41,746 nt of DNA, from positions 1 to 41,746 of IMG/VR virus record IMGVR_UViG_3300028025_000251. One strand, given 5' to 3'. Below, piece by piece: positions 1 to 41,746 of this stretch (positions are counted from its first letter, which is position 1; the number at the start of each line of letters is the position of its first letter). The notes beneath the pieces were generated by a model, which was given only the letters and a program-made list of their open reading frames with translations, searched no databases and was not told the DNA's origin. Source of the stretch: a virus. Both the position numbers and the translations under genes were made by a program.

Positions 1-91
1 CCCCACCCCTCCTTTTTCTCCGCACTGTTGGCTGTCAAGTTTTTACGGAAAACACCCCCCTATAGGATTCCTACCACCCTTTACAAATATG

Positions 92-100
92 TGGTATATT
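92..100 (+). promoter_or_regulatory. Possible extended -10 promoter element
   Basis: TGG followed directly by TATATT matches the TGnTATAAT extended -10 pattern at five of six hexamer positions. No recognisable -35 hexamer lies 16-18 nt upstream. It is about 260 nt before the first gene of the operon. Weak evidence; AT-rich matches like this occur by chance. Confidence 0.22.
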
Positions 101-222
101 TATTTCCGTTGGTGAAGCTGCTAGACGCTGTGGGACGTGTTCCGACTTTAAGTGCACCAACACCAACAAGTATGAGCATCTGGACGCTGAAACGTAAGGC
201 GGACTCACCCAGAACCGGGAAG

Positions 223-246
223 CCACAATACACGCGGTCATTGTGG
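223..246 (+). other. Inverted repeat or RNA hairpin in terminase leader
   Basis: CCACAAT (223-229) and ATTGTGG (240-246) form a perfect 7-bp stem with a 10-nt loop. No T tract follows, so it is not an intrinsic terminator. It could be an mRNA leader structure or a protein-binding site, or chance. Confidence 0.3.
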
Positions 247-361
247 TAGGAAGACGGAGAAAAAGGTGCTCATTCTTGTTGGGGTAACTGTGCAATGGCT
301 TTTAAGCTTGCGGACGAGCAGCCAACCCAACGTTTTTTTAACGGAGTGCCACTTTCCTCCT

Positions 362-919
362 ATGCTAGAAAACATACCAGACGTTGAAGAGAACGTACCA
401 TTGCCAGCCTCGGCTACTGAGGCTATGCCCGAGCTTTCCCCAAAGGAAGAATTAGACATGATGGCTAGAACAGCCAAGATGTTGTCGGACATAACAGGAG
501 AACCTCTCGCCCCAACAGAGGAACATCGCGGTCAAGCTATACAACTTGCCGAACAAATCGTTGCAAACAAGACAGACATGAATCTGGCGCAGTATCCCAA
601 TGAGACGATTGCCTATTTAGCAGGCATGGTGGCTCAGTATGACTTTATGGTCGTGCGGGAACTAGCAGATTTGAAAAAGTACGTCGTGAACAAACTCTTA
701 CAAGAGACTGACAACCCAGATCCTAAGTACAGGTTAGCTGCGGTAAAGGCTTTAGGAGAAGTTGATGGCGTAGATGCATTTAAGAAGCGCTCAGAACTCA
801 CAATCAAGCACCAATCACTTGAAGAAGTGGAGAGTGAGTTGCTTGCGACACTGCAAAGACTAGAAAAACGCACGGTTGACGTTCACGCTAGAGTTGTAAA
901 CGATGAAAATCACGCCTGA
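362..919 (+). CDS. terS: Probable terminase small subunit
   Basis: 185 residues, acidic and mostly helical. The end overlaps the large terminase start (ATG at 903), the classic position of the small, DNA-recognising subunit of the packaging motor. The central part (ELADLKKYVVNKLL, then KYRLAAVKALGEVDGVDAFKK) and the C-terminal coiled coil (EEVESELLATLQRLEKR) fit small terminases that oligomerise through helices. I chose ATG 362 because the N-terminus upstream of it in the same frame (from 266) is hydrophobic and unlike the rest, and GGAG lies at 343-346, though rather far from the start. No clear helix-turn-helix signature is visible, so the call rests mainly on gene order, size and helical character. 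Confidence 0.65.
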   Translation: MLENIPDVEENVPLPASATEAMPELSPKEELDMMARTAKMLSDITGEPLAPTEEHRGQAIQLAEQIVANKTDMNLAQYPNETIAYLAGMVAQYDFMVVRELADLKKYVVNKLLQETDNPDPKYRLAAVKALGEVDGVDAFKKRSELTIKHQSLEEVESELLATLQRLEKRTVDVHARVVNDENHA

Positions 920-2408
920 ACAGATAAAAATCATTCGGGACAGCCTGCCATTCATGCAGGAAGATGAAATGCGTCGTAATTTAGAGCTTTTAAAGATTTA
1001 CGACAGTGAATCTGTACAAGAAGTAGGTAAAGGGGACTTCCTAACCTTCATAGATCACGTATATCCGGGCTATAAAGTAGGCCCGCACCATAGAAGACTA
1101 GCCAAAATCTTTGAAGACATAGCAAATGGCAAAAAAAGACGGGTAATTGTGAACATTGCCCCCCGTCACGGCAAGTCTGAGATGATTTCTTACCTTGCAC
1201 CTGCATGGTTTCTAGGTAAATACCCTCATAAAAAGGTCATTATGGCCTCCCACACAGCGGATTTGGCGGTCAATTTTGGCCGCAGGGTGCGTAATTTGGT
1301 GGGTTCTGACCCCTATAAAGACATCTTTCCGCAGGTCGAATTGCAGTCAGATTCCAAGTCCGCGTCCCGTTGGGGAACAAACTTCCAAGGAGAATACTTT
1401 GCTATTGGTGTCGGAGGTGCTCTTGCTGGTCGTGGCGCTGATCTATTTATTATTGACGACCCTCACTCGGAACAAGATGCTAAGACTGGGAGACCGGACG
1501 TTTTCCTTCCTGCTTGGGAGTGGTTTCAGTCTGGCCCTCTCCAGCGTCTTATGCCGGGTGGCTCTATTATTATTGTGATGACGCGGTGGAGTAAGCTGGA
1601 CTTGACAGGGATGATTGTTAACCAGATGGGCAAAGAGGAAGATGTAGATCAGTGGGAGATTGTTGAGTTCCCCGCCATCCTCAATGACAAGCCGCTATGG
1701 GGAGACTTCTGGTCGTTGGAAGAACTACTGGGTAAAAAAGCAGGTATGGATCCCCGCTACTGGCAAGCCCAGTACATGCAGAATCCTGTCTCGGAAGAGG
1801 GCGCGTTACTCAAACGGGAGTGGTGGCAGATATGGGAGAAGGACGATCCTCCCAAGTGTGAGTTCATCATCATGAGTCTTGATGCGGCGCAAGAGACCAA
1901 CAACAGGGCTGACTACAACGCACTGACAACATGGGGTGTGTTCTTTAACGAAGAAACAAACAACTATTGCATCATCTTGCTCAATGCCATCAAGAAGCGA
2001 ATGGAGTACCCAGACCTTAAAGCAATGGTGCTTGAGGAGTACAAAGAGTGGGAGCCTGATGTGTTTATTGTAGAGAAGAAGTCTAACGGCTCAGCACTCT
2101 ACCAAGAATTTAGACGGATGGGTGTGCCCATAGGTGAGTTTACTCCGGGCAAAGGACAAGATAAGATTGCGCGGGTGAATGCAATTTCTGCACTGTTCCA
2201 AGGAGGAATAGTGTTTGCACCAGATCGCAGATGGGCAAGAGAAGTTATTGAAGAGTGCAACGACTTCCCGTCAGGCACTAACGATGACTTGGTTGACTCA
2301 ACAACATTGGCGCTCATGCGGTTTAGACAAGGCGGGTTTATCAGACTGCCGAATGATGAACCCGAAGATATTAAATACTTTCGCCGTAGAACAGCGGCGT
2401 ACTACTGA
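903..2408 (+). CDS. terL: Terminase large subunit (packaging ATPase and nuclease)
   Basis: 501 residues, full length for the family. It pumps DNA into the procapsid and cuts concatemers at the portal. ATPase domain: Walker A APRHGKSE (86-93), Walker B LFIIDD (181-186), and a coupling-type motif VMTRWS (225-230). RNase H-like nuclease domain: SLDAAQ (Asp327), VEKKSNG (Glu391) and NDDLVDS (Asp461/462), the expected acidic triad. The sequence style matches large terminases of the TIGR01630 (psiM2 ORF9-like) group. It starts inside the end of the small subunit gene (17-nt overlap), so the two are probably translationally coupled. The packaging strategy (terminal repeats or headful) cannot be read from these motifs alone. 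Confidence 0.96.
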   Translation: MKITPEQIKIIRDSLPFMQEDEMRRNLELLKIYDSESVQEVGKGDFLTFIDHVYPGYKVGPHHRRLAKIFEDIANGKKRRVIVNIAPRHGKSEMISYLAPAWFLGKYPHKKVIMASHTADLAVNFGRRVRNLVGSDPYKDIFPQVELQSDSKSASRWGTNFQGEYFAIGVGGALAGRGADLFIIDDPHSEQDAKTGRPDVFLPAWEWFQSGPLQRLMPGGSIIIVMTRWSKLDLTGMIVNQMGKEEDVDQWEIVEFPAILNDKPLWGDFWSLEELLGKKAGMDPRYWQAQYMQNPVSEEGALLKREWWQIWEKDDPPKCEFIIMSLDAAQETNNRADYNALTTWGVFFNEETNNYCIILLNAIKKRMEYPDLKAMVLEEYKEWEPDVFIVEKKSNGSALYQEFRRMGVPIGEFTPGKGQDKIARVNAISALFQGGIVFAPDRRWAREVIEECNDFPSGTNDDLVDSTTLALMRFRQGGFIRLPNDEPEDIKYFRRRTAAYY

Positions 2409-2416
2409 GGACAGAT

Positions 2417-4831
2417 ATGGCTACCAGCAACATTGACAAAGCTCTTTACCCCGCTGACGGCGGACTTCCAGATTTGATGGACATGGGAGAGCCTGCACTT
2501 GAGATTGAGATTGAGAACCCTGACTCGGTAACTCTGGCTGATGGCTCTATGGAGATTACGCTTGAGCCGGGCAAAGAAGTCAGTGATGACTTTAGTAAGA
2601 ACTTGGCTGAAGACATGGACGACAGTGAGCTAGGTGCTCTTGCGTCTGAGTTGATGGAGTATGTCGATGCCGACATTAACTCTCGCAAAGATTGGACTGA
2701 AACTTACGTCAAAGGTCTTGAAGTATTGGGGATGAAGTATGAAGAAAGGACAGAGCCTTGGAACGGCGCTTGCGGAGTTTTCTCGACAGTACTCACAGAG
2801 GCCGCTATTCGCTTCCAAAGTGAAACTATTACTGAAACGTTCCCTTCTCAAGGCCCAGTTAAAACGGAGATCATCGGTGCAATTGACCGTCTTAAAGAGG
2901 AGGCGGCAAATCGCGTTAGGGAGGACATGAACTATCGCCTGACAGAGGAGATGCCCGAGTACAGACCAGAGCATGAACGCATGCTGTTTAATTTAGGACT
3001 TGCTGGTTCAGCGTTTAAGAAGGTGTACTACGACCCGGGTCTGAGAAGGCAAGTGTCTTTGTTTGTTCCTGCTGAAGATGTGATTATCCCCTATGGCTCA
3101 AGCGGAGCTAGAACTGCTGAGCGTGTTACGCACTTGATGCGGAAGACAAAGAATGATGTAAAAAAACTACAGGTCAATGGTTTTTATCGTGATGTTGATT
3201 TGGGCGAACCTGTTCAGATTCATACTGATGTCGAGAAGAAAAAGGCTGAAGAACAAGGCTATTCAGTCAATGAAGATGACCGCTATCAGATCGCTGAGAT
3301 TCAAGTTGATTGGAACTTAAAAGGATATGAGCAGGAAGATGAAATTGCTCTGCCTTACATCATTGCAATTGATCGTGGCACAAATAAAGTTTTAGCTATC
3401 TACCGCAACTGGGAAGAGGATGATGAGACTTATAAGAAGCGTCAGCACTTGGTTCAGTATGATTATGTCCCGGGTTTTGGTGCTTATGGCATGGGTCTCA
3501 TCCATATTATTGGTGGTTACGCTCGCGCTGGCACTTCTCTTATCAGGCAACTTATTGATGCAGGTACTCTCAGCAATTTACCGGGGGGTATGAAGTCACG
3601 CGGTCTGCGTGTAAAGGGTGACGATACACCGATTGCTCCGGGTGAGTTCCGCGATGTAGACGTGCCAAGCGGCTCGATCAAAGACAACATCATGATGCTC
3701 CCGTACAAGGAGCCGTCACAGGTCTTAGCGGCGCTGTTAAATCAAATCACAGAAGAAGGTCGTCGCCTTGGCTCTATCGCTGACATGAAGGTCAGTGACA
3801 TGAGTGCGCAGGCTCCTGTGGGCACTACGCTTGCTCTCTTAGAGCGGCAGCTTAAGATTATGGGTGCGGTGCAAGCCCGTGTACACAACTCAATGAAAGA
3901 GGAGTTTAAGCTCCTCAAGAACATCATTAGAGATCACGCGCCCGCAAGCTACGACTACGAGCCAGTAGCAGGTAATCCAGCGGTAATGCAGGCCGATTAC
4001 GACATGGTTGAAGTTATACCTGTCAGTGATCCCAATAGCTCTACGATGGCTCAACGCATCATGCAGTATCAAGCTGTAATGCAGTTGGCTCAGCAAGCAC
4101 CTCAGATTTACGACCTTCCAATTTTGCATAGGCAAATGATTGAAGTACTGGGTGTAAAGAATGCTGAGAAGCTTGTGCCGATTGATGACGACATGTCACC
4201 GCGTGATCCGATAAGTGAGAACATGGCGTTCTTGCGAGGAGAGCCTACGAAGGCGTTTATCTATCAGGATCAAGACGCTCACATCGCGGCTCACACTACC
4301 TTTATGCAGGATCCGATGATCATGCAGACAATGGGTCAGAACCCTGCGGCTCAGCAGATGATGGGGGCTATTCAGGCTCACATTGCTGAACACTTGGCGT
4401 TTGCGTATAGACGTAAGATTGAAGAGCAACTAGGTGTGCCCCTTCCACCTCCCAACGAGAAACTTCCTGAAGAAGTTGAAGTTCAGTTGTCTCAACTTGT
4501 GGCTCAAGCGTCGGCGCAGTTGCTCCAGCAGAACATGGCTCAGATGCAGGACAAGAAGAATCAGCAGATGTCACAAGACCCGCTCATTCAGATGCAGCAG
4601 GCCGAGTTGCAGATTAAAGCGCAAGAAGCACAGACCCGTGCAGCCAAGACTCAAGCTGATATCCAGTTGGCGCAAGAGAAACTTAAACTTGAAGCCCAGC
4701 GCATCATGATGGACGTGCAGAAAGAACAGCAGCGAGTTTCTTCGCAAGAGCGGCAGACTAACCAGAAGCTTAAGGCTGACTTAGTTAAAAATATTGTTAA
4801 ACCACAAACCAGACCCGGAGGTATTCGGTGA
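2417..4831 (+). CDS. Portal protein (head-tail connector)
   Basis: 804 residues, in the size range of P22-type portals (725 in P22). It forms the dodecameric ring at the capsid vertex to which terminase docks. Seen: an acidic N-terminus; a conserved-looking core with EPWNGACGVFSTVLTEAA and AIRFQSETITETFP near residues 115-145; a YDPGLRRQVSLFVPAEDVI segment near 205-225; and a long Gln-rich, coiled-coil C-terminus (about 680-790, runs such as QLVAQASAQLLQQNMAQMQ), which fits the helical barrel of podoviral portals. It lies directly after terL with 8 nt between them (GAGGACAGAT leader). Its TGA overlaps the GTG start of the next gene by 3 nt. Family assignment is by context, size and motif memory rather than a search. 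Confidence 0.85.
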   Translation: MATSNIDKALYPADGGLPDLMDMGEPALEIEIENPDSVTLADGSMEITLEPGKEVSDDFSKNLAEDMDDSELGALASELMEYVDADINSRKDWTETYVKGLEVLGMKYEERTEPWNGACGVFSTVLTEAAIRFQSETITETFPSQGPVKTEIIGAIDRLKEEAANRVREDMNYRLTEEMPEYRPEHERMLFNLGLAGSAFKKVYYDPGLRRQVSLFVPAEDVIIPYGSSGARTAERVTHLMRKTKNDVKKLQVNGFYRDVDLGEPVQIHTDVEKKKAEEQGYSVNEDDRYQIAEIQVDWNLKGYEQEDEIALPYIIAIDRGTNKVLAIYRNWEEDDETYKKRQHLVQYDYVPGFGAYGMGLIHIIGGYARAGTSLIRQLIDAGTLSNLPGGMKSRGLRVKGDDTPIAPGEFRDVDVPSGSIKDNIMMLPYKEPSQVLAALLNQITEEGRRLGSIADMKVSDMSAQAPVGTTLALLERQLKIMGAVQARVHNSMKEEFKLLKNIIRDHAPASYDYEPVAGNPAVMQADYDMVEVIPVSDPNSSTMAQRIMQYQAVMQLAQQAPQIYDLPILHRQMIEVLGVKNAEKLVPIDDDMSPRDPISENMAFLRGEPTKAFIYQDQDAHIAAHTTFMQDPMIMQTMGQNPAAQQMMGAIQAHIAEHLAFAYRRKIEEQLGVPLPPPNEKLPEEVEVQLSQLVAQASAQLLQQNMAQMQDKKNQQMSQDPLIQMQQAELQIKAQEAQTRAAKTQADIQLAQEKLKLEAQRIMMDVQKEQQRVSSQERQTNQKLKADLVKNIVKPQTRPGGIR

Positions 4832-5541
4832 CACAAATCAACCCCGGTTGGATAAACTGGGCCATAGAAAATACAGCGATGGGGGTGACTGATGCTGCCC
4901 TCGTTGAGGCTATGGTCAAAGCTGGTATTGATGCTTCTGCGGCTGCTCTTTTGATGAGTAAAGTGCGTGGGCTACCCGGCTATGAAGTTTTAGAACGTAC
5001 TATTCGCAAGAATCAAAGTTTAAAGGCAGCGACTGCACTTAAACATGAGCCGTTATCAAAGCATGAGAATGTTTTTCCAATTGAGTTTATCACTGAAATT
5101 AACAAATATGTAGACGGACAAACGTCTTCTCGCAGCAACTTTTCTTGCTGGCCAAAAGAACTTTTGCGCAGTAGTGGCGCGGTGTTGGTATATGACTTCC
5201 CAAAAGAAATATCAGACAAGATATTTGAGTATGTCAAAGTATTTGCACCAGAGCTTAGTAACTATGAAATTAACCATGCTATGTATCAAAGATGGATGCC
5301 GGGAAGTTATATTACTTGGCACTCTGATTTTTCATGGAAAGTAGCTGTAACAATTTATCTCAATGAGACATGGGATAAAAATTGGGGCGGCTATTTTGCT
5401 TATGAGTCCGGTTCTGAGATCAAATGTATCAAGCCTGAATTCAATGTAGCGTCAAAGATATTTTTACCAGTGGAGCATACGGTGTTTACCGTTACTCCTG
5501 ATGCACCGCCCAGAAACGCAATTCAAATATTTGCCAAATGA
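4828..5541 (+). CDS. 2-oxoglutarate/Fe(II)-dependent oxygenase, prolyl-hydroxylase-like
   Basis: 237 residues with a GTG start overlapping the portal stop (GTGA). The catalytic double-stranded beta-helix is at about 115-237. Iron ligands are His165 and Asp167 in ITWHSDFSW and His217 in PVEHTVF; Arg229 in PPRNAIQIF, 12 residues after the distal His, is the likely 2-oxoglutarate-binding residue. YQRWMPGSYITWHSD and GGYFAYESGSE are the usual strand signatures of P4H/PKHD-type hydroxylases. Residues 1-65 are a separate helical module (PGWINWAIENTAMGVTDAAL onward) that could be a substrate- or partner-binding domain. The enzyme would hydroxylate a side chain, most plausibly on a protein. It is followed by a glycosyltransferase with a 4-nt overlap, suggesting sequential action. 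Alternative roles: modification of DNA bases or of small molecules. Confidence 0.85.
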   Translation: MTQINPGWINWAIENTAMGVTDAALVEAMVKAGIDASAAALLMSKVRGLPGYEVLERTIRKNQSLKAATALKHEPLSKHENVFPIEFITEINKYVDGQTSSRSNFSCWPKELLRSSGAVLVYDFPKEISDKIFEYVKVFAPELSNYEINHAMYQRWMPGSYITWHSDFSWKVAVTIYLNETWDKNWGGYFAYESGSEIKCIKPEFNVASKIFLPVEHTVFTVTPDAPPRNAIQIFAK

Positions 5542-6491
5542 AATCAGACACAATATTCATCAGCATTGCTTCATACTGCGACAGTCAGTTAGCTGCAACA
5601 GTTCAAGATGCATTAAGCAAAGCAAAGTATCCAAACAGATTGCGGTTTGGCATAGTGGAGCAACGTGAAGCAAGTAAGCGTGTAGTGTTTACCAAAGAAC
5701 AACGCCAAACAATTCGTTATTTAGGTGTTGATCCAGTTGAATCTAGAGGTGCTTGTTGGGCACGCGCAGTTGCCATGTCAATGTACTGTGGCGAAGATTG
5801 GTTCTTTCAAATTGACTCCCATATGGTCTTTGAAAAAGACTGGGATGAGTGGTTTATAAATGAGTCAATCAGATGTTTAAAATTTAGCGATAAGCCTGTT
5901 ATTACTAGCTATCCGAGTCTGTACACGTTAGAAAATGGGCAACCAAAAACGGTTACTGAAAAAGGCGTAAGAGCACACATCATTTTGAAAATTTTTAATC
6001 GGACTGACTTTAATCCGAGTAATTACACCATCTTATGTGAAGCGGTTCTTCTAGATACTACAGACCCAGTGTTTGGTTTTCATATGGGTTGCAACTGCAT
6101 ATTTGCTTCCGGTAAATTTGTTGAAGAAATTCCATACGACCCACAATTTTATTTTGAGGGCGAAGAACAAGCGATGGCCCTTAGAGCCTATACACATGGG
6201 TGGGACATCCTCCATGTGGCAAATATGCCCATCTATCATTTGCAAGAAAGATCTACTAGAGACGCCCACTGGGAAGGTAATTTAGATGAAAACCGTGGCG
6301 ACAACAGTTGGTGGGTATTAAAAGATCAAGCAATTAAACGACTAGCTCAGTTGGTTAATGGCGAAGACATTGGAGTCTTTTCTTTGGGTACAAAGCGATC
6401 TGTTGAGGACTACGCTAGTTTTTGTGGCATTGATTACTTTAATGCAACCTTAAATGAAAAAGCTTTTTGTGGGCCTTGGAGTAATTTATGA
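5538..6491 (+). CDS. PF11397-type glycosyltransferase (Skp1 GlcNAc-transferase-like)
   Basis: 317 residues. The N-terminus IFISIASYCDSQL (6-18) followed by LRFGIVEQRE is the nucleotide-binding start of the GlcNAc family (PF11397), whose type member in Dictyostelium adds GlcNAc to hydroxyproline of Skp1. RGACWARAVA (70-79) and FFQIDSHMVF (89-98) are the family hallmark; Asp93 and His95 replace the DxD metal site. The acceptor-side half shows YFEGEEQAMALRAYTHGWDI (205-224) and IYHLQERS with His234, also typical. No membrane segment or signal is visible, so it should act in the cytoplasm. The ATGA overlap with the upstream oxygenase implies coupled translation. Donor sugar and acceptor are not known from sequence; a virion protein is a reasonable guess. 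Confidence 0.82.
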   Translation: MKSDTIFISIASYCDSQLAATVQDALSKAKYPNRLRFGIVEQREASKRVVFTKEQRQTIRYLGVDPVESRGACWARAVAMSMYCGEDWFFQIDSHMVFEKDWDEWFINESIRCLKFSDKPVITSYPSLYTLENGQPKTVTEKGVRAHIILKIFNRTDFNPSNYTILCEAVLLDTTDPVFGFHMGCNCIFASGKFVEEIPYDPQFYFEGEEQAMALRAYTHGWDILHVANMPIYHLQERSTRDAHWEGNLDENRGDNSWWVLKDQAIKRLAQLVNGEDIGVFSLGTKRSVEDYASFCGIDYFNATLNEKAFCGPWSNL

Positions 6492-6679
6492 ACGAAATAG
6501 AACTGCTTAAAAAACAAAACGACGAATTTCGCCAACAGGCGATTGACAAACTTGTTACTGGTGGAGTCAAAGACTTTGCAGAGTATCGAGAATTGGTAGG
6601 GGTTATTAGGGGTCTTGACCATGCCAATTACAACCTTCAAGACCTCAAACAACGTATAGAAAGACTAAACGATGAGTGA
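6488..6679 (+). CDS. Small coiled-coil protein of unknown function
   Basis: 63 residues, highly charged and almost entirely helical (LLKKQNDEFRQQAIDKL, then DFAEYRELVGVIRGLDHA and QDLKQRIERLNDE). It overlaps the glycosyltransferase stop (ATGA) and the next start by 8 nt, so it is part of the same transcript. Proteins of this size with an EYRELVGVIRGL-like core occur next to capsid genes in aquatic phages, but I know no function. It could be a head-completion or assembly factor, or a partner of one of its neighbours. Confidence 0.75.
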   Translation: MNEIELLKKQNDEFRQQAIDKLVTGGVKDFAEYRELVGVIRGLDHANYNLQDLKQRIERLNDE

Positions 6680-7076
6680 AATACTCGTAAGCCAAGACGG
6701 TGCCACAGCCACTGTACTTCCCGCGACGGCTGAAGAGAAAGCCAAGCAGGTTCCTGATCCTGCTACTTTTCATGTTCTTTGCATGCTTCCCAAAGCAGAA
6801 GAAGAATTTAGTGAGACTGGGATTCTTAAATCCGCTACTTCCATGCACCATGAGGAATTACTTTCCCCCGTGTTATTTGTAGCAAAAATGGGCCCAGATG
6901 CATTTAAAGATGAAAAGCGGTTCCCTTCCGGGCCTTCATGTAAGGTTGGAGACTTCATTATTACTCGCCCCAATACTGGCACCCGTATGAAAATACATGG
7001 TACAGAGTGGCGTTTGATCAATGATGACTCTATCCAAGCAGTTGTCCAAGACCCTCGCGGTATTCAACGCCCTTAA
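6672..7076 (+). CDS. GroES/Cpn10-like co-chaperonin
   Basis: 134 residues. The body (about 33-125) follows the GroES fold: a FHVLCMLPKAEEE start strand, a flexible stretch EEFSETGILKSATSMHHEE (43-61) in the place of the GroEL-binding mobile loop, then LLSPVLFVAKMGPDAF, PSCKVGDFIITRP (88-100) and TEWRLINDDSIQAVV (111-125), equivalent to the GroES segment that starts KVGD and ends with I.AIV. Phage co-chaperonins such as T4 gp31 replace host GroES to fold the capsid protein with host GroEL. The gene lies just before the scaffold and capsid genes, which supports that role. The N-terminal 30 residues are an extra, probably disordered tail. Confidence 0.78.
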   Translation: MSEILVSQDGATATVLPATAEEKAKQVPDPATFHVLCMLPKAEEEFSETGILKSATSMHHEELLSPVLFVAKMGPDAFKDEKRFPSGPSCKVGDFIITRPNTGTRMKIHGTEWRLINDDSIQAVVQDPRGIQRP

Positions 7077-7085
7077 GGAGAAATT

Positions 7086-8051
7086 ATGGCTGAAATTGAA
7101 AAAACAGAATATCACTTCCCTGATGAGATAGAAGAAGCCGAGAAAAAGGCTAATTCTTCTTTTAAGTCAAAAGACGATGAGTTTGACATTGAAATTGTTG
7201 ACGATACCCCGGTAGCAGACAGAAACCGTGGTGAACCACTAGATTCGCCGCCTGAAGAAGTTACTGATGAAGAACTTGACAAATATACTGATGTCAAACT
7301 CAAAGAACGACTGTCTAAATTAGGTCGCGGGTATCACGACGAGAGACGAGCCAAAGAAGCAGCATTTCGTGAAAAAGACGAAGCTTTGCGTCTGGCGCAG
7401 TCAATTGTTGAAGAGAACAAGAAGCTTAAAGGTACGCTCAGTACTAGCCAAGAAGCCTTGTTAGAACAGGCTAAACGAACTCTCTCAGCAGAGGTAGAAG
7501 AGGCTAAACGAGACTACAAGAACGCTTACGAGGCTGGTGACTCAGATGCTTTGGTTGCCGCGCAGGACAAATTAACCTCCGCCAAGATCAAATCTGAACG
7601 AGTAAATAATTTTAAGCCTGCCCCTTTACAAGAAGATAAATCTATTGTACAAACTCAACAAATCGCGCAAGCAAACGCGGTTGACCCTAAAGCATCTGAC
7701 TGGCAAGCCCGGAATAGATGGTTTGGGAAAGACCGTGAAATGACCGGCTATGCGCTTGCGTTGCATGAGAAGCTGGTCGTAGAGGATGGTGTTGATCCAA
7801 AGTCGGATGAGTATTACCGGAAACTCAACGGCAGGATTCGCCAAGTGTTCCCAGAGAGGTTTGCCTCTGAGGACTCCGCTGATGCACAAACATCTCAGCG
7901 CTCGCCAAAAGCAAATGTTGTTGCACCAGCAACGCGCAGCACTGCACCTAGAAAAATCGTGCTGAACGCAACGCAGGTACAACTAGCCAAACGGTTGGGA
8001 GTTCCATTGGAACTGTACGCCCGTAAGGTTGCAGAAGAAATGAGGAAATAA
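7086..8051 (+). CDS. Capsid scaffolding protein
   Basis: 321 residues. The first 75 are very acidic; the centre (about 90-165) is a long charged coiled coil (KEAAFREKDEALRLAQSIVE, LLEQAKRTLSAEVEEAKRDY); the C-terminus is basic (TQVQLAKRLGVPLELYARKV). This pattern, and the position two genes before the major capsid protein, is typical of podoviral scaffolds, which guide coat assembly through a basic C-terminal hook and leave the procapsid. A strong AAGGAG ribosome-binding site precedes ATG 7086. No protease domain is visible, so a fused maturation protease is unlikely. Confidence 0.8.
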   Translation: MAEIEKTEYHFPDEIEEAEKKANSSFKSKDDEFDIEIVDDTPVADRNRGEPLDSPPEEVTDEELDKYTDVKLKERLSKLGRGYHDERRAKEAAFREKDEALRLAQSIVEENKKLKGTLSTSQEALLEQAKRTLSAEVEEAKRDYKNAYEAGDSDALVAAQDKLTSAKIKSERVNNFKPAPLQEDKSIVQTQQIAQANAVDPKASDWQARNRWFGKDREMTGYALALHEKLVVEDGVDPKSDEYYRKLNGRIRQVFPERFASEDSADAQTSQRSPKANVVAPATRSTAPRKIVLNATQVQLAKRLGVPLELYARKVAEEMRK

Positions 8052-8053
8052 AA

Positions 8054-8521
8054 ATGGCTGAACAAAATCGATTGAAGCGTGAACTTGAGACTCGTGAAAA
8101 AGAGAGCAGACCTGCTGCAAAGTGGACTCCGCCTCAACTTCTTCCAGAAGTGGATGAGGAACCTGGTTACGCTATGAGATGGATTCGCACCAGCATGGGT
8201 GGTGTGGGTGATGCTAGAAATGTTTCCGCAAAACTTCGTGAAGGATGGGAGCCCGTAAAGGCTTCTGATCACCCTGAAGCGCATACATTTGCCGATCCAA
8301 ATTCTCGGTTTAAAGATGCGATTGAAGTCGGTGGACTTATCCTTTGTAAAACACCTGTTGAATTTATTGAACAACGCGATGCGCACTATCGGAAACTCTC
8401 CGATTCGCAAATGCAGTCAGTAGATAACAGCTTCATGCGCGAAAGCGACGCTCGTATGCCATTGTTCAGCGATAAACGCACGACAGTGACTAAGGGTTCA
8501 GTTTTCGGTTCTGGGTCTTAA
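8054..8521 (+). CDS. Head-region protein of unknown function
   Basis: 155 residues, hydrophilic. It starts 2 nt after the scaffold stop with GAGGAAATAAAA as leader. It has an alpha N-terminus (NRLKRELETREKESR), then a compact region (PGYAMRWIRTSMGGVGDARN, VSAKLREGWEPVKASDHPEA, VGGLILCKTPVEFIEQRDAH) and a Ser/Gly tail. Genes of this type sit between scaffold and capsid in related aquatic phages. A role in head assembly or as a minor virion protein is inferred from location only. Confidence 0.7.
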   Translation: MAEQNRLKRELETREKESRPAAKWTPPQLLPEVDEEPGYAMRWIRTSMGGVGDARNVSAKLREGWEPVKASDHPEAHTFADPNSRFKDAIEVGGLILCKTPVEFIEQRDAHYRKLSDSQMQSVDNSFMRESDARMPLFSDKRTTVTKGSVFGSGS

Positions 8522-8536
8522 TTTTGGAGTCTAACG

Positions 8537-9151
8537 ATGGCATATCCTACCATTGACAAGACGTATGGTTTCAAGCCAGTCAATCGACTGGATGGTCTAC
8601 CCTACGCCGGAGCGATCCGTCAAATCCCAATCGCCCCTTCCTACGCAACAGCGATCCTGAACGGTGACACCGTCAAGGTAGACACTAACGGCTACATTGT
8701 GGCTGCTAGTACTACCGACTCAGGTAATATCATTGGTGTGTTGGTTGGATGTTCTTACATCAACTCGTTAAGTCAACCTACGTTTTCACAAGCGTACCCA
8801 GCTTCTACGTCAACTTCAACAAACATGGCTTTTGCCTTTGTTGTGGATGATCCTAGTGCTGTGTTCCGTGTTTGCGCTACAGTCGCTGGTTCCACCACTC
8901 CTACAGCTTACGCTCGTAGCATTGTTGGATCTAACGTGGCTTTGGTTGCTAACGTTGGTTCCACCACCACAGGTGACTCGTATTACGGTATTGACGGTTC
9001 TTCCGCCAACACCACTAATACACTCCCCGTTCGTGTTGTTGACGTTGTGCCCGATACTGCGACTGGCAATGCCAGCGTAGCCGCCACGACCTATTACGAG
9101 TTCCTCGTTAAGTTCAACACCGCGCAGTACAACAATACTACCGGTATTTAA
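8537..9151 (+). CDS. Probable capsid decoration or minor head protein
   Basis: 204 residues, beta-rich and dominated by Thr, Ser, Ala, Val and Gly, with almost no charged residues after position 40. The N-terminus YGFKPVNRLDGLPYAGAIRQ is followed by a small beta-barrel-like part (LNGDTVKVDTNGYIVAAS, GNIIGVLVGCSYIN) that resembles the way phage decoration proteins begin. It lies immediately before the major capsid gene with its own GGAG site. No enzyme motif. Decoration or cement function is inferred from composition and place. Confidence 0.6.
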   Translation: MAYPTIDKTYGFKPVNRLDGLPYAGAIRQIPIAPSYATAILNGDTVKVDTNGYIVAASTTDSGNIIGVLVGCSYINSLSQPTFSQAYPASTSTSTNMAFAFVVDDPSAVFRVCATVAGSTTPTAYARSIVGSNVALVANVGSTTTGDSYYGIDGSSANTTNTLPVRVVDVVPDTATGNASVAATTYYEFLVKFNTAQYNNTTGI

Positions 9152-9164
9152 GGAGTAACTTAAA

Positions 9165-10076
9165 ATGGCTATTTCACGCGCACAACTACTTAAAGAGTTG
9201 CTCCCCGGTCTGAACGCATTGTTTGGTCTGGAGTACGCTAAATACGGCGAAGAGCACAAAGAGATCTACGAAACTGAGACATCAGAGCGTAGCTTCGAAG
9301 AAGAGACAAAGCTTTCTGGCTTCTCTGCTGCACCTGTCAAGAATGAGGGCTCCGCCATTCAGTACGACAATGCACAAGAGGCATGGACTGCACGTTACAC
9401 CCACGAAACCATTGCGATGGGCTTCTCCATCACAGAGGAAGCTGTGGAAGATAACTTGTATGACAGCTTGTCTTCACGTTATACCAAGGCTTTGGCCCGT
9501 GGTATGGCTTACACCAAGCAAGTTAAAGCTGCTTATGTGTTGAACAACGCCTTTACTGGCGGCCCAACATATGGCGACGGCGTGGTTCTGTGTTCTACAG
9601 CCCACCCACTTGTCTCCGGTGGCACTAACAGCAATCGTCCTACAACAGGCGCTGACTTGAATGAAACATCGTTGGAAAACGCTGTTATTCAGATCGCTGC
9701 TTGGACAGACGAGCGCGGTTTGTTGATCGCTGCTAAGCCCCGTAAGCTTATTATCCCCCCAGCACTGCAATTCGTTGCAACTCGCTTGTTGGAAACCGAA
9801 CTCCGCGTCGGTACAACTGACAACGATATCAACGCATTGAAGAACAACGGTTCGATCTCTGAAGGTTACACTGTTAACCACTATTTGACCGACACCAATG
9901 CTTGGTTCTTGACAACAGACGTACCTAACGGCCTGAAGCACTTTGTTCGCTCACCCTTGTCTAACAGCATGGACGGCGACTTTGACACAGGTAACGTTCG
10001 TTACAAAGCCCGTGAGCGTTACAGCTTCGGCGTGTCAGACCCACTGGGTATCTTTGGTTCACCCGGTTCGTCCTGA
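9165..10076 (+). CDS. Major capsid protein, HK97 fold
   Basis: 303 residues. The order scaffold, accessory head gene, capsid, terminator is standard. Features typical of short HK97-fold coat proteins: an N-arm plus E-loop region rich in charge (EIYETETSERSFEEETKLSG, 44-63), the spine-helix-like SLSSRYTKALARGMAYTKQV, the A-domain segment AAKPRKLIIPPALQFVATRL with its usual 'pp' turn, and a C-terminal strand RYKARERYSFGVSDP. A strong TTAAGGAG site precedes ATG 9165 and an intrinsic terminator follows 8 nt after the stop, as expected for the most highly expressed gene. It belongs to the group of coats related to Mu gpT-like proteins by style; the exact family needs a profile search. Confidence 0.88.
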   Translation: MAISRAQLLKELLPGLNALFGLEYAKYGEEHKEIYETETSERSFEEETKLSGFSAAPVKNEGSAIQYDNAQEAWTARYTHETIAMGFSITEEAVEDNLYDSLSSRYTKALARGMAYTKQVKAAYVLNNAFTGGPTYGDGVVLCSTAHPLVSGGTNSNRPTTGADLNETSLENAVIQIAAWTDERGLLIAAKPRKLIIPPALQFVATRLLETELRVGTTDNDINALKNNGSISEGYTVNHYLTDTNAWFLTTDVPNGLKHFVRSPLSNSMDGDFDTGNVRYKARERYSFGVSDPLGIFGSPGSS

Positions 10077-10084
10077 TGAAACTG

Positions 10085-10109
10085 AAAAAGGGGCCTTGTG
10101 CCCCTTTTT
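10085..10109 (+). terminator. Intrinsic terminator after the capsid gene
   Basis: AAAAAGGGGC (10085-10094) pairs with GCCCCTTTTT (10100-10109) around a 5-nt loop, followed by CTTTT. A 10-bp stem with T-rich 3' side, 8 nt after the capsid stop codon. It would limit read-through from the capsid gene into the downstream genes. Confidence 0.9.
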
Positions 10110-10144
10110 CTTTTAGTGTATATTTCTTTTAACCGGGCTTTCCG

Positions 10145-10187
10145 GTGTATCAAACTGTCCCGGCAGACAACATACTGATTGATACAC
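10145..10187. promoter_or_regulatory. Perfect 9-nt inverted repeat in leader of the next transcription unit
   Basis: GTGTATCAA (10145-10153) and TTGATACAC (10179-10187) are exact reverse complements separated by 25 nt. The pair lies between the capsid terminator and the ATG at 10213, where a new transcript must start if the terminator works. It could be an operator for a dimeric regulator, or a leader stem. A convincing -35/-10 pair is not visible around it. Confidence 0.4.
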
Positions 10188-10212
10188 TTAACTTGTATGT
10201 AAGGAACCTATC

Positions 10213-10686
10213 ATGGGAATCGCTACTCACCTCGGCCCTTGGCTGCTCGGTACAAACCGTTACACAACTGGCACTGCTGCTGCTGATGTTCGCAACACTG
10301 GCGCAACTCAAGTTGTCCAGACTGACGTTGTAAACTTCAATGACGCTGACGCAAGCAATGCGTTTGTGTTGCCTGCGGGTTCATTAATCGTTGATATTCG
10401 ATTCATCACAACCACCACTTTTGATGCCGCATCAACCATTACGTTGTCCATTGGCGCGACTGCTATTACTGGCGCTCTGACCATTACAAACCCCGGTGTG
10501 TATAATTTTGTTGCCGCCGCAACAGAAGCCGCCGCTGCTTTGTGGGCCAATACTGGCACTACCGACAAGTTTGTGACTTACACGATTGCTCAAGGTGCAT
10601 CGACTGCTGGCGTAGGCCAGATCGTGATTGAGTACGTTGTTCGCAACTCTGACGGCACGATGTATCAATCTGCTGGTCAAGTCTAA
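10213..10686 (+). CDS. Beta-rich virion protein of unknown function
   Basis: 157 residues, very low in charge, rich in Thr, Ala, Val and Ile, with alternating strands (GSLIVDIRFITTTTFDAAST, ITLSIGATAITGALTITNPG, VGQIVIEYVVRN). This looks like a jelly-roll or Ig-like virion protein. The start GIATHLGPWLLGTNRYTTGT and the end in DGTMYQSAGQV are compact. It follows the capsid terminator and has its own TAAGGAACC site. A head decoration, spike or fibre-base role is possible; nothing distinguishes these. Confidence 0.65.
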   Translation: MGIATHLGPWLLGTNRYTTGTAAADVRNTGATQVVQTDVVNFNDADASNAFVLPAGSLIVDIRFITTTTFDAASTITLSIGATAITGALTITNPGVYNFVAAATEAAAALWANTGTTDKFVTYTIAQGASTAGVGQIVIEYVVRNSDGTMYQSAGQV

Positions 10687-10694
10687 TTAGTCTA

Positions 10695-10710
10695 GGGGGC
10701 TTCGGCCCCC
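10695..10710 (+). terminator. GC-rich UUCG-loop hairpin, possible terminator
   Basis: GGGGGC, TTCG, GCCCCC form a 6-bp GC stem closed by the very stable UUCG tetraloop, 8 nt after the stop of the preceding gene. Only GTTT follows, so termination would be inefficient; protection or processing of the mRNA 3' end is an alternative. Confidence 0.6.
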
Positions 10711-10729
10711 GTTTACAAGGAGATTAATT

Positions 10730-11233
10730 ATGATGCAAACTGACGTTAAATCGGGGCACCTGAACAACTCAGGTTTTGTGGTGTTAGGGAGAAACCGTCT
10801 TAGGGCTGTATCTATGGTTGGCACGGCTACGGCTGGAACGCTAGACATTTTTGACACTGTTACAGCACCTGTTTCCGCTACATACGCAAGGACTGCGGCG
10901 GTTATTACAGTTACAAAGGTAGCCCACGGCCTAGTTACTGGAGATGTGGTTGGGCTTGCTTTTGCAACAGCCAGCGGGTCATCTGGCACAAACGGCAATT
11001 ATTCAATTACACGCACGGGCGCAGATACTTTTACAGTTACAGACATTAACTCTGGAACTATAGCTGGCGGAACAGCGGCAACATACTCATCATTGTGGGT
11101 TGCCAGCTACGACGTTGGTGCGGCTGACTTGTTTGGTAATTTTGTTTTGATTCCCGCTGAAGGAATACTGGTTAAAAACGGTATCTACTTGAGCATGAGC
11201 AATTTAACTTCCGCTAATATTTATTATGGCTGA
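10730..11233 (+). CDS. Beta-rich virion protein with an inserted small beta domain
   Basis: 167 residues with AAGGAG 10 nt before ATG 10730. The outer parts (LNNSGFVVLGRNRLRAVSMV at the start, SLWVASYDVGAADLFGNFVL and GILVKNGIYLSMSNL at the end) read as one small beta protein. They are split near residue 50 by about 70 residues (TAAVITVTKVAHGLVTGDVV to SGTIAGGTAA) of the kind found inserted in many phage structural proteins, where HGL.TGD.V marks the turn. Function unknown; probably a surface or tail-associated virion protein. The stop overlaps the next gene by 8 nt. Confidence 0.65.
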   Translation: MMQTDVKSGHLNNSGFVVLGRNRLRAVSMVGTATAGTLDIFDTVTAPVSATYARTAAVITVTKVAHGLVTGDVVGLAFATASGSSGTNGNYSITRTGADTFTVTDINSGTIAGGTAATYSSLWVASYDVGAADLFGNFVLIPAEGILVKNGIYLSMSNLTSANIYYG

Positions 11234-11966
11234 AACAAAACAGGCAACACTGATGGGGCGTAAGCTGTTTATAGGCATTCCAGCCTATGACGGCAAGCTA
11301 AACATCAAGACCGCATTTGCACTGGCGCAGTTAATGCCCAAGGCAATGAGTCTTGGTGTGTCCGTCACGTTGTCTGATTTGTCTAATTGCTCAATCATTA
11401 CTATGGCTCGCAATGCCTTAGTACACGAATTCTTAAAAACAGACTGCACAGAGCTTCTGTTTATTGATGCAGACGTTATTGTCACACCTGACGACATTCT
11501 GCGTTTGATGGCCCAAAGCGGTCACATGGACATTACTGCTGGCGCATATCCACGCAGAGCCAAAGATGCCAAGTTCTTTGCTGATGTGTACTACGATGAC
11601 AATGGAGAATTAGAGTTTGAAGGCTCTATGATGCGTTTAAAGCGTGCGCCTACTGGATTTATGTTGATCCAGCGCCATGTCATTGAGCAGATGATTGCGG
11701 CACATCCTGAGTGGACTTATGAGAAGTCCCCCACAGAGAAGATGTCAGCGGTGTTTGACTTTGCTATCCGTGATGGCAAGTATGTTGGTGAAGATTATTT
11801 ATTCTGCGACCGCGCAACTGAAATGAACTTTACAGTCTACCTAGACGTAGACATTAGCCTGCCGCACGTCGGCCAAGAAACGTTTGAGCGCAACTTTCGT
11901 GAAGAGGTTGTAATGCCCTTACTTGAGAACATTTATCACCATAAACTGAAAGTCGTAAATGGCTAA
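11226..11966 (+). CDS. GT-A-fold glycosyltransferase
   Basis: 246 residues. KLFIGIPAYDGKLNIKTAFA (about 13-32) is the nucleotide-sugar-binding start; ELLFIDADVIVTPDDILRLM contains the DAD version of the DxD metal motif (about 79-81); AGAYPRRAKD and the late VGEDYLFC segment (Glu-Asp as putative catalytic pair) follow the usual order of small phage and cyanophage GT-A enzymes. No membrane segment. It lies among virion genes and overlaps both neighbours by 8 nt. It could glycosylate virion proteins or modify another phage-made acceptor. It is not closely similar to the enzyme at 5538-6491, so two different transferases are encoded. Confidence 0.82.
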   Translation: MAETKQATLMGRKLFIGIPAYDGKLNIKTAFALAQLMPKAMSLGVSVTLSDLSNCSIITMARNALVHEFLKTDCTELLFIDADVIVTPDDILRLMAQSGHMDITAGAYPRRAKDAKFFADVYYDDNGELEFEGSMMRLKRAPTGFMLIQRHVIEQMIAAHPEWTYEKSPTEKMSAVFDFAIRDGKYVGEDYLFCDRATEMNFTVYLDVDISLPHVGQETFERNFREEVVMPLLENIYHHKLKVVNG

Positions 11967-12204
11967 ATCACCAGCATGGCAGAGAAAAGAAGGCAAGAAT
12001 CCGAAGGGTGGCTTGAATGCGAAAGGTCGCGCCTCCGCGAAAAAGCAAGGCATGAATTTGAAACCGCCCCAGCCCGAAGGCGGCTCCCGCAAAGACTCTT
12101 TCTGTGCGAGGATGGAAGGCATGAAATCGAAGCTGACCTCCGCCAAAACCGCCAAAGACCCAGACTCACGCATCAACAAATCTCTTAGAGCTTGGAAATG
12201 CTAG
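11959..12204 (+). CDS. Small basic protein (SPAWQRKEGKNPKGGLN type)
   Basis: 81 residues, strongly basic. The N-terminus SPAWQRKEGKNPKGGLNAKG and the C-terminal KDSFCARMEGMKSKL and KDPDSRINKSLRAWKC stretches are recurring signatures in small proteins of aquatic phages and some large viruses; I recall a DUF of this kind but am not sure of its number. It starts within the end of the glycosyltransferase gene. Function unknown; DNA or RNA binding or virion packing are possible for such a charged, Gly-rich chain. Confidence 0.75.
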   Translation: MAKSPAWQRKEGKNPKGGLNAKGRASAKKQGMNLKPPQPEGGSRKDSFCARMEGMKSKLTSAKTAKDPDSRINKSLRAWKC

Positions 12205-12440
12205 ATCTAAACACCGCATGGTCAGCAATCTTGTCGTTAGTGATTGGACTGCTAGGCTACATGATGAATGAAAAGTTCAGGGAGCTTGCTCGTATAAGCA
12301 TCCTCTTAAACAAAACACGCGAGGAGGTTGCCCGTGATAACGTTACTCAAGCAGAAGTGGATCGCATTACGAACCACATTGACCAACGCTTTAACAAACT
12401 TGAAGCAAAGATTGACCAGCTTATTCAAGCGGGGCGATAA
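12198..12440 (+). CDS. Small membrane protein with N-terminal helix and coiled coil
   Basis: 80 residues from ATG 12198, which overlaps the upstream stop (ATGCTAG); TTG 12192 would add two. One transmembrane helix (TAWSAILSLVIGLLGYMM, about 6-23) is followed by a charged coiled coil (RELARISILLNKTREEVARD and IDQRFNKLEAKIDQLIQ). This arrangement occurs in small phage proteins sometimes called holin-like or in XhlA-type lysis helpers. It is far from the lysis genes, so another membrane role, such as during genome entry, is equally possible. Confidence 0.7.
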   Translation: MLDLNTAWSAILSLVIGLLGYMMNEKFRELARISILLNKTREEVARDNVTQAEVDRITNHIDQRFNKLEAKIDQLIQAGR

Positions 12441-12772
12441 TGCCAAGCAAGAGTAAAGCTCAACACAATTTCATGGCAGCAGTGGCTAACAATCCATCGT
12501 TTGCTAAGAAAGCAGGCGTCCCACAATCCGTGGGCAAAGAGTTCAACAATGCCAATAAAGGCAAAACTTTTAAACAAGGTGGCGATATGAAAAAGATGGC
12601 AATGGGTGGTTCCGTTAAACCTACAGCAATGGGCAGTGTAAAGACAGCGGCTCCTAGCCGTGACGGTATTGCTTCCAAAGGCAAGACCAAAGGTACACAA
12701 GTCAAAATGGCTGGCTCTGGCGTACCCAATGGCGTTGGTGTAAAAACCATGAAGCGTGGCGGTAAGTGCTAA
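12440..12772 (+). CDS. Basic Gly/Lys-rich protein, DUF3008-like start, GGKC end
   Basis: 110 residues. The start PSKSKAQHNFMAAVANNPSF resembles DUF3008-type small proteins (P.KSKAQ..FM). After a Gly/Met-rich linker (KKMAMGGSVKP) comes RDGIASKGKTKGTQVKMAG and a C-terminal MKRGGKC. The DGIA.KGKT.GT.VKM motif and the GGKC end are repeated in the next gene, so the two are related by a shared C-terminal module. One-nt overlap (TAATG) with the previous gene. Function unknown. Confidence 0.7.
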   Translation: MPSKSKAQHNFMAAVANNPSFAKKAGVPQSVGKEFNNANKGKTFKQGGDMKKMAMGGSVKPTAMGSVKTAAPSRDGIASKGKTKGTQVKMAGSGVPNGVGVKTMKRGGKC

Positions 12773-12787
12773 TTTAAGGAGGCTATC

Positions 12788-13048
12788 ATGCCCATGACCC
12801 CTGAAGCTGCAAAGCAGTACAAGCCTCGCCGTACCCCCGGCTCTTTGGATGAAGTAATTTATCCAGAAACTCGGGCCAAGATGGAAGCGGCTAAAACTGA
12901 TGTTAAAGACGAAAAAGACCGTCAGAAGATTAAATCTATGGGCTACGCTAAAGGCGGTATGACTGCTTCTAAGCGTGCCGATGGTATTGCCACAAAAGGT
13001 AAAACTCGTGGCACTATGGTTAAGATGAGTTATGGCGGGAAGTGCTGA
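12788..13048 (+). CDS. Basic protein with shared DGIA-KGKT-GT-VKM and GGKC C-terminus
   Basis: 86 residues with a near-perfect TAAGGAGG site before ATG 12788. The N-terminal half is helical and charged (DEVIYPETRAKMEAAKTD, VKDEKDRQKIKSMGYAKGG); the C-terminal half RADGIATKGKTRGTMVKM then YGGKC matches the end of the preceding protein. The C-terminal Cys is kept in both. No known domain; the shared tail could be a virion-binding, nucleic-acid-binding or processing signal. Confidence 0.7.
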   Translation: MPMTPEAAKQYKPRRTPGSLDEVIYPETRAKMEAAKTDVKDEKDRQKIKSMGYAKGGMTASKRADGIATKGKTRGTMVKMSYGGKC

Positions 13049-13049
13049 C

Positions 13050-13325
13050 ATGATGGCCAGTCGCGGCATGGGTGACATCATGCCTTCCAAGATGCCTTCT
13101 GGTAAGCGTAAAGCTCGCCGGGATGATACTGACTTTACTCAATATGCTGAAGGCGGTAAAGTTAATGCCGCTGGCAATTACACTAAGCCCGGTCTTCGTA
13201 AGAAGATTGTGTCTCAGGTAAAGTCAGCCGCAACGCATGGTACGGGCGCAGGCCAATGGTCGGCCCGTAAAGCTCAACTTGTTGCCAAGAAGTACAAAGA
13301 AGCCGGTGGGGGTTACAGAGATTGA
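13050..13325 (+). CDS. Small basic protein, KPGLRKKI / GQWSARKAQLVAKKYK family
   Basis: 91 residues from ATG 13050; 13032 and 13053 are alternatives, and the MASRGMGDI start is what I would expect from related phage proteins. The C-terminal half (NYTKPGLRKKIVSQVKSAAT, GAGQWSARKAQLVAKKYKEA, GGGYRD) is a conserved domain seen in many phages and in some large eukaryotic-virus genomes; its function is not established. The N-terminus is Met/Lys/Gly-rich with an AEGGKV motif. It ends in a TTGA overlap with the following gene. Confidence 0.75.
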   Translation: MMASRGMGDIMPSKMPSGKRKARRDDTDFTQYAEGGKVNAAGNYTKPGLRKKIVSQVKSAATHGTGAGQWSARKAQLVAKKYKEAGGGYRD

Positions 13326-13555
13326 AAGCTCCTCAAAAATCGCTTAAAGATTGGGGCGACCAGAAATGGCGCACTAAGTCTGGTAAACCGTCAAGTAAGA
13401 CGGGTGAGCGATATTTACCTGAAGCAGCCATTAAATCTTTATCTCCTCAAGAATATGCAGCCACAACTAAAGCCAAACGTGCTGGTAAAGCATCTGGTAA
13501 ACAATTTGTAGCACAACCTAAAACTATTGCAAAGAAAACGGCAGGATTTAGATGA
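13322..13555 (+). CDS. Small basic protein, WRTKSGKPSSKTGERYLP family
   Basis: 77 residues with a TTG start (TTGA overlap with the upstream stop, purine-rich GGTGGGGG before it). WGDQKWRTKSGKPSSKTGER, YLPEAAIKSLSPQEYAATTK, then KAKRAGKASGKQF and KTIAKKTAGFR form a compact basic family that I recognise from cyanophages and uncultured marine phages, always uncharacterised. It is usually found next to the GQWSARKAQ protein, as here. Nucleic-acid binding is likely from its charge but unproven. Confidence 0.78.
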   Translation: MKAPQKSLKDWGDQKWRTKSGKPSSKTGERYLPEAAIKSLSPQEYAATTKAKRAGKASGKQFVAQPKTIAKKTAGFR

Positions 13556-14487
13556 GCACTACCGGAACCACACTGTTCAACATGGACTTCACGGAGATCG
13601 CCGAGGAAGCGTGGGAGCGTGCAGGCCGAGAAATGCGTTCTGGCTACGACCTGCGTACAGCACGTCGTTCTATGAACTTGATGACTATCGAGTGGCAGAA
13701 CAAGGGCATTAATATGTGGACGATGGAGCAGGGTGTTATCACTCTTGTTCCCGGTCTAGCTACGTATGCATTACCTACAGATACCATTGATTTGTTAGAA
13801 CACGTTATTCGTACTGGACAGAATACAGCTTCTACTCAAGCTGACCTGACTATTACACGTATTAGTGTTTCTACCTATGCAACCATACCAAACAAACTTC
13901 AACAAGCCCGCCCTATCCAAGTCTGGATTCAAAGGCTTTCTGGAGAAACTAACCCAACGACTGCGGTCTTGGATGGAGCCCTCACCTCCACGGACACCAC
14001 GATCACGCTTAACACGGTGGTTGGACTAGCTGGATCAGGTTTTATTCGCCTTGGCACAGAAGATATTTACTACACATATGTATCAGGGAATACCCTAGGT
14101 GGTGTATTCCGTGGTCAAAACAACACTACAGCGGCAGCCCAAGCAGACGGGACTGCGGTGTTTGTTCCACAACTCCCAGCTATTACTGTATGGCCTACAC
14201 CAGACAACAGCACAACTTATCAGTTTGTGTACTACCGACTGCGTAGGGTGCAAGATGCTGGCGCGGGCGCTGAGACAGCCGATATGAACTTTAGGTTTTT
14301 ACCCTGTGTTGTAGCTGGATTGGCATACCACATTGCTGTCAAAGTCCCTGAGTTGATGCCTCGCATCCAAATGCTCAAGCAAATTTATGATGAAGCATTT
14401 GACATAGCCGCAGGTGAAGATCGAGAAAAAGCAGCTATCAGGTTTGTTCCTAGGCAAATGTTTATTGGAAGTGGCGGAGGTTACTGA
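13552..14487 (+). CDS. Head-tail adaptor-like virion protein with an inserted beta domain
   Basis: 311 residues. The helical N-terminus (FTEIAEEAWERAGREMRSGY, LRTARRSMNLMTIEWQNKGI, NMWTMEQGVITLVPG) and C-terminus (FLPCVVAGLAYHIAVKVPEL, MLKQIYDEAFDIAAGED) fit podoviral adaptor/gatekeeper proteins that ring the portal (P22 gp4- or T7 gp11-like). Residues about 137-206 form an extra beta module (TDTTITLNTVVGLAGSGFIR, TEDIYYTYVSGNTLGGVFRG, NNTTAAAQADGTAVF) of a type often found as an insertion in phage structural proteins. Its DNA (about 13975-14030) looks richer in C than the flanks, compatible with acquisition from elsewhere. The start overlaps the upstream stop (ATGA). Confidence 0.68.
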   Translation: MSTTGTTLFNMDFTEIAEEAWERAGREMRSGYDLRTARRSMNLMTIEWQNKGINMWTMEQGVITLVPGLATYALPTDTIDLLEHVIRTGQNTASTQADLTITRISVSTYATIPNKLQQARPIQVWIQRLSGETNPTTAVLDGALTSTDTTITLNTVVGLAGSGFIRLGTEDIYYTYVSGNTLGGVFRGQNNTTAAAQADGTAVFVPQLPAITVWPTPDNSTTYQFVYYRLRRVQDAGAGAETADMNFRFLPCVVAGLAYHIAVKVPELMPRIQMLKQIYDEAFDIAAGEDREKAAIRFVPRQMFIGSGGGY

Positions 14488-14870
14488 TGGGTAATCGATA
14501 CGCATCCGGCAAGATAGCGATTGCTGAGTGTGATCGCTGTGGCCAACAGTACAAGTTAAAAACGCTTAGAACTGAGATTATTAAGCAACGTCAATATCAG
14601 TTGTTGGTTTGTCCTGAGTGCTGGGATCCCGATCAGCCACAATTAATGCTTGGAACATTTCCAGTAGATGATCCGCAAGCTCTGCGCAACCCGCGTAGAG
14701 ATACAACGTATGTCACTTCTGGTGTTAACGTTAATGGTAATTTGTCTGGTGGTTCACGAGACATTCAGTGGGGCTGGGCACCTGTAGGCGGGGCTAGTAA
14801 TTTTGATGCAGAGTTGACACCAAACTACTTGGTGGCAACGACATTTGTTGGTACAGTAACGGTATCTTAA
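14487..14870 (+). CDS. Zinc-ribbon virion-associated protein
   Basis: 127 residues with a one-nt overlap (TGATG). Residues 14-18 (ECDRC) and 41-45 (VCPEC) give a CxxC-CxxC pair about 25 residues apart, a zinc ribbon; YKLKTLRTEIIKQRQYQLL lies between them and WDPDQPQLMLG follows. The C-terminal half is Gly/Asn/Thr-rich beta sequence ending in FVGTVTVS. Similar short proteins with this ribbon occur beside adaptor genes in many phages. It might be a structural cap protein in which the metal site supplies stability; no enzymatic residues seen. Confidence 0.75.
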   Translation: MGNRYASGKIAIAECDRCGQQYKLKTLRTEIIKQRQYQLLVCPECWDPDQPQLMLGTFPVDDPQALRNPRRDTTYVTSGVNVNGNLSGGSRDIQWGWAPVGGASNFDAELTPNYLVATTFVGTVTVS

Positions 14871-14880
14871 GGAGCTTAAA

Positions 14881-15066
14881 ATGGATAAAGCGGATTTAAA
14901 ACAAGACAAGAAGATGATGGCTGGAGCCGTGCACAAACACGAGAAAGCTATGCACCCCGGCAAGCCTATGACTAAACTCAAAAAGGGCGGCCCTACTAGT
15001 ATGGATCGCAAGATGATGGGTCGTAATCTATCTCGTGCAAATAACCAGAAATCTGGGAGCAAATGA
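14881..15066 (+). CDS. Small basic Met/Lys-rich protein
   Basis: 61 residues, strong TAAGGAG site. KADLKQDKKMMAGAVHKHEK is a charged helix, followed by MTKLKKGGPTS and RKMMGRNLSRANNQKS. Proteins starting with M-D-K-A-D and carrying a TKLKKGG motif recur in aquatic phages near adaptor genes. Function unknown; its basic, Gly-containing character links it to the cassette at 11959-13555. Confidence 0.7.
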   Translation: MDKADLKQDKKMMAGAVHKHEKAMHPGKPMTKLKKGGPTSMDRKMMGRNLSRANNQKSGSK

Positions 15067-15332
15067 TGGCTACATTTAGCAAAAAGATGATGGGTAAAGA
15101 AGTTGGCGATGCCAAAGTCTATGCTAAGCCACACACTATGTCTGGCAAAGAAGTCAAGGCTTCTACTAATCCCGGCAAAGAGCCAAACCACAGCAATACG
15201 GACACCGTAAACATGAGCGTTGGCGCGTACAGCAACAAGCCTGAAGGCAAACCAACAAAAACAACTGGTATCAAAGTTCGCGGCACAGGCGCAGCTACTA
15301 AAGGCTTGATGGCACGAGGCCCAATGGCATGA
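15063..15332 (+). CDS. Small basic protein with GIKVRGTGAATKG end
   Basis: 89 residues, starting in an ATGATGG context that overlaps the upstream stop; the first or the second ATG (15066) may be used. Low-complexity Lys/Gly/Thr/Asn composition with MMGKEVGDAKVYAKPHTMSG and the C-terminal TGIKVRGTGAATKGLMARGP, the most conserved-looking part in similar proteins that I can recall. Probably unstructured alone. It ends in an ATGA overlap with the adaptor gene. Function unknown. Confidence 0.7.
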   Translation: MMATFSKKMMGKEVGDAKVYAKPHTMSGKEVKASTNPGKEPNHSNTDTVNMSVGAYSNKPEGKPTKTTGIKVRGTGAATKGLMARGPMA

Positions 15333-16186
15333 ACTACACTGAGCTTGTCACGCAAGTAGGAGACTACTGCGAAAACTCTTTCCCAACTGACAATATGAAT
15401 GTGTTCATTCGTCAGGCGGAGCAGCGCATCTATAACAGTGCGCAGCCCGCTAATTTGAGGAAGAACGTGACAGGCACAATTACCTCTGCAAACAAGTATC
15501 TATCTGCCCCAGAAGATTTCTTGTCTGTATATAGCCTTGCGGTATATCCAAACAACGTCACAACAGCTACTGGAGCATCTGGAGCTAAAACAATTGTAGT
15601 GGCAAGTACTACAGGCATCGCAGTAGGTCAGCAAGTAACGGGTTCAGGGATTGGCACTAACGCACAAGTGCGTAGCATTAGTGGGACAACAATTACGTTG
15701 ACTGTTGCCAATAATGGTACGGTTGCAAGCTCAGTTACCTTTCAAGGCGACTACCTGTATTTACTCAATAAAGACGTTAACTTTATTCGTGAAGCCTATC
15801 CTTTATCAGCGCAGGTAAGCGAGCCTAAACACTATGCAATCTTTGGCCCTACAACTACTGCACTTGGCGTAGTTACTAATGAGTTGTCTTTCATTGTTGG
15901 CCCAACACCGGATGCGACTTATAGCGCAGAACTGCATTATTACTACTATCCAGTTTCTATTGTTGATGCACCAAGTGGCAATACATGGCTAAGTGAGAAT
16001 TTTGATTCTGTATTGTTGTACGGCACAATTTGCGAAGCTCTTGTTTACATGAAGGGCGATCAGGGTATGTTCCAGATTGCAAATGAGCGTTATATCCAAG
16101 CTATTGCTTTGTATAAAAACTTGGCGGATGGCAAACAACGCGCTGATGCTTATCGTGATGGTCAGGTTAGGGCGGCTGTTTCATGA
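15329..16186 (+). CDS. Adaptor-like tail protein (SU10-adaptor type) with inserted beta domain
   Basis: 285 residues. The N-terminus (NYTELVTQVGDYCENSFPTD, NMNVFIRQAEQRIYNSAQPA, NLRKNVTGTITSANKYLSAP) and the C-terminal helices (DSVLLYGTICEALVYMKGDQ, ANERYIQAIALYKNLADGK) are those of the phage adaptor family that binds the portal and the nozzle in podoviruses. Residues about 78-140 (GAKTIVVASTTGIAVGQQVT, GSGIGTNAQVRSISGTTITL) are an extra Ig-like insertion starting after the strand LAVYPN and returning at DYLYLLN. Together with the proteins at 13552 and 24014 it gives a plausible short-tail core. Confidence 0.75.
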   Translation: MNYTELVTQVGDYCENSFPTDNMNVFIRQAEQRIYNSAQPANLRKNVTGTITSANKYLSAPEDFLSVYSLAVYPNNVTTATGASGAKTIVVASTTGIAVGQQVTGSGIGTNAQVRSISGTTITLTVANNGTVASSVTFQGDYLYLLNKDVNFIREAYPLSAQVSEPKHYAIFGPTTTALGVVTNELSFIVGPTPDATYSAELHYYYYPVSIVDAPSGNTWLSENFDSVLLYGTICEALVYMKGDQGMFQIANERYIQAIALYKNLADGKQRADAYRDGQVRAAVS

Positions 16187-16599
16187 GTTATATTCTTCAG
16201 ACTCAAACAACCAGCTTCAAAACGCAGCTGTATACGGGCGTTCACAACCTGCTTACAGATACACTAAAGATTGCTCTGTACACAGCCAATGCTGATTTAA
16301 ACGAATCTACTACTATCTACACAACAACCGCAGAAGTAACGGGTACAGGTTATGTGGCTGGTGGCGTAGTGCTTACGGGCGTAACAATCAATTCTTCTGG
16401 GTATACAGCGTATGTAGATTTTACTGATGTGGTGTTCAACGCTTCTGTAACAGCCCGCTGTGCTTTGATCTATAACGTCACCCAAGGCAATAAATCCATC
16501 GCAGTGTTGGATTTTGGGTCTGACAAAACGTCTACAAATTTCACTATAACAATGCCTGCTAATACAGCATCGGCAGCTCTTATTAGGAGTTCAAATTGA
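16183..16599 (+). CDS. Beta-rich virion protein, paralogue A
   Basis: 138 residues, ATGA overlap with the adaptor gene. A small beta protein: LLTDTLKIALYTANADLNES, TTAEVTGTGYVAGGVVLTGV, ALIYNVTQGNKSIAVLDFGS and a final TITMPANTASAALIR. The same sequence plan recurs in the protein at 16800-17276, so the two are paralogues. Beta-structured proteins of this family are common between adaptor and fibre genes in aquatic phages; they may be tail-surface or spike-base proteins. Confidence 0.7.
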   Translation: MSYILQTQTTSFKTQLYTGVHNLLTDTLKIALYTANADLNESTTIYTTTAEVTGTGYVAGGVVLTGVTINSSGYTAYVDFTDVVFNASVTARCALIYNVTQGNKSIAVLDFGSDKTSTNFTITMPANTASAALIRSSN

Positions 16600-16790
16600 T
16601 CGTTACTACAACTAAAGGCGAAATGGATGATTCTCTTCTTGAGAAAAAAGAAGGTGTCGTGGATAATGATAACGAAAACACCACATGGGTGGAGTATTGG
16701 CTAGAGGGTGAATTAGTTCACCGATCAGCCCATGTAACTTTAAAGAAACCTACAACTTACCTTGCTGCTGAAGCAGCGTCAATTACATAA
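16596..16790 (+). CDS. Small acidic protein of unknown function
   Basis: 64 residues with a TTG start (TTGA overlap; AGGAG at 16585-16589). Acidic first half (GEMDDSLLEKKEGVVDNDNE), then TTWVEYWLEGELVHRSAHVT, which looks like two beta strands, and an Ala-rich end. It sits between two paralogous virion genes and might be a chaperone or partner for them. No known domain recognised. Confidence 0.6.
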   Translation: MIVTTTKGEMDDSLLEKKEGVVDNDNENTTWVEYWLEGELVHRSAHVTLKKPTTYLAAEAASIT

Positions 16791-16799
16791 GGAGCTATC

Positions 16800-17276
16800 A
16801 TGGCAAATACTCAATCAATGTGCACTTCGTTCATGGGCGAACTCATGACGGCCACTCACAACTTTGGCGCTTCACCTATTCGTGCGGCAACAACTGCTGA
16901 CACATTTAAAGCGGCTTTGTATCTGACTTCAGCCACTGTTAACGCAAGCACCACAGCTTACTCATCTACCAACGAAGTAACAGGTACGGGCTACACGGCT
17001 GGTGGTGTAACGGTGACTAACGCTACGGCTCCTATTGCGGCTAATAGCTCGGCAACTGCTGGCGTAGCGTACTGGACACCTTCAGCGTCTATCACTTACA
17101 CAACCGTGACTTTGAGCACAGCGTTTGACTGCGTTTTGATCTATAACAGCACCCAGTCTAACAAGGCCGTGTCTGTTCATACATTTGGCTCGCAAACCAT
17201 TACGGCTGGCACGTTCACACTGACTATGCCTTCTAACACAACGTCAACCGCATTGCTGCGCTTGTCCACAACCTAA
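16800..17276 (+). CDS. Beta-rich virion protein, paralogue B
   Basis: 158 residues, strong AAGGAG site. It shares with the protein at 16183 the segments TFKAALYLTSATVNASTTAY, NEVTGTGYTAGGVTVTNAT, CVLIYNSTQSNKAVSVHTFG and TLTMPSNTTSTALLR, at the same spacing. The extra length is in the N-terminus (CTSFMGELMTATHNFGAS) and in a Thr/Ala loop. Gene duplication followed by divergence is the simplest explanation. Likely an external virion component. Confidence 0.7.
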   Translation: MANTQSMCTSFMGELMTATHNFGASPIRAATTADTFKAALYLTSATVNASTTAYSSTNEVTGTGYTAGGVTVTNATAPIAANSSATAGVAYWTPSASITYTTVTLSTAFDCVLIYNSTQSNKAVSVHTFGSQTITAGTFTLTMPSNTTSTALLRLSTT

Positions 17277-17286
17277 AAGGTAAGCC

Positions 17287-18078
17287 ATGTCTCTCGGCTG
17301 GGGCGACGGCGCGTGGGGGAGTAATGGCTGGGGCGGTACTCTCGATGCAACAGGCGTTACCGCTTCTGGCGCGGTTGGCACTGCGTCGCCTGTAATTGAG
17401 ATTGCTCTTACAGGTGTTGGCGCTTTTGGCGCGGTTGGAGATGTTACTGAGTCAATCATTATTCCCGAGCAGGGTGATGTAGCGACAGGTGAAGTTGGTA
17501 CAGTTGGTGTAAGTCTTACAGTTGCTCTTACGGGCGTAGCGGCATCTGGCGAAGTTGGCACGGTTGTTCAGAGTCAGGCAATTGGTCTGTCTGGTGTATT
17601 GGCTACAGGCGCTGTTGGTACAGTTGTTAACTCATCAACTGTTGCACTGTCTAGTGTGTTGGCTACAGGCGCTGTCGGTACAGTTAGCCCAGAGCAGAGT
17701 ACAGCGATTACAGGTGTAGCGGGCGCAGGGGCTGTTGGTTCTGTTGTACAGTCAGCATCGGCTGCATTAAGCGGTGTTGCGGCAATGGGTCTTGCGGGGC
17801 AAGTAATTGTTCCGTTGTTACCAAATAGCGCAACTGGCGCGGTTGGATCAGTATCGGCTGACAGAGTAATTGCATTGACTGGTGTTGGGGCTTCTGGCGC
17901 TGTTGGAACAATGACAGTCGCAGAACGGATCTTAGCTTTGACGGGGGTTGCAGCAAGTGGCGCAGTTGGTGATGTAATTGCTGTATATTGGAAAGTAATA
18001 GATGACAGCGAAACAGCAAACTGGCAGAATATCAGCAATTCGCAAACACCTGCTTGGGCTACAGTCACAACTGAGTAA
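17287..18078 (+). CDS. Repeat-containing fibre-like protein (11 x about 20 residues)
   Basis: 263 residues. The N-terminus GWGDGAWGSNGWGG is a Gly/Trp motif also seen inside the nozzle protein at 24014. Then about 11 repeats of the form ALTGVxASGAVGTVxxxxxx cover residues 19-235, some with the second strand lost (repeat 9 is shortened). The repeats would stack as regular beta turns, as in phage fibre or virion-surface repeat proteins of cyanophages. The C-terminus WKVIDDSETANWQNISNSQT is a small Trp-containing cap. It lies directly before the large tail fibre gene and is likely a virion-surface or fibre component. Confidence 0.7.
   Translation: MSLGWGDGAWGSNGWGGTLDATGVTASGAVGTASPVIEIALTGVGAFGAVGDVTESIIIPEQGDVATGEVGTVGVSLTVALTGVAASGEVGTVVQSQAIGLSGVLATGAVGTVVNSSTVALSSVLATGAVGTVSPEQSTAITGVAGAGAVGSVVQSASAALSGVAAMGLAGQVIVPLLPNSATGAVGSVSADRVIALTGVGASGAVGTMTVAERILALTGVAASGAVGDVIAVYWKVIDDSETANWQNISNSQTPAWATVTTE
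17341..17990 (+). repeat. In-frame tandem repeat, about 60-bp unit, 11 copies
   Basis: The repeated segment encodes (A/L)xTGVxAxGAVGxV units of about 20 codons. Nucleotide identity between copies is moderate (for example GGCGCTGTTGG and GGCGCGGTTGG cores), higher between copies 5 and 6, where GTGTTGGCTACAGGCGCTGT recurs (around 17596 and 17656). This points to one recent local duplication. Confidence 0.75.
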
Positions 18079-18117
18079 ACTCCTAAATGGAAAAAATTGT
18101 AACTTGAGGTTTAAAAC

Positions 18118-21100
18118 ATGACTACAGCATATACATCACTCTTAGGCTTGGCCTTGCCAGTCACGGGCGAACTAAGCGGCACATGGGGCGACACTGTAAA
18201 CGCCGGTATTACATCCCTTGTTGATTCTTCTGTTGCGGGCACAACTAATATCAGCACTGATACGGACGTTACGCTGACCACAACTACTGGCGCAGCTAAC
18301 ACAGCCCGACAAACCATTCTCTTGTTCTCGGGTGCGCGTACGGCATTGCGTACGGTTACAGCGCCAGCCCAGTCTAAAACTTACACAGTAATTAATGCCA
18401 CCACAGGTGGTTTTGCGGTTAAGTTAATTGGCTCCGGCCCAACAACAGGCGTAACAATTATTGCTGGTGAATCAGCTTTTTGCGCATGGAACGGTTCTGA
18501 CTTTGTAAAAGTTAGTAACACCGGCGGCGCTTACACAGTTACTGATTTAACTGTTACTGGCAATACAATTCTTGGCGACGCAAGCACAGACACAGCAACG
18601 CTTAATGCCTCATCCCGTTTTAACGCCCTGGCAACTTTTGGTTATGCTGGTGTTTCTGGTTCTACGCTAACAACTTCTGCTCCAGCATTTGTGTACAGCG
18701 GTGCAACAACCTACACAGATACTAGTATTTCTGGCGGTACAAAAACTCACGGGCCTTTCTGGTCATTTGCTATACCTACACTGGCTAACCCAACAACAGT
18801 TACAACTTACACAAACGCTTCAACCTTGTACATTGCTGGTGCTCCTGCGGCTGGTACAAACATCACGATCACTAACCCATACTCGTTGTATGTAGCCGCT
18901 GGCGCTTCGTACTTTGGCGGGGCTGTTAGTTTTATAGGTAATACAACTTTAACGACAACAACCGTTACTTCGTTAACAGACTCTGGTTTAACTGCTGGTC
19001 GCGTGACATACGCAGGTACGGCTGGCTTGCTTCAAGACTCTGCCAATTTAACTTTTGATGGTACAAATTTAACTTTGGGTGGAGGCACAGCCAACGGAGT
19101 AACCTATCTCAATGGTTCAAAGGTTCTGACAAGTGGCTCTGCGCTTACTTTTAACGGTACAAACTCACTTACTTTAAACGCTTCAGCGGCTTCTCTGAAT
19201 TTAGGTATTACTACCAACTATGGTGTTGTTTCTGCCGCTGGAACAAATCCTGCCGCTATTTATTTTAATGGTGCAACACGAACAAGTTTTCAAAGCCATC
19301 TTCAGTATTTTGCCGCTAATCATACGTTTTTTAATGAAACAGGTGGCTCTGAAATCATGCGCCTGCTTAACACAGGCAATGTAGGCGTTGGAACCAGCAA
19401 TCCCATAACCAAATTTGTTGTCAGTAATGCTGGTGCAGAAGGTCTTGAAGTTTCACCATCGGGCGGTACTGTTAGCTTAACTGCCTATAACAGAAGCGGT
19501 GCGGCGTATGCGCCCCTTGCGTTGATTGGTAGCGGCGGAGGTACGCTAACAATGGGTTCCACTGGGGGTGTTTTTAATACAAAAGTCGGTATTAGCACAA
19601 CTACTTCTGCGCTTTCACAATCATTAAACATTGATGGCTCTGGTGGAACGCTTGCTGGTACAGCCTCAATCTCTTTGTGGGACGGCAACAGCGGTGGCTC
19701 TCGTCGTTGGGCAATTGCAAATGGTGCAAGTGCGACAGGTACTAGTCAAATTGGCGTATTGACCTTTAGTTCAGGTACAGGTTCGTTCACCGCAGACCCA
19801 TTAAGTGCAGGTTTTGAAATCATGCGCCTGACTGGTAGCCCCAGTTTGAACGTGGGTCAAACGGTTACAACAGGCACAGTTGGTGCGGGGGAAACCAATG
19901 CCACAACAACATTTAGTAGTCTTGGTTATGGAATGTTGTCGCTCACCAATAAAAGCAATACAGCCAACAACTACACATGGATGACTTTTAACGAGTCAAA
20001 CTACAACTACGTTGGCGCAATTGGTACGCAGAATCAAAGTCACAGCCCTGCTTCTGGCGCGGTGTATGGTGACTTGTTGTTTGCAACAAAGACCAATGGT
20101 CTTGGTGGATTTCCAACAGAAAAAATGCGTCTTACATCTGAAGGTAATTTGCTAATAAATATTACAACTTCAAATGGGTATAAGGTAAATGTAAGAACTA
20201 ATGCAGGAGCTACTGCATTAGATGGCGAATTTATATCCGATGGTACAAGAAATCTTATTCTTGCACAAAGTGGTTCTACATACAATTACGCAGGTATATC
20301 TGCAAATGAAAATATAGTCTATGCAAGCGGAAATCCATTAAACATTGTTGCAGATTCATCACTAATTAAATTTTCTACCGGAAACGAACGGATGCGTATT
20401 ACAAACGCAGGCAATGTAGGTATTGGTACAAACAACCCTGCGTATCTCTTAACTGTAAATGGCGTAATTAATAACGCTAGTAACGCTGACCCATCACCCT
20501 ATACACAACAAAGAATTACAGTTTACAACGATGGCGGTAATTGGGGGTATTTGGGATATGGCAATGATGCCATTATGCGTATTGTTCATGCAACTACTGC
20601 TTCTAGTTACCCATTGCTTTTTGGAACAACAAGTGCGGCTAACAATACAGGCACTTTTACAGAAACAATGCGTATTTCTCTTACGGGTGCTTTGGTTTTA
20701 AAAGGTGGCACTGCAAACCCAACTGGTGTAGGGGTAACATTCCCCGCAACTCAATCAGCATCATCAGACGCTAATACTTTGGATGACTATGAGGAGGGTA
20801 GTTTTAATTGTACAGTTACATATAGCACAACTTTAACCGCCACACCTCCTACAAGCACATTAACAGTTACTGGTTATTACGTAAAAGTTGGCAATATAGT
20901 TACTTGTACTTTCCCAGAAATAAGCAGGGCATCAACATTTAGCAATACTTCTGTAGTTATTTCTCAGTTTTCACTTCCATTTGCAACTGCAAATGATGGT
21001 ACTTGGGCTACTAATACCACGGGTTTTTATAATTTAGAAGGTCAATACGGGGGTACTATTATAAATACAAATGTTGCGTACATAGTTCAAGTCCCGCCTA

Positions 21101-21216
21101 ATGCTTCTAAGATAGATGCACAAGCAAATACAACAAATTTGCAGGGTGGATTATATTGGCGACTTGCTGATACATCTGCGGCTGTAAGATTTTCTGTAAC
21201 TTACAAAGCGGCATAA
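18118..21216 (+). CDS. Tail fibre protein
   Basis: 1032 residues, Thr/Gly/Ala/Asn-rich and almost all beta. Residues 1-130 (SLLGLALPVTGELSGTWGDT, VNAGITSLVDSSVAG) are the anchor domain found at the N-terminus of many aquatic phage fibres. The shaft carries recurring E-x-M-R-(L/I) turns, at about 19351, 19818, 20119, 20389 and 20665, often with GNVGIGTxNP, a pattern of trimeric beta-prism fibres. The C-terminus has LDDYEEGSFNCTV and YYVKVGNIVTCTF, the type of terminal receptor-facing domain seen in cyanophage and coliphage fibres. No S74-peptidase chaperone signature is visible. It probably binds the host surface. Confidence 0.85.
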   Translation: MTTAYTSLLGLALPVTGELSGTWGDTVNAGITSLVDSSVAGTTNISTDTDVTLTTTTGAANTARQTILLFSGARTALRTVTAPAQSKTYTVINATTGGFAVKLIGSGPTTGVTIIAGESAFCAWNGSDFVKVSNTGGAYTVTDLTVTGNTILGDASTDTATLNASSRFNALATFGYAGVSGSTLTTSAPAFVYSGATTYTDTSISGGTKTHGPFWSFAIPTLANPTTVTTYTNASTLYIAGAPAAGTNITITNPYSLYVAAGASYFGGAVSFIGNTTLTTTTVTSLTDSGLTAGRVTYAGTAGLLQDSANLTFDGTNLTLGGGTANGVTYLNGSKVLTSGSALTFNGTNSLTLNASAASLNLGITTNYGVVSAAGTNPAAIYFNGATRTSFQSHLQYFAANHTFFNETGGSEIMRLLNTGNVGVGTSNPITKFVVSNAGAEGLEVSPSGGTVSLTAYNRSGAAYAPLALIGSGGGTLTMGSTGGVFNTKVGISTTTSALSQSLNIDGSGGTLAGTASISLWDGNSGGSRRWAIANGASATGTSQIGVLTFSSGTGSFTADPLSAGFEIMRLTGSPSLNVGQTVTTGTVGAGETNATTTFSSLGYGMLSLTNKSNTANNYTWMTFNESNYNYVGAIGTQNQSHSPASGAVYGDLLFATKTNGLGGFPTEKMRLTSEGNLLINITTSNGYKVNVRTNAGATALDGEFISDGTRNLILAQSGSTYNYAGISANENIVYASGNPLNIVADSSLIKFSTGNERMRITNAGNVGIGTNNPAYLLTVNGVINNASNADPSPYTQQRITVYNDGGNWGYLGYGNDAIMRIVHATTASSYPLLFGTTSAANNTGTFTETMRISLTGALVLKGGTANPTGVGVTFPATQSASSDANTLDDYEEGSFNCTVTYSTTLTATPPTSTLTVTGYYVKVGNIVTCTFPEISRASTFSNTSVVISQFSLPFATANDGTWATNTTGFYNLEGQYGGTIINTNVAYIVQVPPNASKIDAQANTTNLQGGLYWRLADTSAAVRFSVTYKAA

Positions 21217-21235
21217 CTACATCGGATTGATGTAG
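21217..21235 (+). other. Hairpin directly after the tail fibre stop codon
   Basis: CTACATC (21217-21223) and GATGTAG (21229-21235) form a perfect 7-bp stem with a 5-nt loop, extendable by one A-T pair. No T tract follows, so it is a weak terminator candidate or an mRNA 3'-end stabiliser. Confidence 0.45.
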
Positions 21236-21264
21236 TCAGACACTTAACTTCAAAGGAAATCAAA

Positions 21265-21525
21265 ATGTCTTTAACAAAACAAACAGTCATTGACCAAATT
21301 ACAGTAACCGAAAACGGCATCATTCTCTATCGTGAAGCCACACGCATCATGGAAGATGGTAATGAATTAAGTAAAACTTACAATCGTTCAAGCCTTACAC
21401 CCGCACAAGACTTAACAGGCGTTCCCGCTAATGTTGTTGCAATCTGCAATACAGTCTGGACTGCTGAAGTGATTGCGGCTTATCAAGCCCAAATAGCGGC
21501 ACAACAAACTAACTTAGGAGCCTAA
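21265..21525 (+). CDS. Small fibre-linked protein of unknown function
   Basis: 86 residues, AAAGGAAAT before ATG 21265. TKQTVIDQITVTENGIILYR, then EATRIMEDGNELSKTYNRSS and a C-terminal helix NTVWTAEVIAAYQAQIAAQQ. Proteins of this type follow fibre genes in many aquatic phages; VIDQITVTENG.I.YR is the recurrent part. It may assist fibre folding or be a minor component, but no function is established. Confidence 0.72.
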   Translation: MSLTKQTVIDQITVTENGIILYREATRIMEDGNELSKTYNRSSLTPAQDLTGVPANVVAICNTVWTAEVIAAYQAQIAAQQTNLGA

Positions 21526-21527
21526 TC

Positions 21528-21875
21528 ATGTCAGCAACTATCACTTGGCAAATTGAGTGGATGCAAACCACTCCTACGACAGCAACTCCTCCTGAGACTG
21601 TCATCACCGCAGGCTGGCGCTGTAACGGCGTACAGGTAGAAGGCTCTGGCGACACAGCCAAAACCTACAATGCTACCGTGTACAGCACTTGCTCGTTCCC
21701 CGCCCCTGAAGGCACGTTTACACCCTACGACCAACTAACTCAGGCTCAAGTCTTGGGCTGGTGCTGGGCAAACGGCGTGGACAAAGATGCAACCGAAGCA
21801 AGCATTCAATCGCAGATTGACGGTCAGATTAACCCCACGGTAATCCAGCCGCCCTTGCCTTGGCTGACTCCTTAA
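21528..21875 (+). CDS. Small virion-linked protein, ITWxIxxM family
   Basis: 115 residues, TAGGAG site. TITWQIEWMQTTP at the start, TAGWRCNGVQVEG, FTPYDQLTQAQVLGWCWANG and the end IDGQINPTVIQPPLPW match a family widespread in cyanophages and other aquatic phages, generally next to fibre genes (a DUF7936-like pattern, from memory). Probably beta-sandwich plus helix. Function unknown. Confidence 0.75.
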   Translation: MSATITWQIEWMQTTPTTATPPETVITAGWRCNGVQVEGSGDTAKTYNATVYSTCSFPAPEGTFTPYDQLTQAQVLGWCWANGVDKDATEASIQSQIDGQINPTVIQPPLPWLTP

Positions 21876-21886
21876 GTTAACGGGAA

Positions 21887-21908
21887 GCCACCACCCAATC
21901 TTGGTGGC
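21887..21908 (+). other. Intergenic hairpin before the lysis module
   Basis: GCCACCA (21887-21893) and TGGTGGC (21902-21908) make a 7-bp stem with an 8-nt loop in the 51-nt gap between two genes. It is followed by ACATTAAAAGG rather than a T tract. It marks the boundary between fibre and lysis genes and may be a processing or weak termination site. Confidence 0.45.
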
Positions 21909-21926
21909 ACATTAAAAGGAAACATC

Positions 21927-22172
21927 ATGGGAAAAAATGAAAAGACCCCTGTGACAATCGACGGCGTTGAGCATCACTTTGAAGACCTGACACCCCAGCA
22001 GCAAGTTCTGTTGAATCATGTCGCAGATTTAGATCGCAAACTGGACTCAGCGCGTTTCAACGTAGATCAGCTTCAAGTAGGCCGTAACGCCTTCTTTGAA
22101 CTACTAAAACAAGCGTTAGCTGCACAGCCTGAAGAGGCTGTAACTGACGTTACTGACGTATCGGTGCAGTAA
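21927..22172 (+). CDS. Small helical protein, VTIDGVEH family
   Basis: 81 residues, AAAAGGAAAC before ATG 21927. A short beta hairpin (PVTIDGVEHHFEDLT) followed by a long helix (QQQVLLNHVADLDRKLDSAR, FNVDQLQVGRNAFFELLKQA) and an acidic tail. This is the plan of a small cyanophage/aquatic phage family (DUF6447-like as I remember). Function unknown. Its stop overlaps the next start by one nt. Confidence 0.72.
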   Translation: MGKNEKTPVTIDGVEHHFEDLTPQQQVLLNHVADLDRKLDSARFNVDQLQVGRNAFFELLKQALAAQPEEAVTDVTDVSVQ

Positions 22173-22264
22173 TGTGGGACTGGGCGGAGGCAATTATTGC
22201 AGCCGCCTGTATAGCGTCTTTCATTATTGCTGGAACCTACTTAATTGCGTGGGCAGGGACATGA
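22172..22264 (+). CDS. 30-residue single-helix membrane microprotein
   Basis: A 30-codon frame beginning in a TAATG stop/start overlap with the preceding gene. It has a two-acidic-residue N-terminus (MWDWAEA) and a continuous hydrophobic segment (IIAAACIASFIIAGTYLIAW). Without it there would be a 95-nt gap in an otherwise gapless operon, which argues for its reality. Pinholin-like or holin-modulating action is possible from size, membrane helix and place in the lysis module, but not demonstrated. Confidence 0.55.
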   Translation: MWDWAEAIIAAACIASFIIAGTYLIAWAGT

Positions 22265-22267
22265 TGA

Positions 22268-22555
22268 ATGCGCTGGTTTATTCTATTACTGCTGTTGGGG
22301 CTGGTTGGAGCCGTAGCCAAGAACGGCTGTCACGTCCGCGAGTTCTATGGGATTGGTTACACAGTCCACAACCCGATAGAGCGTTACACAGAGATGCTGG
22401 CGTGGTTAGAGCGCAATGCGTCCTATTGCAAAGCAGACGATTACGTGATGATCTGGAACAACCTACCGAATTGGGCGGGGACTTCAGACACTGCGCAACT
22501 TAGAAGCGCGGTCATCAAAGGATACACAGATGCACTTGAGCGAGATAAAAAATGA
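22268..22555 (+). CDS. Membrane-anchored or exported protein of the lysis module
   Basis: 95 residues. ATG 22268 is preceded by AGGGA at 22255-22259. RWFILLLLLGLVGAVA (2-17) is a signal anchor or signal peptide without a lipobox. The remainder holds Cys21 and Cys54 and a conserved-looking body: HVREFYGIGYTVHNPIERYT, EMLAWLERNASYCKADDYVM, IWNNLPNWAGTSDTAQLRSA. Two cysteines in the probable periplasmic part may form a disulfide. A frame of 109 codons on the same strand overlaps it but has random-looking composition. It could be a spanin-like or endolysin-helper protein; no coiled coil supports a classical Rz. Confidence 0.68.
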   Translation: MRWFILLLLLGLVGAVAKNGCHVREFYGIGYTVHNPIERYTEMLAWLERNASYCKADDYVMIWNNLPNWAGTSDTAQLRSAVIKGYTDALERDKK

Positions 22556-22791
22556 AGGTCAGCTACGACAAGTGGTATCCCGTAGTTCAGCCCAAAGGCT
22601 TGGTGCAACAGGAAGTCTTTATCAAAAAGGTAGAGAAGCAGAATGCCGAACGGGATTTGCAGGTAAAAATTGATGACACGGTGAAGAAGTTTCACCAGTA
22701 TGAGTATGAGATTTATGCTTACAGGATGCGTCAGATAACGCTGGACATCCAAATTGTTAACCTTAAACGTGAGATTGACCTACTTGTATGA
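22552..22791 (+). CDS. Small coiled-coil protein in the lysis module
   Basis: 79 residues, ATGA overlaps on both sides. The N-terminus YDKWYPVVQPKGLVQQEVFI is followed by a charged heptad-like helix (KKVEKQNAERDLQVKIDDTV, KKFHQYEYEIYAYRMRQITL, DIQIVNLKREIDLLV). No signal or membrane segment. Similar soluble helical proteins occur near endolysin genes in aquatic phages; role unknown. Confidence 0.68.
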   Translation: MKVSYDKWYPVVQPKGLVQQEVFIKKVEKQNAERDLQVKIDDTVKKFHQYEYEIYAYRMRQITLDIQIVNLKREIDLLV

Positions 22792-23054
22792 CCAAGAAGC
22801 CAATACCAAAGCCTCAGATGGAAACAAAAGAAAAACTGACGTTGTGGGTCACATTGATGGTAAGCACCACCCTGTGTCTCTCCGTATTGGCTATGGTAAC
22901 CGCCTTTATGCTTGGTCTGTGGGCCAAGGAAGTGGACAACGCCGAAATCTTCAAGATGATTAGCCCAGCCTTCTCAACGCTGATTGGCGGCATGATTGGG
23001 TTCCTGTCTGGTATCAAACTCATGCAGAATGAAGACAAGCCCAAGGAAAAATAA
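22788..23054 (+). CDS. Two-helix membrane protein, candidate holin
   Basis: 88 residues. Helix one is about 18-47 (LTLWVTLMVSTTLCLSVLAM onward), helix two about 58-77 (ISPAFSTLIGGMIGFLSGIK), with a positively charged N-terminus and a charged C-terminus (MQNEDKPKEK), the layout of class II holins. It ends one nt into the endolysin gene. Another, better recognisable holin lies after the endolysin, so this one may be the holin, an antiholin, or a general membrane helper. Confidence 0.65.
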   Translation: MTKKPIPKPQMETKEKLTLWVTLMVSTTLCLSVLAMVTAFMLGLWAKEVDNAEIFKMISPAFSTLIGGMIGFLSGIKLMQNEDKPKEK

Positions 23055-23569
23055 TGGCACAGTTTGAACCAGCTTTTGAGCAGATGATTAAAGACGAGGG
23101 CGGCTACGTTCTTCATGAAGTCCCCGGCGACACGGGAGGTATGACCTACGCTGGTATTGCTCGTAACAAGAACCCCCAGTGGAACGGCTGGGCGCTTGTA
23201 GATAAGAAAGAATTTGGTGGCTCCCTGACCCCTATGGTGCGCGAGTTCTATCGCGTTGAGTTCTGGGACAAGATGCGGGGTAACGAGATTTCAAACCAAG
23301 ACGTAGCTAATAGCATCTTTAACTTTGGCGTAAACGCAGGTATGGGTATGGCTGTGAAGCTTGCTCAGTTGGTGATTGGTGCTACACCTGATGGCGGTAT
23401 TGGTGCTAAAACTATAGAGAAGCTCAACCAAATCACGGACGGACAGCGGTTTAAGGAGTCCTACGCCTTGGCTAAGATTGCCCGATATGTTGAAATATGC
23501 AACAAGAACCCAGTGCAGGTCAAATTCCTCAAGGGCTGGATTAACCGCACATTGAAAGGTTTAGCATGA
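23054..23569 (+). CDS. Endolysin, glycoside hydrolase 108 family muramidase
   Basis: 171 residues, full length for the family. The N-terminal catalytic domain: FEQMIKDEGGYVLHEVPGDT with the EGGY signature (Glu15 as catalytic acid), then GGMTYAGIARNKNPQWNGWA. The C-terminal peptidoglycan-binding_3-type domain: SNQDVANSIFNFGVNAGMGM, GATPDGGIGAKTIEKLNQIT, KFLKGWINRTLKGLA. It cleaves the murein glycan. No signal peptide is present, so it should depend on a holin for release. It is flanked on both sides by membrane proteins with 1- and 4-nt overlaps. Confidence 0.92.
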   Translation: MAQFEPAFEQMIKDEGGYVLHEVPGDTGGMTYAGIARNKNPQWNGWALVDKKEFGGSLTPMVREFYRVEFWDKMRGNEISNQDVANSIFNFGVNAGMGMAVKLAQLVIGATPDGGIGAKTIEKLNQITDGQRFKESYALAKIARYVEICNKNPVQVKFLKGWINRTLKGLA

Positions 23570-24003
23570 GCTTGCTTGCCGTTGGATCAATTATTGAAGC
23601 TGTTGGTAAGGTTGCAGGCGACCTGATTACCACCGACAAAGAACGCATGGAGATGGAGGTTGAGCAGCGTAAGCTTGATCTTGAAGAAAAGCGTATTGAC
23701 CAAGCCACAGACCTAGCGCAGATTGAAGTAAACAAAATTGAAGCTGGGTCATCCAGTGTGTTTGTTTCAGGCTGGAGGCCAGCTATTGGATGGATTGGTG
23801 TGGCGGCTATGGGCTATCAGTTTTTGCTGTATCCGCTGTTCCAATGGGCATGGAAATATTTGCAAGCTATGGGATGGGTTCCTGTTGGTATGGATCCCCC
23901 GCCGGTACTAGACGCAGACCAACTATGGGTGATATTATCAGGTATCTTGGGCATTGCCGGTATGCGTTCTTTTGAGAAGACCAAAGGCGTTGCCAGCAAA
24001 TAA
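23566..24003 (+). CDS. 3-TM holin (GTA_holin_3TM type)
   Basis: 145 residues. A charged coiled coil at about 25-58 (TDKERMEMEVEQRKLDLEEK) precedes the hallmark SGWRPAIGWIGVAAMGYQF (68-86), a second hydrophobic part LYPLFQWAWKYLQAM, and ADQLWVILSGILGIAGMRSFE (117-137). This is the pattern of the PF11351 holin family known from gene transfer agents and phages. It makes the lethal inner-membrane lesion that lets the endolysin through. ATGA overlap with the endolysin gene. Confidence 0.85.
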   Translation: MSLLAVGSIIEAVGKVAGDLITTDKERMEMEVEQRKLDLEEKRIDQATDLAQIEVNKIEAGSSSVFVSGWRPAIGWIGVAAMGYQFLLYPLFQWAWKYLQAMGWVPVGMDPPPVLDADQLWVILSGILGIAGMRSFEKTKGVASK

Positions 24004-24013
24004 AAGGTAGCCA

Positions 24014-25882
24014 ATGCCATTAAAGAAACTTGTCCAGAAAGCTGGTGTAAACCGCGAAAACACTCGGTATACGTCTGAGAACGGATATTACGTTTCTGAT
24101 AAAGTGCGTTTCCGCCAAGGCACGCCCGAAAAGATTGGTGGCTGGGTTCGTATTTCTGCTACGACTTTCTTAGGAGTCTGCCGTTCTTTGTGGAACTGGG
24201 TAACTTTGGGCGGTCAAAACTTACTTGCTGTAGGCACAAACTTAAAATATTACATTGAGTCTGGCGGGGCATATAACGACATTACGCCACTGCGTAAAAC
24301 TGCGGCTACGCTTGGCGCAAACCCTTTTGCTACTACCAATGGATCTACTACTGTTGTTGTTACAGACTCGACAGGCGGCTGGGTTAGCGGTGACTATGTT
24401 ACTTATAGCGGTGCAACAGCTGTTGGCGGACTAGATTTAAATGGTGAATACCAGCTAACTACAATTGGCACTAGCACGACAACATACTCTATCCAAGCCG
24501 CAACTGCCGCTACATCTACAGCTACAGGTGGTGGTGCTTCTGTTCTAGCCGCATATCAAATTAATGTTGGCTCACCCTATGCTGTTCCTTTGGTTGGTTG
24601 GGGTGCTGGCGCGTGGGGTTCTGGCACATGGGGTATTGGTACAGCATCTACTAACCAGATGCGTATTTGGAGTCAAGCTAACTTTGGTGAAGATTTAATC
24701 TTTGCACCTAATGGCGGTGGTATTTATATCTGGAAAGCCAGTACATCGCTAACAACACGGGGCGTATTAATATCTAGTCTGGTGGGAGCTTCCTCCGTCC
24801 CAACAGTTCAAAACTTTATTTTGGTTTCTGATTCATCACGGTTTACGTTTGCTTTTGGATGTAATGAGTTTGGCAGTGCCACGCAAGACCCAATGTTAAT
24901 TCGTTGGTCTGACCAAGAAAATTATTTGGAGTGGGCTCCGTCTATAACAAACCAATCAAGTTTTTTACAACTGTCTCATGGGTCTAGAATTGTTACGGCT
25001 TTGCAGTCTCGTCAAGAGATTTTGGTTTGGACAGATTCTTCTTTATATTCCATGCAGTATCAAGGCCCACCAGCCGTGTGGGGCGTTCAGCTATTGGGTG
25101 ATAACCTATCTATTGCCGGGCCAAATGCTGCTGCCATTGCTTCTGGCGTGACGTACTGGATGGGTATTGATAAGTTTTATAAATACGACGGTCGCACACA
25201 AACGTTGCGCTGTGATTTACGTCAGTTTATTTTCCAAGATATTAATTTAGAGCAAGCGGCACAGATATTTGCATCTACCAATGAAGGCTTTAACGAAGTC
25301 TGGTTTTTCTACTGTTCAGCCAATTCATTTGCCATTGATAAATATGTGATCTATAACTACGCAGAGGATATTTGGGCTTACGGAACAATGGCTCGCACGG
25401 CTTGGCTTGATTCTGCTCTGCGAGATTACCCGATGGCTGCAACTTATACGTATAACATTGTTTACCATGAGCAAGGTAATGATGACAACGAAACTGCAAC
25501 AGCACTGCCTATTAACGCAATTATTGAGACAACTGAATTTGACATTGATGATGGCGACCACTTTGGGTTTGTATGGCGTATCTTGCCGGACATTACTTTC
25601 CGTGGGTCTGACGCAGCGTCTCCACAAGTCACAATGACGCTGATCCCAATGCAGAACTCTGGTTCAGGTTACAACGATCCTATTTCTTTAGGTGGTAACT
25701 CAAATGCCACAGTGGTGAGAACAGCTACAGTTCCAATTGAGCAATTTACAGGGCAGGTATATGTCAGGGTTCGTGGTCGTCAGATGATTATGAAGATAGA
25801 GTCCAATCAATTAGGCTGCGCGTGGCAGTTGGGTAGCCCCCGTATTGATATCAAACAAGATGGTCGTAGGGGTAACTCATGA
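24014..25882 (+). CDS. Tail nozzle / packaged-DNA stabilisation protein, P22 gp10-like
   Basis: 622 residues, AAAAGGTAG site. The start NRENTRYTSENGYYVSDKVR, FRQGTPEKIGGWVR and the later SLWNWVTLGGQNLLAVGTNL are the recognisable beginning of P22 gp10-type proteins; repeats of beta-propeller-like strands follow (LIFAPNGGGIYIWKAS, FILVSDSSRFTFAFGCNEFG, IVTALQSRQEILVWTDSSLY, DKFYKYDGRTQTLRCDLRQF). In P22 and relatives gp10 extends the adaptor and closes the DNA channel. Residues about 96-185 are an added beta domain (VVVTDSTGGWVSGDYVTYSG onward), followed by a GWGAGAWGSGTWG motif shared in style with the protein at 17287. Confidence 0.8.
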   Translation: MPLKKLVQKAGVNRENTRYTSENGYYVSDKVRFRQGTPEKIGGWVRISATTFLGVCRSLWNWVTLGGQNLLAVGTNLKYYIESGGAYNDITPLRKTAATLGANPFATTNGSTTVVVTDSTGGWVSGDYVTYSGATAVGGLDLNGEYQLTTIGTSTTTYSIQAATAATSTATGGGASVLAAYQINVGSPYAVPLVGWGAGAWGSGTWGIGTASTNQMRIWSQANFGEDLIFAPNGGGIYIWKASTSLTTRGVLISSLVGASSVPTVQNFILVSDSSRFTFAFGCNEFGSATQDPMLIRWSDQENYLEWAPSITNQSSFLQLSHGSRIVTALQSRQEILVWTDSSLYSMQYQGPPAVWGVQLLGDNLSIAGPNAAAIASGVTYWMGIDKFYKYDGRTQTLRCDLRQFIFQDINLEQAAQIFASTNEGFNEVWFFYCSANSFAIDKYVIYNYAEDIWAYGTMARTAWLDSALRDYPMAATYTYNIVYHEQGNDDNETATALPINAIIETTEFDIDDGDHFGFVWRILPDITFRGSDAASPQVTMTLIPMQNSGSGYNDPISLGGNSNATVVRTATVPIEQFTGQVYVRVRGRQMIMKIESNQLGCAWQLGSPRIDIKQDGRRGNS

Positions 25883-26226
25883 GCGTGATTATTACGTCAG
25901 AGTTTGAGCTTCAACGGGTTCAACCACCTGCCCTACCTTTTGCTACGCCAGACTATAGCGAGCAGTATCAAAATCAATTAAACAACATTCTGCGTTTGTA
26001 TTTTAATCGTGTACAGGCAATACTTGACCAACTTGATTCGGGCGCTTTTCAACCGCCTTTGACTAATTACACTGTTGCAACATTACCTAGCGCAACTACA
26101 TCTGGTAAGGGCGCAAGAGCTTTTGTAACGGATGCACTACTTCCTGCGTTTGGAGCAACTGTTGCAACTGGCGGGGCTGTTGCAGTGCCTGTATATTCCG
26201 ACGGAACAAATTGGAAGGTCGGATAA
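25879..26226 (+). CDS. Short tail protein with helix and C-terminal beta domain
   Basis: 115 residues, ATGA overlap with the nozzle gene. The helix [26 protein letters not shown] is in the first half; the C-terminus [20 protein letters not shown] then [13 protein letters not shown] is a small domain frequently found at the ends of fibre- or needle-like phage proteins. A trimeric coiled coil plus beta tip is plausible, as in a tail needle or fibre adaptor. Placement after the nozzle gene supports a tail-tip role. Confidence 0.7.
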
Positions 26227-29200
26227 TGGCTATACGTGACGGCAGATCTATTTCGGTTTTTGAAGACAACGGTGGCTTCGGAGATGATTTTAGTGTAGAC
26301 GAAGGTGTTGGTGTCGGCGGCGGCATTATTACATTACCTATTACGCCTGTTGTTACTCCTGATGTTGTTACTCCTGTTGGCGATAGTGGGGGCATTACAA
26401 CACTAACCCCAACTCCAACTCTAACTTATACATCTACTGATGAGCAGGGCAATCCAATTTATGACACCGTTACGCCTGTTGTTACTCCTGATGTAGTTAC
26501 TCCTGATGTAGTTACGCCTGTTGTTACTCCTGATGTTGTTACTCCTGTTGTTACTCCTGATATAGTTACTCCTGATGTAGTTACGCCTGTTGTTACTCCT
26601 GATCTAATTGTTCCAACAATAACAACCCCAACGGTTAGCTCAGTCACGACTGACTTTGATGATGTCGTTGCACCTCCAAGTGGTGGCACCAAAACCGTTA
26701 CGGCAACTCCTGTGGCTACTCCCGTAGCGGCTCCTGTAGTTACTCCAACAAATACAACCAAGTGGCGTGATTTTACGTTAGACAATACGGTTGTTAATAA
26801 GTTAATGGATCAGATTACAGCCCAGCAAAAAGCTGGTACAGCTAAATACTATCAAGGTGAAGGTTTAGGTTCAATTGAGGCCAATACCCGTGAGATGGCA
26901 AATATCTTGGCAAGTGTTGGTGTAACGGATATTAAAGACTTTGGTCAAATTACAAAAACAATTCCTGCATCATCTTACGAAACTGAACAAGGCACGGTAG
27001 ACGTACCTGAACAAACTTACACAACCTACGGCAATAAATTAACTGGTAAAGAAGTACCTAATACTTATAGCGAACGCCAAACAGGTAATGCTTTTGGCGG
27101 GACTTTTTCTGGTTCAGGGAACACTGGCTATCGGGTGCAATTTGATGCGCAAGGCAATCCAGTCTTTTACACAACCAAAGCGTCGTCTAATGATTTAGCC
27201 AACATCATGAAAGATCTTGGCCCTATTGGTCAGATTGGTTTAGCTATAGCCACAGGTGGTTTATCAATTCCACAACAAATTGCGGCTCAGTTTGCGTTAA
27301 AAGTGTTAAGTGGCGAGGACGTAGCTAGTGCTGTAAAAAGCGCAGCCGCATCTTATTTGGGCGCTCAAATACCCGGTTTAGATGTAATGAAAGACGCTAC
27401 GGCGTACTTAAATGGAATTGATCCTACTGGAGTCCTTGCCAAAACATTGACTGGCGCTGCGGTGGGCGCTACTACGGGTGTTATTACTGGACAAGATTTA
27501 TTGACATCAGCTACGGCAGGTGCTGCAAGTGGTGGTTACTCTGGCGCTGCTGATGCGATCATGGGTAATTTTGATTTGACTGGTTTATCTAATAGTCAAA
27601 AATCAGCATTAAAAACCGCAATTACAGGCACGATTTCTGGCAAACCGCTTGACCAGACTTTGATGAATTCTATTACCACGCTTGTAAATTCTGAAGTTAA
27701 AAAACTTACAAGTGCCCCAACTGTAACTCCAACTACTGTAACTCCAACTACTGTAGCAGCTGTTGATGATAATACTGATAACCCCGTAATTGCTATTGAT
27801 GCTGATGGCAATGAAGTTCGTCTAAAAGATATCAACACATTGTTTGCGGGTTCAGGCAACAATGATTATGCCGCTGAAGCATCAAAGATTCTTAACAGTT
27901 ACGATACCGCAGGCTTGGCGGCTGTGGCTGCTCCTGCGGCTGGTGCAACTGCTGCGACTAACTCCCCACTGCTTCGTCTTGTACAAGCTGCCGCTAATGA
28001 TGCAAATTACGCCACAAAACTTTCGGCGTTAGAAAGTGTATTGACAGCCGCTGGTAGCTCAGTTGCCAAAATATTAGGCACTGCTATTTCATTGGGTACT
28101 TATTCACCCGGATTAAACATAGATGAAGATGCAACTTTAAAGCGTTTGCGTGACTCTGGCTTAATCACAATAGATGATTTAAAGACTACTACACCAGCTG
28201 CTACACCTGTGGCAACGCCTACTGTTTCACCAACTGTTACGCCTACTGTTGCTCCAACAGTTACGCCTACTGTTACTCCCTACATTGTTAAACCAGATGA
28301 TTACAAAGATACAACTGAAGAAATTCAAAATTGGCAAGGGACATTGGATGAAGTTTATTACACCGATGAAGACGGGAATCCTGTTACTTTAAGAGAATAT
28401 TACAGAATTTTAGGTTTTGAACCCCCTAAATTGCCGCCCAGTATTTTACCGGCAACGCCTACAGTTACACCTACTGAAACACCAACTGTTACGCCTACAG
28501 TGACTCCGACTGTTACTCCAGTTGAGACTCCTACAGTTACACCTACTACAACTCCAACAGTTGCGCCTACTGTTACGCCTACTGTTACGCCCGGCCCAAT
28601 TCGTCGTGTTTTTGATCCTTCAGACCCAACAACGTGGCCTACTCCAGATGAAAGCCCAAATTTTGATCCGGCAAATCCCAATACATGGCCTGATTACAAC
28701 CCAGCTACGCCTACAGTAACACCTGTTAAAGCACCTACAGTAACGCCTGTTAAAACGCCTACTGTTACTCCTGTCGTAATGCCTACAATTGCCCCAACTG
28801 TGACTCCAGTTGAGACTCCGACTGTTACTCCGACTGTTACTCCGACTGTTACTCCGACTGTTACTCCGACTGTGACTCCGACTGTGACTCCGACTGTGAC
28901 TCCAGTTGAGACCCCAACAGTAACACCAACTATTACACCAACTCCAACTGTTACGCCGACTGTTACGCCTACTGTGACTCCGGTTGTAACGCCTACAGTG
29001 ACTCCGGTTGTAACGCCTACAGTGACTCCGGTTGTAACGCCTACAGTGACTCCGGTTGAAACCCCAACTGTTACCCCAACTGTTACGCCTACTGTTACGC
29101 CTACTGTTACGCCTACTGTTACGCCTACTGTGACTCCAGTTGAGACTCCAACGGTAAGTCCGACTGTTACGCCTACTGTGACTCCGACTGTTACGCCTAC

Positions 29201-29960
29201 TGTAAGTCCAACGGTGTCTCCAACGGTGTCTCCAACGGTGTCTCCTACTGTTAGTCCAACGGTAAGTCCAACGGTGTCTCCAACGGTGTCTCCTACTGTT
29301 AGTCCAACGGTAAGTCCAACGGTGTCTCCAACGGTGTCTCCAACGGTGTCTCCTACTGTTAGTCCAACGGTAAGTCCAACGGTGTCTCCAACGGTGTCTC
29401 CAACGGTGTCTCCAACGGTGTCTCCTACTGTTAGTCCAACAGTAAGTCCTACAGTAAGTCCTACAGTAAGTCCGACTGTTTCACCTGTTGTGTCTCCAGT
29501 TGTATCGCCTACAGTGACTCCAGTCGTGTCTCCGGTCGTATCGCCTACAGTGACTCCAATCGTGTCTCCGGTCGTATCACCTACAGTTACGCCTACAGTA
29601 GCGCCAACTGTGACTCCAAAAGTTACGCCTGTTACGACTCCAAAAGTTACAATTGCATCAGCTGTGTTGGGTTTAAATTTTCCGCAAGTGCAGCAAGCCC
29701 TTGCCGCTGCTGGCATCCCAGAATTAGCCAACGTGTTTTATTACGGCAAAGAATTTGGGACTAAAAAGCAAAAAGTTAATGAAAAGGGTGAGTTGATTGA
29801 AGAAGATTACAAACCACTGAGTGTTACCAAACCCGGTGTAGAAGTAGAACAGCTTGCCGAAGAAGCAAAAAGCAACGAAAATGTTGCCCTAGATGCCGCA
29901 GATAAGCTCATGGGCGAAAATACGTCTTTTGAAGACTTAATTAAAATTTTGAGGGGTTAA
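26226..29960 (+). CDS. Giant Pro/Thr/Ser-repeat virion protein of unknown function
   Basis: 1244 residues; ATG 26226 overlaps the upstream TAA. Four kinds of segments alternate: a VTPDVV-type repeat at about 40-130; a folded-looking part at about 175-640 with a hydrophobic Gly/Ala-rich stretch ([40 protein letters not shown]); two short PTVTP islands (about 660-690 and 742-795) separated by acidic linkers; and a continuous tract of about 310 residues (829-1142) built of P-T-V-T and P-T-V-S units. The C-terminal 100 residues ([20 protein letters not shown] onward, acidic) are unique. The place between nozzle and ejection genes suggests a virion or injected protein; the tract would be an extended, mucin-like rod and a good substrate for proline hydroxylation and O-glycosylation. 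Confidence 0.8.
26342..26612 (+). repeat. In-frame [10 protein letters not shown] tandem repeat, 15-bp units
   Basis: Units such as GTTACTCCTGATGTA and GTTACGCCTGTT are repeated with small changes, first around 26342-26380 and then from 26465 to 26612. They encode V-T-P-D-V and V-T-P-V. Near-identical copies suggest replication slippage. Confidence 0.85.
28711..29650 (+). repeat. Large in-frame PTVT/PTVS tandem repeat tract, 12-bp units
   Basis: About 75 four-codon units. Within it: a run of ACTGTTACTCCG-type units (28815-28905); three copies of the 24-bp unit GTGACTCCGGTTGTAACGCC plus TACA (28974-29050); and a higher-order block at about 29208-29470 in which CCTACTGTTAGT, CCAACGGTAAGT and CCAACGGTGTCT alternate. 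The last unit is present 3, 2, 3 and 4 times in successive blocks. The pattern is that of expansion by slippage or unequal recombination. Confidence 0.95.
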
Positions 29961-29961
29961 T

Positions 29962-30756
29962 ATGTCATACGATATTGGTGATGGGTACTACGTTGATGAT
30001 GATGGCGCTATTCAAAAATACGCTGTTGAAAGTACAAGTGACTACACACCTACAAGTGGCGATGCTTCTAATAGTGGTTTTAACTTTAATCTAAAAGATA
30101 TTACTAAACTACTAAGTGGTAGCAGTGATATGGGAACTGCCGGTCAACTAGCGGGCGTTGCGTCTATCTATGCGTTGATGAATAAATTGGGTGGGGGTCT
30201 TGGACAGACTGGTCAAGGTGTGTATAAAGGTTATCAAGGCGGTATTCCTAACTACACTGCCACGCGCACAATGAACCCAATTCCACGAACTGTAACTACA
30301 CCGCCTAGCCTCGGTTCTTCTGTGTCTAGTGTAGGTTTACGTCGCCCCGGTTCTGGTGGAGTTACGTATTTCACACCTATGGCCTACACCCCTGTGGCAA
30401 CAGCTGCACCTGCAACAACGCCTGCGCCTGTAGTTCCCGCAGCGGGTGGTGGTTTAATGGCTTCTGGCGGTATCTCTACGTTAGGCGGATATTCAGATGG
30501 TGGCCGGTTGCTTAAAGGCCCCGGAGATGGTGTCTCTGACTCTATTCCTGCTACTATTGGTGGTAAGCAACCCGCACGTTTGGCTGATGGAGAATTTGTG
30601 ATTCCTGCACGTATAGTGTCTGAGATTGGCAATGGTTCTACAGAAGCTGGCGCTAAAAAGTTATATGCCATGATGGATCGTATCCAAGGGGCCCGTAAGA
30701 AGTCTATTAAAAATGTTGCTGCCAATACTAAGGCAGACAAATATCTTCCTAAATAA
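29962..30756 (+). CDS. Virion or ejection protein with C-terminal GPGDGVSDSIPATIGG domain
   Basis: 264 residues, GAGGGG before ATG 29962. The N-terminus is acidic and Tyr-rich (IGDGYYVDDDGAIQKYAVES); the middle is Gly/Pro/Thr-rich linker with a weak hydrophobic helix (AGQLAGVASIYALMNKLGG). The C-terminus LLKGPGDGVSDSIPATIGGK, ARLADGEFVIPARIVSEIGN, GAKKLYAMMDRIQGARK is a domain that recurs at the ends of tape-measure-like and internal proteins of aquatic phages. A role inside the virion or in DNA delivery is inferred from this and from position. Confidence 0.72.
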   Translation: MSYDIGDGYYVDDDGAIQKYAVESTSDYTPTSGDASNSGFNFNLKDITKLLSGSSDMGTAGQLAGVASIYALMNKLGGGLGQTGQGVYKGYQGGIPNYTATRTMNPIPRTVTTPPSLGSSVSSVGLRRPGSGGVTYFTPMAYTPVATAAPATTPAPVVPAAGGGLMASGGISTLGGYSDGGRLLKGPGDGVSDSIPATIGGKQPARLADGEFVIPARIVSEIGNGSTEAGAKKLYAMMDRIQGARKKSIKNVAANTKADKYLPK

Positions 30757-30765
30757 GGAGCAAAC

Positions 30766-31605
30766 ATGACAACACCAACATCAACTCCCGGTTCATCTGG
30801 TTCTCCGCTAGCAGGATCAGCCAATATGTCCACTCTTTCTGAGTGGGCAGGCCCCTATGTAACGGACATGATGGGCAAAGCCCAAGCAATCTCTAATACG
30901 CCTTATCAAACATATCAAGGCCCAATGACTGCGGGAGAGTCTGGTTTACAAACCAAGATGTTTCAAGGGCTTGGTGGTTTAAATTTTCCTAACCAACTGG
31001 GTCAGTCATTTAGTTCATCTGGTGCATACCAACAGCCTTCATCTGGCGCAGCCCCCACAGGCCCAACAGGTATTGCTGCGCAGTATATGAACCCTTACTT
31101 GCAGTCCGTACTTAATCCACAGTTAGAAGAATTGCGTCGTCAAAACGCCATTACCAACATAGGTACTAATGCCAAGTTAACTAGCCAAGGCGCATACGGT
31201 GGCGGTCGCCAAGCAATCATGAATGCTGAAAATGACCGCAACATGATGCAAGAGATGAACAAGACCGTTGGTCAAGGCTATTCCAACGCATACGATAAAG
31301 CAATGGGGCAGTTCAACACTGAACAAGGTCAAGCCAAAACGCTGGCTGATATGATGGGGCAAGCCGGAACCGCTCAGCGTGGTATTGAGCAAGAAGGCAT
31401 TACTGCTGATCTTAATGAGTTTAATGCGCAACGTGACTATCCGCAAAAACAAGTACAGTTCTTGCAGTCTATGCTTCAGGGATTGCCAATTTCTACTGTG
31501 TCAAATGTTCCACAATCTCAAACTGGCTCACAACAGGCAGTGGGCGGCATGACATCTGTTTATCAGATGTTGCAAAATCTTGGCATTATTCCTAAAGCTC
31601 CTTAA
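30766..31605 (+). CDS. Internal virion / DNA-ejection protein candidate
   Basis: 279 residues, AAGGAGC before ATG 30766. Gly/Gln/Ser-rich first third, then QYMNPYLQSVLNPQLEELRR, QNAITNIGTNAKLTSQGAYG, GGRQAIMNAENDRNMMQEMN, and helical Gln-rich sequence to the end. The YMNPYLQSVL ... GAYGGGRQAI pattern is one I associate with internal or ejected proteins in aquatic podoviruses. No membrane helix or enzyme motif. Likely helical and released with DNA on infection. Confidence 0.72.
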   Translation: MTTPTSTPGSSGSPLAGSANMSTLSEWAGPYVTDMMGKAQAISNTPYQTYQGPMTAGESGLQTKMFQGLGGLNFPNQLGQSFSSSGAYQQPSSGAAPTGPTGIAAQYMNPYLQSVLNPQLEELRRQNAITNIGTNAKLTSQGAYGGGRQAIMNAENDRNMMQEMNKTVGQGYSNAYDKAMGQFNTEQGQAKTLADMMGQAGTAQRGIEQEGITADLNEFNAQRDYPQKQVQFLQSMLQGLPISTVSNVPQSQTGSQQAVGGMTSVYQMLQNLGIIPKAP

Positions 31606-31614
31606 GGATAGATC

Positions 31615-33504
31615 ATGATTCAACCCGGTCAAATTGACTATCAAGAACAATTAGATTCTTTAAGAGACCTGCCAGTCAATGAGCAGTCTATTGAGTATTT
31701 GACTGGCCTTTCGCGTGACCCCGGTTCTCCGTTTGTGCGCTTTCTAGTTGAAAGTCGTTTAGAGCAACTGACTAAAGCTTTGCAAAATCAAGCTGGCGCA
31801 CAAGCACAGCAAGCGCAAGAAAATTCACCCCAAGGCACGATCTCTGACAAGATTCAACAAGCCGCAGGACTTGCTGCATTACAAGCTGGACAACAGCGTC
31901 AAGCTGAACAGCAAATGCAGTCGCAAGCGAGCCAAGCGCAGATGCCAGTTCCTGAAGGTATTGCGCAACCCCAAATGCAATCTGAAGCAGACTATGGTGT
32001 AGCAAGTGCGCCCGTGGACTCCGAGATGTTTAACTTTGCCCCCGGTGGCATTGTTACGTTTGCTAACCCAGAAAAAGAAAAGAAACAACTTGTTAAAGAT
32101 GAAGAAGAGCGCCTAAGAAAACAAACAGAGATGTATATTGTTGGCGCTCAAGAAGCCGCAAAACAACGTGAAATAGATGCAGCGAACGCTTTTCCTAAAG
32201 AAGTCCCAACTGAAGATGCTGCAATGAGTATGTCTGGTGGGCCAGCCAAAGTAAACCCATTATCAAGGATGTTGTTAGATCCTTTAAAAGCTGCGGCATC
32301 AGGCATTAGTAGTTTGATTTCTCGCCCTACTCCGCAAACTATGATGTTGGACAAAGGTGAAGCACCGGCAGCAGCGCCTATGGCTGCGCCCGCAGTTGCG
32401 CCCGCTAATAGACCAGCAGTATCTGAAGCCCAAGCTACAATGCTTGCGGGGCCACAAGCCGCAGTCCCCCCTTCTGTTCGACCTCCTCCACCACCTGCTG
32501 TGAACACAGGTATTGCTACGGGTAAACCTCCTGCTCCTCCCGCACCTACTGGCCCGCCTACAGGTATTCAAGCTACGCTTGCTGCAATGCAAAATATGCC
32601 CCAGCAGACCGCGTTTAATAAAGCAATTGAAGACGCCCGTAAAGCATCAGAAGGCACGACCCGCGAACAGAAAATTAAAGACGAACTTGATTTGCAAAAA
32701 ACTCTTGGCATCGGTACGTTTGAACAACAACAAATGAAGATGTTTGAGGAAAACAAAGCGCGTAAAGATAAAATAGATGCTGGTCGTGGACAACGTGATT
32801 TCTTGGCGCAACTTGCTACTTATTCACGTCCCGGTGCAAACTGGAGTCAAGTAGCAGAACGTGATATTGCCAGTAAGTCAGCCGCTTTGTTGGAAGACGA
32901 ACAGTTTGCTAATTCACAAAACAAATTACTAACTGACATTCAGCGCACTGCCGAAGAGCGTCGTGTTGGTACAGCTACTAGCATTCGTGCGGCAGAGGCA
33001 TTGGAGAAGAAAACCAAGCAGGAGATGCTTACTTTTATTATGAAAGAAATGGGCGTTAACTTGCAGGTTGCTCAGAAGATTCTTGGTGACACTTTACAAG
33101 CGCAAGTACAAATGCGTGGTCAAGACTTTCAGCGTGATGTTGGTATGGCTAACGCTAGTGCTAGAAATGAATTAGGCGCTGCCAAACTTGAATTAGCGCA
33201 AGCTAGACTTGATCAAACAATTAAACAAGCGGGTGTTGATAACCAACTTAAATTAAGTAACTCTAAGCCATATGTTGATTTAGATAAACAAGCCAACGCT
33301 CTACAGATGCAAATTAGGTATGCAACAAATCCTGATGGCACGCCTAAAGATCCAGAAAAAATGAGTAAACTAACAACTGATTTGGCTAATTTAAAAATTC
33401 GTCAAACAGAATTAGCAACTCAAATTCTTGGTGGCGGGGGAATCAGTACACTGCCTGCTAGTGCGCCACCACCCGGAGCCGTTAGAGAAGTGAAGAAGCC
33501 ATAA
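31615..33504 (+). CDS. Large internal virion protein candidate, Ala/Gln-rich
   Basis: 629 residues, AAGGATAG site. Helical Gln/Ala-rich N-terminus (QNQAGAQAQQAQE, QQRQAEQQMQSQASQAQM); MFNFAPGGIVTFANPE near 140-155, a GGIV-type motif seen in tail and ejection proteins; a Pro/Ala-rich linker at about 245-320 with PPSVRPPPPPAV and KPPAPPAPTGPPTG; then a long helical region rich in Lys/Gln (VAERDIASKSAALLEDEQFA, LQVAQKILGDTLQAQVQMRG). Length and helicity fit an ejected pilot protein. The Pro-rich linker could also be a hydroxylation target. Confidence 0.68.
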   Translation: MIQPGQIDYQEQLDSLRDLPVNEQSIEYLTGLSRDPGSPFVRFLVESRLEQLTKALQNQAGAQAQQAQENSPQGTISDKIQQAAGLAALQAGQQRQAEQQMQSQASQAQMPVPEGIAQPQMQSEADYGVASAPVDSEMFNFAPGGIVTFANPEKEKKQLVKDEEERLRKQTEMYIVGAQEAAKQREIDAANAFPKEVPTEDAAMSMSGGPAKVNPLSRMLLDPLKAAASGISSLISRPTPQTMMLDKGEAPAAAPMAAPAVAPANRPAVSEAQATMLAGPQAAVPPSVRPPPPPAVNTGIATGKPPAPPAPTGPPTGIQATLAAMQNMPQQTAFNKAIEDARKASEGTTREQKIKDELDLQKTLGIGTFEQQQMKMFEENKARKDKIDAGRGQRDFLAQLATYSRPGANWSQVAERDIASKSAALLEDEQFANSQNKLLTDIQRTAEERRVGTATSIRAAEALEKKTKQEMLTFIMKEMGVNLQVAQKILGDTLQAQVQMRGQDFQRDVGMANASARNELGAAKLELAQARLDQTIKQAGVDNQLKLSNSKPYVDLDKQANALQMQIRYATNPDGTPKDPEKMSKLTTDLANLKIRQTELATQILGGGGISTLPASAPPPGAVREVKKP

Positions 33505-33505
33505 C

Positions 33506-36500
33506 ATGCCTACATATCAAGTTGATGTTGGAAACAAAACCTACGAAGTAGATGCACCAGATTCCAACACTGCTTGGCAGTGGGCTAACATCACCCATTC
33601 AAGAGCAGCAAAAGAACCCGTTGCATCTAAAGAGCGTACCTATGGCGAAGCGTTTAGCGACATAGGCGCGGCAGGTCTTGGCGGTATTGGTTCGCTTGTC
33701 CAGTTGCCCGGTCAACTCTATGGCTTAGCTACTGGAGACTTTTCTAAGACAGGCGCTTTGGGCGCTGGTCAAGACATTGAAGAATACGCCAAAGGACTCA
33801 AATCCAAAGGCTTGCTTGCCCGTGAAGCCGCACGCGATGTGGCTATGCAGAACGCTGAAAAGCAAGGTCAGCTACAGGCATTCAAAACAGCTATTGGTCA
33901 GACTATTTCTGATCCAGCCCTACTGTCTACATTCCTTGCAGAACAACTGCCGCAAATAATCCCTGCCGCTTTGACAGGTGGCGCTACTGCCGCAGCTACA
34001 TCCGGTAACGTATTGGCAAAAGCAGCTGCTAGACAAATCTCTAAAGAAGCCGCAGAGAAAGTGGCCCAGCGTGAGGCTATCCGTGCAGGTACTACTGCCG
34101 CTATTGGTACGGGTGCAGTGCAGCAAGGCGCGGACATTGGTGCTGGCACTTACGATGAAGTAGTCAAAGAACTTGTTAGCAAGGGCGCAACTCCTGAACA
34201 AGCTGGACAAGCCGCTATCAATCTGGCAAGGGCTTCTGGTGTATCGGGCGCGGCTTTGTCTCTTATTGCCAATAGGTATTTACCCGGGGGTCAAGCCTTG
34301 GAGCGTGTGTTGGCAGGTGGGTCAACAGGCAAAGGCATCATCATGGGTGCTGGCACTGGCGCACTCAAAGAACTGCCAAGCGAGATACTGGAAGAAACAG
34401 GCGGCAGATTTACACAAAACCTTGCCTTGCGTGAAGTCAAACCAGATCAAAGCCTTACACAAGGACTGGGCGCAACCGCTGGTCAAGCGGCTCTTGGCGC
34501 GGTGGGTCTGGGCGGTGTGACTGGAGCTATTGGTGGACGTGGCGGTGCTGCGCCTGAAGTACCTGCTGATCAACAGCAACAAACCTCTACCGTAACGCCT
34601 CCGCCTCCTGCACCAATTGAAGAAGAAAAAGAACGCACGCTTGAGGAGTTACTTGCCGCTGGTAAGCGCCCGCCTCCTGAATTTAAAGCGCCAGAAGGTA
34701 TAACTATTACTGCGCCCAAAGGTTCATTAGAAGAGCTTGAACAGATCATTGCTGCACAGCAACAAGACTATGATATTCGGCAACAAAAAATTAAAGATAA
34801 ACAAGCTAGAAATGAAAACCCTACAAATCAAATAGTTAGAAATGAACAAGTTGCTGCTGAAATCACATCTATGCGGGAAGCGCTTGCCAAAAGAATTGCG
34901 GCTGGAGAAACGTATGTTACAAAATCTGACCAAGGAACAGGTGGAGATGGCGCTGGAGTATCTATACCACCAAATAATAATGTACCCCCCGCCGAAGGAA
35001 CTGGAGCACCTGAACGAGGCGGAGTGGATAGTACTGGACAAGATGCTGGAGGGCTTGATACGGGAGCAGCAGGACAGCAGGCTCCAGTAGATCCTGCTAC
35101 GTTGTTAAGTCCTGTTGTGTCGCGCATTATTGCAGATGAATATGCTGCTGGCGCAACTGCCGCTGAACTTATTACTAAATACTCTAGATCACCTGAAATA
35201 GCCACCAATATTGATACGTTTATTAAATCTTTACCACCTCAAGGAACTACAAGTGGCACTCAAACCGCTGAAACCAAGCAAACAGAAGCGCAAGGACAAA
35301 AACCACCAGCAGCCCCCGTTGTAAAAACTGCTGCGCAACAAAAGCTAGATGAGCTTAATAGTCTTTTTGGAGATGATGGGCTTCCTGCTACACGTCGCAC
35401 CAACGAACAAATTGCACGCGATGATAAAGTAGATGCAATAGCTGAGCAATACGGGTTAAAACGCAACGAGGGCGAATCTTCTCAAGATTTAAAAGGGCGT
35501 ATTACAGAAGTACTTTTAAATACTGCCGAGTTTGAACAAGCGCGTGGCACAGACCCTGAAACTAATATCAGTGAAAAACCACTGTCTGAAGTTAGTTCAC
35601 AAACTATTGCCAAACAACAATTAGGCAAGGTAACTCCTTACATTCCGCCTGATCTTCAAATAGAAGAATACGAAAAAGCTCGTCAAGCATACAACACAGG
35701 GTTAGGAGAAGACGAAGCAATTTTGCCTGCATATAAACAATTGACTGATGATGAGCGTAGAGTTTATTTTGAAGAAAACATAACTCGTCCCGGTAGAGGC
35801 AAACCTGAAGAACACGTTAAAGCCGCAGAAAAATTAGCTATCTATCGCGCTGGATCAAAGTCAGAAACTTTTGAAGGCGAAAATAAATCAAAGCGTATTT
35901 ACAATCGTGAACGCAGTACGTTTGGTAAAAAAACTGGATTAGCCTATTCTTTTCCTGATTGGTCTTCGTTGTCAGATGAAAGCAAAAAACTTTATGCTTC
36001 AATTAACAAAGTAGATTCTCCACTTGAATTGGACATGGCATTTCGCGCCGTAAAAAATCAAATTCAAAAAGAAAAGTTAGAAGAATCTTCTAGAGAATTA
36101 TTGCAAGACGCAGAGCGCCGTGCATTGCAACAAATGCAAGCTGCCGCAGAACGTGCCCGCGCATCGCAACCTTCTGGTAAGGGCGACATATTGCCTGCTG
36201 ATATTGTTAAAGCACTGTACGAAGGCGACATCAAAACCGTATTAAATTACCTCAACGAAAAAGGTAACGGTTTAGCAGTAAAAGAAAAAATAGTTTCTGT
36301 TTTAACTGGTGTAAAAACAGTTGCGGCGCGTACAAATAAAAAAACCGGAAAATTTACTTCGGCTTATTATCGGCCAATATTTAAAGATAGAAAACTTCCA
36401 ATCCGTGATTCAATTGCAATGGGCGTATTTCGCGCACTTGCTGGAACGTTGAGCAACATTGATAACTTTAAAGTCAACGTTGTATATGATGAAAATTTAA

Positions 36501-39500
36501 TCTATGACCAACTTGCTGTGTATAAAGCCAGCACAAACACAATTTATGTTGGCCCTAATGGATTAGATGAAGCAACCATTCTGCATGAGTTGTTGCACGC
36601 AGCGACTGTAAAAATTATTCACCAATACTTTACTGATGCAAGTAAGCTTACGGCTCGTTCACGCGAATCTGTAAAACGTTTGATTCAAATTGCATCTAAG
36701 GCTAAAGAAGTACTTGGCAACAGGCCAGAGTTTGAACCTGCATTTACTGACCTGTATGAGTTTGTGGCTTATTCACAAACTGACATGGATTTTCAATTTG
36801 AATTATCTAAAATTCAAGTAGCCAGTCTAGCATCTGCTACGGCAAAAACAGAAGAACAATCATTAGAACTTCAAGAAGAACGTAAAACAGATCGTGGAGA
36901 ATCAGGTTACGACACATTCATGGACACGTTGTTTGGGTACTACACAGGTACTCTGGCGTACATGTACAAGTTGTTTACGCCCGGCTCTAAAGCTACTCGC
37001 GTACTCATGCCTACTGAAACGTCTAGGTTGACACGTAGAACTGAGCCAATTACTAAAAAAGAACTTGCTGATAGAGAGATCAAACAGAAAAAGCTTATAC
37101 CTAATAGCGATGAAAACATTGATGAATTCAATGCGCGTATTGATGCAAGGATTGAAGAGCTTTACACCAAATTAGAAGATTTAAAAGTATCAGACGAAGA
37201 GCGCGTATTAAGCACTATGCAGCGCTATGAAAAAGAAATTGAAGAACTTGAAGACTCTAAAGTAAAAACACTTTCTAAGGAAAGTGAAGAAGCACTTGCA
37301 CCTGAAACTTTATTTGACAACCCAGAAGAAGAAAGAAAAGCCGCTGACATTCCTACATATGAAGGGGAATTAGTTATACAGCGTGGTGTTGCAAATTTAA
37401 AACGCGATGTATTGAGGGAGCCCGGATACAAAGGCAATTTGCTTTTGGAAGCCGCAGAAATGGTTCAAGCAATTCTTGCTGCACCCGAAGGTGGTATTGA
37501 GCGCCTCGCTGGGTTGGGGGGAATTAGGACAGAGTTACCCGCTACATCAAAAAGTACTACTGCTAAACCTACTACGCAAAAAGCGCCAAAGAAAACTACG
37601 CAACGTTCTCCTGACGAGATCATTGCAGAGCAAAAACTGCCTGATGAAAAGAGCGCGCATAAAGTTCGTGACTTTATAACCAGTACTGCGGGCGTACGTA
37701 GACTTGCTACCATCTTTGCAAATAGCCGTTATCCCATCAAGGTATGGGAAGATGCATTGCAACGCGCAAAGAAAACAATTGATGCTGGCCCTGATCTAAA
37801 CAACATCTATACACAGATCACATTGTCTGCGGCGCGTGCTAAAGATTTGTATCTGACGATGGTTAATACACCAGCCACTAAATTGCAAGAAGCTATTGGT
37901 GAATACGCAAAAGCCGCCAAGGTTGATTCTAATTTGGCGCTAAAGCAGTTGCATACATACTTCATGGCGCTGCATGAGCCAGAGCGTCGCGCAATTAAAT
38001 TTTTGCGTAATGTACCTTTGAAGAACTCAGATGTGCAATTTACAGATGCGCAATCTAATACTCGCACAATTAACCCAGCTAACTTCCGTAAAGACGTACT
38101 AGATGCCGTTGAGTCTGGTAAGTTAACCAAGAGTGAAATAAAACGCTTGCGTAAAGAGTTGGATGCGGTTGTTGCGCAGTTTGCCGAAGCTTCAGGTTAT
38201 AGCCCCGCTGGTTACAAGACCATTGATATGAATGGCTCAGACTACAACGTGATTGGTAATCTGTATCCTGATGAAGCAAAAGCTATTCGTGATAAGTTTA
38301 ATGGCAACAAGAAGGCTGATGCAGTAATTACTGCAATGAAGGCCATGAACGATGTGACAGCCGAGCTAAACAAAAAGGCTAACTATTGGTCTAAGCCTGT
38401 GCAGAGCGTCGTAGACTTCTACGGTTGGGATCACTACATCCCATTCAAAGGCAAGGAAATATCAGGTAGTCAAGATGGAATGCTTGACTTTGATATTCTT
38501 AAAACAGACAAGCGCTTTGCAGAAAAACTGCAAGACTTTCAAAGTGAGTTTGAAGGCCGTGAGTCATGGTCAGATAATTCATTAACGCAGATCATGAGCG
38601 ATGCCACACGCGCTGCGATGCGTGCTGGGCGCAAAGACTTGACGCTGGCAATTAAGAATGCCATTGATCAGAAGTTGTTGATGGGTTCAGTCAATGAAGT
38701 TAAAGGTCTGAATGGCAAGCCAATTGAGTTTGCTGACCGTAACAAGATTGATCTAGGTGAGTTGGCTGGTAAAACTACCATCTTCCATTACAACGAGAAC
38801 GGCAGCATTGATGTGTTGCAGGTGTACAGCGAAGCTGAACGCAATGCCATCCGTCGCGCATACCAACAAACCAATCCTTTGATTGATATGCTTAATCAAG
38901 TTACTAGCACTGTGGGTCAATTCCACACTCGTTATAACGTGGCTTTTGCGCCAATGAACTACTTCCGTGATATGTTGACCAATGCATTTACGATTGGTAC
39001 AGATATGGATGCAGCAACCGCTGCGCAATACATTGGCGCTGTTACATCACAAGTTGTGAATGGCGGCATGTACAAGACATGGAAGATTGCTAGTCTGTAT
39101 AACGCAGGTAAGACTGCTGAACTCAATGCGTTTGTTGCAAAAGACAAATCAGGCTTTTCCAAAGATGTCGTGGAATACATTAAAGAAGGCGGCATGGTTT
39201 CCTACTTACAAGGTTTGTCTGCTAAAGGCACATTTCAGAACTTGCAAAAAGACCTTAATTCAAGCAAACCGAAAAAAGCATTAGCCGCTATGAATGGTTT
39301 CTTTGATGTGTATGCTGACATGTTTGAATTGTCTAGCCGCACTGCCGCTTACCGCATTACCCGTAATAAGTTGTTGCGTGAAGACAAGTTGTCTGATGAA
39401 GCCGCTAAAACTCGCGCGGCTGCGTATGTAAAAAACCTCGCAAACTTTGAGCAAGTTGGTGAGTGGGGACGTGGTGCTGGTGCAATGTTTATGTTCTTTA

Positions 39501-40681
39501 GACCTGCTGCTACAGGTGCAGTACGTGCTATTGAAACATTAGGGCCAATGCTTCGCAGTACAGATGATGCAATCTTGGACTTGCCTCCTGAAGTACGCAA
39601 AGATGAAAAGGCAGTTGCCGAATTCCGTAAGAGCCATGAGAAACAACGCAAGGCCGCTAGAGCTATGACATTGAGTTTGGCTGGTTTTGGTGTTGGCATG
39701 TATTTGTTGTCTATGGCATTGTCAGACGATGATGACATGGGGCGTAACCGCACTAAGACTGACGACATTAACCGTTGGGCACGTTATGCGCGATTCCATA
39801 TTCCCGGCTTAGAAACTCCAATTCAAATTCCTTGGGGCTTTGGTTTGGGCGCATTTGCGGCTAGTGGCGCACAGATTGCCGCTGTAGCTACTGGACAAGC
39901 GTCTATTAAAGAAGGCTTCAGCAACACATTGTCTGTGATGATGGACTCGTTCCTGCCGTTGCCAGTCTCGCGTATCAACATGTTTGATAACTTCCCCGCA
40001 TGGTTGATGGACTCTGCGCTGCCATCTGCGGCTCGTCCTCTGTTTGAATGGCAGATGAACATTGACGCTTTGGGTCGTGAGATTTACAACAACCGTCAGA
40101 CCCGTGTGGGCGATGCGTACACAGGTGGCGATAACATTCCTGAGTTGTATAAATCAGCCGCCCGTACTCTTGCGGATGTTACAAACGGTGCTATAGACTG
40201 GAGTCCTAATACGTTGTACTTCTTTGCCAATAACTACGCTGATGGGCCAATGCGACTTGCGCAAACAGGCATGAACTTGAGCCTACTTGCGGCTGGAGAG
40301 AAAGCATTCAATCCTAAGACAGATACAATTTTGTTTGATAGCTTCTTTGGTTCTGCCTCAAACTTTGACGCTAAACAATTCTCAAATATTGAAAAGCAGA
40401 TCAAAGATATGGAACGTAAACTTAAAATGTTTGAATCCAACCCAGAACAGTATGGAAAGTATGTTGAGGCTAATCCATTGGATGAGTATCTTGTCAAGAT
40501 GTATAACGAGGGTGTCAATGGTCGCTTGAAAGAGTACCGAGAAGAAGCCAACGCTATACGTAAGATGCCTGACCTCTCTCCTAGAGACCGCAACGATGCG
40601 CTAAAGAACATTGTGCAGATGCAGAACTTTGAGAAGCGCCACATGATTGATGCGTTCGAAGCCTTCGATATTAAGCCCTAA
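33506..40681 (+). CDS. Giant polyvalent virion protein with HELLH metallopeptidase motif and LPD38-like C-terminus
   Basis: 2391 residues. N-terminus: YQVDVGNKTYEVDAPDSNTA, then hydrophobic Gly/Ala segments (about 55-75, 148-167, 325-346) that may insert in membranes, and a Pro/Gln/Glu linker. Middle: a peptidase-like region with EATILHELLHAATV, giving His1027, Glu1028 and His1031, and LYEFVAY with Glu1085 as a likely third zinc ligand (gluzincin order). C-terminal third: FEQVGEWGRGAGAMFMFFRP, a membrane-like helix at about 2052-2072 (TLSLAGFGVGMYLLSMAL), and the PIQIPWGFGLGAFAASGAQ segment of large polyvalent proteins (LPD38 type). Such proteins are carried in the head and injected, acting on envelope or host targets. 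The stop overlaps a converging minus-strand gene by two bases. Confidence 0.82.
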   Translation: MPTYQVDVGNKTYEVDAPDSNTAWQWANITHSRAAKEPVASKERTYGEAFSDIGAAGLGGIGSLVQLPGQLYGLATGDFSKTGALGAGQDIEEYAKGLKSKGLLAREAARDVAMQNAEKQGQLQAFKTAIGQTISDPALLSTFLAEQLPQIIPAALTGGATAAATSGNVLAKAAARQISKEAAEKVAQREAIRAGTTAAIGTGAVQQGADIGAGTYDEVVKELVSKGATPEQAGQAAINLARASGVSGAALSLIANRYLPGGQALERVLAGGSTGKGIIMGAGTGALKELPSEILEETGGRFTQNLALREVKPDQSLTQGLGATAGQAALGAVGLGGVTGAIGGRGGAAPEVPADQQQQTSTVTPPPPAPIEEEKERTLEELLAAGKRPPPEFKAPEGITITAPKGSLEELEQIIAAQQQDYDIRQQKIKDKQARNENPTNQIVRNEQVAAEITSMREALAKRIAAGETYVTKSDQGTGGDGAGVSIPPNNNVPPAEGTGAPERGGVDSTGQDAGGLDTGAAGQQAPVDPATLLSPVVSRIIADEYAAGATAAELITKYSRSPEIATNIDTFIKSLPPQGTTSGTQTAETKQTEAQGQKPPAAPVVKTAAQQKLDELNSLFGDDGLPATRRTNEQIARDDKVDAIAEQYGLKRNEGESSQDLKGRITEVLLNTAEFEQARGTDPETNISEKPLSEVSSQTIAKQQLGKVTPYIPPDLQIEEYEKARQAYNTGLGEDEAILPAYKQLTDDERRVYFEENITRPGRGKPEEHVKAAEKLAIYRAGSKSETFEGENKSKRIYNRERSTFGKKTGLAYSFPDWSSLSDESKKLYASINKVDSPLELDMAFRAVKNQIQKEKLEESSRELLQDAERRALQQMQAAAERARASQPSGKGDILPADIVKALYEGDIKTVLNYLNEKGNGLAVKEKIVSVLTGVKTVAARTNKKTGKFTSAYYRPIFKDRKLPIRDSIAMGVFRALAGTLSNIDNFKVNVVYDENLIYDQLAVYKASTNTIYVGPNGLDEATILHELLHAATVKIIHQYFTDASKLTARSRESVKRLIQIASKAKEVLGNRPEFEPAFTDLYEFVAYSQTDMDFQFELSKIQVASLASATAKTEEQSLELQEERKTDRGESGYDTFMDTLFGYYTGTLAYMYKLFTPGSKATRVLMPTETSRLTRRTEPITKKELADREIKQKKLIPNSDENIDEFNARIDARIEELYTKLEDLKVSDEERVLSTMQRYEKEIEELEDSKVKTLSKESEEALAPETLFDNPEEERKAADIPTYEGELVIQRGVANLKRDVLREPGYKGNLLLEAAEMVQAILAAPEGGIERLAGLGGIRTELPATSKSTTAKPTTQKAPKKTTQRSPDEIIAEQKLPDEKSAHKVRDFITSTAGVRRLATIFANSRYPIKVWEDALQRAKKTIDAGPDLNNIYTQITLSAARAKDLYLTMVNTPATKLQEAIGEYAKAAKVDSNLALKQLHTYFMALHEPERRAIKFLRNVPLKNSDVQFTDAQSNTRTINPANFRKDVLDAVESGKLTKSEIKRLRKELDAVVAQFAEASGYSPAGYKTIDMNGSDYNVIGNLYPDEAKAIRDKFNGNKKADAVITAMKAMNDVTAELNKKANYWSKPVQSVVDFYGWDHYIPFKGKEISGSQDGMLDFDILKTDKRFAEKLQDFQSEFEGRESWSDNSLTQIMSDATRAAMRAGRKDLTLAIKNAIDQKLLMGSVNEVKGLNGKPIEFADRNKIDLGELAGKTTIFHYNENGSIDVLQVYSEAERNAIRRAYQQTNPLIDMLNQVTSTVGQFHTRYNVAFAPMNYFRDMLTNAFTIGTDMDAATAAQYIGAVTSQVVNGGMYKTWKIASLYNAGKTAELNAFVAKDKSGFSKDVVEYIKEGGMVSYLQGLSAKGTFQNLQKDLNSSKPKKALAAMNGFFDVYADMFELSSRTAAYRITRNKLLREDKLSDEAAKTRAAAYVKNLANFEQVGEWGRGAGAMFMFFRPAATGAVRAIETLGPMLRSTDDAILDLPPEVRKDEKAVAEFRKSHEKQRKAARAMTLSLAGFGVGMYLLSMALSDDDDMGRNRTKTDDINRWARYARFHIPGLETPIQIPWGFGLGAFAASGAQIAAVATGQASIKEGFSNTLSVMMDSFLPLPVSRINMFDNFPAWLMDSALPSAARPLFEWQMNIDALGREIYNNRQTRVGDAYTGGDNIPELYKSAARTLADVTNGAIDWSPNTLYFFANNYADGPMRLAQTGMNLSLLAAGEKAFNPKTDTILFDSFFGSASNFDAKQFSNIEKQIKDMERKLKMFESNPEQYGKYVEANPLDEYLVKMYNEGVNGRLKEYREEANAIRKMPDLSPRDRNDALKNIVQMQNFEKRHMIDAFEAFDIKP

Positions 40682-40899
40682 CGCATGCGCCATGCCCGTA
40701 CACCAAGGACACCGTCCTTGGTTGTTACAAATGTTTTCACTCTGACACCCGCTTTTTTGGAGGTAGTGTCTATTATAAAAAGCATGTACGCAGGGCGCAT
40801 CGTAGGCACAAAGAAGCTATCCCCCACTCGCAAGGAGTGAAAGGGAAATAACCACTCAGGCTCATTCGGTGGTTGTGGTGGCGGTGGTGTCTTCGTCAT
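40678..40899 (-). CDS. Small phage protein of unknown function, VGDSFFVPT type
   Basis: 73 residues on the minus strand. A Pro-rich start (TKTPPPPQPPNEPEWLFPF) is followed by HSLRVGDSFFVPTMRPAYML, DTTSKKAGVRVKTFVTTKDG and LGVRAWR. Proteins with a GDSFFVPT core and a GVR.WR end are common near replication and recombination genes of aquatic phages. The start lies 38 nt inside the end of the upstream minus-strand gene, so the two are co-transcribed. The stop (40678-40680) overlaps the stop of the + strand late operon. Confidence 0.75.
   Translation of the reverse strand: MTKTPPPPQPPNEPEWLFPFHSLRVGDSFFVPTMRPAYMLFIIDTTSKKAGVRVKTFVTTKDGVLGVRAWRMR
40702..40722. other. Bidirectional hairpin at the convergence point
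   Basis: ACCAAGGAC (40702-40710) and GTCCTTGGT (40714-40722) form a perfect 9-bp stem with a 3-nt loop, 21 nt beyond the stop of the late operon and inside the minus-strand gene. No T tract follows on either strand. It may contribute to termination of the late transcripts or reduce antisense read-through, though it also lies in coding sequence. Confidence 0.45.
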
Positions 40900-41746
40900 C
40901 TTTGAATATCTGACTAATGTCCATTACAACTTTGTAGGCTTGCACATTGGTAGAACCAAATGCCGCTTTCCATCCTGCCGCCATCTGCTTGCGTGACTTC
41001 TCTTTCAAGATGCCTCTACGCTCAAGCTCACCTTCAAACCAAGTTGGGCTAAGTTTATTCTGACGTAGATATTCTTTGACTGCGCTGGTAGATAACCAAA
41101 TCACACCTTCATCCACATCGGCAGTAATGCTCAGCGCATTGCGAGGCTCCATGACATGCTTGCCGTTACGGAACACCAATGCATTCTGAATGTTCTTATT
41201 GATGAAGTCACCAAGTACGCTCTCTGCTTTGGACTCATCGTCCTCTGCTCTGCCATCGATCAACCGGATGAAGCCTTCACCTACAACTGTAAAGATGCGG
41301 TCAAGATCAAACTCAGTCAGACCCATGTTATTAGTGATCTTCCCTGCAATGCGTGTTGTACTAATTAGATTAGACAGAAAACGATATTCTGCGTTCTTTG
41401 AATACTGCTCACCAACAGACAGGTATTCTGTCTTGAGGCGTTTACGCAGTTCAGGTACGCCTATCTTAAACAACTCTGGTATGTACAGCGGCCCGGCGTG
41501 ACCGTGATGGGTTTTCAATGATTCAAACATTAACAAGCCACGCTCATCCGTTAGCTCATACCCGGGAACCATAGGTTTGTGAATGGTTGGCTCAAGGATA
41601 CGCATCTCTTCTGCATTTGTATCGCCCTTGAATGTAGACATCAACTCACGAAGCTTTGTATTGGTTGTGATGATCGCAATCAGTTTAGTTACATAGGTTG
41701 CTTCGCGCTCTTGGTTGGCTGATGACATCATCCGCAGTTTGGGTTG
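40862..41746 (-). CDS. C-terminal part of a large phage protein (possibly DUF927-type ATPase/helicase), truncated at window edge
   Basis: At least 289 residues from ATG 41731, but the frame stays open through the window end (five further codons, no stop, no ribosome-binding site), so the gene probably continues outside. Seen: REATYVTKLIAIITTNTKLR, GYELTDERGLLMFESLKTHH, EYRFLSNLISTTRIAGKITN, LGDFINKNIQNALVFRNGKH, RKQMAAGWKAAFGSTNVQAY and an acidic/Thr tail. The style matches the C-terminal part of large replication ATPases of aquatic phages that carry a DUF927-type domain, but no Walker motif lies in the visible part. Function is therefore tentative. The stop overlaps the next minus-strand gene by 38 nt. 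Confidence 0.55.
   Translation of the reverse strand, partial: QPKLRMMSSANQEREATYVTKLIAIITTNTKLRELMSTFKGDTNAEEMRILEPTIHKPMVPGYELTDERGLLMFESLKTHHGHAGPLYIPELFKIGVPELRKRLKTEYLSVGEQYSKNAEYRFLSNLISTTRIAGKITNNMGLTEFDLDRIFTVVGEGFIRLIDGRAEDDESKAESVLGDFINKNIQNALVFRNGKHVMEPRNALSITADVDEGVIWLSTSAVKEYLRQNKLSPTWFEGELERRGILKEKSRKQMAAGWKAAFGSTNVQAYKVVMDISQIFKDDEDTTATTTTE

Follow-up and report, generated by a model that had tools for sequence, protein, structure and literature searches.

What do a dioxygenase gene and a glycosyltransferase gene do side by side in the structural operon of a freshwater phage? The window (the whole stretch analysed, a virus record of 41,746 bases) contains such a pair, here named OX and GT (Table 1). 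The first-pass annotation had proposed that the two genes act as one unit for hydroxyproline glycosylation, and the coordinates, the ATGA overlap joining OX to GT and the motifs that it gave for both were all correct. OX has a GTG start and encodes 237 aa, whereas GT has an ATG start and encodes 317 aa; the portal stop is linked to OX through a GTGA overlap. The proposed insertion between portal and capsid genes also held, with the pair filling a slot bordered by the portal gene and s63, the latter followed by the GroES-like gene, and with the capsid gene lying further downstream. Plants, algae and protists are known to glycosylate hydroxyproline in proteins, a chemistry described best in amoebae and plants.

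Table 1. Genes of the window discussed in the text, positions being counted from its first base.
Feature	Position	Strand	Remarks
Terminase	903-2408		
Portal	2417-4831	+	Left border of slot; phrog_1216 portal, 4e-22
OX, 2OG-Fe(II) dioxygenase	4828-5541	+	Predicted PHD/OGFOD1-like prolyl-hydroxylase class; PF13640, Foldseek, VIA, OGFOD1 profile
GT, PF11397 glycosyltransferase	5538-6491	+	PF11397, 1.4e-50; RGACWAR and QIDSH motifs
s63, small 63-aa ORF	6488-6679	+	Right border of slot; conserved in many cargo-free slots
GroES-like co-chaperonin	6672-7076	+	phrog_3188, 2.2e-7; slot anchor
321-aa, 155-aa, then 204-aa gene	between GroES-like gene and major capsid protein		
Major capsid protein	9165-10076		
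Tail-fibre-like protein	18118-21216		
Endolysin and holin	between tail-fibre-like and virion structural protein		
Virion structural protein	24014-25882		
Pro/Thr-repeat protein, 1249 aa	26211-29960	+	(PTVT)n/(PTVS)n; proposed substrate
264-aa protein	29962-30756	+	Positional anchor for repeat protein
Ejection-like protein	between 264-aa and virion-RNA-polymerase-like protein		
Virion-RNA-polymerase-like protein, 2391 aa	33506-40681		Matches phrog_2206 (virion RNA polymerase) and LPD38
Weak DNA primase/helicase match	40862-41731	-	phrog_8841, 5.8e-6; strand opposite structural operon

Judged from its sequence, GT is a clear PF11397 glycosyltransferase, as first assigned, scoring 173 bits against a cut-off of 21. 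Members of GT60 add GlcNAc onto hydroxyproline of Skp1 in Dictyostelium and use mucin-type acceptors elsewhere (PMC8724618). Since GT60 covers both, PF11397 membership alone cannot separate a hydroxyproline from a Thr acceptor. Among cultured phages, PF11397 was found only in XacN1-like jumbo phages (27-28% identity), with no annotated hydroxylase beside the gene.

The Pfam match of OX to PF13640 was above the cut-off (E 1.8e-6). The HxD...H...R iron and 2OG site that the annotation had recognized (His165, Asp167, His217 and Arg229) was present, and its residues were invariant in an alignment of 43 related phage proteins (H101, D103, H153 and R165 in alignment numbering, to which an offset of 64 is added). 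An AlphaFold model of OX built on seven sequences was of medium confidence (pLDDT 75). Its best Foldseek matches were Dictyostelium PhyA (the top one), P. putida PPHD, Trichoplax PHD (TaPHD) and human PHD2, with all of the top 50 being PHD-type or the putative oxygenase 3dkq. The VIA comparison of the model with prolyl hydroxylases gave a Z of ~14 across ~150 residues. A profile of the OX family matched OGFOD1 (4nhx) at 5e-7 and PPHD only at 0.023, and single-sequence queries gave no matches in the PDB sequence search. Because of the fold matches and the OGFOD1 profile match, OX is predicted to be protein-prolyl-hydroxylase-like, a class assignment from which the exact substrate is not readable. 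This agreed with the P4H fold expected in the annotation.

Residues 1-70 of OX form a helical N-terminal domain that is also found, at 33-46% identity, at the start of the L008 and L016 P4H proteins and of the L250 JmjC hydroxylase. Since L008 and L016 have it on their P4H but not on their OX, the window OX looks like a P4H N-terminal domain fused to OX, with the P4H catalytic part lost. The sharing of one helical domain by three hydroxylase types suggests that they have a common docking partner. No relative of OX was found in cultured phages.

The borders of the OX/GT insertion could be read from locus L171, which has almost the same portal as L004 and in which the portal gene overlaps s63 directly via ATGA. 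Relative to L171, the window has 1660 bp extra, exactly at the portal/s63 junction, and the GC content of the two cassette genes was 41% and 40% vs. 48% in the flanks. OX and GT are a clean 1660-bp swappable cassette in a variable slot between the portal and GroES-like genes.

We have surveyed the slot in the 168 loci of the lineage that show the complete portal-to-GroES-like interval (some of these lie on one contig, and the distinct cargo contigs number ~30). The slot was free of cargo in 130 loci. The remaining slots contained GT2 (8 loci), a PF11397 GT (7), P4H (5), OX with PF11397 (4, two of them the window and L003, probably one and the same phage), JmjC with u280 (9 loci on 4 contigs), P4H with u280 (2), the three-gene cargos P4H+OX+GT2 (L008) and P4H+OX+PF11397 (L016), and, in one case, an L176-type protein with an HxD motif and no Pfam model match. 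Save for the u280 family and the L176-type protein, all cargo was dioxygenase and/or GT, the exchange spanning at least three dioxygenase families and at least two GT families. The portal tree required 13 cargo changes, at least 10 of them on supported branches; L347 and L348, with nearly identical portals, carry P4H and a PF11397 GT in the slot, respectively. The slots of the cultured phages HTVC023P, HTVC027P, DSL-LC04 and Pag-Yong1 had no annotated hydroxylase or GT.

The u280 protein (280 aa; e.g., L250:5488-6330) was found only beside a JmjC or P4H hydroxylase. It was left unassigned, neither as a GT nor otherwise, having no credible Pfam/NCBIfam match, a 1% hhalign probability against the HPAT (hydroxyproline O-arabinosyltransferase family) domain and an AlphaFold pLDDT of 42. 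Judged by eye, L176-like sequence (L176:1618-2136) also occurs N-terminal to P4H in L347, L269 and L271; P4H genes with this N-terminus are L347:1788-2969 and L269:2841-4001.

Of the annotation's proposal that the pair forms one unit, the association stood: OX with PF11397 recurred in relatives L004, L005 and L016, and counterparts with P4H exist in bacteria as pairs and fusions. Its exclusiveness did not stand. GT-only, GT2-only and P4H-only slots rule out a strictly paired system, and in L008 the hydroxylases (P4H and OX) go with a GT2 enzyme instead. The OX/GT coupling is real, though not obligatory. Because there are sister phages with GT only (L348, which carries a Pro/Thr protein) and with GT2 only, GT need not depend on hydroxyproline, and the GT-only sister phages argue against a strict dependence of GT on a hydroxylase. 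In these phages, a hydroxylase may be encoded elsewhere or by the host. From L348, Thr may also serve as acceptor.

Very Pro/Thr-rich virion proteins encoded in the same operon had been put forward as plausible substrates. The description fits the Pro/Thr-repeat protein at 26211-29960, which has 12.9% P and 19.7% T, with long PTVT/PTVS repeats, and its neighbouring genes suggest a virion location; it adjoins ejection-type proteins and may be internal. A collagen substrate was ruled out, since Gly-X-Y repeats, i.e., a (GXY)5 run, were found in no window protein.

The repeat position in the virion/ejection module, beside homologues of the 264-aa protein, was compared in 15 phages with known slots, a repeat being scored as a run of six or more P[TSVAI]1-3 units. 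Such runs were present in 5/5 cargo phages (290, 36, 22, 185 and 67 residues) and in 1/10 cargo-free phages (26 residues). Since the tests (Fisher p = 0.002, Mann-Whitney p = 0.0006) ignore relatedness and the tree provides only three phylogenetically independent contrasts, none of them reversed (p = 0.25), the association between cargo and repeat protein in the lineage is only suggestive. Beyond the lineage, a Pro/Thr-repeat ORF was found in 15/64 dereplicated PF11397 viral loci vs. 0/43 OX-family loci (p = 0.0002), these control loci coming from phages of other kinds. The 130 cargo-free loci showed no such repeats in the terminase-capsid region, which does not include the position of the repeat gene. 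On the contig of L008 (L339/L340), the contig end falls inside a long (PT)n run. Assembly thus breaks there, and metagenomic data may underestimate how many longer repeats exist.

We put at about 0.45 the probability that the cassette acts on one of the phage's own structural proteins, in all likelihood the Pro/Thr-repeat protein. What the analysis establishes is the two enzyme families, the OX fold class, where the cassette begins and ends, its turnover and its co-occurrence with repeat proteins; for the target, the reaction order, the acceptor, the sugar and the advantage to the phage we infer the following. OX would hydroxylate prolines of the repeat protein and GT would add a sugar, probably HexNAc, onto the resulting hydroxyproline, with Thr as a possible additional or alternative acceptor. 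Swapping hydroxylase and GT families in the slot would then give a mucin-like protein a different coat, the benefit being plausibly stability, or escape from host or environmental recognition. A hydroxyproline acceptor, a GlcNAc donor and decoration of the virion are thus putative, and Thr, which mucin-type GT60 enzymes use, is an equally available acceptor.

It could also be that GT glycosylates Thr/Ser of the repeats and that hydroxylation of Pro by OX is a separate event or a means of tuning the repeat, with no hydroxyproline-linked glycan being made. GT60 includes mucin-type polypeptide alpha-GlcNAc transferases (PMC8724618), Pro/Thr repeats are present in the GT-only L348, and many phages have PF11397 near Pro/Thr-repeat ORFs with no adjacent oxygenase. 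We regard this as somewhat unlikely, as the recurrent pairing and fusion of PF11397 with P4H/HPAT in bacteria, together with the pairs seen in this lineage, point to linked chemistry.

The bacterial genome scan with GT yielded 46 loci, 13 of which had a hydroxylase adjacent, near or fused to PF11397. In five pairs (from an Actinomycetales MAG, Arthrobacter and three mycobacteria), the GT gene comes first and overlaps the P4H gene by 4 bp, with 47-97% identity among the GTs. The two genes are divergent in SAR86 and convergent in a Rhodospirillales MAG, and in Nitrospira a 2OG+JmjC double hydroxylase is encoded in the vicinity of PF11397. HPAT, PF11397 and a P4H-type domain are fused in two gammaproteobacterial MAG proteins, of 1200 and 1184 aa. 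Chance proximity of PF11397 and a hydroxylase should be rare, because 20 of the scanned genomes had 43 PF13640 matches in ~85 Mb. In one actinobacterial family, PF11397 was present in only 2/149 genomes, too few for a statistic.

Pro/Thr-repeat proteins were encoded close to several of the bacterial loci, among them a (PT)n protein that follows GT in L314, and the PT-rich L291. A coarse composition test showed no enrichment of Pro/Thr-rich ORFs by the bacterial GTs (26/246 near, 23/177 far); a Pro/Thr link is suggested only under the strict repeat criterion and by single loci. The two fusions (L285:3627-7229 and L292:2294-5848) each adjoin a small SP/TP-rich protein. In L284:5082-9137, a pilin-like protein whose (PAPT)n repeats are long is encoded near a PF11397 GT and P4H, and the Nitrospira stretch L295:1245-5968 holds a PF11397 GT, a PEPGVPP-type repeat protein and the fused 2OG+JmjC double hydroxylase. 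In Noviherbaspirillum (L274:6645-8957), PF11397 is fused to a SET/Rubisco-LSMT-type methyltransferase region.

OGFOD1, the best profile match of OX, acts on uS12. The PPHD substrate is EF-Tu (PMC7864055). Hence, OX might instead hydroxylate host EF-Tu or uS12, with GT modifying a host glycan or protein and the slot being no more than a hotspot for genes of this sort. We consider such a takeover of the host unlikely, as the slot cargo consists of hydroxylases and GTs rather than being mixed, and the slot is part of the structural operon, its cargo going along with the repeat protein. Hydroxylation of a DNA base by OX followed by its glycosylation by GT, for which there are precedents in phage systems pairing oxygenases or hydroxymethylases with DNA glycosyltransferases, is highly improbable, since OX had no Pfam match to TET/JBP at E<=0.1 and only E 0.063 with the AlkB-type PF13532, its top folds are prolyl hydroxylases, and PF11397 is a polypeptide-glycosyltransferase family.

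The closest enzymatic match of the OX/GT cassette is the Skp1 PhyA-Gnt1 system of Dictyostelium/Toxoplasma, which likewise has a PHD-class dioxygenase and, in Dictyostelium, also a PF11397/GT60 transferase. However, Skp1 is a eukaryotic protein whereas the window pair lies in a phage operon, in which either partner can be replaced by other hydroxylases or GTs and sister phages have GT without oxygenase. The Mimivirus L230 lysyl hydroxylase-glucosyltransferase hydroxylates and then glycosylates a viral repeat protein on Lys (PMC9614988). This virus-encoded order of reactions is what we propose for the window, but L230 belongs to different enzyme families and acts on collagen repeats, and the window has no Gly-X-Y repeats. 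The mucin-type polypeptide alpha-GlcNAc transferases of GT60 share the GT family and have Thr/Pro-rich acceptors, but are eukaryotic Golgi enzymes without a hydroxylase partner. In mycobacteriophages, capsid and tail proteins are glycosylated by GTs of the phage (cited in PMC12619734), with glycans at the C-termini of capsid and tail-tube subunits; the portion of the source drawn on here mentions no hydroxylase partner. The bacterial PF11397-P4H pairs and HPAT-PF11397-P4H fusions likewise join PF11397 with a proline-hydroxylase-class partner, some with Pro/Thr-rich neighbours, but they are chromosomal and have a classical P4H instead of OX. The literature search, with most subscription journals outside its coverage, returned no described phage or bacterial GT60-P4H system.

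A wider reading, which we advance tentatively and with rather low confidence, is that this lineage builds hydroxyproline-linked glycans on its own mucin/extensin-like repeat protein by means of a hypervariable slot and that bacteria do likewise on Pro/Thr-rich surface proteins through GT60-P4H operons and HPAT-GT60-P4H fusion enzymes, so that hydroxyproline O-glycosylation would be more widespread in prokaryotes and phages. Its significance derives from a phage cassette tied to a repeat protein, together with operons and fusions in bacteria that draw on these enzyme families. If true, it would place a hydroxyproline-glycosylation pathway in prokaryotes and viruses, give a hint at the origin of the protist PhyA-Gnt1 and offer a testable system of phage-coat variation.
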